Assembly (NCBI GenBank): GCA_003251535.1
Contig: QKFD01000071.1
Span: 1 to 38,898, forward strand
Direction of reading: 5' to 3'
DNA: 38,898 nucleotides
DNA from: Chromatiales bacterium
GTDB taxonomy: Bacteria > Pseudomonadota > Gammaproteobacteria > Thiohalomonadales > Thiohalomonadaceae
How positions within the stretch are numbered: position 1 is the first letter of the stretch; each line of letters begins with the position of its first letter. The notes beneath the pieces are model-generated. The model saw only the letters and a list, made by a program, of their open reading frames with translations. It ran no database searches and was not told the DNA's origin. Shown piece after piece: positions 1 to 38,898 of the stretch. The translations under genes and the position numbers were made by a program.

Positions 1-374
1 AGGCCGTCCAGAACCAGCTTCTCGGCCCAGGAGAGGTGCTCTCCTTGCTCAAAGCGACGACTCAAAGGGGTGCCGGAGAAGAGCCCATGCCAGCGTTGAA
101 TCACCTCTAGCGCTGTCCATTGGGCCGCCGCTTCAGGGTCCATGCGCACGACCAGGTGGTAGTGGTTGGACATCACGGCATAGGCACAGAGATCGAGAGC
201 AAACAGGGCGGCTAGTTCCAGTAGCCGTTCCCGTATCCAGCCGCGACGATGCTCAAAACTGCGGCCGCTCTCGGCATCTTCACCGCAGAGGAAGGCCCGG
301 CGGACGCAGCGGACTGAGCAGTGGTAGAACGGGGTTACCTCTAGGTTGACCAGTGCCTTCCTTGGCTTCGTCAT
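1..374 (-). CDS. Y1/IS200-like (REP-associated type) transposase, 3' end beyond window
   Basis: The minus strand is open from an ATG at 374 to the left edge of the window (124 codons), so the C-terminus lies outside. The protein begins MTKPRKALVNLEVTPFYHCS and contains MSNHYHLVVRMD at about residues 76-87. That is the HUH (His-x-His) metal-binding motif of Y1 transposases in its RAYT/IS200-like form. The catalytic tyrosine would be expected further downstream, outside the window. These single-strand transposases cut and join DNA at short palindromic repeats. The neighbouring stretch is full of short degenerate repeats, which fits a repeat-linked enzyme, although no paired terminal structure could be demonstrated. 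Family is confident; the exact subgroup is not. Confidence 0.85.
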   Translation of the reverse strand, partial: MTKPRKALVNLEVTPFYHCSVRCVRRAFLCGEDAESGRSFEHRRGWIRERLLELAALFALDLCAYAVMSNHYHLVVRMDPEAAAQWTALEVIQRWHGLFSGTPLSRRFEQGEHLSWAEKLVLDG

Positions 375-1085
375 AGTTTCCACCAGATATGAAATCGAGA
401 TTTTGTACAGGCTTGCAGATATGCGCGACTTTGGCAAGCGCTTTGAGTGGGTGTCCAAGTAGCCGGCGGTGCAAGTAGCCGGCGGCTGATTGGCCCAACT
501 ACTGGGCGTGAGCCTTGGGGAGTTGAGGGATAGAAAAGGTCCGCGTGAGTGGTCCTTTTCATTTGTCTCTCTGGCGTTTTTGCTGGGTGGTTTGGTAGGG
601 GACCTTCTGCGGAAGGTTTGGTATGGGTGTCCCAATAGGGACGCCATGAGAAGTAATGGGTGCCCCAGCAAGCGCTAAGAGCCACCAGATGTGGGTGTCT
701 CAGTAATCGCCACCACCAGCAAGCGCCAGATGTGGGTGTCTCAGTAATTAATCGGTAATCGCCCTAGCATGGGTGTCCTAAGAGCCCGTGTAGGATGGCT
801 GTCTCATGTGAGAGAGCCCCTGTAGCGATGGCTGTCCGATGTGAGAGCGGTGCCGGGTGCGCTAAGGATGGGTGTCCTGGATAGGGTAGGGCGGCGGGTT
901 GGCTATCTATCCCTCCCGGGCAGTGTCCTCTTTTGGTGTGATCCGATATCCTTCCCCGCGTTTTGCCTTATGTGGTTATTAACGGTATTTGGTCCTGGAT
1001 CCGCTGTGGTGGGTGGGATCGGTATCGATTTGACGAATACAAAAGATTAGAACTTCGCCCAGGATGGCACTGAAGGGGAGGGTAG
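375..1085. repeat. Gene-free stretch with degenerate TGGGTGTCC repeats
   Basis: No convincing gene lies in these 711 bases. From about 448 to 880 a short motif recurs about nine times in the same orientation with small changes: TGGGTGTCC at 448-456, 624-632 and about 770-778, TGGGTGTCTC near 692 and 732, TGGGTGCCCC at 657, and ATGGCTGTC(T/C) near 793 and 829. Spacer words such as GTAGCCGGCGG, AGTAATCGCC and AGCAAGCGC are also repeated. The same motif, in reverse complement, fills 18016-18587. The region sits directly upstream of the Y1 transposase start. The last ~100 bases before 1086 become AT-richer and probably carry the promoter of the LysR gene. Confidence 0.6.
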
Positions 1086-1997
1086 ATGGCCGATAGAAGG
1101 CTTCAGGTATTCCACACCGTGGCACGCCTGCTGAGCTTCACCAAGGCAGCAGAGTCGCTCCATATGACGCAGCCGGCGGTGACCTTTCAGGTGCGCCAGT
1201 TAGAGGAGTATTTCAACACCCGTCTGTTCGACCGCACCCACAACCGTATCAGTCTCACCGAGGCCGGTGAGCGGGTCTATGAGTATGCTGATCGTATCTT
1301 CACCCTCTATGGGGAGATGGAGAATGCGGTACGGGAGCTGACGGGTGAGGTGAGCGGGGTGCTGCTCATCGGCGCCAGTACCACCGTGGCCGAGTATATG
1401 CTGCCGGCGTTGCTCGGGGAGTTCAAGGCCCGCTATCCCGAGGTGGGGATCCGCTTACAGGTGGCCAATACCGATGGCATCGTCTCCATGGTGGAGAACA
1501 ATGTCATCGATCTGGGGGTGGTGGAGGCGCCGGTGGCCAATAAAAATCTGGTGGTGGAGACCTGCCGGCTCGATCCAATGGTCCTCATCGTCCCCCCTGG
1601 CCATGAGTTGGCGCGCACAGAGGGGGTCCCGACTGATCGCCTGCTCGACTTCCCCTACGTCTGCCGTGAAGAGGGCTCCGGTACCCGCGAGGTGATCGCC
1701 GATAGCCTGGTGGAGGCGGGGCTTGATCCCTGCAACCTCAATGTGGTGATGGAGTTGGGGAGTCCGGAGGCGGTGAAGGGGGCGGTGGAGGCGGGCATGG
1801 GGGTCTCTATCATCTCCCGCTCCACTATCGCTAAAGAGTTGGCACTCGGCACCCTGGTGGCCGTGGACCTCACCCCCCCCATCGTCCGCCCCTTCTCGTT
1901 TGTCCACCAGAAGCAGAAGTTTCGGCTGCGGGCCATCGAGAAGCTACTGGACTTTGCCCGCGACTACTGCAAGGACCATCCTGGCTGGGGTGGGTGA
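1086..1997 (+). CDS. LysR-family transcriptional regulator
   Basis: This is a 303-residue LysR-type regulator of the usual family length. The N-terminal winged helix-turn-helix is clear at about residues 4-60: SFTKAAESLHMTQPAVTFQV, followed by QLEEYFNTRLFDR. The rest (about 90-295) is the periplasmic-binding-protein-like effector domain, with LLIGASTTVAEYMLP and the GSPEAVKGAVEAGMGVSIIS segment typical of the CysB/CbbR/YeiE branch. A purine-rich GAAGGGGAGGG lies just before the ATG, which supports this start. Its stop is followed closely by a small conserved gene and a permease on the same strand. The ligand and regulon cannot be read from the sequence. Confidence 0.92.
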   Translation: MADRRLQVFHTVARLLSFTKAAESLHMTQPAVTFQVRQLEEYFNTRLFDRTHNRISLTEAGERVYEYADRIFTLYGEMENAVRELTGEVSGVLLIGASTTVAEYMLPALLGEFKARYPEVGIRLQVANTDGIVSMVENNVIDLGVVEAPVANKNLVVETCRLDPMVLIVPPGHELARTEGVPTDRLLDFPYVCREEGSGTREVIADSLVEAGLDPCNLNVVMELGSPEAVKGAVEAGMGVSIISRSTIAKELALGTLVAVDLTPPIVRPFSFVHQKQKFRLRAIEKLLDFARDYCKDHPGWGG

Positions 1998-2059
1998 CGC
2001 TTAACGGGGTGGTAGCCGGTATAATCGGCCACTTCCCGGTCGCTACCGCCCTCTGCGCC

Positions 2060-2407
2060 ATGACTCAAGACGAAAAGCAGCTTCTCGAACTCTTCCGCGG
2101 CCTCGATGAGGCCGCCCGCGGCAGCCTGCTCGACTTTGCCGGTTACCTCGCCCAGCGCGCCGATAACAGTCACGTTGAGCCACTGCCTGAACCGAGCCTG
2201 CTGCCGCGCCCCGAGCAGGAGTCGGTGGTGTCGGCAATCAAACGGCTCTCCTCCAGCTACCCGATGCTCGATCGCAGCAAGATGCTGCACGAGACCTCTC
2301 ACCTGATGGCCCAGCACCTCATGCAGGGGCGCGATGCCAGCGAAGTGATCGACGAGCTGGAGGTGGTGTTTCATCGCCACTACCGCCGCCTGGTCGAGCA
2401 GGACTAA
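2060..2407 (+). CDS. Small conserved protein, function unknown
   Basis: A 115-residue soluble, helix-rich acidic protein beginning MTQDEKQLLELFRGLDEA. No signal peptide or membrane segment is visible. The ATG at 2060 is preferred because the in-frame extension upstream begins at a GTG overlapping the LysR stop and adds a sequence without coding character. The gene ends 7 bases before the permease gene at 2415, so the two are probably cotranscribed. I do not recognise a catalytic motif. The spacing of helices (LDFAGYLAQR, MLHETSHLMAQHLMQGRDAS) suggests an all-alpha fold. Confidence 0.75.
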   Translation: MTQDEKQLLELFRGLDEAARGSLLDFAGYLAQRADNSHVEPLPEPSLLPRPEQESVVSAIKRLSSSYPMLDRSKMLHETSHLMAQHLMQGRDASEVIDELEVVFHRHYRRLVEQD

Positions 2408-2414
2408 CCCCTCC

Positions 2415-3479
2415 ATGGACTACATCCGCGCCTGGTTCCGGCGCAACTTTGCCGATCCCCAAGCCACCTTTCTGGCCCTGGCCCTGGTTGCCCTGTTCGG
2501 CTTCATCTGGTTCTTCGGCAATATGCTGGCGCCGGTCTTGGCATCGGTGGTGATTGCCTACCTATTGGAAGGACCGGTGCAGGCGATGGAGGTGCGCGGG
2601 ACCCCGCGCACTCGGGTGGTGGTGCTGGTCTTCATGATGTTCATGGCCTTTCTCATCGCCCTGGTGTTTGGTTTGCTGCCACTACTATGGGTGCAGACCA
2701 CCGATCTGCTACGGGAGCTTCCCGGTTATGTCGCCCACGGCCAGTCGCAGCTGGCGGAGATCCCCAAACACTACCCATTCATCAGCGAGGCGCAGATCGA
2801 CGAGGTGGTGCAGCTGATCAGGAGTGAGTTCACGGACTTCGCCCAGCGGGTCCTCTCCATGTCCATTGCCTCCATCCCTGGCCTCATCACCGTGGCGGTC
2901 TACGCCATTCTGGTGCCGCTGCTGGTCTTCTTCTTCCTCAAAGACAAACGCGCCATTGTCGGCTGGTTCACGGGCTTCCTGCCGCGGGAGTATGGGCTGG
3001 CGGCGCGGGTATGGCGGGAGGTGGATGAGCAGATCGGCAACTATGTGCGGGGCAAGTTTTGGGAGATCCTCATCGTCGGGGGGGTCAGTGTCGCCACCTT
3101 CCTCTTCATGGGCATGAAGTACGCCATCTTGCTGGGGGTACTGGTGGGACTATCGGTGGTGGTGCCCTACATCGGCGCCGCGGTGGTCACCATCCCAGTG
3201 GCGTTGGTGGCTTACTTCCAGTGGGGTTGGAACTCCAGTTTCGCCTGGTTGATGGGGGCCTATTTCATCATCCAGGCGCTGGATGGCAATGTGCTGGTGC
3301 CGCTGCTCTTCTCCGAGGTGGTCAATCTCCACCCGGTGGCCATCATCGTCTCGGTGCTCTTCTTCGGCGGACTCTGGGGCTTCTGGGGGGTCTTCTTCGC
3401 CATCCCGCTGGCCACCTTGGTCAACGCCATCCTCTCGGCCTGGCCGGGGGCAGAGGAGGGGGATACGGCGGTGGTCTGA
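2415..3479 (+). CDS. AI-2E/PerM-family permease
   Basis: A 354-residue polytopic inner-membrane protein with about eight hydrophobic segments. An early helix pair lies at residues 15-55, further helices at 65-95, and a hydrophobic C-terminal block runs from about 155. The sequence includes LAPVLASVVIAYLLEGPVQ near the N-terminus, LVPLLVFFFLKDKR in the middle and QALDGNVLVPLLFSEVVNLHP near the C-terminus. All are hallmarks of the AI-2E transporter/PerM/YdiK family. Members export small molecules or ions, and the substrate here is not evident. The start is the ATG 8 bases after the stop of the preceding small gene. Confidence 0.9.
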   Translation: MDYIRAWFRRNFADPQATFLALALVALFGFIWFFGNMLAPVLASVVIAYLLEGPVQAMEVRGTPRTRVVVLVFMMFMAFLIALVFGLLPLLWVQTTDLLRELPGYVAHGQSQLAEIPKHYPFISEAQIDEVVQLIRSEFTDFAQRVLSMSIASIPGLITVAVYAILVPLLVFFFLKDKRAIVGWFTGFLPREYGLAARVWREVDEQIGNYVRGKFWEILIVGGVSVATFLFMGMKYAILLGVLVGLSVVVPYIGAAVVTIPVALVAYFQWGWNSSFAWLMGAYFIIQALDGNVLVPLLFSEVVNLHPVAIIVSVLFFGGLWGFWGVFFAIPLATLVNAILSAWPGAEEGDTAVV

Positions 3480-3540
3480 TGGGGGCTCGCCCCGCGGGAG
3501 CCACCCCGTGGCGGCTGGGGTGGCTCCAGTGAATGGGGAT

Positions 3541-4365
3541 TTAGATATCCCGCAACAGCTCGTTGATACCCACCTTGCTGCGGGTCTTCTCGTCCACCTT
3601 CTTGACGATGACGGCGCAGTAGAGGCTGTATTTGCCATCTTTGCTCGGTAGGTTGCCGGAGACCACCACGGAGCCGGCGGGGACGCGGCCGTAGATCACC
3701 TCATCCCGCTCCCGATCATAGATGCGGGTGGACTGGCCGATGTAGACCCCCATGGAGATGACCGCACCCTCCTCCACGATCACCCCCTCCACCACCTCGG
3801 AGCGGGCACCGATGAAGCAGTTATCTTCGATGATGGTGGGGGCCGCCTGGAGCGGTTCCAGGACGCCGCCGATGCCAACGCCACCGGAGAGGTGGACGTT
3901 TTTACCGATCTGGGCGCAGGAGCCGACGGTGGCCCAGGTATCCACCATGGTGCCGGAGTCAACATAGGCGCCGATGTTGACGTATGAGGGCATCAGCACC
4001 ACGCCCGGGGCGAGGTAGCTACCGCGCCGGGCCGAGGCGGGCGGGACCACCCGCACCCCTGCCTCCCGAAAGTCGCGGGAGTTCACGTCGGCATATTTGG
4101 CGGGCACCTTGTCGAAGTAGTTGGTGAAGCCCCCCTTCATGAACTGGTTGTCCTCGATGCGGAAGGAGAGCAGCACCGCCTTCTTCAGCCACTCGTTCAC
4201 CTTCCACTGACCCACCGCTTGGCGCTCGGCCACCCGCAGCTCACCGCGGTCGAGTAGACGGATCGCCTCGGCCACCGCCTCGCGGACCTGGGGCTCGGCA
4301 TTGCGTGGATTGATCTCGGCGCGGCGCTCAAACGCCTCTTCGATGACGCCCTGGATATCGTGCAT
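3541..4365 (-). CDS. dapD: 2,3,4,5-tetrahydropyridine-2,6-dicarboxylate N-succinyltransferase
   Basis: A 274-residue protein, the normal DapD length. It catalyses succinylation of tetrahydrodipicolinate in the succinylase branch of lysine and meso-diaminopimelate synthesis, in the cytoplasm. The N-terminal helical domain ([15 protein letters not shown]) is followed by left-handed beta-helix hexapeptide repeats at about residues 110-230, including [40 protein letters not shown] and [20 protein letters not shown]. It lies 45 bases downstream of dapC on the same strand. The adjacent pathway step supports a dapC-dapD operon. Confidence 0.96.
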
Positions 4366-4410
4366 GGTTCTACTCCGGAAGCAGAAGGGAGGGGGGGGGG
4401 AGGGCGGGCC

Positions 4411-5604
4411 TCATAGGGCGTGCAGGCAGGCGACGATACGGTGGGCCGCCTCGATGCACTCGTCCAGCTCCGCTACCAGCGCCATACGGACCCGGTTGCG
4501 GCCGGGGTTGCCCTGGGCGCCGTCGCGGGAGAGGAAGCTGCGCGGCAGCACGGTGACATGCTGGCGAGCGAATAGCTCGCGGGCAAACTGCTGATCATCC
4601 AGCGGGGTCTGCGGCCATAGATAGAAGCCGGCATCGGGTAGCTCGACCGGCAGCACCGGGTCGAGGATCGCCTTGACCTGCTCAAATTTGGCGCGATAGA
4701 GGGCGCGGTTCTCCGCCACATGGCCCTCGTCGCGCCAGGCGGCGATACTGGCTGCCTGCACCGGCGGTGCCATGGAGCAGCCGTGGTAGGTGCGGTAGAG
4801 CAGGAACTGCTTGAGTACCGCGGCGTCACCGGCCACAAAACCGGAGCGCAGCCCTGGCAGGTTGGAGCGTTTGGAGAGGCTATGGAACACCACACAGCGC
4901 TCGTAGCCGGTGCGCCCCATGGCGGCAGCGGCCTGGAGCAGGCCAGGTGGTGGGGCCGCCTCGTCAAAATAGATCTCCGAGTAGCACTCATCGGAGGCGA
5001 TGATGAAGTCGTGGCGATCCGCCAGCTCGATGACCCGCTGGAGCTGGGGGATATCGAGCACGGCGCCGGTGGGGTTGCCAGGGGAGCAGATATAGAGGAG
5101 CTGACAGGCGTCCCATACCGCCTCCGGCACCGCCTCAAAGTCCGGCAGGAAACGGTGATCCGCCGGGGTGTCCAGATAGTGGCACTCCGCCCCCGCCAGC
5201 AGCGCCGCCCCTTCATAGATCTGGTAGAACGGGTTGGGCATCGCCACCCGCGCCCCGGGTCGGCGCTCCACCACCGCCTGGGCGAAGGCGAATAGCGCCT
5301 CGCGGGTGCCATTGACCGGCAGCACATGGCGCTCCGGATCGAGGCTGGCGGCCGGCAGCTGGAAGCGCCAGGTCAGCCACTCCGCCACCGCTTGGCGCAG
5401 ATCGGCCTGCCCCTTGGTGAGCGGATAGCTGCTCAGGGTGTGCAGGTGGGTCATCAGCGTCTCCAGGACGAAGGCCGGCGGCTGGTGCTTCGGCTCGCCG
5501 ATGGAGAGGGCGATGGGGGTGAGGGGGGGGGGCTCTACTCCGGCCTTGAGCGCGGCGAGCTTCTCGAAGGGATAGGCGTGCAGGCGCGTCAGATCGGGAT
5601 TCAT
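4411..5604 (-). CDS. dapC: Succinyldiaminopimelate transaminase (class I/II aminotransferase)
   Basis: A 397-residue fold-type I PLP aminotransferase beginning MNPDLTRLHAYPFEKL. The PLP site is visible: SPGNPTG (Asn177), ASDECYSE (Asp205, Tyr208) and HSLSKRSNLPGLRSG with the Schiff-base Lys245. It converts N-succinyl-2-amino-6-ketopimelate to succinyl-diaminopimelate, one step after the dapD product. The ATG at 5604 matches the usual DapC N-terminus; a GTG 18 bases upstream is possible but gives an atypical extension. The pairing with dapD makes DapC far more likely than a generic aspartate aminotransferase. Confidence 0.93.
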   Translation of the reverse strand: MNPDLTRLHAYPFEKLAALKAGVEPPPLTPIALSIGEPKHQPPAFVLETLMTHLHTLSSYPLTKGQADLRQAVAEWLTWRFQLPAASLDPERHVLPVNGTREALFAFAQAVVERRPGARVAMPNPFYQIYEGAALLAGAECHYLDTPADHRFLPDFEAVPEAVWDACQLLYICSPGNPTGAVLDIPQLQRVIELADRHDFIIASDECYSEIYFDEAAPPPGLLQAAAAMGRTGYERCVVFHSLSKRSNLPGLRSGFVAGDAAVLKQFLLYRTYHGCSMAPPVQAASIAAWRDEGHVAENRALYRAKFEQVKAILDPVLPVELPDAGFYLWPQTPLDDQQFARELFARQHVTVLPRSFLSRDGAQGNPGRNRVRMALVAELDECIEAAHRIVACLHAL

Positions 5605-5617
5605 GGAGCGGCCGTTT

Positions 5618-5646
5618 TTCACCGAAAAATGGCCGCTTAGTATAGT
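5618..5646 (+). promoter_or_regulatory. Candidate sigma70 promoter for the VOC gene
   Basis: TTCACC at 5618-5623 and TATAGT at 5641-5646 are separated by 17 bases, in the divergent gap between dapC and the VOC gene. Four of six bases match at -35 and five of six at -10. This is a pattern match only. Confidence 0.4.
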
Positions 5647-5690
5647 GGCAACGGCAAACCGCTGGAAGAAAACTGAAGAGGAGATCTCCG

Positions 5691-6053
5691 TTGCAGTTCA
5701 CCCTACACCACGCCAGCCTGCTGGTGGCCGACACCCGTCGCTCCCTCCACTTTTATTGCGATCTGTTGGGGCTGCCCTTGGCCGCGCGCCCCGAGCTGGG
5801 TTTTCCTGGCGCCTGGCTCCAGGTGGGGGAGGGGCAGCAGATCCATCTACTGCAACTGGCCAACCCCGACGCCACCCGCGGTCGGCCTGCCCACGTGGGG
5901 CGTGACCGCCACCTCGCCCTACAGGTGGATAACCTGGCGGAGTTGGAGCAGCGCCTCAGCCGTGCGGGTATCCCCTTCAACCGGAGCCGCTCGGGCCGGT
6001 CGGCCATCTTCTGTCGTGACCCGGATGGCAACGGGCTGGAGTTCACCGCCTGA
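5691..6053 (+). CDS. VOC/glyoxalase-fold metalloprotein
   Basis: A 120-residue single vicinal-oxygen-chelate domain with paired beta-alpha-beta-beta-beta modules. The first has FTLHHASLLVADTRRSLHFY and LGLPL, the second RHLALQVDNLAELEQRL and ending FCRDPDGNGLEFTA. Candidate metal ligands are the His in TLHHASL, the His in GRDRHLALQV and the Glu in GLEFTA. The start is a TTG preceded at good spacing by the strong ribosome binding site GAAGAGGAG (5675-5682 area); no ATG with comparable support exists. Members include glyoxalases, dioxygenases and resistance proteins, and the substrate is unknown here. It is transcribed divergently from dapC. Confidence 0.85.
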   Translation: MQFTLHHASLLVADTRRSLHFYCDLLGLPLAARPELGFPGAWLQVGEGQQIHLLQLANPDATRGRPAHVGRDRHLALQVDNLAELEQRLSRAGIPFNRSRSGRSAIFCRDPDGNGLEFTA

Positions 6054-6126
6054 TCCCCCCGGGGTGGGAAATCAGTACAATCCGCACCCCAGTGGTGTTG
6101 GTAGTGGCGATTGCGAGGGGGGACCC

Positions 6127-6672
6127 ATGGCGCTTAAGGCGACGATCTTCAAAGCGGAGTTGCAGGTGGCCGATCTGGAGCGGGGCTACTATGCCACCCA
6201 CTCCCTCACCTTGGCCCGCCACCCCTCGGAGACCGACGAGCGGATGATGGTGCGGCTACTGGCCTTTGCCCGCCACGCCGACCCTGCGCTGGAGTTCACC
6301 CGCGGCCTCTGCGCCGATGAGGAGCCCGATCTCTGGCTGCGGGATGGCGGCGGTGAGATCCTGCTCTGGATCGAGGTGGGGTTGCCCGACGAGCGGCGCC
6401 TGCGCCGCGCCTGTGGCCGGGCGCGGGAGGTCGTGGTCTACGCCTACGGTGGGCGCAGTGCCGACATCTGGTGGCAGCGCAACGGGGCGGAGTTGGCCCG
6501 GTGTGCCAATCTGCGGGTCATCCAACTACCGGCCGCCGCTACTCAGGCGTTGGCGGCGCTCACTGCCCGCACCATGCGCCTCGACTGCACCCTACAGGAG
6601 GGGCAGATCTGGGTGGGCAACGGCGAGTTGAGTGTCGCCGTCGAGCCGCAGATGTGGCTACCGGCGGGGTGA
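6127..6672 (+). CDS. yaeQ: YaeQ family protein
   Basis: A 181-residue protein beginning MALKATIFKAELQVADLERG, which matches the strongly conserved YaeQ N-terminus; length is also as expected. Family hallmarks include HSLTLARHPSETDERMMVRL and WIEVGLPDERRLRRACGRA. YaeQ has a PD-(D/E)xK nuclease-like fold, with the ILLWIEVG strand and an upstream acidic residue at the corresponding core. The biological role is still poorly defined, and it was historically linked to suppression of rfaH loss. The ATG is chosen because of this conserved start and the GAGGGGGACC just upstream. An in-frame extension reaching back into the VOC gene is not real. Confidence 0.93.
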   Translation: MALKATIFKAELQVADLERGYYATHSLTLARHPSETDERMMVRLLAFARHADPALEFTRGLCADEEPDLWLRDGGGEILLWIEVGLPDERRLRRACGRAREVVVYAYGGRSADIWWQRNGAELARCANLRVIQLPAAATQALAALTARTMRLDCTLQEGQIWVGNGELSVAVEPQMWLPAG

Positions 6673-6675
6673 GTT

Positions 6676-6699
6676 GCCTACCCGCTGCGGGGGTTAGGC
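6676..6699 (+). terminator. Weak hairpin after yaeQ
   Basis: GCCTACCCGC and GGGTTAGGC can pair, with one mismatch, a few bases after the yaeQ stop. No T tract follows, so this is at best a weak terminator or pause site. Confidence 0.3.
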
Positions 6700-6810
6700 G
6701 GGCAGCGCCCATCCAGCGCGCCATTGGGTGGATGAACCCGCGCACTTTACGCCAATTTAATGGTATAAACGGGCACCTTTTGGCACGGCATCGATTTTGG
6801 AAGGAGTACC

Positions 6811-8259
6811 GTGAAGTCTTTTTTTGCCTTGATTGCCCTACTTCTCCCCGTGATGGCATTCGCCTCCGGCGTGGAGGGGGAGCGGCTGGATCTTACCCAC
6901 CACTGGGCCGGTTACGCCGCCCTCATCCTGTTCATCGTCGGCTATATCCTGGTCATCGGCGAGGAGTTCCTGCACCTGCGGAAGTCCAAGCCGATGATGG
7001 TGGTGGCCGGGGTCATCTGGGCCATGGTGGCCTTCGCCTACAGCTCTCTCGGTAGTGAGGCGCAGACCTATATCCCGGAGGAGCAGTTCCGCCACAACCT
7101 GCTGGAGTACGCGGAGCTATTCCTGTTCCTGCTGGCCGCCATGACCTTCGTCAATGTGATGGAGGAGCGGCGGGTGTTCGAGGCGCTGCGCGCCTGGTTG
7201 GTCTCGCTGGGGCTCTCCTTCCGTGGGGTGTTCTGGGTCACCGGCCTACTCGCCTTTGCCATCTCGCCGGTGGCGGATAACCTCACCACCGCCCTGTTGA
7301 TGGCCGCGGTGGTGATGGCGGTGGGGGGCAGCAACCACGCCTTTGTGGTCCCCTCCCTCATCAATATTGTGGTGGCCGCCAACGCCGGGGGGGCCTTCAG
7401 CCCGTTTGGCGATATCACCACCCTGATGGTGTGGCAGAAGGGGTTGGTGCAGTTTGGCGAGTTCATCAACATCTTCGTCCCCTCCCTGGTCAACTGGTTG
7501 GTGCCGGCGGCCATCATGGTGATGGCGGTGCCCAGTCAGAAGCCCACCGCCTCGGAGGAGGTGGTGAAGATCAAGCCGGGTGGGTTGGTGGTGATCGGCC
7601 TATTCCTGTTCACCATCATCATGGCCGTCTCCAGCCACAACTTCCTCCACATGCCGGCGGTGCTGGGGATGATGACCGGCCTGGGACTGCTCAAGCTCTA
7701 CTCCTACTTCATCAAGCGTGCCGAGATGAGGAAACTGCACTCCAACGGCGAGGTCACCGGGCCGGAGGGGCCGGAAGGGGTGGCAATGGAGACGGTGGAG
7801 CAGGGCCACGACGGTAAACACTTCGACATCTTCGGTGTGTTGGCGCGGGCCGAGTGGGACACCCTGATGTTCTTCTATGGCGTGGTGCTGGCGGTGGGTG
7901 GCCTTGGCACCATCGGCTACCTGGCCCTCGCCTCCAGCTCCATGTATGGCGGCCTGGGTGCCACCTGGGCCAATGTGGTGGTGGGGCTGCTCTCGGCGGT
8001 GGTGGATAACATCCCGGTGATGTTTGCCGTCCTCACCATGAACCCCGATATGTCCCTGGGGCAGTGGCTGCTGGTCACCCTGACCGCTGGCGTTGGTGGC
8101 TCGCTGCTGTCGGTGGGTTCGGCCGCTGGCGTGGCGCTGATGGGGCAGGCGCGGGGGGTCTACACCTTCTTCTCCCATCTAAAGTGGAGCTGGGCCATCG
8201 CCCTGGGCTATGTGGCTAGCGTTGCCACCCATCTGTGGCTCAATGCCAGCCTCTTCTAA
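6811..8259 (+). CDS. nhaD: Sodium:proton antiporter NhaD
   Basis: A 482-residue ion-transporter-superfamily protein with a hydrophobic start (MKSFFALIALLLPVMAFASG, possible signal peptide) and about 11-13 membrane segments. NhaD-type motifs include SPVADNLTTALLMAAVVMAV, NAGGAFSPFGDITTLMVWQK and the C-terminal VVDNIPVMFAVLTMNP, where repeated Asp-Asn pairs are the likely Na+/H+ site. It exchanges cytoplasmic Na+ or Li+ for H+ across the inner membrane. The start is a GTG with AAGGAG 4 bases upstream. NhaD is common in marine and alkaliphilic gammaproteobacteria, which hints at a saline habitat. It is followed by the ccm operon with an 87-base gap. Confidence 0.93.
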   Translation: MKSFFALIALLLPVMAFASGVEGERLDLTHHWAGYAALILFIVGYILVIGEEFLHLRKSKPMMVVAGVIWAMVAFAYSSLGSEAQTYIPEEQFRHNLLEYAELFLFLLAAMTFVNVMEERRVFEALRAWLVSLGLSFRGVFWVTGLLAFAISPVADNLTTALLMAAVVMAVGGSNHAFVVPSLINIVVAANAGGAFSPFGDITTLMVWQKGLVQFGEFINIFVPSLVNWLVPAAIMVMAVPSQKPTASEEVVKIKPGGLVVIGLFLFTIIMAVSSHNFLHMPAVLGMMTGLGLLKLYSYFIKRAEMRKLHSNGEVTGPEGPEGVAMETVEQGHDGKHFDIFGVLARAEWDTLMFFYGVVLAVGGLGTIGYLALASSSMYGGLGATWANVVVGLLSAVVDNIPVMFAVLTMNPDMSLGQWLLVTLTAGVGGSLLSVGSAAGVALMGQARGVYTFFSHLKWSWAIALGYVASVATHLWLNASLF

Positions 8260-8346
8260 GCCGATGTCCATCCCCGCCTCGACCTCGCCGCCGCTACCGC
8301 GCCGCGGGGTCGGTGGCGGGCTGTTTACTACTGGCCTACTGCTGCA

Positions 8347-8961
8347 ATGACGCTCACCGCTCACCAGCTCGCCTTCTCCCGTGATGACCTCCCGCTGTTT
8401 GAGGGGCTGGAGCTGTCGCTGGCGGCCGGGGAGCTGTTGCAGGTGGAGGGGCCCAACGGGAGTGGCAAGACCACCCTGCTGCGCATCCTCTGCGGCCTAC
8501 TCCAGCCGCTACGAGGTGAGGTCTGCTGGTGCGGCCAGCCGATCCAGCAGGTGCGCGCCGAATATGGCGCCACGCTCGCCTATCTCGGCCACCGCAGTGG
8601 CCTCAAAGAGACACTCACGCCGCGGGAGAACCTGCACGCCGCCTTGGCCATCTACGGGGCCAAGGCGGTGGATGTCGAGGCGGCGCTGGCCGGGGTGGGG
8701 TTGGCGCACCTGGACGAGGAGCTACCGTGCCGCGTACTCTCCGCCGGGCAGCAGCGGCGGGTGGCGCTGGCGCGGTTGGTGGCGAGTGGGGCCCGGTTGT
8801 GGGTGTTGGATGAGCCGTTCACCGCCCTGGACCGCGCCGGCCGCCGCCTAGTGGAGCAGCTATTGATGAACCACTTGGCCCAGGGGGGGATGGCGGTCGT
8901 GACGACCCACCATGTCATTGAGTTGGCCGGCAGCACGGTGCGGGAGTTGCGTCTCGGATGA
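8347..8961 (+). CDS. ccmA: Heme exporter ATP-binding protein CcmA
   Basis: A 204-residue ABC ATPase, the short length typical of CcmA. Walker A is GPNGSGKT at residues 35-42, the signature LSAGQQRRVALARL at 131-144 and Walker B LWVLDEPFTALD at 151-162. With CcmB and CcmC it powers release of holo-CcmE in System I cytochrome c maturation at the inner membrane. First gene of a nine-gene operon. It overlaps ccmB by four bases (ATGA), implying translational coupling. No strong Shine-Dalgarno sequence is visible before the ATG. Confidence 0.95.
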   Translation: MTLTAHQLAFSRDDLPLFEGLELSLAAGELLQVEGPNGSGKTTLLRILCGLLQPLRGEVCWCGQPIQQVRAEYGATLAYLGHRSGLKETLTPRENLHAALAIYGAKAVDVEAALAGVGLAHLDEELPCRVLSAGQQRRVALARLVASGARLWVLDEPFTALDRAGRRLVEQLLMNHLAQGGMAVVTTHHVIELAGSTVRELRLG

Positions 8962-9632
8962 GCCTAGTTCGTGCCCTGGGCGCCGTCATCGCCCGTGATC
9001 TACGCATCGCTGCCCGCGGCAGCGGCCAAGTGGCGCAGCCGCTCCTCTTCTTTACCCTCACCTGTACCCTCTTTCCGCTGGCGGTGAGCCCTGAGCCGGC
9101 GCTGCTGCGCACCATTGGCCCCGGGGTGATCTGGGTGGCGGCACTACTGGCCACCCTGCTCTCGTTGGAGGGTCTGTTCCGCTCCGATTTTGATGACGGC
9201 AGCCTGGAGCAGCTGGTCATCTCGCCCTGGCCGCTGCCGCTGCTGCTGCTGGCCAAGGTGGTGGCCCACTGGCTGCTTACGGGTCTGCCGCTGCTGCTAC
9301 TGTCGCCGTTGCTGGGGCTGCTGCTCCATCTACCCACGGCGGCCTTCGGTACGCTGCTGGCCACGTTGGCGCTGGGGACGCCGGTGTTGAGCCTGATCGG
9401 TGCCATCGGTGTGGCGCTTACCGTTGGGCTGCGCCGTGGGGGGATGTTGCTTTCCCTTCTGGTGCTCCCCCTGTATATTCCTGTGCTCATCTTCGCTGCC
9501 GGGGCGGTCTCTGCCGGGGCTGCCGGGCTGCCGGTGGCCGGCCATCTGGCGCTGCTTGGGGCGCTGTTGGCGCTGGCTGCCGCCCTGGCCCCATTCGCCG
9601 CCACCGCGGCCCTCAAAATAAGCTTGAATTGA
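8958..9632 (+). CDS. ccmB: Heme exporter permease CcmB
   Basis: A 224-residue membrane protein with six hydrophobic segments and the CcmB start MSLVRALGAVIARDLRIAAR. GVIWVAALLATLLSLEGLF and the FDDGSLEQLVISPWPLPLL stretch are classic CcmB family sequence. It is the membrane partner of the CcmA ATPase. Its start overlaps the ccmA stop by four bases and its stop shares one base with the ccmC start, so the operon is tightly packed. Confidence 0.95.
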   Translation: MSLVRALGAVIARDLRIAARGSGQVAQPLLFFTLTCTLFPLAVSPEPALLRTIGPGVIWVAALLATLLSLEGLFRSDFDDGSLEQLVISPWPLPLLLLAKVVAHWLLTGLPLLLLSPLLGLLLHLPTAAFGTLLATLALGTPVLSLIGAIGVALTVGLRRGGMLLSLLVLPLYIPVLIFAAGAVSAGAAGLPVAGHLALLGALLALAAALAPFAATAALKISLN

Positions 9633-10375
9633 TGCTTACTAGGCTCTACGCCCTCGCCTCGCCCCCCCGCTTCTACCGGCTGGCCGATCTCTGGTCGCGT
9701 TGGCTACTCTGGTGCGGGATCGCCCTACTCCTGCCGGGCCTCTGGTTCAGCCTGCTGGACTCCCCCCCTGACTATCAGCAAGGGGAGAGCGTGCGCATCA
9801 TGTATGTGCATGTGCCGGCCGCCTGGTTGTCGATGTTTGGTTACGTCTGCATGGCCACCATGGCGGGCATCGGCCTTATCTTCCGCAGCAAGGCCGCCTC
9901 CGCCGTGGCCCACAGCTGTGCCCCGGCCGGGGCCGCCTTCACCTTCCTCGCCCTGGTGACCGGCTCCCTCTGGGGCAAGCCGATGTGGGGGACCTGGTGG
10001 ATCTGGGATGCGCGACTCACCTCTGAGCTGGTCCTGCTCTTCCTCTACTTCGGCTATCTCGGGCTCAAGGCGGCCATTGAGGATCGGGAGGCGGCGGCGC
10101 GCGCCACCGCGGTGCTGGCGCTGGTGGGGGTGGTGAACATCCCCATCATCCACTACTCGGTGGAGTGGTGGAACACCCTCCACCAGGGGCCCACGGTGAC
10201 CAAACTCGATAAGCCCTCTATCCATCTCAGCATGTTACTGCCGCTACTGCTGATGTCCTTCTCCTACATGGCCCTGTTCGGGGCGATGGTGCTGCGCCGC
10301 GCCCGCGGCGAGATCCTGCTGCGGGAGCGCAATAGCGGTTGGGTGCGGGAGCTGGCGATGGGGGAGAAGGCATGA
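9632..10375 (+). CDS. ccmC: Heme trafficking protein CcmC
   Basis: A 247-residue six-helix membrane protein of the heme-handling family. The tryptophan-rich WWD domain is at residues 114-130 (WGKPMWGTWWIWDARLT). It is flanked by conserved histidines in MYVHVPAAWLSM (His60) and PIIHYSVEWWNTLHQ. CcmC presents heme to CcmE on the periplasmic side. The ATG at 9632 forms a TGATG junction with the ccmB stop. A TTG immediately upstream is less likely. Confidence 0.96.
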   Translation: MLTRLYALASPPRFYRLADLWSRWLLWCGIALLLPGLWFSLLDSPPDYQQGESVRIMYVHVPAAWLSMFGYVCMATMAGIGLIFRSKAASAVAHSCAPAGAAFTFLALVTGSLWGKPMWGTWWIWDARLTSELVLLFLYFGYLGLKAAIEDREAAARATAVLALVGVVNIPIIHYSVEWWNTLHQGPTVTKLDKPSIHLSMLLPLLLMSFSYMALFGAMVLRRARGEILLRERNSGWVRELAMGEKA

Positions 10376-10548
10376 GCCAATTTTTTGCGATGGGGGGCTA
10401 TGCGCTCTATGTCTGGAGCGCCTACGCCCTGGCCTTCGTCGTGGTGGTATGGCAGCTCGTGGCCCCTTGGCGCTGCGAGCGCCGGATCTTGCGCCGCATT
10501 GCGCGGGCACAACAGCGCAGGGGGAGAGATGAATCGGGCACGCCGTGA
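10372..10548 (+). CDS. ccmD: Heme exporter protein CcmD
   Basis: A 58-residue single-pass membrane protein: MSQFFAMGGYALYVWSAYAL, a hydrophobic helix to about residue 31, then a basic tail (RCERRILRRIARAQQRRGR). This matches CcmD in size, topology and position between ccmC and ccmE. CcmD helps release holo-CcmE from CcmABC. It overlaps both neighbours: ATGA with ccmC, and its 3' end runs 20 bases into ccmE. Confidence 0.92.
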   Translation: MSQFFAMGGYALYVWSAYALAFVVVVWQLVAPWRCERRILRRIARAQQRRGRDESGTP

Positions 10549-10978
10549 TCGGCTGATACTGGTCGGGCTGATTGTCACCGGGGTGGCGGTGGCCGTGGGG
10601 CTGATGCTGTTTGCCCTGGGGCAGAACGTCAACCTCTTCTATAGCCCCACCCAGGTCGCCCGGGGTGAGGCGCCGGTGGGTCACACCTTCCGCCTGGGTG
10701 GCATGGTGGTGGAGGGCAGCGTGGTGCGTGATCCCAACAGCCTCAAGGTGCAGTTTGCCCTCACCGATGGGGCCCATGAGGTGGTGGTGCAGCGCGAGGG
10801 GATCCTGCCGGACCTGTTCCGTGAGGGGCAGGGGATCGTTGCCCAGGGTCAGTTGGATGGCGGCGGCCAGTTTATAGCGGCGGAGGTCCTCGCCAAACAC
10901 GATGAAAACTACATGCCGCCCGAGGTGGAGCACGCCATGGAGACGGCCAAACAACTGGGTTTGACCAAGGGGAAGTGA
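10529..10978 (+). CDS. ccmE: Periplasmic heme chaperone CcmE
   Basis: A 149-residue protein with an N-terminal membrane anchor (residues 8-30) and a periplasmic OB-fold domain. The heme-binding motif is LAKHDENYMPPE, with His124 as the covalent heme ligand and Tyr128 at the usual spacing. GGGGGAGAG lies next to the ATG, and the start lies inside ccmD, so translation is probably coupled. Longer in-frame versions upstream only re-read ccmD and are rejected. Confidence 0.96.
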   Translation: MNRARRDRLILVGLIVTGVAVAVGLMLFALGQNVNLFYSPTQVARGEAPVGHTFRLGGMVVEGSVVRDPNSLKVQFALTDGAHEVVVQREGILPDLFREGQGIVAQGQLDGGGQFIAAEVLAKHDENYMPPEVEHAMETAKQLGLTKGK

Positions 10979-10979
10979 T

Positions 10980-12902
10980 TTGATACCGGAACTCGGTCAG
11001 TTTGCCCTGCTGTTGGCCATGGTGGTGGCGATGGTGCAGGGGCTCCTTCCCCTGGCTGGAGCAGTGGTTGGTATCCCCGGCTGGATGGCGGTGGCACGGC
11101 CGGCGGCAGCGGCCCAGCTACTGCTGCTGCTGACCGCCATCCTGCTGCTGGGGAGTGCGTTTGTCAGCAACGACTTCTCGGTGCTCTACGTGGCCAGCAA
11201 CTCCAACTCGTTGCTGCCGACGGTCTACCGCATCGCTGCGTTGTGGGGTGGCCATGAGGGCTCGCTGCTACTGTGGGCGACGCTGCTGGCGCTGTGGACC
11301 GCCGCAGTGGCCTACAGCAGTGGGCGGCTACCGCCAGAGATGGTGGCGCGGGTGGTGGGGATCCTCGGCCTGGTGAGCACCGGCTTCCTGCTCTTCCTCA
11401 CCCTCACCTCCAACCCCTTCGAGCGGCTCGACCCGGCACCGCTGGATGGACGCGATCTCAATCCGCTGTTGCAGGACCCGGGTCTGGTGATCCATCCGCC
11501 GATGCTCTATATGGGCTACGTCGGTTTCTCGGTCGCCTTCGCCTTCGCCTTGGCGGCGCTGTTGAGTGGTCGGCTCGACCCCACCTGGGCCCGCTGGTCA
11601 CGCCCCTGGACCGCCATCGCCTGGGTCTTCCTCACCCTCGGCATCGCCCTCGGCAGCTGGTGGGCCTACTACGAGTTGGGGTGGGGCGGCTGGTGGTTCT
11701 GGGACCCAGTGGAGAACGCCTCATTCATGCCTTGGTTGGTGGGTACGGCGCTGCTCCACTCGCTGGCCGCCAGTGAGAAGCGCGGGGTCTTCAAGAGCTG
11801 GACCGTGCTGCTGGCCATCTTCTCCTTCTCCCTCTCGCTGCTCGGCACCTTCCTGGTCCGCTCCGGCGTGTTGACCTCGGTCCACGCCTTCGCCAATGAC
11901 CCGGAGCGCGGACTATTCATCTTGATCCTGTTGGCCGTGGTGGTGGGGGCCTCACTCACCGTCTATGCCATCAAGGCGCCGGGGGTAAAGAGTAGCGGCA
12001 GCTTTGGCCTCTTCTCGCGGGAGACCCTGCTGCTGGGCAACAACCTATTCCTCACCGTGGCCGCCGCCACCATCCTGCTCGGCACCCTCTATCCGCTCAT
12101 TGTTGACGCCCTCAAGCTCGGCAAGATCTCCGTCGGGCCGCCCTACTTCAACACCGTATTTGTCCCGTTGATGGTGCCGGTGGCCTTGGGGATGGCCATT
12201 GGGCCGCTGGTCCGTTGGCGGCAGGACACGGGACAGCGGCTACTGCCGTCGCTGGCGGTGATCAGCGGGGTGGCACTGCTCAGTGGGTTGCTGCTCCCCT
12301 GGTGGGCCTATGGCCGACTGGAGCCGGCCGTGGTCCTCGGGGTGGCGTTGACCGCCTTCATCGTCCTTAGCATCGGCCTTGACCTCAAACTGCGAGGGGG
12401 GCGTGGGGGGCGCAGCTTTTTTGGGATGCACCTGGCCCACCTGGGGATGGCGGCGGCTATCCTCGGTGTGACCCTCACTAGCCACTTCAGCACCGAGCGC
12501 GATATCCGCCTTGCCCCGGGTGAGAGCGCCGAGATCGGCCCCTACCGCTTCACCTTTGGCGGGGTGGAGCCGCGCAATGGGCCCAACTATCAGGCCAACG
12601 TCGGGGTGGTACGCATCACCCACGGTGAGCAGCCGGTGGCGGAGCTGCTGGCGGAGAAGCGGATCTACACCGTCACCAGTATGCCGATGACCGAGGCGGC
12701 GATTGATTGGGGGTTGACCCGAGATCTCTACGTTGCCCTGGGCGAGCCCCTCGGCCAAGGGGGGGCGTGGGCACTCCGTCTCTACTACAAACCCTTTGTC
12801 CGCTTTATCTGGTTGGGCGGGGTGTTGATGGCCTTGGGTGGACTGGTGGCCGTGACGGACCGTCGCTATCGCCTGGGAGGGCGTAAGGAGGTGGTTGCAT
12901 GA
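10980..12902 (+). CDS. ccmF: Cytochrome c heme lyase subunit CcmF
   Basis: A 640-residue multi-pass membrane protein beginning MIPELGQFALLLAMV. The WWD domain at about residues 234-252 (GWGGWWFWDPVENASFMPW) is typical. Conserved histidines that would bind heme b and substrate heme include those in ALWGGHEGSLLLW (His92) and PGLVIHPPMLYMGY (His172). CcmF ligates heme to apocytochrome c together with CcmH/I. The start is a TTG two bases after the ccmE stop, with AAGGGGAAG upstream. The 3' end overlaps ccmG by ATGA. Confidence 0.96.
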   Translation: MIPELGQFALLLAMVVAMVQGLLPLAGAVVGIPGWMAVARPAAAAQLLLLLTAILLLGSAFVSNDFSVLYVASNSNSLLPTVYRIAALWGGHEGSLLLWATLLALWTAAVAYSSGRLPPEMVARVVGILGLVSTGFLLFLTLTSNPFERLDPAPLDGRDLNPLLQDPGLVIHPPMLYMGYVGFSVAFAFALAALLSGRLDPTWARWSRPWTAIAWVFLTLGIALGSWWAYYELGWGGWWFWDPVENASFMPWLVGTALLHSLAASEKRGVFKSWTVLLAIFSFSLSLLGTFLVRSGVLTSVHAFANDPERGLFILILLAVVVGASLTVYAIKAPGVKSSGSFGLFSRETLLLGNNLFLTVAAATILLGTLYPLIVDALKLGKISVGPPYFNTVFVPLMVPVALGMAIGPLVRWRQDTGQRLLPSLAVISGVALLSGLLLPWWAYGRLEPAVVLGVALTAFIVLSIGLDLKLRGGRGGRSFFGMHLAHLGMAAAILGVTLTSHFSTERDIRLAPGESAEIGPYRFTFGGVEPRNGPNYQANVGVVRITHGEQPVAELLAEKRIYTVTSMPMTEAAIDWGLTRDLYVALGEPLGQGGAWALRLYYKPFVRFIWLGGVLMALGGLVAVTDRRYRLGGRKEVVA

Positions 12903-13438
12903 AACTCCGATTCCTGCTGCCGCTGTTGATCTTCGGCGTCTTGCTGGTGCTGTTTGTGGTGGGGCTCGGCATCAACCCGCGCGAGGTCCCATCCCCCCTC
13001 ATCGGCCGCCCGGCGCCCCACTTCTCCCTGACCACCCTGACGGCAGCGGACCAACAGATCACCGAGGCGCAGTTCGGCCAACAGCCGGTGGCGCTGTTTA
13101 ATGTCTGGGCCAGCTGGTGTACCGCCTGCCGTGAGGAGCACCCGTTCCTGATGCAGCTCTCGCAGCAGGCGGAGATCCCCATCTACGGCCTCAACTACAA
13201 AGATGAGCGGCCGGATGCCATCGCCTGGCTGCGGCGCTTTGGTAACCCCTACCGCATCATCGGCCACGACCATGACGGTCGGGTCGGGATCGACTGGGGG
13301 GTCTATGGGGTGCCAGAGACCTTCATCGTCGATCGCCACGGCACCATCCGTTACAAACAGATCGGACCGCTGACCGAACAGGTGTGGCGTGAACAGGTGG
13401 CGCCACTGGTGGCGGCCATCCGGGCGGAGGCACCATGA
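12899..13438 (+). CDS. ccmG: Thiol:disulfide interchange protein CcmG/DsbE
   Basis: A 179-residue thioredoxin-fold protein with an N-terminal membrane anchor (residues 3-24). The redox motif is WCTAC (Cys74-Cys77) in NVWASWCTACREEHPF, and the family-specific acidic, cis-Pro-containing segment is GVYGVPETFIVDRHG. It reduces the CXXCH cysteines of apocytochromes or CcmH in the periplasm. It overlaps both ccmF and ccmH by four bases. Confidence 0.95.
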   Translation: MKLRFLLPLLIFGVLLVLFVVGLGINPREVPSPLIGRPAPHFSLTTLTAADQQITEAQFGQQPVALFNVWASWCTACREEHPFLMQLSQQAEIPIYGLNYKDERPDAIAWLRRFGNPYRIIGHDHDGRVGIDWGVYGVPETFIVDRHGTIRYKQIGPLTEQVWREQVAPLVAAIRAEAP

Positions 13439-13914
13439 GCTACCCCTCTATTCGGGCCCTGCTACTGGGCCTAGTGTTGATGGCGCCAGCGGCGCCGCTG
13501 CTGGCGGCCATAGACGCCTATCAGTTTGACAGCACCGCCCAAGAGGAGCGCTTTCAACGGCTGGCGGCGGAGCTGCGCTGTTTGGTATGCCAGAACCAGT
13601 CCCTGGCCGACTCCAACGCCGGTCTGGCCAAGGACCTGCGCGATCAGGTCCATGAGATGATCCTGGCCGGCAAGGACGACAAGGAGATCGTCGATTACAT
13701 GGTGGAGCGCTATGGCGACTTCGTGCTCTACCGGCCACCGGTCCAGGCCAACACCTGGCTGCTTTGGTTCGGGCCTCTGGCCCTGCTGGGGGTCGGCGCA
13801 CTGGCCCTCATCCTTTTCCTGCGTCACCGCGCCGCGGCGCGGGCGACCACTGCCGCGCCGCTCTCGGAGGCCGAGCGCGAGCGTCTAGCGCAACTGTTGG
13901 AGGAGCGTAAGTGA
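13435..13914 (+). CDS. ccmH: Cytochrome c maturation protein CcmH
   Basis: A 159-residue protein with a signal sequence (residues 1-25), the conserved LRCLVCQNQSLADSNA motif (Cys49, Cys52) and a membrane helix at about 105-125. It lacks the long C-terminal TPR part of the E. coli fused CcmH, which here is the separate ccmI. Its role is thiol chemistry on the apocytochrome heme-binding site. It overlaps ccmI by GTGA. Confidence 0.95.
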   Translation: MSYPSIRALLLGLVLMAPAAPLLAAIDAYQFDSTAQEERFQRLAAELRCLVCQNQSLADSNAGLAKDLRDQVHEMILAGKDDKEIVDYMVERYGDFVLYRPPVQANTWLLWFGPLALLGVGALALILFLRHRAAARATTAAPLSEAERERLAQLLEERK

Positions 13915-15197
13915 CCCTGCCGTTCGTTCTGTTTGCCCTACTCATGGTGGCCGGAACGCTGGCCCTCATCCTGCCGCCGCTACTGCGGGGCCGCGTCTCG
14001 GGGGGAGAGCGCGGGGCGCTCAACGTCGCCCTCTTCCACTCCCGCGAGGTCGAGCTGGTGCAGGAGCGAGAGGAGGGGAGCCTCACCCCGGAGGCGTTCG
14101 AGCAGGCCCGCATGGAGCTGTCGCGGGAGCTACTCGATAGCGCCGAGGGGGGGGCCGAGCCTCCCGCCACCGGCGTCGTGCCGGCCTGGAGCGTCTGGGG
14201 TGTGGCGTTGACCCTACCCCTGGTGGCAACGGTGCTCTACGCCAGCCTGGGGGAGCCCGATCTGATCGCCGCCGCCCCACCCGCCCCGCCGCCGCCGCCG
14301 GCGGCTGCCGCCCAGACCACCCCCCATAGCGCGGCCGGCAGCGCCGAGGAGATGCCGCTGGGGGATATGAATCTCTTGATCGACAAGCTGGTGGCCCGTC
14401 TCCAGGCCCAGCCCGATGACCCGGATGGTTGGGTGTTGCTGGGGCGTTCGCTGGTGATGTTGGAGCGCTGGTCAGAGGCGGCCGACGCCTTCTCACGGGC
14501 GCGCCAGCTCGGCGGCGATACCATCGATATCCTGCTGGAGGAGGCCCAGGCGCTGGCCATGACCCAGGGCGGTACCCTGGTGGGGGCGCCCCTGGAGCGG
14601 GTAGAGCTGGCGCGTAAGCTAGACCCCAACAACATGGATGTGATCTGGTTTGTCGGGGTGGCGGCGATGCAGCAGGGCGATGCCGCCAGCGCCGCTGCCA
14701 CTTGGGAGCGGTTGATGACCCTGCTGCCACCCAATATCCCAGAGCGCGCCACGGTGCTGGAGGCGCTCAACGAGGCGCGGGCGCGCATCGGCCAGCCACC
14801 CCTGGTGGATGAGGCCGCAGCGGCCCCGGTGACCAGTCCGCCGGTCGCCAGCAACGGGGAGGGGCAGGTGACCCTTCACGTCTCCCTCGATCCGGCCCTG
14901 GCCGGGCAGCTCGATCCGCAGGCGGAGCTATTTGTCTCCGCCCGTCTGCCGGAGGGTCCGAAGATGCCGCTGGCCGTGGTGCGCCTCACCGCCGCTCAGC
15001 TACCAATGACGGTGGTGCTGGATGACAGCAAGGGGATGATGCCCGGCCGCGGGATCTCCACGGCCCAGGCGGTGGTGGTGACGGCCCGCATCACCCGCAG
15101 CGGCAACCCCATCGCCCAGTCTGGTGATCTGGAGGGGCAGATCGAGATGCAGGTGGGGGAGGAGGGCAGCATTGTCATTAATCGCGTGGTGCCCTAG
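13911..15197 (+). CDS. ccmI: Cytochrome c biogenesis protein CcmI (TPR)
   Basis: A 428-residue protein with two N-terminal membrane segments (residues 1-22 and about 94-112). They flank a cytoplasmic loop with the typical SREVELVQEREEGSLTPEAF. After a Pro/Ala-rich linker (APPAPPPPPAAAA) come TPR helices from about residue 145 (DDPDGWVLLGRSLVMLERWS) and a C-terminal beta-rich domain. It binds apocytochromes for delivery to CcmF/H. The start is a GTG overlapping the ccmH stop. It is the last ccm gene and a strong hairpin follows. Confidence 0.93.
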   Translation: MTLPFVLFALLMVAGTLALILPPLLRGRVSGGERGALNVALFHSREVELVQEREEGSLTPEAFEQARMELSRELLDSAEGGAEPPATGVVPAWSVWGVALTLPLVATVLYASLGEPDLIAAAPPAPPPPPAAAAQTTPHSAAGSAEEMPLGDMNLLIDKLVARLQAQPDDPDGWVLLGRSLVMLERWSEAADAFSRARQLGGDTIDILLEEAQALAMTQGGTLVGAPLERVELARKLDPNNMDVIWFVGVAAMQQGDAASAAATWERLMTLLPPNIPERATVLEALNEARARIGQPPLVDEAAAAPVTSPPVASNGEGQVTLHVSLDPALAGQLDPQAELFVSARLPEGPKMPLAVVRLTAAQLPMTVVLDDSKGMMPGRGISTAQAVVVTARITRSGNPIAQSGDLEGQIEMQVGEEGSIVINRVVP

Positions 15198-15218
15198 CCC
15201 GTAGCCTCAGTGGCTGGC

Positions 15219-15253
15219 GTAGAGCGGGGGCGGCAGGGCCGCCCCCGCTCTAC
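15219..15253 (+). terminator. Strong hairpin ending the ccm operon
   Basis: A perfect 16-bp stem pairs GTAGAGCGGGGGCGGC (15219-15234) with GCCGCCCCCGCTCTAC (15238-15253), with a 3-base loop, 22 bases after the ccmI stop. There is no T run after it, so it may act as an RNA-stabilising or Rho-assisted end rather than a classical intrinsic terminator. Confidence 0.65.
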
Positions 15254-15601
15254 GGCCCCCAGTTACCGACCCTCCAGATAGCGCCAGGGCACCGGCAGCG
15301 AAGATTTGAGGTGGTCGGCGCTCCTCTCCCTAGTCAACTCCCCCGGCTGGCAGCGCCTCTTGGGCGCAACCCTCTCCCGCAAGGGCCGATCAGCAAGCCG
15401 TTGCTGCGCCCTATCTTGACCGCGTGTTGACCCTCTCACCGGCATCCTCCCTGGTGCCGTCGTCTCTGTTGTGGCGCCGCTCACTCGCTGTGTCCGTGTC
15501 TGGAGCGCAGGCTCACACGCTCTCGCCTGTCGGCACCGCTACTTTGACGCATGGGGATCCAACCCCCATAGTGGGTCAGTCACAGCGAGAGGGGAGAGGT
15601 C
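15254..15601. other. Intergenic stretch, no gene seen
   Basis: About 350 bases without a convincing gene. The only structure noted is a small inverted repeat, ATGGGG...CCCCAT, near 15550-15568, upstream of the DUF1810 gene. Promoter elements for that gene are presumably here but were not identified. Confidence 0.4.
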
Positions 15602-16030
15602 ATGGGCGATCCATTCCATCTACAGCGCTTTCTGAGCGCCCAGGGCGAGGGTATTGACGGGGTGTTGCAGGAGCTGCGTGCAGGGCGCAAGCGGCGGCAC
15701 TGGATGTGGTACGTGTTTCCTCAGCTGGTGGGACTCGGCCACAGCGCCACCGCCGAGCACTACGCCATTCGCAGCCGCGAGGAGGCCGCTGCCTTGCTGG
15801 CACACCCTCTCCTGGGGTCCCGTCTGCGCCAGTGTACGGAGGCGGTCAACGCCCACCCTGATCGCAGCGCGGAGGCGATCTTCGGCCATCCAGACGTCCT
15901 TAAATTTCGTTCGAGCATGACCCTGTTTGCCACCATTGCCGGCGAGGCATCCCCCTTCTTCGAGGCGCTGGCCCTCTTCTACGATGGGGTACCCGATCCA
16001 CGGACCTTGGAGATCTTGCAAACCCTGTGA
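15602..16030 (+). CDS. DUF1810 family protein
   Basis: A 142-residue soluble protein whose length and sequence match the DUF1810 (so-called calpastatin-like) family: FHLQRFLSAQGEGIDGVLQE, RRHWMWYVFPQLVGLG, the TAEHYAIRSREEAAALL segment and SMTLFATIAGEASPFFEAL. The family is common in bacteria and some eukaryotes, and its biochemical role is unsettled. GAGAGGGGAGAGG is placed just before the ATG. It appears to be monocistronic and ends at a bidirectional hairpin. Confidence 0.9.
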   Translation: MGDPFHLQRFLSAQGEGIDGVLQELRAGRKRRHWMWYVFPQLVGLGHSATAEHYAIRSREEAAALLAHPLLGSRLRQCTEAVNAHPDRSAEAIFGHPDVLKFRSSMTLFATIAGEASPFFEALALFYDGVPDPRTLEILQTL

Positions 16031-16117
16031 GACCCCTGGCCTCAGCGCCCGTTACTCCCTCATCATCACCCCTCGGCCTGCGTCCGTGGTGGGCGCAGGT
16101 GAGGTGACACAACGCGT

Positions 16118-16156
16118 CCCGCCGTCTCCGTCCACACCGCGGTTGGAGACGGCGGG
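16118..16156. terminator. Bidirectional hairpin between convergent genes
   Basis: A perfect 12-bp stem pairs CCCGCCGTCTCC (16118-16129) with GGAGACGGCGGG (16145-16156), with a 15-base loop. It lies between the stop of the plus-strand DUF1810 gene and the stop of the minus-strand gene at 16162, so it can serve both. No long T tract is present. Confidence 0.55.
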
Positions 16157-16161
16157 GGCGA

Positions 16162-16518
16162 TCAGGCCAAGGTGACCGTCACCGTATAGCTATTGCCACT
16201 GGAGTTGGTGGTGTCGTAACTGAAGACCGCGGTATTCCCATATTTGAAACTGTGTTCGCCAACCGCCGGGTCATCAAAATAGATCTGCCCCAGTTGAAAG
16301 TTGCTTTGGCAAACAAAATAGACATTGGCCCCCACCCCTTGTGGGGCAAAAAAGACAGAAGAGTTGCCCATGGCGATGGTGGTGCTATCCCCCGTGTCCA
16401 GTGAGGTGCCGACAGAGGGGGCCGACCAGGTGGAGTCATCATTGACCTTGGAGACCTGGGTAAACATGATGGTTGCCCCGGTGGCATTGACAATCGTGAG
16501 TGATGCCGACATAGCCAT
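16162..16518 (-). CDS. Small beta-rich protein, function unknown
   Basis: A 118-residue protein beginning MAMSASLTIVNATGATIMFT. AAAAAGGAAATC lies at good distance before the first ATG and a second ATG follows two codons later. The sequence alternates short hydrophobic and polar stretches (TIAMGNSSVFFAPQG, NVYFVCQSNFQLGQIYFDDP, ending SYTVTVTLA), as in a compact all-beta fold. It has one Cys, no signal peptide and no membrane helix. Base composition is noticeably less GC-rich than the flanking genes, which hints at transfer or a special expression level. The pattern recalls small beta-sandwich proteins such as aegerolysin-like or inclusion-type proteins, but I cannot assign a family. Confidence 0.7.
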   Translation of the reverse strand: MAMSASLTIVNATGATIMFTQVSKVNDDSTWSAPSVGTSLDTGDSTTIAMGNSSVFFAPQGVGANVYFVCQSNFQLGQIYFDDPAVGEHSFKYGNTAVFSYDTTNSSGNSYTVTVTLA

Positions 16519-17030
16519 AATCTGATTTCCTTTTTGAGCCGTATGAGTCGATCCGTTCTGCCGGAGGCAAGCGATGAGATGGTTGCGTTGAGCCCGCGGT
16601 GGCTCATTGTGCTATCCGGCAAGGGGAAGCCTAGTCGAAGCGCGGGGATAAAAGGGGTTGGGGAGAACAATATCGGGTCAGGATGACAATCTTTTTTGTG
16701 GCGGGGTGATCGGTTTTATAGTGTTGATTGATCTCTATATTTTGGCCGCTCTTGGGCGGGTTCATCTGGCGCTGCCCCGGCAGATTCTTCACATTGTGCA
16801 GAATGAATTCACACTGCGCACAAGGCCCGCAGGGCGGTGATCACCCCCTCTCCTTTCGGATGGTGTGGCCACTTCTATCGGGCGCGCGGTTGGCTCGAAG
16901 GGTGGGCAATAGGTTAGCTCGGCGTTCTATGAGGGGTCGGGAGGGCCGCCTGGATAGGTCATAAATGGTGCGTCACCGGGGGGCATGGCGCCTCCCGAAG
17001 ACACACGCTTAAGCGGTGATTGGCAGACGA
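16519..17030. other. Intergenic region with AT-rich patch
   Basis: No supported gene lies in this ~510-base gap. It contains the leader and promoter of the minus-strand gene ending at 16162. Around 16670-16830 is an AT-rich patch (for example TTTTTTGTGGCGGGG and TTGATTGATCTCTATATTTTGG) that stands out from the GC-rich surroundings. A near-palindromic CACATTGTGCAGAATGAATT lies near 16790-16812. Its role is not known. Confidence 0.35.
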
Positions 17031-17891
17031 TCAAAGGGACCGCAAGGGTAGATAGATATCGGTGATCAACTCATGCTCCGGCACGGCGGTGATGAGATTC
17101 AAGTAGTGGAAAAAGAGTGGGAAGTCGCGTAGCTCCTCACCACTCTCGGGTAGCCATTCACGATAGAGGTAGTAGGCACTCTCATCCATGTGGGCGTGCG
17201 AGCCGAGATGGCGGACCACGGCGCAGCGGCCGGCGGGGATCACCTTATTGACCACCCCATACTCATTCTCCGGTACCGCGGCATTGACGGTGCCGCCGAT
17301 ATCAAAACGGAACTGTTCCGGCGCGACGCTGTTGGGGTCATCGTAGGCGATGCCAAAGGTATCGCTGCTGGCCACTGGCGAGAGGCCACTGGCTTGGCGC
17401 CACTCAATGAAGCGCGCAGCGGAGTTATTCACCAGGGCCGGTGCGCCGCGGTGCTCCAGCACCGCCACTCGGGTCTCTGGGAAGTCAACGACTCTTACCT
17501 GCATGGTCTGTATCCTCGTTCTCATCGGGAAGCGATCCGGCCCGGCCCAGGGCTGCCAGGCCGGTTGGCGGCGGAACTGAGAGGGGGTCTGGCCGCAGGC
17601 GCCCTTGAAGGCACGGGAGAATGACTCAGGGCTTTCAAAGCCCGCCTCCAGGGCGATATCGATGATCCGCCCCTGGCTGAAGGCCAAGCGATAAGAGGCC
17701 TGTCGCAGGCGCAGCAGCTGGATATAGCGGAAGACGCTGATCCCGGCGTAGTGGCTGAACTGGCGATGGAAATGGAACTTGGAAAAATTGGCCAGCTGGC
17801 TCAACTGCTCCACCGACAACGCCTCCGACAGATGACTATGGATGTAGTCGAATACCCTGTCGAACCGCTTGGCATAACTCGCGTTACTCAC
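17031..17891 (-). CDS. AraC-family regulator with GyrI-like ligand-binding domain
   Basis: A 286-residue protein. The N-terminal AraC DNA-binding part (residues 5-105) shows two helix-turn-helix units: LSVEQLSQLANFSKFHFHRQ and GRIIDIALEAGFESPESFSR, followed by FKGACGQTPSQFR. The C-terminal part (about 125-286) is a GyrI-like/effector-binding domain, with VRVVDFPETRVAVLEHRG and an EYGVVNKVIPAGRCAVVRHL stretch. This layout matches Rob/SoxS-like regulators such as YdeE/AraC-GyrI that sense small hydrophobic compounds. The GTG at 17891 is chosen because GGAGGAGACG lies just upstream; a longer reading from 18047 adds 52 residues of non-family sequence. Confidence 0.9.
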   Translation of the reverse strand: MSNASYAKRFDRVFDYIHSHLSEALSVEQLSQLANFSKFHFHRQFSHYAGISVFRYIQLLRLRQASYRLAFSQGRIIDIALEAGFESPESFSRAFKGACGQTPSQFRRQPAWQPWAGPDRFPMRTRIQTMQVRVVDFPETRVAVLEHRGAPALVNNSAARFIEWRQASGLSPVASSDTFGIAYDDPNSVAPEQFRFDIGGTVNAAVPENEYGVVNKVIPAGRCAVVRHLGSHAHMDESAYYLYREWLPESGEELRDFPLFFHYLNLITAVPEHELITDIYLPLRSL

Positions 17892-18015
17892 CGTCTCCTC
17901 CCTCAATCCGGGCACCACTATGCCGCAGGCGGGCACAGCCATCCTGACCGATCTTGCGCACCCGTGGTTTGGGCGCGAGCTGTTACGCGAAGGTTGCGCC
18001 AAGAACCAACCCTTT

Positions 18016-18053
18016 CTAATCGGGACATCCATTCCTAATCGGGACATCCATTC
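18016..18053. repeat. Exact tandem duplication of a 19-bp unit
   Basis: CTAATCGGGACATCCATTC occurs twice in direct succession (18016-18034 and 18035-18053). The unit contains the reverse complement of the GGATGTCCCGAT/TGGGTGTCC motif that recurs at 448-880 and 18100-18587. Confidence 0.85.
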
Positions 18054-18173
18054 GAGTAGCTGAGCTGTTGGCGCCGTGTGGGTTGGCAGCAGGTGCCGAT
18101 GGATAGCAGGTTGGTCACCGAACGACTATCTGGAACGAACCGGACATGGTTGCCCGAACATCCACCGGACTAT

Positions 18174-18359
18174 CTGGACACCCACCGGAGGTAGGTTACC
18201 CGGGGACAGTTATCCGGACATCCACTGGATTGGGCTGAGGCGCACCGGATTGCGGACACCCACCAGGTTGGGTTGAAGAACCTCCCCTGGAGGATCTCGG
18301 GGAAACAGGGGGCGCTGGCCTATGGATAGGGTTTATCGGCGGTGCTGTGTGGACAGGGG
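18174..18359. repeat. Direct repeat, copy 1 (about 186 bp)
   Basis: This segment runs from CTGGACACCCACCGGAGG to TGTGTGGACAGGGG. It is repeated with roughly 90% or more identity at 18393-18587. Both copies contain several GGACACCCACC/GGACATCCACT motifs. Short open frames over the two copies give near-identical peptides only because the DNA is repeated, so they are not taken as genes. Confidence 0.85.
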
Positions 18360-18392
18360 CGGGACTATCTGGACACCCACCGGACTGATTAC

Positions 18393-18587
18393 CTGGACAC
18401 CCACCGGAGGTAGGTTACCCGTGGACGGTTATCCGGACATCCACTGGATTGGGTTGAGGCGCACCGGATTGCGCGGTTTGCGGACACCCACCAGGTTGGG
18501 TTGAAGAACCTCCCCTGGAGGACCTCGGGGAGACAGGGAGCGCTGGCCTATGGATAGGGTTTATCGGCGGTGTTGTGTGGACAGGGG
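18393..18587. repeat. Direct repeat, copy 2 (about 195 bp)
   Basis: The second copy of the 18174-18359 segment differs by a few substitutions and an extra 9-base GCGGTTTGC-type insertion near 18472-18480. Between the copies (18360-18392) are two further GGACACCCACCGG-type motifs, so the block probably grew by slippage or recombination between motif copies. Confidence 0.85.
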
Positions 18588-18642
18588 GAAACGGAGCGTG
18601 TGACCACGGTGGGGCCCCAGGGTGACGGCGTTTGCCCCCTTC

Positions 18643-19077
18643 TCAGCAGCCGGTGGATAAGTAGAGGGCCGCTAGTTTTCGCTTGAGCTGATCGGAGTTG
18701 CCCTGAAATGACGGGCCGGTCACGATGGCGTGGGCTGCGTTGCGATCTCCGGTATCCACGGCGCGTACTGCCTGGCCGGCCAGGCGGTGGAAGTCGGCAT
18801 GGAGCGCCTGGATCTCCTTGAGGGCAGGGTGGGTGCCGTAGTGCTGCTGGCCCTCACCGTGGATCCAGCGCCCCAAGGTGCATTTGCAGTCGGCGCTGAC
18901 GACCTTGGCATCGAGGGGGGCCCCTTTGCCGTTGATGTAGTCGGTAAGCCGATGTTTCCAGAGGACATGGGCCTGGATGATGGCGGGGATGTCCAGCACT
19001 GGGCGGGTGACGGGGGCCGGCACGGCGGTGACGGCGACAGGGGTCGGGTGGCGTGAGGTGCGGGAGAAGAGTTGCAT
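18643..19077 (-). CDS. Chemoreceptor zinc-binding (CZB) domain protein
   Basis: A 144-residue protein beginning MQLFSRTSRHPTPVAV, with a Pro/Val-rich N-terminus and a CZB domain from about residue 28. Likely Zn ligands are the His in IIQAHVLWKHRL, the Cys in SADCKCTLGRWIHG, and the two His in ALHADFHRLAG. CZB domains sense zinc or oxidants (hypochlorous acid) and usually sit in chemoreceptors or diguanylate cyclases. Here the domain stands alone without membrane helix or signalling module, so it may act in trans. A longer in-frame start at 19158 adds a poor N-terminus. Confidence 0.85.
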   Translation of the reverse strand: MQLFSRTSRHPTPVAVTAVPAPVTRPVLDIPAIIQAHVLWKHRLTDYINGKGAPLDAKVVSADCKCTLGRWIHGEGQQHYGTHPALKEIQALHADFHRLAGQAVRAVDTGDRNAAHAIVTGPSFQGNSDQLKRKLAALYLSTGC

Positions 19078-19613
19078 GGGGGGCCTCTGTGGATTCGGTG
19101 GGTTCGTTATGGGGCCCAGCTTAAAGCGCCACCAAAATGCCGAAATGATCAATGTCACAGGCCTGTTGTGGCATCCATCAGGCTACCGAGGTAAGCGGTG
19201 TGGCGGGGCCGGTTGATGGTGGATACTGGAGCATCCAGACATCCAGACATCCAGACACCCAGACACCCAGACACCCAGACACCCAGCTGATATGGGGGAG
19301 GGTATCCGTGGCGCGATTGGCATCACCTTCACCACTGTGCTCGGCCCCGGAAGATCTATGTTGGCTTCGCCTAAGTAGACCTCTGGCCTTGATGGAGATG
19401 GCCGTGTTTGCCTTCATCGAGTGGGTTCGTTTCTGGCACGCACGGTCTCAACGCTCTTTTATCGCCCGAGATGAGGGCGCTGGTTTGAGTGGCGCGGCTG
19501 TATGCGAAGATGACCACGAGGTTGATGCCGCGGTGCGCTCAAGCAGGCGCTGGAAGCAAGTGCCAGATAACCCGCGGCACTTCCACTGAAAATTGTCTAG
19601 TCAATGAGGGGGA
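19078..19613. other. Intergenic region with a tandem 8-bp repeat and orphaned RBS
   Basis: I see no supported gene between the CZB gene and the mobile segment. The stretch holds the 19233-19286 microsatellite. At 19605-19613 it holds GAGGGGGAG, which must once have been the ribosome binding site of the small gene now at 23551 (see the composite transposon). Confidence 0.5.
19233..19286. repeat. 8-bp tandem repeat (microsatellite), nearly 7 copies
   Basis: Three copies of ATCCAGAC (19233-19256) are followed by three copies of ACCCAGAC and a partial fourth. An 8-bp unit could change copy number by slippage, but no open frame of coding character crosses it. The wording resembles the GGACACCCA repeats 700 bases upstream. 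Confidence 0.9.
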
Positions 19614-19621
19614 GAAAAAAT
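19614..19621. repeat. Target-site duplication, left copy
   Basis: GAAAAAAT immediately precedes the left ISL3 end (GGGTCTATG...). The identical octamer follows the right ISL3 end at 23545-23552. Eight bases is the duplication length expected for ISL3-family insertion. Confidence 0.9.
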
Positions 19622-19716
19622 GGGTCTATGACGTTCTGTGTGGAAGGGGGTACCCTTAGAGCTTTATCTGGGGGGCCGAGGGCATGGAGTCGACGCAGTT
19701 GTTCACGCTGGCATTG
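19622..19716 (+). mobile_element. ISL3 left-end fragment
   Basis: These 95 bases match 22207-22301 at 93 positions, covering the left inverted repeat and the first 11 transposase codons (MESTQLFTLAL). The match stops exactly where the IS3 left end begins. ISL3 sequence does not resume after the IS3, so the rest of this copy was deleted. Confidence 0.9.
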
Positions 19717-19719
19717 AGG

Positions 19720-20947
19720 TGGTCTAATTGGAACGGACACCCGAATAAGCCCGAGAATAAGGGCGACAAGAGAGAGGTGTCTATGAGCGGAATAAGAAAG
19801 CGGTATACGGAAGAGTTCAAGCGAGAGGCGGTGAAGCTGGCGAGTGAGGGGGGACGCCGAGTTTCAGAGGTGGCAAGGAGCCTAGGGGTAGAGCGGAGCT
19901 TGCTAGACAAGTGGAAGCGCGGGTTTGAAGCGGAGGAGAAGGGGGCGGGACTGAGTGGTGCGGAGCAGGATGAACTGGAGCGCCTGCGGCGAGAAAACCG
20001 GCAGTTGAAGATGGAGAAGGAGATCCTAAAAAAAGGCGGCAGCCTTCTTCGCCAAGGGGTCGAGCTGAGATATCAGTTCATTGACGAGGAGAAGAAGGCG
20101 TACCGGATCTGCGCGCTGTGCCGAACACTGGAGGTGAGTCGCAGTGGATATTACGACTGGTGCCGACGTTCGGCGTGCCCGCAGGAGCGGCTGGAGTTGG
20201 AGATAGAGGTGAAGGCGATCCATGCGGAAACCCGAGCCACCTAGGGAAGCCGGCGTCTGTCCGTGGAGCTACGAGAACGGGGTTTCGATGTGGGCCGTCG
20301 TCAAGCGAGACGGCTCATGCGAGAGGCGGGATTGAAGGTGAAAAGGCGCAAGGCGTTTCGGCAGACTACCCAAAGTCGGCACCGCTACCCCGTTGCTGAA
20401 AACGTGTTGGACCGGCAGTTTGAAGTGGGCGTCCCCGATCGGGCGTGGGTGGCGGATATTACCTATATGTGGACGGACGAGGGCTGGATGTATCTAGCCG
20501 TTGTGTTGGACCTTTTCTCCCGGCGGGTGGTGGGATGGGCCTTGGGAGAGCGTCTGGTCACCCAGCTCGCCTTGGATGCGCTGACGATGGCCCTCTGGCG
20601 ACGTCAGCCGTCGCCGGGCCTGCTACACCATTCGGACCGCGGAGTTCAGTATGCCAGTAACGACTACCAGCACCTTTTGAAAGAACATGGGCTCATCGCC
20701 AGCATGAGCCGCAAAGGGAATTGCTGGGACAACGCAGTGGCTGAACGCTTCTTTGGCAGCCTGAAGAGCGAGTGTACGGAACGCCGCTGATATGCCACAC
20801 GGGCCGAACTGAAGGCTGAAGTGGTCGACTACATCGAAATGTTCTACAACTGTCGCCGTCGGCACTCTTCCCTGGGGCAGGTCAGTCCCAGCGAGTTTGA
20901 GAGGGCTCAACGTGCGGCTTAGTGAACTGTCCGTTTTTACTTGACCA
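19720..20947 (+). mobile_element. IS3-family insertion sequence, decayed
   Basis: Imperfect terminal inverted repeats TGGTCTAATTGGAACGGACA (left, 19720) and TGGTCAAGTAAAAACGGACA (reverse complement of the right end, 20947) bound a 1228-bp element of standard IS3 size. The body encodes a typical IS3 transposase interrupted by two stops. No 3-5 bp target duplication is visible, which agrees with a deletion having removed one original flank. Confidence 0.85.
19783..20922 (+). pseudogene. IS3-family transposase (fused OrfA/OrfB frame, two nonsense codons)
   Basis: One reading frame runs from an ATG with AGAGAGG upstream to TAG at 20920 (379 codons), but has TAG at codon 154 (20242) and TGA at codon 336 (20788). 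The first part is OrfA (SGIRKRYTEEFKREAVKLAS, HTH, then the coiled ELERLRRENRQLKMEKEIL). The second is OrfB with the DDE core: WVADITYMWT, HHSDRGVQYAS and NCWDNAVAERFFGSLKSE. At 20028-20034 is a run of seven A. With six, OrfA would end KKAAAFFAKGSS-stop as in relatives and OrfB would need a -1 frameshift, so the extra A has joined the frames. The two stops probably abolish activity. Confidence 0.88.
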
Positions 20948-21147
20948 CCACACTTACTCGTTTGTCGGTAATTTGCACACTGATCGGCAGGTTGATGGCG
21001 AAGCCAGCCATTTCAAGCCAAGCACCTTGAAGCAAAACGAAAGGAATGGTGGGGTTTCCAGCGCAGCGTGAGCTCGGACGTCCAACTGCGCTGCGCTCTG
21101 TCGGTCGCCGGTTACGCTTGTCGCTATGCACAGAAAGGGAGCAGGGA

Positions 21148-22017
21148 GTGACTTTGTCGAGCAGGCTTGGGTATGGCCCAAAGAAAGAAACAAGAATCGA
21201 TGTCCCGGACCATATTGCTCCGAGAGATATTTCAATCGTTATACCGGTAAGAAATAACCAAGCAGGGGTGGACCGGTTACTTCAGGCGCTGTCCGAATTC
21301 GGGGAAATCGACAAACCAAGAGAGGTTGTTGTTGTGGATAACCTATCCACACGCCCCATTCGGCTGAGAAGAGAATTTCCATTCCAAGTCATCGCAACAA
21401 CTTGCGATAGACGCGGGCCTGCGGCAGCTAGAAACGATGGCGCCAGAATTACAACAGGAAAATGGCTGTTATTCCTGGATAGTGATTGCATCCCAACGCG
21501 CACTACGGTGGCAGGTTATACCTCAAGTAATAACTGCCAAGTAGCCTATGCGGGATATGTGCAGGTGAACGGTACCGATCGGCTCTCGGTATACTATCGG
21601 AGCCAAGAGACGCTGCTGCCTCCAAAGACGGTAGATGGCGACGTTACTCGCCCCGACTACTTGGTGACTGCCAATTGCTTAGTTGCAAAAAATGCATTTG
21701 ACGCGATCGGTGGTTTTGATGAGAGTTTTACACAAGCAGGAGGGGAAGATATTGATTTGGCGTTTCGTCTTCTTCGTATAGGAGATATTGCGTACCAATG
21801 GAATAGCTGCGTGGAGCACTCGTTCGATGACGGTCTACGTGGATTCGTGGCCAGATTTGTCCGGTACGGAAGGGGGAACCGGCAGTTGGCCGAAAAGTAC
21901 CATCTACAACTTCACCCACGCCCTTTCGTTCCGGAACTGTTTTCGTTATCTAACGCCTTCCTCGCATGGGCTCAGTTCTTGGCAATGACGTGGGGCTATA
22001 GGAGCATAATCGGGTAA
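21148..22017 (+). CDS. Glycosyltransferase family 2 protein
   Basis: A 289-residue GT-A fold protein. It begins at a GTG with AAAGGGAGC upstream; an ATG at 21046 in the same frame is possible. Conserved points are ISIVIPVRNNQAGVDRLLQA (GT2 strand 1), VVVDNLSTRP, GPAAARNDGARITTGKWLLF, the DxD-like LDSDCIP, and GGFDESFTQAGGEDIDLAFR near the acceptor site. It probably transfers a sugar to a surface polysaccharide or protein. It is clearly less GC-rich than the chromosome and lies between insertion sequences, so it looks like cargo acquired by transfer. Confidence 0.85.
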   Translation: MTLSSRLGYGPKKETRIDVPDHIAPRDISIVIPVRNNQAGVDRLLQALSEFGEIDKPREVVVVDNLSTRPIRLRREFPFQVIATTCDRRGPAAARNDGARITTGKWLLFLDSDCIPTRTTVAGYTSSNNCQVAYAGYVQVNGTDRLSVYYRSQETLLPPKTVDGDVTRPDYLVTANCLVAKNAFDAIGGFDESFTQAGGEDIDLAFRLLRIGDIAYQWNSCVEHSFDDGLRGFVARFVRYGRGNRQLAEKYHLQLHPRPFVPELFSLSNAFLAWAQFLAMTWGYRSIIG

Positions 22018-22206
22018 GGGTAAGTCTCTAGCCCGCCATCCCCACACCACCTAACATGCGGGTTCGCACTAGGCGGTTCATGGGAATGAAGCACACGGAG
22101 AGTTCAGACATACCCATGGGCTTTCATCCACAGGAAGCGTATATCGAAGCCTCTGGCTCTTCAGCCACTCATTCGTCATTCCGGACGAGCCCGGTGTGGG
22201 AAAACC
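22018..22206. other. Unassigned sequence between glycosyltransferase and ISL3
   Basis: About 190 bases that match neither IS and hold no convincing gene. CACCTAACATGCGGGTTCGC followed by ACTAGGCGGTTCATG looks like a piece of another mobile element. I cannot place it. Confidence 0.3.
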
Positions 22207-23544
22207 GGGTCTATGACGTTCTGTGTGGAAGGGGGTACCCTTCGAGCTTTATTTGGGGGGCCGAGGGCATGGAGTCGACGCAGTTGTTCACGCTGGCATT
22301 GGGTCTTCAGGCTCCGTGGAGCGTGGCGGATATTCGCTTTGAGCAAGAGGCGGGCGAGATCCACTTTGACGTGGTCTGTGGCGAGCCGCGGCTCCCGTGC
22401 CCGGTCTGTGGCCGTGCGGCGCAACCGGTTCACGATCGAAAGGAACGCACCTGGCAGCATCTGCACTTCTTCCAGTACCGGGCTTACCTTCATGCCAAGG
22501 TGCCGCGGGTGGCGTGCGGCGCGTGCGGCAAGACTAGCCAGGTCACTGTCCCTTGGGCGCGCCCGGGCAGCGGCTTCAGCCTCCTGTTTGAGGCGCTTGT
22601 GGTGGCGCTGGCGAGGCATCTGCCGGTACGACAGGTTGGCAAGCTCTTGGGTGTGAATGAAGCCCGTCTGTGGCGCCCACTGAAGGCGATCGTCGATGCG
22701 GCGCGTGAGCAGGAGTCGTTCGCCGACGCGAGTCACATCGGCGTGGATGAAAAACATGTCGGACGCCTGGGGTTCATTTCGGTGTTTCACGACGCCAAGG
22801 ACCCGCGTGTGCTGTTCACGGCGGAGGGACGCAAAGCCGAGGTGTTCGAGCGCTTCGAGGAAGACCTGAAGGCCCATGGCGGTGCCGCCGAGCACATTGA
22901 AGCCATCTCCATGGACCTTTCGAAGACCTACCAAGCAGGGGCGCGAAAGACGTTCCCGCAGGCGCAGATGTGCTTCGATCCATTCCATCTGGTCAAACTG
23001 GGTAGCGCGGCGCTGGAGCAGGTTCGTCGTGCGGAAGTACGTTACGAGCCCGACTTGAAGGGACTCCGCTGGGCCACTCTCAAGCGGCCGGAAAAGTGGA
23101 CGTTCGAGCAGTTCCAGGACATGGAATGGCTGAGGAAGTCCGGGTTGGAAACAGCGAGAGCTTGGCGCCTGAAAGAGCGCCTGCGTGACATCGTCAGATT
23201 GGCGAGGGCAGAGCACCCTGCGGAGCCATTGTTCAAAAAGTGGATCTCTTGGGCGCGCAGATGCCGCCTGGGGCCGTTCAAGAAAGTGGCGGCGACCTTT
23301 CGTGACCACCTTCCCGGCATCGTCGCCACGTTTGTTCTGAACCGCTCGAATGCCGCTGCGGAGTCGATCAATGCGGCTATCCAGGTGGCGGTCGTCCGCG
23401 CTCGCGGGTTCCGAACCCTGAGCCACCTGCAAACCATAATCTACCTGATCGCAGGCAAGCTCACGCACCTTCCGGCCCATCCTTATATCCGTCCCGTGGG
23501 CACACCGGGATAGCCGCTCCTTCCACACAGAACGTCATAGACCC
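22207..23544 (+). mobile_element. Complete ISL3-family insertion sequence
   Basis: A 1338-bp element with 26-bp perfect terminal inverted repeats. The left end starts GGGTCTATGACGTTCTGTGT (22207) and the right end is its reverse complement finishing at 23544. It carries one intact transposase gene. The 8 bases before the left end (GGAAAACC) differ from those after the right end (GAAAAAAT), so this copy alone has no target duplication. Confidence 0.92.
22269..23513 (+). CDS. ISL3-family transposase
   Basis: A 414-residue transposase beginning MESTQLFTLALGLQAPWSVA. The N-terminal zinc-finger region has CPVCGRAA and VACGACGKTS. A helix-turn-helix lies around PVRQVGKLLGVNEARLWRPL. The DDE catalytic residues are in HIGVDEKHVG, ISMDLSKTYQ and SNAAAESINAAIQ. 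The frame is uninterrupted and the element has both ends, so it could be active. The ATG at 22269 is chosen over the in-frame upstream ATG at 22056 because that one lies outside the element. Confidence 0.93.
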   Translation: MESTQLFTLALGLQAPWSVADIRFEQEAGEIHFDVVCGEPRLPCPVCGRAAQPVHDRKERTWQHLHFFQYRAYLHAKVPRVACGACGKTSQVTVPWARPGSGFSLLFEALVVALARHLPVRQVGKLLGVNEARLWRPLKAIVDAAREQESFADASHIGVDEKHVGRLGFISVFHDAKDPRVLFTAEGRKAEVFERFEEDLKAHGGAAEHIEAISMDLSKTYQAGARKTFPQAQMCFDPFHLVKLGSAALEQVRRAEVRYEPDLKGLRWATLKRPEKWTFEQFQDMEWLRKSGLETARAWRLKERLRDIVRLARAEHPAEPLFKKWISWARRCRLGPFKKVAATFRDHLPGIVATFVLNRSNAAAESINAAIQVAVVRARGFRTLSHLQTIIYLIAGKLTHLPAHPYIRPVGTPG

Positions 23545-23552
23545 GAAAAAAT
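23545..23552. repeat. Target-site duplication, right copy
   Basis: GAAAAAAT directly follows the ISL3 right inverted repeat and is identical to 19614-19621. Its last two bases are the A and T of the ATG of the small membrane-protein gene at 23551. Confidence 0.9.
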
Positions 23553-23751
23553 GCAAGTTGACTTCTATACCAAGGCCGTACTGACCGTCATTGCGTGCTG
23601 CCTGCTCTATTTCGTTGTGCGGGACCTTTCCGTCGTTCCGGACGCGCACGCCGTATCTCAGGACATTGTGGATGTAAACATCGTTGAGATACGTGGGCTG
23701 GCACTCGACTCTGCCGCGGCATCTCCCATTCGTGTCAAGGTGGTCGATTGA
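23551..23751 (+). CDS. Small membrane protein cut off from its RBS by the transposon
   Basis: A 66-residue protein beginning MQVDFYTKAVLTVIACCLLY, with one membrane segment at about residues 8-24 and a polar C-terminal part containing IVDVNIVEIRGLALDSAAA. The frame is intact, but immediately upstream is the ISL3 right end and no Shine-Dalgarno sequence. Joining the sequence left of the composite element to this gene restores GAGGGGGAG then GAAAAAATG, a good RBS with correct spacing. The gene was therefore probably functional before insertion and is now poorly translated. Function unknown. Confidence 0.7.
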   Translation: MQVDFYTKAVLTVIACCLLYFVVRDLSVVPDAHAVSQDIVDVNIVEIRGLALDSAAASPIRVKVVD

Positions 23752-23844
23752 ACGTAATGCCACCGTGGTCCCGGGTCTGACCATCGGCTAGAGCACCGAA
23801 GAGAGTTGTCGTCATTCCGGGAGACACGGGATTTCTGATGGCTG

Positions 23845-24033
23845 ATGGGGCGTGAATGCAAAAGATTGGCTCGGCAATTCGCTTGTATCTATTTGTCTAG
23901 TGGATGTCTGGCCGGCGTCGTTTCTATTGGCAGGGGCATATACAACGCCCATGGGGTAATCCCTGTCGCCGTGACGGCGGCGCCGCTCATGGGCGGATGT
24001 CTGTGCGGCGGGTATGGAGTGTTCACGCCATGA
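23845..24033 (+). CDS. Possible small two-helix membrane protein
   Basis: A 62-residue frame beginning MGRECKRLARQFACIYLSSG. Two hydrophobic Gly-rich segments (YLSSGCLAGVVSIG and VIPVAVTAAPLMGGCLCGG) look like a membrane hairpin with a basic N-terminus. No good ribosome binding site is seen, so reality is uncertain. If real, it could be the partner of the small membrane-protein gene 93 bases upstream. Confidence 0.35.
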   Translation: MGRECKRLARQFACIYLSSGCLAGVVSIGRGIYNAHGVIPVAVTAAPLMGGCLCGGYGVFTP

Positions 24034-24093
24034 CCGCCGATCGGAGTTGAAGCAAGTGAGGCGCTGCCCCTCTCCTGGGAGGATGGACCGGCA

Positions 24094-24117
24094 ACCTTGC
24101 TAATTTAGTAGCAAGGT
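24094..24117. promoter_or_regulatory. Inverted repeat upstream of the MPP-TIR gene
   Basis: ACCTTGCTA (24094-24102) and TAGCAAGGT (24109-24117) form a perfect 9-bp inverted repeat with a 6-base AT-rich centre (ATTTAG). It could be an operator for the downstream operon or a small terminator. No T tract follows. Confidence 0.4.
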
Positions 24118-24380
24118 CATGCCCGCGAGCTGCACCGCAAGGTCCTAGAACCGGGTGATCGCGCTCGCAGATTGCACTGCTGTGATGTGTGGGGGTGATC
24201 AATTCCAGTGGAGATCCCTCTTGAACCAGGCAGAGGTAAAGGGAACGGCGGGTCGTGCAAGGCGTGGATAGCGCTGTCATGCGGCAAGGCCATAAAAGAC
24301 CTCTAGAAAACATCCCCTCCGTTGCATAGTATGGCCGTGGGCGTGCGCCGGCCGTCTGTAGGCGACATAACAACAAAGGG

Positions 24381-26903
24381 ATGCTGACAGGGAGCCTCTG
24401 CGTGGCCGATTTTACGCTGCTACACCTTTCGGATGTTCATTTCGGGATAGATGACCCTGGGGCCAAGCTGCCCCTTGCTACCCAAGCCCTAACCCAAGCG
24501 GTGCAGCGGGCCGGCCTGAGGCCGGATCTATGCGTCTTCTCCGGTGATTTGGCGCAAGCGGGGACCCCTGCGCAGTTCGCGCAGGGGCGTGCCTGGCTGG
24601 AGGCGCTACTCAAACCGTTTGGCTGCCCCCTGGCGATTGTGCCGGGGAACCACGACCTTGATCGCCAGGCCGCGGAGCGGCGCATCCTGCGGGCGGCCAG
24701 TCCGAGTGCCGAAGCGTATGGGGACTGGCGTGACAAGTTGGCGCCGTCCAAGCGCTTCCAGGCCTTCATCGATACCTTTTCTGCCGCCCAATGTGGTCAG
24801 CAGCTCCGTTGCCTCTTTGACTGGGAGCAGGGGCTGTTTGTCGCCTCCCATAGGGGTGTATACAACGGCCTCGCACTCCATCTCATCGGTCTGAACACCG
24901 CACTCACCTCAGTGGACAACAAGGACCAAGGCCAGTTAGTGGCCGATGTCGAGTCGCTCAACCGTTTGTTGGCCCAGGTGCAGAGTGACGAGGAGTTGGT
25001 GCTGGTGGTCGGGCACCACCCCATCGATTGGCTAGTGGAGTGGAATCGACATGAGATCGAGAGGGCATTGGGGCGTAACCACAACGGCGCCCACGCCCTG
25101 CTCTGTGGCCATATGCACGCAGCGGATACGGCAACTTTCGCCAACGGACGCGGCGCTTCGTTGACCACCCTGGCCGCTGGGGCGGTCTATCAGTCGGACC
25201 AGTACTCCCGGCACTTTGCGTTCTACGAATTCTCGCTCACCCAGCGGGAGATCCAACCATGGGTCTATGTCCACAATGATGTGGCTGGTGAGTGGGAGCT
25301 AAATGCGGCGTTGTCAAAGCCCTTTGTCTCGCGGCTTCCACTGCCGAGGGCCGGGGCGGGTCGAGAGGATTCGCCAGCGGTGGCCCGTCATGTCAAAGGG
25401 GGGCCATCAAAGCGAGAGACTAAATTCAGTGGGCCAGCGGGCCAGAGTGCGCTGTCCGGGGGGCTGGAATCTCAAGGAGGCGTGGCCGTCGTCGAACAGG
25501 CCAATGGGCAGGAGGTACAAACGGCACCCAGGGGCGAAGGGCTGTCAGGAGCGGATGAGGGACGTTTGAGTATCTTCATCTCTTATGCCCACGCAGACGA
25601 GGCGCACTTGGCGACGCTGGAAACACGCCTGAAAGCAATTCAACGCCGCTTACCGTGTGTCTATTTCTGGCATGACCGGAACTTGCTGGCGGGGAGTATC
25701 GTCCAGGACGAGATCATGGCGCGCCTGGCGGAGGCGGAGATTGTCATACTGCTCATTAGCCCGGACTTCATGGCCTCCGACTATTGCTTTACGCTGGAGA
25801 TGAACGCAGCTTTGCAGCGGTTTGAGAGCGGTTATGGCATCGTAATCCCGGTCATTGTGCGTGAAACGCCCTATTGGCATACGGAGGCGATAGGTCAGCT
25901 GCTTGCGCTGCCGACCGATGGGTGGTGGCTTTCTCACAACCATTGGGGGGGGGATTCCGATGCCTTCTGGGGCGATGTGCAACGGGGGTTGAGCAGGTGC
26001 ATTGAGGAGAGGCTCAAGGCGCGTGATTTTCCCCAAGTGGCAACCTCTGTAGGGCAGGGCAGCAGCGCGCTCCCCGCAGCGCCTTTCAACCAAGTTTTAA
26101 AAGGGAAGATTGCGGACGTACTCTCTGCCGAGGCCGCCCGCCCGCTACTCGATGACCTCCGGCAGGGACTCTCTGCTTTACCTTCGGCATCGCCCCTCGA
26201 TATCGCGGATCACCTGGTCAGTGGGGCCGATCTCTCGGCATCGTTGCGCAGTGTCTACCGGGCAGTCACCACGACTTTACCGCGCTTGCAAGGCCGCAAT
26301 GACGGCCATCTCGATGGCTGCCGGCAGGCCGCCAGTAGCCTCTTTGGTTGGTTGGTACTCCGGGCGGTGGATGACCAGTGGCTGCTCCAGAACGCTCACC
26401 TGCTCCACACCAGTATACGGGTCCGCATCACCAGTGAGGCCGTTATCGAGGTGATCCTCTCACGGCTGGATGAGCGGCAGGGCAGTTGGCGCGAGACCAA
26501 GGGCCCGCACGCTATCGGCAGCGCCCGTCTGGCAATAGACGATGGTATTGAATGTGGCTATTCAGATTCGGTCCGCCTCCAGCAGGTGGCCTGTGCTATC
26601 TGGAAGGCTGTTTTCAGAGACAGCACTATGTCTGAGTTGTCTGGCGATGATTTTGAGACGCTTGATGCCCGCCTCTGTGTGTTACGGGAGTGGGAGAAGG
26701 AGCGTCGTTACCTGACCATCAAGCAGGGCATCGCGGGTACTACACACTCGGAGCTATACCGGGCATTGAGCCACAAACTCCCCAACCTCCAGTTGGTCTA
26801 TATCGACCTTCAAGATGGCTATGGCGATATGTTGATTACCAGCGCCACGCTCCTCGGCCAGCAGATTTACCTCTTTGTAGACTACATGGAGAAATTCAAA
26901 TGA
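24381..26903 (+). CDS. Metallophosphoesterase-TIR fusion protein (predicted conflict effector)
   Basis: An 840-residue cytoplasmic protein. Residues 10-300 are a calcineurin-like metallophosphoesterase with all five metal motifs: DVH (18-20), GD (55-56), GNHD (89-92), GHH (211-213) and GHMH (243-246). A Gly/Ser-rich linker (about 320-395) leads to a TIR domain at about 396-500: RLSIFISYAHADE, WHDRNLLAG, then SDYCFTLEMNAAL, where Glu473 is the likely NADase-type glutamate. The remaining ~340 residues are an unrecognised mostly helical domain. TIR domains of this kind cleave NAD or make nucleotide signals in bacterial immunity. The GTG at 24402 (VADFTLLHLSDVHFG) is an alternative start. It overlaps the next gene by ATGA. 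Confidence 0.88.
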   Translation: MLTGSLCVADFTLLHLSDVHFGIDDPGAKLPLATQALTQAVQRAGLRPDLCVFSGDLAQAGTPAQFAQGRAWLEALLKPFGCPLAIVPGNHDLDRQAAERRILRAASPSAEAYGDWRDKLAPSKRFQAFIDTFSAAQCGQQLRCLFDWEQGLFVASHRGVYNGLALHLIGLNTALTSVDNKDQGQLVADVESLNRLLAQVQSDEELVLVVGHHPIDWLVEWNRHEIERALGRNHNGAHALLCGHMHAADTATFANGRGASLTTLAAGAVYQSDQYSRHFAFYEFSLTQREIQPWVYVHNDVAGEWELNAALSKPFVSRLPLPRAGAGREDSPAVARHVKGGPSKRETKFSGPAGQSALSGGLESQGGVAVVEQANGQEVQTAPRGEGLSGADEGRLSIFISYAHADEAHLATLETRLKAIQRRLPCVYFWHDRNLLAGSIVQDEIMARLAEAEIVILLISPDFMASDYCFTLEMNAALQRFESGYGIVIPVIVRETPYWHTEAIGQLLALPTDGWWLSHNHWGGDSDAFWGDVQRGLSRCIEERLKARDFPQVATSVGQGSSALPAAPFNQVLKGKIADVLSAEAARPLLDDLRQGLSALPSASPLDIADHLVSGADLSASLRSVYRAVTTTLPRLQGRNDGHLDGCRQAASSLFGWLVLRAVDDQWLLQNAHLLHTSIRVRITSEAVIEVILSRLDERQGSWRETKGPHAIGSARLAIDDGIECGYSDSVRLQQVACAIWKAVFRDSTMSELSGDDFETLDARLCVLREWEKERRYLTIKQGIAGTTHSELYRALSHKLPNLQLVYIDLQDGYGDMLITSATLLGQQIYLFVDYMEKFK

Positions 26904-27916
26904 ATCCCCCTCCTTTTCCTATCGGCGAGCCGCTGACTCTGCCTCCGTTGGGCTCCTGGCCCTGCTCCATTCACCTCTTCGACGACACCAGCGCCGCCGC
27001 CATCGAGGCGGCGCTGGCCGCGCAACGGCCGCTACTGGTGCGGGGCGAGCCCGGTACGGGTAAGAGCCAGTTGGCCCGTGCCGCGGCGCACCATCTGGGG
27101 GGCGTCTTTGTCTCCGAGGTGGTCCACGCCCGCAGCGAGAGCCAGGACCTACAGTGGCATTTCGACGCCGTGGCGCGTCTGGGGGAGGCGCAGTCGCTGG
27201 GCGCCGCGCGGTATGAGGCGGAGGAGATCGCCCGGCGCCTGGATCCGCGCCGCTTCCTCTCCCCGGGGAGCCTCTGGTGGGCGTTCGACTGGGCCGGGGC
27301 GCAGCGGCAGTATGAGCAGTGTCTCCACAACCATGCCCGGCCGGCGGGGTCGGCGGATCAGGCGGCCGAGCGGGGGACGGTGCTGCTTATCGATGAGATC
27401 GATAAGGCCGACGCCGATCTGCCCAACGGCCTGCTGGAGACCCTGGGTAACGGCAGTTTCTCCGTGCCCTACCTGGATGAGCCGGTGCGGCTCCCGGCCG
27501 GGGTGCCGCCGCCCCTGGTGGTGATCACCACCAACGAGGAGCGCGAACTGCCCGCCGCCTTCCTGCGCCGCTGCTTCGTGCTGCACCTCTATCTGCCGGA
27601 TGACGACCCGGCCCAGCGAGGGCGGGATAGCGCTGTACAGCAGCAGGCGGTGGCCGACTGGCTGGTGGCGCGTGGCCGCTACCACTTTGCGGAGCGCTGT
27701 CCTGAATCGGTGATGGCGGAGGCGGCGCGCCAGCTCACCCAGGAGCGGAGCGAGGCGCGCCTGCGTGGCAGCGCCGCACCGGGGCAGGCCGAATATCTGG
27801 ATATATTGCGGGCGCTGGCCACCATCGCCCCCGGGGATGGAGAGAAACAGGAGGCATTGCTGACGCGGATCGGCCGCTTTGCCATGCAGAAATCCACTGG
27901 ATTAGCCGGCGGATGA
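26900..27916 (+). CDS. MoxR-like AAA+ ATPase
   Basis: A 338-residue AAA+ ATPase beginning MNPPPFPIGEPLTLPPLGSW. Walker A is GEPGTGKS (49-56), Walker B VLLIDEIDKAD (161-171), sensor 1 VVITTNEERELP (208-219), with an arginine-finger type FLRRC at 221-225. MoxR ATPases act as chaperones with vWA-domain partners, and the next gene encodes such a vWA-like protein. Four-base overlaps with both neighbours indicate one translationally coupled operon. A longer frame upstream only re-reads the TIR gene. Confidence 0.92.
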   Translation: MNPPPFPIGEPLTLPPLGSWPCSIHLFDDTSAAAIEAALAAQRPLLVRGEPGTGKSQLARAAAHHLGGVFVSEVVHARSESQDLQWHFDAVARLGEAQSLGAARYEAEEIARRLDPRRFLSPGSLWWAFDWAGAQRQYEQCLHNHARPAGSADQAAERGTVLLIDEIDKADADLPNGLLETLGNGSFSVPYLDEPVRLPAGVPPPLVVITTNEERELPAAFLRRCFVLHLYLPDDDPAQRGRDSAVQQQAVADWLVARGRYHFAERCPESVMAEAARQLTQERSEARLRGSAAPGQAEYLDILRALATIAPGDGEKQEALLTRIGRFAMQKSTGLAGG

Positions 27917-30783
27917 GCAGGCCTAAGCCTATCGAGGGAGCGCGTGGGGCGGTGGGTCGGGCCGATCTGATCTACTGTCTTGCCGATGTGCCAGAGGCGC
28001 GGGAGCAGCAGATCGCGGCGCTGCTGGGTTATCAACTCGCTGTTGAGTCACTGGATGGGTTAGCGAAGTCATCGGATACCCAGGAGCGTAAATCGGAGCG
28101 TGCGGCTGCACCAAGCCCCACTCCCACCGAGCCCCAGCTGGACGACCCTGCCCCCCCATCGAATACCCAAGAGAGCAAGCCGGAGGTAGCGGCTGCACCC
28201 AATCCCCCTCCCATCGAGCCCCGAGCGGATGACCCTGAATCCCCATCGGCAGTGGTAGCCGGTGCCCCCTTCCTCCGCCTGGTGGGTTACCGCCCGGTGC
28301 CGGCGGAGGAGCGGGTGACTGCCGTCCCCGCCGAGATCGCCGCCGCCGCGCCGCTCCCCGAGCATGAGCCCATTGACTACGGCGCCCCCACCCCCGCCAA
28401 GCCGCCGTTGGCCCCCTGGTCGCGGCTCTGGCCGTTCCTGCGCACCGTGCTCGGCGAGCGGCGCGCCGGTCGCCCACTGGACCTGGCGCGCATCGTGCGC
28501 TGTCTGGCGGAGGGGCGGACGCTGCGCCGCCTGCCCCGGCGCGACCGGCCCGCTTGGGCGAGGCGGGCGCAGCTGTTGGTGGATGCCTCCCCCCACCTGT
28601 TCCCGTTGCAGGAGGATTTCGATGCCCTGTGTCGGCGGTTGATCCGTCTGCGGGGGGCGGCCGGTTTGACCCTCTGGGTGTTGGCGGATGGGCCGGGCGG
28701 CGCGTGCCAGCCCTGGGGTGACCACAAGACAGGTTATGCGCCCCACTACCGCCCCCCTGAGCCCGGTACGCCGGTGCTGGTGCTGGGGGACCTGGGGCAG
28801 CTGAGCGGTCGCACCGGCGGGTGGTTGCGGCTCGGGCGGCGACTGCGGCGGGCCGGTTGCCGGCCGCGGGCACTGGCCCCCTGTCCTCCGCGGCTCTGGC
28901 AGGAGGCGCTGACGGCCTGTTACCAGACCGTGGCCTGGGATCGGGGGCAGCGGCTCCCCCTATCTGCGCGGCGCCCTCCTACCCCTACCGTTGATCAAGG
29001 TGCCGGGGAGGCGGGGGGCGAGCGCCTGTTGCGGCTGCTGGCGCTCGCCATCCGGGTGGAGCCGGCGCTGCTGCGCGCCATCCGCTATCTCCTGCCGCAG
29101 GGGCAGGCGGATGTCGCTACCGAGGCGGCGGTGTGGGGCCACCGACAGGTCAGCGCCAGTCTGCTCGGGATGGCGCTACGGCCGGAGGTGATCGAAGCGT
29201 ACCGCGAGGCGGCGCGGCGTCTGGAGTCCCCCGCCCTGTTGGCCCGTGTCGCCGCCCTGATCACTGCCTACCATGCACCCCTGCCCCGCATCGTCACCGC
29301 GGAGGAGGCCATGGTGCAGGCGCAACTGCTCGGGCGCGCACCGCCGGCCGAGGCGCTGGCGCTGCTGCGCAGTATGGCCGTCACCGTGTTGACCCGGCCG
29401 CCCGGCTTCCCCCATCAGGCCGGCATCGAGGGGTGGGTCCGGCGCATGGCCACCCGCCAGCACCAGGCGATGTGGCGCTGGCCGGCGGTCCAGCCCCTTG
29501 CCGGTGCCGTCGCCGCCCTGTTAGAGCGCGACAGTGAGGTGACGGAGGTCGCCTATCCGCCTGGCTTCGACCGTAATCGGGTGTTGTGGGCGGTCGAACA
29601 GGGGGCCGCCCCGGTGGAGTATGAGCTGCGCCTGCGGCAGCTGCTGCCGGCCACGGGCAGCGTGGAGCTACAGTGGGCTGCGCCAGAGGGTGCTGACGAC
29701 CGTCGTCAGCACCAGGCTGAGCGCCTGACCCAGCGGCTCGCCTCGCTGCTGCGCATGGCAAGCAGACGGCTATCGTGGGCCCAGCGGGACGACGCAGATG
29801 GTGTCCTGGCGCCAGGTGTCACAGGCGGCGTCCAGGCTAATAATCTAACCCAGCGGCTCGCTTCGCTCTCCATGACGGGGACACGGTTGCCGTGGACCCA
29901 TCAAGATCGGGGTGGCGGGCTGCAGCAGGGCCTCACGGGCGAGATCCGGGCCGGGGCGCGGTTTGCGCTGCCGGCGAGCGGCAGCCTGTGGCTGCACGGC
30001 ACCCATGAGTCGCTGGAGCTGGCTCTGTTTCACCGCCCGGCCTGGGCGGAACGCATCGGTGTCGATCGCCACGGCCTCTGGGCCGAGTTTGCCCATGAGG
30101 GGGTGACCCAGCGCCTGCGCTGGATAGGGCCGGGGCGGTTCATGATGGGTTCGCCGCCGGGCGAAGAGGAGCGCAATAAAGACGAACAGCTGCACGAGGT
30201 CAGCCTCACCCGCGGTTACTGGTTGGCAGATACCCCGTGCATCCAGGCGTTGTGGGCGGCGGCGATGGGGGAGAACCCGAGCCGGTTCAAAGGTGCCGAG
30301 CGGCCGGTGGAGCAGGTGAGTTGGGAGGATGCGGCGCGGTTCATCGAGCGGTTGAACGCAGCGCGGCCGGGGTTGGAGCTGCGTCTGCCGACCGAGGCGG
30401 AGTGGGAGTACGCCTGTCGGGCGGGGAGGCAGACGCAGTACTGGTTCGGCGACACTATTTCCGCGAAGCAGGTGAACTTCCGTAACAGGCAGCAGGGGAC
30501 GGTCGAGGTCAAGGCCTTACCCTGTAACGGCTGGGGCCTCTATCAGATGCACGGCAATGTGTGGGAGTGGTGCCAGGACTGGTATGGTGACTACCCGCCC
30601 GGTCCGGTGACGGACCCGCGGGGGGCGGAGGCGGGCGGCAGGCGCGTTCTGCGCGGCGGCTCGTGGTTCGACGGCGCCTGGGGGTGCCGCTCCGCGTGCC
30701 GCTTCCGCGGGGAGCCTGGCTCCCGCAACGACGATATCGGTTTCCGGCTTGCCCGAGGTCGAATAGATCGGGTTGGCGAGTAG
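27913..30783 (+). CDS. vWA-like / FGE-fold fusion protein, DGR target 1
   Basis: A 956-residue protein. After a short N-terminal segment there is a Pro-rich linker with two 29-residue repeats (about 53-110). Residues about 165-340 resemble the degenerate vWA-like domain of SAV_2336-type proteins (RAQLLVDASPHLFPLQEDFD, LWVLADGPGGACQPWG, VLVLGDLGQLSGR). A helical region follows, then a duplicated LTQRLASL segment (about 600-675). The C-terminus (about 734-950) is a formylglycine-generating-enzyme/sulfatase-modifying-factor fold: RFMMGSPPGEEERNKDEQ, LPTEAEWEYACRAG, HGNVWEWCQDWYGDYPPG, RVLRGGSW. Residues 907-948 are encoded by VR1. The domain is expected to act as a diversified ligand-binding C-type-lectin-like surface rather than an enzyme. 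Confidence 0.9.
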   Translation: MSRPKPIEGARGAVGRADLIYCLADVPEAREQQIAALLGYQLAVESLDGLAKSSDTQERKSERAAAPSPTPTEPQLDDPAPPSNTQESKPEVAAAPNPPPIEPRADDPESPSAVVAGAPFLRLVGYRPVPAEERVTAVPAEIAAAAPLPEHEPIDYGAPTPAKPPLAPWSRLWPFLRTVLGERRAGRPLDLARIVRCLAEGRTLRRLPRRDRPAWARRAQLLVDASPHLFPLQEDFDALCRRLIRLRGAAGLTLWVLADGPGGACQPWGDHKTGYAPHYRPPEPGTPVLVLGDLGQLSGRTGGWLRLGRRLRRAGCRPRALAPCPPRLWQEALTACYQTVAWDRGQRLPLSARRPPTPTVDQGAGEAGGERLLRLLALAIRVEPALLRAIRYLLPQGQADVATEAAVWGHRQVSASLLGMALRPEVIEAYREAARRLESPALLARVAALITAYHAPLPRIVTAEEAMVQAQLLGRAPPAEALALLRSMAVTVLTRPPGFPHQAGIEGWVRRMATRQHQAMWRWPAVQPLAGAVAALLERDSEVTEVAYPPGFDRNRVLWAVEQGAAPVEYELRLRQLLPATGSVELQWAAPEGADDRRQHQAERLTQRLASLLRMASRRLSWAQRDDADGVLAPGVTGGVQANNLTQRLASLSMTGTRLPWTHQDRGGGLQQGLTGEIRAGARFALPASGSLWLHGTHESLELALFHRPAWAERIGVDRHGLWAEFAHEGVTQRLRWIGPGRFMMGSPPGEEERNKDEQLHEVSLTRGYWLADTPCIQALWAAAMGENPSRFKGAERPVEQVSWEDAARFIERLNAARPGLELRLPTEAEWEYACRAGRQTQYWFGDTISAKQVNFRNRQQGTVEVKALPCNGWGLYQMHGNVWEWCQDWYGDYPPGPVTDPRGAEAGGRRVLRGGSWFDGAWGCRSACRFRGEPGSRNDDIGFRLARGRIDRVGE
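28071..28244. repeat. 87-bp imperfect tandem repeat in the linker
   Basis: Two copies (28071-28157 and 28158-28244) encode Pro/Ala-rich 29-residue units beginning SSDTQERKSERAAAP and SNTQESKPEVAAAP. They probably form a flexible spacer between the N-terminal segment and the vWA-like domain. Confidence 0.75.
29712..29940. repeat. 120-bp-period duplication before the FGE domain
   Basis: The stretch encoding LTQRLASLLRMASRRLSWAQ (near 29725) recurs 120 bases later as LTQRLASLSMTGTRLPWTHQ (near 29845). The CCAGGCT...ACCCAGCGGCTCGC core is conserved at DNA level. It extends the region between the helical part and the variable domain. Confidence 0.65.
30634..30757 (+). repeat. DGR variable repeat VR1
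   Basis: These 124 bases align without gaps to the template repeat at 32415-32538. There are 12 mismatches and each lies at an adenine of the template (A to T, G or C). Changed codons convert template residues I, N, R, R, Y, N, H, R, N, N to F, D, W, G, C, F, R, G, S, D. Template adenines in GAG and AACGAC are unchanged. The 3' end GGTTTCCGGCTTGCCCGAG is identical in all copies and then GTCGA follows (GCCCGA-type end in the template), marking the IMH boundary. Confidence 0.95.
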
Positions 30784-30785
30784 GC

Positions 30786-30807
30786 CGGTCCGGTCGCCGT
30801 CGGACAG
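30786..30807. other. GC-rich hairpin downstream of VR1
   Basis: GTCCG (30788-30792) pairs with CGGAC (30801-30805) around an 8-base loop, 30 bases after VR1. A wider inverted repeat GGCCGGTCC (30783-30791) / GGACCGGCC (30841-30849) surrounds it. The segment lies after the stop codon but is conserved after VR2. DGRs such as the Bordetella phage example use a similar hairpin to aid retrohoming. Confidence 0.6.
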
Positions 30808-30904
30808 ACGCAGCGGAGCGGAGTCGGTCAGGCGGGGAGGGGACCGGCCGGGCGCGGGTGTGCTGGGGAGAGAGGCCCCGACAACGGTGGAGTAAGGCGA
30901 CGCC

Positions 30905-31408
30905 ATGAAGTTCCGTTTTTTCACTATCCCGGCCCTGACGCCGGAGGCGGGTGAGGGGGAGTTGAATGGCTTCTGTGCCTCACATCGGGTCTACCCCGTG
31001 GAGCGCCAGTTTGCTGCTGCGGGGGAGCATAGCTTCTGGACGGTCTGTGTCGGTTACCGCGACGCCGCCATGACCGCCATTGGGCCAGCCACAACACCAC
31101 GCAACAAGGTCGATTACAAGGAGGTGTTGAACGAGGCGGATTTTGCCCTTTTCGCCCAACTCAGAACCTTGCGTAAGACGTTGGCCGAGCAAGAGGGGGT
31201 ACCCGCATACGCTCTGTTTACCAACGAACAGTTGGCAGAAATGGTGCGCCACCGGGTCACCTCCGTAGCGCAGTTGCGGGAGATCGCTGGGGTGGGTGCG
31301 GCACGGGTGGAAAAGTACGGGACCTCGTTTCTGCAACTGATCAGGGAACCAGAGTCGTGTGCCAGTGCAGCGGCCGGAGAGAGGGGGAGTGAAGCGGATC
31401 CGCATTGA
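30905..31408 (+). CDS. HRDC-domain DGR accessory protein
   Basis: A 167-residue protein beginning MKFRFFTIPALTPEAGEGEL. Residues about 80-148 form an HRDC domain (LFAQLRTLRKTLAEQEGVPA, LFTNEQLAEM, VAQLREIAGVGAARVEKYG), a helical nucleic-acid-binding module known from RecQ and RNase D. DGRs commonly encode a small basic accessory protein (Avd), and some have an HRDC-domain protein in that position; this one lies directly upstream of the reverse transcriptase. It probably binds template RNA or cDNA together with the RT. GGAGTAAGG is upstream of the ATG, and the 3' end overlaps the RT gene by 20 bases. Confidence 0.88.
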   Translation: MKFRFFTIPALTPEAGEGELNGFCASHRVYPVERQFAAAGEHSFWTVCVGYRDAAMTAIGPATTPRNKVDYKEVLNEADFALFAQLRTLRKTLAEQEGVPAYALFTNEQLAEMVRHRVTSVAQLREIAGVGAARVEKYGTSFLQLIREPESCASAAAGERGSEADPH

Positions 31409-32396
31409 GTTGGAGCAGGTGGCGGCCTACCCGAATCTAGTGGCTGCGTTTCAGCAGGTGGCCCGAGGCAAGGGGGGACGGCGGGAAGTCGAGGCCTTTC
31501 GCCGCAATATCGATGTGCGTCTGGCGCGACTTGGCCAGGCGATCATGGATGGCTCTATGCCGCTGGGGCACTACCGTCGCTTTATCATCCATGATCCAAA
31601 GCGGCGCACTATCCATGCCGCCTGTTTCGATGACAGGCTGTTCCACCATGCGTTGATGAACCTTGCCGGTCCGGTACTAGACAGGGCGCTTACCGATGCC
31701 ACCTTCGCCTGCCGTATCGGTATGGGCCAGCACGCGGCGGTGCGGCGGGTGCAGCACTACCTGCGCCGCTTCCCCTGGTACATACAGGTGGATATCGACG
31801 CCTACTTCCCATCCATCGAGCATACTCGACTGCTGGACCTGCTCGAACGACGTTTCAAAGGTGCGGCGTTTCTGGCCACATTGCGGCGGGTGGTGGAGGG
31901 TTTTGAGGTTTCACCCGGTCGTGGTTTGCCCATCGGCACGCTGACATCACAGCATTTTGCCAATTACTACCTTGATGGTCTCGACCGCTTCATCCAGGAG
32001 ACGCTGCCGAGCCGGGGTCTGGTGCGCTATATGGACGATAGTGTCTGGTGGTGTGATGACCACGCAACTGCGCGCTGGACCCTCGCCGCCGTCAACGAAT
32101 ATCTGGTGCGGGAGCGGGGCCTGAACATCAAACCAAACGCTCGTATCCAACGCAGCGCGCAGGGGATAGCCTTTTGTGGTTACCGCGTCACACCGGGCTG
32201 CATACGACTCAGCCGGCGTAAGCAGCGACGTTATCGCGGGCGCCGGGCGGCGTGGGAGCAGGCCTGGTCTACGGGGCATATCGGTGCGCTGGAGTTACAG
32301 CGTGGTTACGCTGCCGTGCATGGCATTACCGCCCAGGCGGACAGCCGTGCCTGGCGGCAGGAGCATCTACGGCGCCACCCGGCGCCGGAGGTGTAG
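31389..32396 (+). CDS. Diversity-generating retroelement reverse transcriptase
   Basis: A 335-residue reverse transcriptase with only the fingers-palm and short thumb and no maturase or endonuclease part. Motifs are RRFIIHDPKRRTIHAACFDD (fingers), QVDIDAYFPSIEHTR with catalytic Asp135, the DGR-type LPIGTLTSQHFANYYLDGLD at 181-200 (group II introns have QGGPLSP here), and YMDD at 214-217. IAFCGYRV follows as the next RT block. It makes error-prone cDNA from the template RNA, mis-incorporating at adenines. The GTG start at 31389 has GAGAGAGGGGGA upstream; an upstream in-frame start at 31359 is less likely. The template repeat begins 18 bases after the stop. Confidence 0.95.
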   Translation: MKRIRIELEQVAAYPNLVAAFQQVARGKGGRREVEAFRRNIDVRLARLGQAIMDGSMPLGHYRRFIIHDPKRRTIHAACFDDRLFHHALMNLAGPVLDRALTDATFACRIGMGQHAAVRRVQHYLRRFPWYIQVDIDAYFPSIEHTRLLDLLERRFKGAAFLATLRRVVEGFEVSPGRGLPIGTLTSQHFANYYLDGLDRFIQETLPSRGLVRYMDDSVWWCDDHATARWTLAAVNEYLVRERGLNIKPNARIQRSAQGIAFCGYRVTPGCIRLSRRKQRRYRGRRAAWEQAWSTGHIGALELQRGYAAVHGITAQADSRAWRQEHLRRHPAPEV

Positions 32397-32414
32397 GGTG
32401 AGGGGCACAGAGGT

Positions 32415-32538
32415 GGCGGCAGGCGCGTTCTGCGCGGCGGCTCGTGGATCAACGGCGCCAGGAGGTGCCGCTCCGCGTACCGCAACCACAGGGAGCCTGG
32501 CAACCGCAACGACAATATCGGTTTCCGGCTTGCCCGAG
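32415..32538 (+). repeat. DGR template repeat (TR)
   Basis: 124 bases starting GGCGGCAGGCGCGTTCTGCG and ending CTTGCCCGAG, 18 bases downstream of the RT gene and non-coding as placed. It contains 21 adenines, concentrated in 11 codons when read in the target frame (ATC, AAC, AGG, AGG, TAC, AAC, CAC, AGG, AAC, AAT, ATC). These are the A-rich AAY-type codons that give wide amino-acid choice without stop codons. Both VRs differ from it almost only at these adenines. Confidence 0.95.
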
Positions 32539-32583
32539 CCCGAGGGACCCTGGACGGGGGCCTTCGACCAGCGCCTCATCCTC

Positions 32584-32607
32584 GCCCCGCCGCCGTGCCG
32601 TCGGGGC
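32584..32607. other. Hairpin downstream of the TR
   Basis: GCCCCG (32584-32589) and CGGGGC (32602-32607) can pair around a 12-base loop, 46 bases after the TR. It may be part of the 3' structure of the template RNA used for cDNA priming, or a weak terminator. Confidence 0.35.
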
Positions 32608-32678
32608 AAAAAGCCAATGGCCGCCGGTATGTCAGTAGCGGGCAGATGCCTGCGAACGCCTGCCGGTGGGCCGATTTA

Positions 32679-33545
32679 ATGGGAGCGTGGCGAGCGATGG
32701 CAGCAGTCGATGGGCATAACCTCCCCGCCCTCTTCCCCGAGCCGTGGGCGAGCGAGTGGGGGGAGGATGGGTATGGGCTGTGGATGGCGTTTGAGTATCG
32801 AGGCGTGCGTCATGCGTTGAGATGGATCCCGCCGGGGAGCTTTTGGATGGGGTCGCCGCTGGACGAGGCGGAGCGTCGCCAGGACGAGACCAGACACGAA
32901 GTGACCTTGAGCGAGGGCTTCTGGCTGGGTGAGACGACGGTGACCCAGGCGCTGTGGGAGGCGATATTGGGCGAGAATCCCAGCCAGTTTAAGGGGGCAG
33001 AGCGGCCAGTGGAGCGGGTGAGTTGGGAGGATGCGGCGCGCTTCATCGAAGAGCTAAACACGGCGCTGCCTGGGCTGGGGCTGTCTCTGCCGACCGAGGC
33101 GCAGTGGGAGTACGCCTGTCGAGCCGGGAGCGAGACGCCGTTCTCCTTTGGGGCGGGCATCACGCCGGAGCAGGTGAACTACGACGGCAATCTCCCATAC
33201 AGCGGTGGCGAGAAAGGTCTCAATCGACAGGAGACGGTGGCGGTGAAGGCGCTGCCCTGCAACCGCTGGGGTCTGTACCAGATGCATGGCAATGTGTGGG
33301 AGTGGTGTCAGGACGGGTACGGCGACTATCCGCCCGGTCCGGTGACGGACCCGGGGGGCGTGGAGGGTGGCGACGGGCGCGTTCTGCGCGGCGGCTCGTG
33401 GTTCTTCGGCGCCAGGGGGTGCCGCTCCGCGTACCGCTACCTCAGGGAGCCTGGCGCCCGCAACGACGGTTTCGGTTTCCGGCTTGCCCGAGGTCGAATG
33501 GGTCAGACAGGTAGGCCGGTCCGGTCACCCGGCGGACCGCCGTAG
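32679..33545 (+). CDS. FGE-fold (sulfatase-modifying-factor-like) protein, DGR target 2
   Basis: A 288-residue stand-alone FGE-fold protein, close to the C-terminal domain of the big target: ALRWIPPGSFWMGSPLDEAE, NPSQFKGAERPVERVSWEDA, LPTEAQWEYACRAGSE, GLYQMHGNVWEWCQDGYGDY, RVLRGGSWFFGARG. Residues 231-271 are encoded by VR2. Unlike target 1, translation continues 17 residues past the VR, reading through the conserved hairpin before stopping. No signal peptide is visible, so it is probably cytoplasmic. The start is uncertain: ATG at 32679 or 32697. It looks like a duplicate of the first FGE domain placed downstream of the TR. Confidence 0.88.
   Translation: MGAWRAMAAVDGHNLPALFPEPWASEWGEDGYGLWMAFEYRGVRHALRWIPPGSFWMGSPLDEAERRQDETRHEVTLSEGFWLGETTVTQALWEAILGENPSQFKGAERPVERVSWEDAARFIEELNTALPGLGLSLPTEAQWEYACRAGSETPFSFGAGITPEQVNYDGNLPYSGGEKGLNRQETVAVKALPCNRWGLYQMHGNVWEWCQDGYGDYPPGPVTDPGGVEGGDGRVLRGGSWFFGARGCRSAYRYLREPGARNDGFGFRLARGRMGQTGRPVRSPGGPP
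33369..33492 (+). repeat. DGR variable repeat VR2
   Basis: Aligns without gaps to the template repeat over 124 bases. Of 13 mismatches, 12 are at template adenines. The only other one is G to A at the fifth base, at the extreme 5' edge where the mutagenised tract has probably not started. Encoded residues at the 11 variable codons are F, F, R, G, Y, Y, L, R, A, G, F. They differ from both TR and VR1 at most positions, so the two targets were diversified independently. Confidence 0.95.
33517..33539. other. GC-rich hairpin downstream of VR2
   Basis: A 7-bp perfect stem pairs CGGTCCG (33517-33523) with CGGACCG (33533-33539), with a 9-base loop, 24 bases after VR2. The equivalent of 30786-30807. 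Flanking words (TAGGCCGGTCCGGTC, AGCGGAGCGGAG, GGTCAGGCGGG) are shared after VR1 but absent after the TR, which suggests a cis-acting retrohoming element rather than protein-coding constraint. Confidence 0.65.
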
Positions 33546-33795
33546 CGGAGCGGAGGTGGTCAGGCGGGCGACAGGGCCGGCCCAGCCATAGCACCGAGAC
33601 CCCATGGAACCCCTTGGCGTGAGATCAGCGGTGCTTAGTCAGTTCTGACCCCGCCGGATGGCTATCCGCCCATCCCGGCTGACCGATGGTTATCTGCTAC
33701 CCCAACCACTCCATCGCTCCCCTCCTGAACTCCCGCCCAGCAGGCTTTCACGGCATAATCCACCCGCCTGCGCCGCGCCGCTAGGTTGATGAACG
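33546..33795. other. Intergenic region after the DGR locus
   Basis: The first ~50 bases belong to the conserved block following VR2 (AGCGGAGCGGAG, GGTCAGGCGGGCG). The remainder shows no gene, and a promoter for the Rieske gene is expected here. No classical terminator was identified. Confidence 0.35.
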
Positions 33796-34899
33796 ATGGC
33801 GCGAGGGGCGGGTTCGATGAGACGGGGGGCGCCTGGGCCGGCAGCCACAGGTCAATCCTTGGGGGCAGGTGGGAGGATGGGGGAAGGGGTGAATCAGGTG
33901 CGTGCTTTCCCTTTTATTCGAGTGGTCTTGGCCCTCTTGTTAGCCATTCAGGTCTGGACCTGGTTGCGCTTGGCCGGTGCGATCTGGCTGTCGGGCGCCT
34001 TTGAGCATCTGGCGGTGCTGGTTAAGTCTGTCGGGCCGTTAAAGATCTCGCTAGAGGCCTTTTGGGTCCTGGTGGTGCCGACCCTGGCGGTCAGTTTTTG
34101 GGTCCAGCGGGTCCCCTCCATGGGGGGGCGCGTGCTCGCCTATACCGTTCTAGGGGCCGCCGTCGCCCTGCTCGATCTGATCTCGAACGCTGGGTTCAAT
34201 TGGGCATTTATTGGGCATCAGCTGTGGGTCTATCTCATCTCTGGCGGTGTGGCGGGTCTTGCCTATGGCGCCATGTTGGAGTTGCGGTGGCGGGCTCGGC
34301 CTGCTGTGGCTGGGGAGGGGGCGCTGTCTGAAGGGCGGCGCAACTTGTTGGGCACGCTGGGGGTGTCCTTGGGGGGGGCGGGTCTGCTCGGTTCCTTGGC
34401 GGGGCCCCTCTATGTCTGGCGAAATCGGCATAGATATATCGATGTCAACCTGGGTCATCTCAAAGAGGATCAGCTGATGACCCTCACGGTGGCCAACAAG
34501 CCGGTATGGATCCTCAGGCGTTCACCTGAGGTGATTCGCCTGCTCGAACAGGAGAACCCACAGCTGTTTGATCCGCACTCAGAGCACTCTCAGCAGCCGG
34601 AGCAGGCAAAAAATGGGCTCCGATCGATCCGTCCAGAGTATTTCATCGCATACGGTATCTGTACGCACCTAGGGTGCGCCCCGGTCTACTCGCGGGACGG
34701 CGAGGGTAATGAGGGGGCTGATTCGAGCGCTGGTCCACAGTTCTTCTGTCCATGCCACGGGGGTCTCTTTGACCTTGCCGGGCGTGTCTATAGCGGGACT
34801 CCGCCACCCGCGAACCTGGTGGTCCCGGCCCACAGCTTTGTCTCGGCTGAGGTGGTCCGTCTCTACTTCCCCTCGCTGGCGGAGGCGTGGCGTGGCTAA
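33796..34899 (+). CDS. Rieske iron-sulfur protein with extra N-terminal membrane domain
   Basis: A 367-residue protein from the ATG at 33796. Starts at 33877 (ATG) or 33889 (GTG) are also plausible and would drop a low-complexity, Gly/Ala-rich N-terminus. Four hydrophobic segments (FIRVVLALLLAIQVWTWLRL onward) precede a PetA-like part: membrane anchor NLLGTLGVSLGGAGLLGSLA, LKEDQLMTLTVANKPVWILR, then the [2Fe-2S] ligands in CTHLGCAP and CPCHGGLFDLAGRV, and SGTPPPANLVVP. This is the Rieske subunit of a bc1-type ubiquinol:cytochrome c reductase. Cytochrome b and c1 genes are not adjacent, and the four-helix N-terminal addition is unusual. Confidence 0.85.
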   Translation: MARGAGSMRRGAPGPAATGQSLGAGGRMGEGVNQVRAFPFIRVVLALLLAIQVWTWLRLAGAIWLSGAFEHLAVLVKSVGPLKISLEAFWVLVVPTLAVSFWVQRVPSMGGRVLAYTVLGAAVALLDLISNAGFNWAFIGHQLWVYLISGGVAGLAYGAMLELRWRARPAVAGEGALSEGRRNLLGTLGVSLGGAGLLGSLAGPLYVWRNRHRYIDVNLGHLKEDQLMTLTVANKPVWILRRSPEVIRLLEQENPQLFDPHSEHSQQPEQAKNGLRSIRPEYFIAYGICTHLGCAPVYSRDGEGNEGADSSAGPQFFCPCHGGLFDLAGRVYSGTPPPANLVVPAHSFVSAEVVRLYFPSLAEAWRG

Positions 34900-35025
34900 C
34901 CGGCGGGGGGGCTGGCTGGGCTGGAGCCGCAAGCGGATCTCCCTTCTCTCTACCTAAGACGTTGCCTCTGCTGCGCTGTCACAGGGCTACCTGGGCGGTG
35001 GGGCGGGGGGGATGCGCCGCCGTCG

Positions 35026-36849
35026 TTACCGGGTCAGCTCTGCCAAGGCGGCCGCAGCGCTGCGGTGGTCTGGGCAGAGTTGCAGGCAGCGGCGGAGGTG
35101 GTGGGCGGCGCGCTGCGGCTCCCCCTGTTGGCGGGCGATGTCGCCTAGGTGGAAGTGGCAGCCGCTGTGCCAGCGGGCCGCGGTGGGTCGCTCCACGAGT
35201 TGGGCGAAGAGCGCCGTGGCCGCCTCCCAGGCGGTGGCCAGTTTGAGGAGGGAGGCGCGTTCATAGCGGGGTTCATCGGCCTCCGCCAGCGGTGGGGCGG
35301 TGGGGTCGGTGATGAGCCGCTGGGCCAGCTGGGTCACCTCTCTCTCGGTCAGCTCTCCCGCCTCCATGGCGCGGTAGAGCAGTTGGCGGCGCGTCTCCCA
35401 GCCGCACTCCCCCCTGGCCAGGAGCTGTTGGCGCTCTGTGCCGCGGATGAGATCGGCGGCGGCGCCGAGGCAGCGGAGCCGCTGCTGCGCTGCTGGGGGG
35501 TGTTGTTGCCGTAGTTGCTGGTAGTCGGCGGCACTGAGCAGCCGCTGGCGTTGGGCGTAGTGGAGCAGGGGGAGGGCGGCGGTGTCGGGTTGCTGCGGGT
35601 CGAGCAGCAGGTGGCTGAGTTGGGGGCCCCAGCGGCGGGCGTGGTGTAGCAGGAACCACGCCTCCTCCAGGGCGATGGTGGGGGCCGCCTCCAGGTGGCG
35701 GATCAGGGCGGCGGTGATCTCCTGCTCCCCCGGTTGCGGCCAGGTCGGCGCCGGTGGCGGGGGGGCGAGGGCGTGCAGTAGCTGCCGCCACTGTTGGGCG
35801 GCGCTGTCGATGGCAAAGCGCTCTTGGGCGATCGCCTGGGCGCGCTGGGCGAGGCGCTGCCAGAGTGGCGGGGCGGCGGCCAGGCGGTCGATGGCGGGGC
35901 CCAGCTCAGCATCGGTGTCGATGAGTAGGGCGCTCTCGCCGTCGATCAACACCCCCTCCAGTCCGCTGGCGGTGCGGCGCGCTACCACCGGCACGCCACA
36001 GGCCATCGCCTCCTGGACGGAGTTGGCCAGCCCCTCGTAGGCGGAGAGCAGTACCAGCGCCTGGGCCGCCACCAGCTGCGTCATCACCTCTGCCACTGGC
36101 AGCACCCCGCCGTAACGGACCTGGTGCCCCGTCTCCCGTTGCAGCAGCTCCAGCAGGGCCAGACGCAGGGGGCCGTCACCGTAGAGGGTGGCGGAGAACC
36201 AGGGGCGCTGGCGACTCACGCTGATGAGGGCGCGGGCGGTCTCCAGGATCCGTTTTTGGGGCCCCTCCAGCCGCCCTAGATAGAGGGCGTGGAAGGGGGT
36301 GCGGCACCAGCGGGCGCGCCCGGGTGGCGGCGGGACCGACGAGGGGCAGTGGAGCAGCTGCACAGCCGCTGGCAGGCGTGTTTGCAGTTGGCGGGTCAGC
36401 TCCTGGGAGACCGCCACCACCGCGGCCACCCGCCACTCCGCTGCGCCCCAGAGGAAGTGGTCGGCCAGGCGCCAGTAGAAGGGGTCGTCGCTGCGCATCA
36501 CCAGCACGCTGGGGAGTGCGACCGCTCGACCCCAGTGGTTGGCCAGTAGGGCGGGGAGCAGGTGGTCCGCCACCAGCACCTCTATGTCCTCTTGGGCGCA
36601 GAGGGCCAGGAGCTGGTCTACCGCGCTGGCCAGCCCCCCCAGGGGGGCGTTGATCTCGCGGACCGGCAGACCGGCGGCGCGTAGGTCGGCACTCAGTGGG
36701 CTCGTGGTGCCGCTGCTGGCGTAGCGGATGGCCACTGGGTCGATATCGAGTTGGGCGAGGCGCGGCGCCATGCGGCGCAGCCAGCTATCGGGGCCCCCCA
36801 CCCGGTTGTCGCCGTAGAAGCAGAGGCCGACCCGTAGCCGCCGGCTCAT
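35026..36849 (-). CDS. Glycosyltransferase (GT4 type) with C-terminal helical/TPR extension
   Basis: A 607-residue protein beginning MSRRLRVGLCFYGDNRVGGP. Residues about 5-360 are a GT-B fold: N-terminal Rossmann part, then FHALYLGRLEGPQKRILETA and the donor-binding LSAYEGLANSVQEAMACGVP with the E-x7-E pattern. The C-terminal ~220 residues are helical, ending in a TPR-like CHFHLGDIARQQGEPQRAAH. The start ATG overlaps the upstream gene's stop (ATGA), which favours it over an ATG 12 bases upstream. It probably builds a surface polysaccharide or modifies surface proteins along with the two genes upstream of it in the cluster. Confidence 0.88.
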   Translation of the reverse strand: MSRRLRVGLCFYGDNRVGGPDSWLRRMAPRLAQLDIDPVAIRYASSGTTSPLSADLRAAGLPVREINAPLGGLASAVDQLLALCAQEDIEVLVADHLLPALLANHWGRAVALPSVLVMRSDDPFYWRLADHFLWGAAEWRVAAVVAVSQELTRQLQTRLPAAVQLLHCPSSVPPPPGRARWCRTPFHALYLGRLEGPQKRILETARALISVSRQRPWFSATLYGDGPLRLALLELLQRETGHQVRYGGVLPVAEVMTQLVAAQALVLLSAYEGLANSVQEAMACGVPVVARRTASGLEGVLIDGESALLIDTDAELGPAIDRLAAAPPLWQRLAQRAQAIAQERFAIDSAAQQWRQLLHALAPPPPAPTWPQPGEQEITAALIRHLEAAPTIALEEAWFLLHHARRWGPQLSHLLLDPQQPDTAALPLLHYAQRQRLLSAADYQQLRQQHPPAAQQRLRCLGAAADLIRGTERQQLLARGECGWETRRQLLYRAMEAGELTEREVTQLAQRLITDPTAPPLAEADEPRYERASLLKLATAWEAATALFAQLVERPTAARWHSGCHFHLGDIARQQGEPQRAAHHLRRCLQLCPDHRSAAAALAELTR

Positions 36850-38255
36850 CCCACCACCCACAGGGGGCGCTCCGGCGCCAGCGCCAGCAGGCGGCGGGCC
36901 AGCTGCGGGGCGGAGCCGAGCGAGGCCAGGGCCACCGGCAGGCTGGGGTGGCGGGCGAGGGCACTGGCGGGGTTGAGTAGTGCGGTGCCGGCGGGGCCGT
37001 GGTCGCCCTGCGGGTTCGACTCGATGAAGGCCGCCACCGTAATACCGACGCCGCTGAGGGCCTGTTGCAGGCCGGCGCCCACCTCGCCGGCGCCGTAGAT
37101 GAGCAGCCGGCGCACCCCTGCCCGTTGCAGGCGCAGCACCAGCTGGGCTATCGCCAACTCCGCCGATAGACGGTGGTCACTGAGCTGCCACTGCTCGCGC
37201 TGGCCACCGGGGGCGAGCCACTCCAGGGTGGCGGGGGGGTGCCAGCGGAGGCGGTGGGGGGCCTCTTCGGTGGTGCTGAGGGCTATCCCCCAGGCCGTCA
37301 GTTGGCGGCCAAGCTGGCCCGCCACCACCGGCTCCTCCAGCAGTAGGCTACAGCGGCGCAGGCCCCTCTCCAGCAGTCGCCCCACTAGCTGATCGAGGGC
37401 GTGTTGGCGGCCGCTGCGGGCCCACTCGTTCTCCGCCCAGTCCCACACCGGCGCCTGTCGGTAGCCGAGCTGCGCCAGCCGCTCCGTCTCGGCGGCGAGC
37501 AGCTGGGTGGGCAGTTCCGCGGTGGGGGGGGGGAGGGGGGGGAGCGGCGGCCACTGCGCCGCGACGGCAAACTCCGCGGCCCCGCTATCGAGCTGGACGC
37601 TGCCGGTGTGGGCGATGCCGGCCGCCAGGCCGGCCAGGGCGGCGGCAAACTCCCGCTCGGTGCGGCGGGCGCGCCAATAGGGGAGTAGTGCCGGTAGCAG
37701 TTCGACATGTTTCCAGGCGTGGACGAAGCTCTTGCGGAAGAGGTCGTGCGGCTGCTGTTCAAAGTCGTGCAGGCCGCAGCCCAGCTCCAGCTGTACCCAT
37801 GGCTGTCCCTGCTCTGCCAGGCGCTGGAGGAGCTGGGTCTCCGGCCGGATCTCGGTTGCCACTGCCGGGCAGAGGCGGAGCGCCTGGGGCAGGTGGGCGG
37901 TGCGGTAGAGGTGGAGGCCGGCGGGGCGCCAGCCGCCAAAGAGGCGATCGAACACCAGCCCCTGCACCGCCGCCACCTCCGGCCCCAGTTGTGCGGCGGC
38001 GGCCATGAGGCGGTTCAGCGCCCCGGGTAGCAGCAGCACATCGGCGTCCAGCTGGAGGCTCCAGGGGCGACCCGCAGCGAGGCCGTGGCGCAGCCCCGCC
38101 GCCAGGGTGGCGGCGAAGGGGCGCTGCTGGATGGTGGTGAGCGCCGCCCCCGCCCCCAGCTGCTGGGTCAAGAGTTGGGCGCAGGCGGCGTGGGTGCGCT
38201 CGCCGGCGCTGCGCACCACGCCGCTCACCTGGTTGGCCCAGGTCACCCCGCTCAT
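36846..38255 (-). CDS. Glycosyltransferase-like protein with C-terminal Rossmann domain
   Basis: A 469-residue protein beginning MSGVTWANQVSGVVRSAGER. The first ~230 residues look like a GT-A enzyme, with WSLQLDADVLLLPGALNRLM giving a DxD-type motif and later YRTAHLPQALRLCP. The C-terminal part has a dinucleotide-binding-like RLLIYGAGEVGAGLQQALSG and ends in a NeuD/PglD-like sugar-enzyme pattern (VAAFIESNPQGDHG). The N-terminal strand usual for GT2 is poorly conserved. It is coupled by ATGA overlaps to the asparagine synthase-like gene before it and the GT4 gene after it. A 158-codon in-frame extension upstream lies inside the neighbour and is rejected. Confidence 0.75.
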   Translation of the reverse strand: MSGVTWANQVSGVVRSAGERTHAACAQLLTQQLGAGAALTTIQQRPFAATLAAGLRHGLAAGRPWSLQLDADVLLLPGALNRLMAAAAQLGPEVAAVQGLVFDRLFGGWRPAGLHLYRTAHLPQALRLCPAVATEIRPETQLLQRLAEQGQPWVQLELGCGLHDFEQQPHDLFRKSFVHAWKHVELLPALLPYWRARRTEREFAAALAGLAAGIAHTGSVQLDSGAAEFAVAAQWPPLPPLPPPTAELPTQLLAAETERLAQLGYRQAPVWDWAENEWARSGRQHALDQLVGRLLERGLRRCSLLLEEPVVAGQLGRQLTAWGIALSTTEEAPHRLRWHPPATLEWLAPGGQREQWQLSDHRLSAELAIAQLVLRLQRAGVRRLLIYGAGEVGAGLQQALSGVGITVAAFIESNPQGDHGPAGTALLNPASALARHPSLPVALASLGSAPQLARRLLALAPERPLWVVG

Positions 38256-38898
38256 GGCGCCGCAGCCGGTGGCAGGTGGCGCGCTACCAGTGGGTCGAGC
38301 GCCTCGCCGCGCAGATAGCGCCGCAGCCACAGCTCCGCCATCAGTAGCAGCCAGAGGTGGTGGATATCGAACTGCCCCAGCGCCGCCGCCATGCCGCTGG
38401 GGCAGGCGTAGCCAAACTCCAGCAGGGCGCCGTGCTGGAGCAGGGGGGTGGCAAAGGCGCGGATGGGGCGCTGCCACTGCTCCAGGGGGAAGCCGAACCC
38501 CTTTTTGCGCGCGGTGAGGAGGCTGGCGGGGAGCCGTTCGGCCAGCGCCCGCTTGAGGAGCGCCTTGCGCTCTTGCTGCTGGTAGAGCTGCTCGGGCGGC
38601 CAGAGGAACCAGTGGTTGAGGAGCCGTTGATCGAGAAACGGCACCCGCACCTCCACCCCCGCCGCCATGCTGGCCCGGTCCACCTTGGCCAGGATGTCGT
38701 CCGGCAGGAAGGTGTGGAAGTCGAGCCACTGGGCGCGGCTGGTGGCGGGGAGTTCGGGCCGGTCGTAGTGGCGTAGTAGCCAGAGGTGGTCAAACGCCAC
38801 CTCGCGCCCCGCCAGTTGGCTGAGCTGGGGCTGGGTGAAGTAGCCGGGCAGGCGGAAGTGGTGGGCGAGCGCCGCCGCTGGGGGTTGGGGGGGGAGGG
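38252..38898 (-). CDS. Asparagine synthase-like amidotransferase, 5' part beyond window
   Basis: The frame is open from the right edge of the window to TGA at 38252-38254 (215 codons seen), so the N-terminal glutaminase domain and much of the synthetase domain are outside. What is visible is the C-terminal end of an AsnB-type domain: WLDFHTFLPDDILAKVDRAS, MAAGVEVRVPFLD, KALLKRALAERLP, then KKGFGFPLEQW. Such enzymes in polysaccharide clusters amidate sugars or peptides. An internal GTG at 38800 is not the start because conserved sequence continues upstream to the edge. Confidence 0.9.
   Translation of the reverse strand, partial: LPPQPPAAALAHHFRLPGYFTQPQLSQLAGREVAFDHLWLLRHYDRPELPATSRAQWLDFHTFLPDDILAKVDRASMAAGVEVRVPFLDQRLLNHWFLWPPEQLYQQQERKALLKRALAERLPASLLTARKKGFGFPLEQWQRPIRAFATPLLQHGALLEFGYACPSGMAAALGQFDIHHLWLLLMAELWLRRYLRGEALDPLVARHLPPAAAP

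Follow-up and report, generated by a model that had tools for sequence, protein, structure and literature searches.

Features of the locus

The window analysed here is the whole of one contig (C40; GenBank QKFD01000071.1), 38,898 nucleotides long, from a Chromatiales draft genome (GCA_003251535.1) of 4.63 Mb in 130 contigs. Its central part contains two stretches of one ISL3-family insertion sequence, which enclose an IS3-family element and a cargo with a glycosyltransferase open reading frame (ORF) and the antisense remnant of a group II intron. The octamer GAAAAAAT is found at both outer borders, and a small ORF begins at the right-hand one (Table 1).

Table 1. Coordinates of the features in the window
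Feature	Position	Strand	Remarks
Shine-Dalgarno-like GAGGGGGAG, left of the insertion	19606-19614	+	Final G shared with the octamer as its first base
8-bp target GAAAAAAT, left copy	19614-19621	+	Octamer search of the window
ISL3 left end, 95 bp	19622-19716	+	With first 11 codons; 93/95 identical to 22207-22301
IS3-family element	19720-20947	+	Ends TGGTC...GACCA; PF01527, PF00665
Cargo left of the glycosyltransferase ORF, 98 bases	20948-21045	.	No feature assigned
Glycosyltransferase family 2 ORF (PF00535)	21046-22017	+	Homology from residue 57; stop codon inside the intron remnant
Group II intron, 3' part	22004-22184	-	Maturase tail and last RNA domains; DNA similarity
Complete ISL3-family insertion sequence, 1338 bp	22207-23544	+	Perfect 26-bp inverted repeats
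ISL3 transposase, 414 aa	22269-23513	+	Intact frame; PF01610, NF033550
8-bp target GAAAAAAT, right copy	23545-23552	+	Ends with the AT of the ATG start codon
Small ORF, 66 aa	23551-23751	+	Separated from its Shine-Dalgarno by the insertion
Probable retroelement, HRDC protein	30905-31408
Probable retroelement, reverse transcriptase, RVT_1	31359-32396
Template repeat	32412-32543
Variable repeats	30631-30762; 33366-33497

The transposase of the complete element belongs to the ISL3 family, with 286.9 bits against the NF033550 cut-off of 180 and an E-value of 8e-59 for PF01610. Both ISL3 copies lie in the same orientation and, over the 95 comparable bases, are 98% alike; the homology of the left copy ends at 19716. 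The alignment of the two left ends that the initial annotation had proposed bore out their relationship. The IS3 element encodes an OrfA/OrfB-type transposase and has TG...CA ends, which resemble those of two related elements (L097 and L014).

The ISL3 element and its relatives

From named genomes, 70 loci with relatives of the transposase were collected, and 30 distinct loci among them were examined for target duplications. In 18 of these 30, the ends begin with GG and are immediately flanked by an 8-bp duplication. This count includes L019 and L045, which have one octamer in common and may represent one event. The other 12 have no visible 8-bp duplication; among them are three loci (L016, L018, and L021) whose ends were not properly located. 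A first end-finder, run on 29 loci, required the first two bases to be equal and at least 15 of 20 to match; it found eight duplications and missed the Comamonas copies. A second script with anchored ends, run on 21 loci, found 12, of which ten came from the 13 copies of Comamonas testosteroni NFYY023, one from the six of KatS3mg125, none from the single Tepidimonas copy, and one from the single Vulcaniibacterium copy. The duplicated octamers include runs of A and T (CAAAAAAA, TGAAAAAT, TGAAAAAA, and CATTTTTG). Based on these relatives, 8 bp is the expected footprint of the ISL3 element in the window, and an A-rich octamer is unremarkable. The mean A+T content over 17 distinct duplications is only 57%, so an octamer with all but one base A or T is not strongly predicted.

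Outside the locus, the best 40 of 42 candidates in the own assembly comprise two remnants and no complete copy. Both remnants consist of the right end only (L003 548-618 on contig C51, 93%; L004 214-285 on contig C9, 89%). Among the matches listed for 56 related genomes, ISL3 DNA was found in three, and in the two besides the own genome it extends over 36-42 bases only. ISL3 DNA matched ten plasmid records, in no case over more than 18% of its length, and viral contigs gave two transposase relatives at 46-47%.

In KatS3mg125 (Xanthomonadales; L023-L028), where only one of the six ISL3 copies has an 8-bp duplication, an extra ISL3 right end adjoins or lies near the copy at L026 and L028, which suggests tandem or recombined copies. 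Genome G005 has seven ISL3-like matches of 36 bases (L086 and L088-L093; the best 7 of 87), and six of these lie at most 100 bases from a contig start or end. This suggests that a multicopy ISL3 relative broke that assembly.

An 8-bp duplication around the whole unit

A scan of both strands of the window finds GAAAAAAT at two places, where 0.15 occurrences are expected, and none of 100 shuffled sequences contained two matches. For two given octamers of the window, the chance of identity is about 5e-5. The two copies directly abut the outer ISL3 ends on the left and on the right, and these ends form an inverted repeat in which all 26 of 26 positions match (19622-19647 and 23519-23544). The octamers beside the complete copy at 22207-23544 differ, with GGAAAACC on the left and GAAAAAAT on the right. 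A single target duplication is thus found around the whole unit and none around the inner copy, as the initial annotation had described, correctly to the base. Moreover, two ends of one insertion sequence bound other DNA, which is the arrangement of a composite transposon, with the left copy reduced to 95 bp.

GGAAAACC was also considered as a decayed GAAAAAAT. The two differ at three of eight positions, and 849 of the 38,891 octamers of the window lie within three mismatches of GGAAAACC; the likeness is therefore no evidence of decay.

Composite transposition had been called proven in the initial annotation. The unit does lie between copies of one 8-bp target; however, the word is too strong, because homologous recombination could leave identical outer octamers. 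For this, ISL3 would first have inserted at GAAAAAAT, and a circle with the cargo and one ISL3 copy would then have entered by recombination with the resident element, producing two direct copies. This accounts equally well for the outer octamers and for the mismatch at the inner flank, and it agrees with the direct orientation and 98% likeness of the copies over their 95 comparable bases. On the other hand, it needs two events and a circle, and the assembly outside the locus offers no complete ISL3 source, only the two right-end remnants among the best 40 of 42 candidates. We regard this origin as unlikely. Composite transposition, in which the ISL3-bounded segment enters a single octamer, remains the preferred reading.

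The joined site and the start of the small gene

When the two flanks are joined through one octamer, the site reads ...GAGGGGGAGAAAAAATGCAAGTTGAC..., and the Shine-Dalgarno sequence stands five bases before the ATG of the 66-aa ORF. Pairing with the 16S tail was calculated as -12.1 kcal/mol for the joined site versus -1.5 for the filled site; a value of -12.1 was attained by 4.1% of 5000 random 20-mers from the window.

Distant homologues of the small gene without an interruption were found in G160 (L105), on a plasmid of Acidisarcina polymorpha (L106), in G682 (L109), and, weakly, in G710 (L110). Their distance is considerable, with identities of 34% for L105 and 45% for L106 and E-values from 1e-5 to 0.01. 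All four homologues with a readable start have a Shine-Dalgarno sequence beside it (L105 -11.5, L106 -8.7, L109 -8.3, and L110 -8.4). L106 reads GGAGAAAAAATG, in which GAAAAAAT stands once and unbroken, one codon ahead of the Met aligned with the start of the 66-aa ORF, and the octamer is absent at that place in L105, L109, and L110.

These homologues came from searches of differing breadth. With the 66-aa protein, only the own genome was matched among the 56 related genomes, the others all from outside its genus, and two genomes (the own and G160) among 369 genomes of the class. Among plasmids one record was matched, that of Acidisarcina, at an E-value of 0.01. A three-row alignment searched against 398 genomes of the phylum gave four matches at E<=0.01 (the own genome, G682, G710, and G645). 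G645 was left out of the comparison of starts; its match falls within a 573-aa frame and is confined to profile positions 24-62. A degenerate pattern of the joined site had no match in a collection of genome contigs that may omit the own genome or very near ones. The case named in the initial annotation as counting against an insertion, an uninterrupted relative in which both octamers already exist, was not found among the 56 related genomes of other genera.

Since the joined flanks restore a Shine-Dalgarno sequence, as in the homologues, the target of the 3.9-kb insertion most likely contained GAAAAAAT only once. The predicted gene start lends functional support to a precise 8-bp insertion, and the distant homologues lend comparative support. 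It also bears on whether the octamers arose by chance or the locus was misassembled. The genome is a draft of 130 contigs, which leaves room for a misjoin. Against this, the chance of two identical octamers is about 5e-5, the joined site restores a gene start, and a further ISL3 copy that could have caused a misjoin was seen at no contig end. Either explanation is very improbable, and insertion into a single octamer is the reading followed below.

The cargo

The glycosyltransferase shares 46-47% identity with ORFs of G161 and G273, and among the matches listed at E<=1e-20 these two and the own genome are the only three of 369 genomes of the class in which it was found. By eye, the homologues in G161 and G273 adjoin ORFs that resemble further glycosyltransferases. 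They also extend about 6-9 residues further at the C-terminus, judged in the same way, so little coding sequence is missing from the ORF in the window. The initial annotation had named a glycosyltransferase as the passenger of the transposon. The ORF is indeed present; it is probably not fully intact, as its 3' end runs into the intron remnant. Plasmid matches were found in 65 records, all below 60% identity, and there was no match in viral contigs. No second copy of the cargo was found in the own genome, nor any second composite or cargo copy in the class genomes, the own genome, or the viral contigs.

The intron remnant lies antisense to the ORF. In the Klebsiella plasmid integrons group II introns stand next to arr-2, and the DNA past their ltrA frame is 77-82% alike to window 22000-22081 over 78-82 bases; unlike those introns, only a 3' remnant is found here, and it stands beside a glycosyltransferase ORF. 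The remnant is also 74% alike over 180 bases to a Methylocalor plasmid (L095), where the sequence is annotated as 'protein of unknown function'. Rfam covariance models gave no match on the remnant at the gathering threshold or at E<=1; the assignment therefore rests on DNA similarity to annotated introns. We take the remnant to be of class C. The complete ISL3 starts at 22207, 22 bases beyond the aligned intron stretch, and so its insertion site was most likely the intron or DNA next to it. Its two neighbours, the intron on the left and the small gene on the right, are unrelated.

The cargo outside the IS3 element has a GC content of 49-56% (49-51% for the left cargo and the glycosyltransferase ORF, 56% for the intron remnant), and the two arms of the window have 64-68%. 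Near the transposon the GC content is lower, at 61% (18000-19613) and 57% (23553-24380), so the contrast in composition is not sharp. A foreign origin of the cargo would fit these values.

The IS3 element and the order of events

The IS3 transposase frame has in-frame stops at 20242 and 20788, and the copy therefore looks inactive. Upstream of these, the ISL3 start with its first 11 codons is in frame with the N-terminal part of the IS3 transposase, which gives a fused ORF up to the first stop (19684-20241).

Three bases (AGG) separate the end of the ISL3 homology from the TGGTC end of the IS3 element. That the left ISL3 had been cut to 95 bp by the IS3 element was a further claim of the initial annotation; the size is correct, and with AGG between the two elements the IS3 element can be named only as the presumed agent. 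IS3 elements usually duplicate 3-4 bp of their target. Here no target duplication was found at the IS3 copy, whose flanks are AGG and CCA, and this is compatible with deletion or recombination after insertion. Three related IS3 elements with both ends read by eye served as controls: L099 has a 3-bp repeat (CTC), and L102 and L097 have none. Because two of the controls also have no repeat, the missing duplication is weak evidence for deletion.

The initial annotation had placed composite transposition first and an IS3-linked deletion second. This order does not follow from the sequence, since the deleted form could have moved itself. DDE insertion sequences require only their ends in cis, and thus a form with a 95-bp left end could have been a substrate for the transposase. 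The composite would then have moved as it now stands (95-bp end, IS3, cargo, and complete ISL3), with the IS3-linked loss at an earlier time, a variant that is not exclusive of composite transposition. In its favour, neither outer repeat is damaged and the ISL3 transposase frame is unbroken; moreover, the IS3 transposase frame has two in-frame stops and the two octamers do not differ, in keeping with an insertion that is more recent than the decay of IS3. However, one octamer pair is too short for dating, and the reverse order predicts the same sequence. We put the variant slightly short of an even chance. A decayed IS3 within an exactly duplicated target leans slightly toward it and dates nothing, and the transposition and the IS3-linked loss could have followed each other in either direction.

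Taken together, the segment 19622-23544 is probably a composite-type transposon, bounded by ISL3 ends, that moved as one unit into a single GAAAAAAT (probability about 0.7). Three features are seen directly: the outer inverted repeats are perfect, the ISL3 transposase frame of the right copy is intact, and 8-bp target copies flank the unit. From these we infer the movement itself and the donor site. The cargo would have come from elsewhere, where the right ISL3 would have entered GGAAAACC, either within a group II intron or next to it; this intron would have lain against the 3' end of a glycosyltransferase gene. Either earlier or later than the move, an IS3 element would have connected the cargo to the left ISL3, and sequence would have been lost at the junction. 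For the move itself, the transposase would have brought together the outer right end and the outer left end, of which only 95 bp now remain. The whole segment would thereby have been placed in a single GAAAAAAT that separates the Shine-Dalgarno sequence from the start codon of the small gene, with duplication of the octamer.

Other features of the window

Repeated DNA with a tandem 8-bp unit (CATCCAGA / CACCCAGA) lies to the left of the transposon, at 18007-18587 and 19224-19287. It includes two 114-nt copies that are 228 apart and two 87-nt copies that are 219 apart.

To the right, 27913-33545 probably holds a diversity-generating retroelement, as judged by its pattern, which we take to be that of such elements. 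Besides the reverse transcriptase and the HRDC protein, two proteins with FGE-sulfatase domains were found. Of the differences between the two variable repeats and the template, 12 of 16 and 12 of 15 fall at template A. Directly upstream of the first target gene of the retroelement, 24381-27916 encodes a pair: an 840-aa protein that combines a metallophosphoesterase domain with a TIR domain (ThsB-like TIR, PADLOC 9e-35), followed by an AAA ATPase. This is a possible defence or conflict system. Of the two, the retroelement probably merits closer attention than the transposon.

Known ISL3 composites and the meaning of the locus

Composite transposons of the ISL3 family are already known. In Corynebacterium glutamicum, Tn14751 is described as a native composite of an ISL3-type element, and it contains IS31831, which is treated as related to ISL3-family sequences (PMC1590026). 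Tn14751 is similar to the present composite in its ISL3-type bounding element and A/T-rich targets, and it differs in carrying 17.4 kb of chromosomal DNA in another host phylum (PMC1590026). Unlike Tn14751, the composite described here has a 95-bp left end and an IS3 element. In Brevibacterium aurantiacum, a probable iron-uptake composite is bounded by ISAar39 and ISAar42, both of the ISL3 family, so that two such elements surround horizontally moved genes as they do here. The two elements differ from each other, however (65% transposase identity), and target duplication is not mentioned in the sections available (PMC6579920). ISPpu12a is an ISL3 element with passenger genes (PMC4133298). The elements of Comamonas testosteroni NFYY023 and of the Gammaproteobacteria MAG WB5_2B_046, treated as single insertion sequences, share the transposase family, the ends starting with GG, and the 8-bp duplications, at transposase identities of 46% and 54%, respectively.

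To this group the present transposon adds a decayed left copy. It is one more ISL3 composite of a known kind, and the wider picture is unchanged. As a clean case, it allows a target duplication, nested mobile elements, and a gene start to be read together to order insertions. Tentatively, and with some doubt, the complete ISL3 and the 95-bp solo end may still form a mobile unit, one that would have moved a foreign glycosyltransferase ORF and parted a small gene from its ribosome-binding site.
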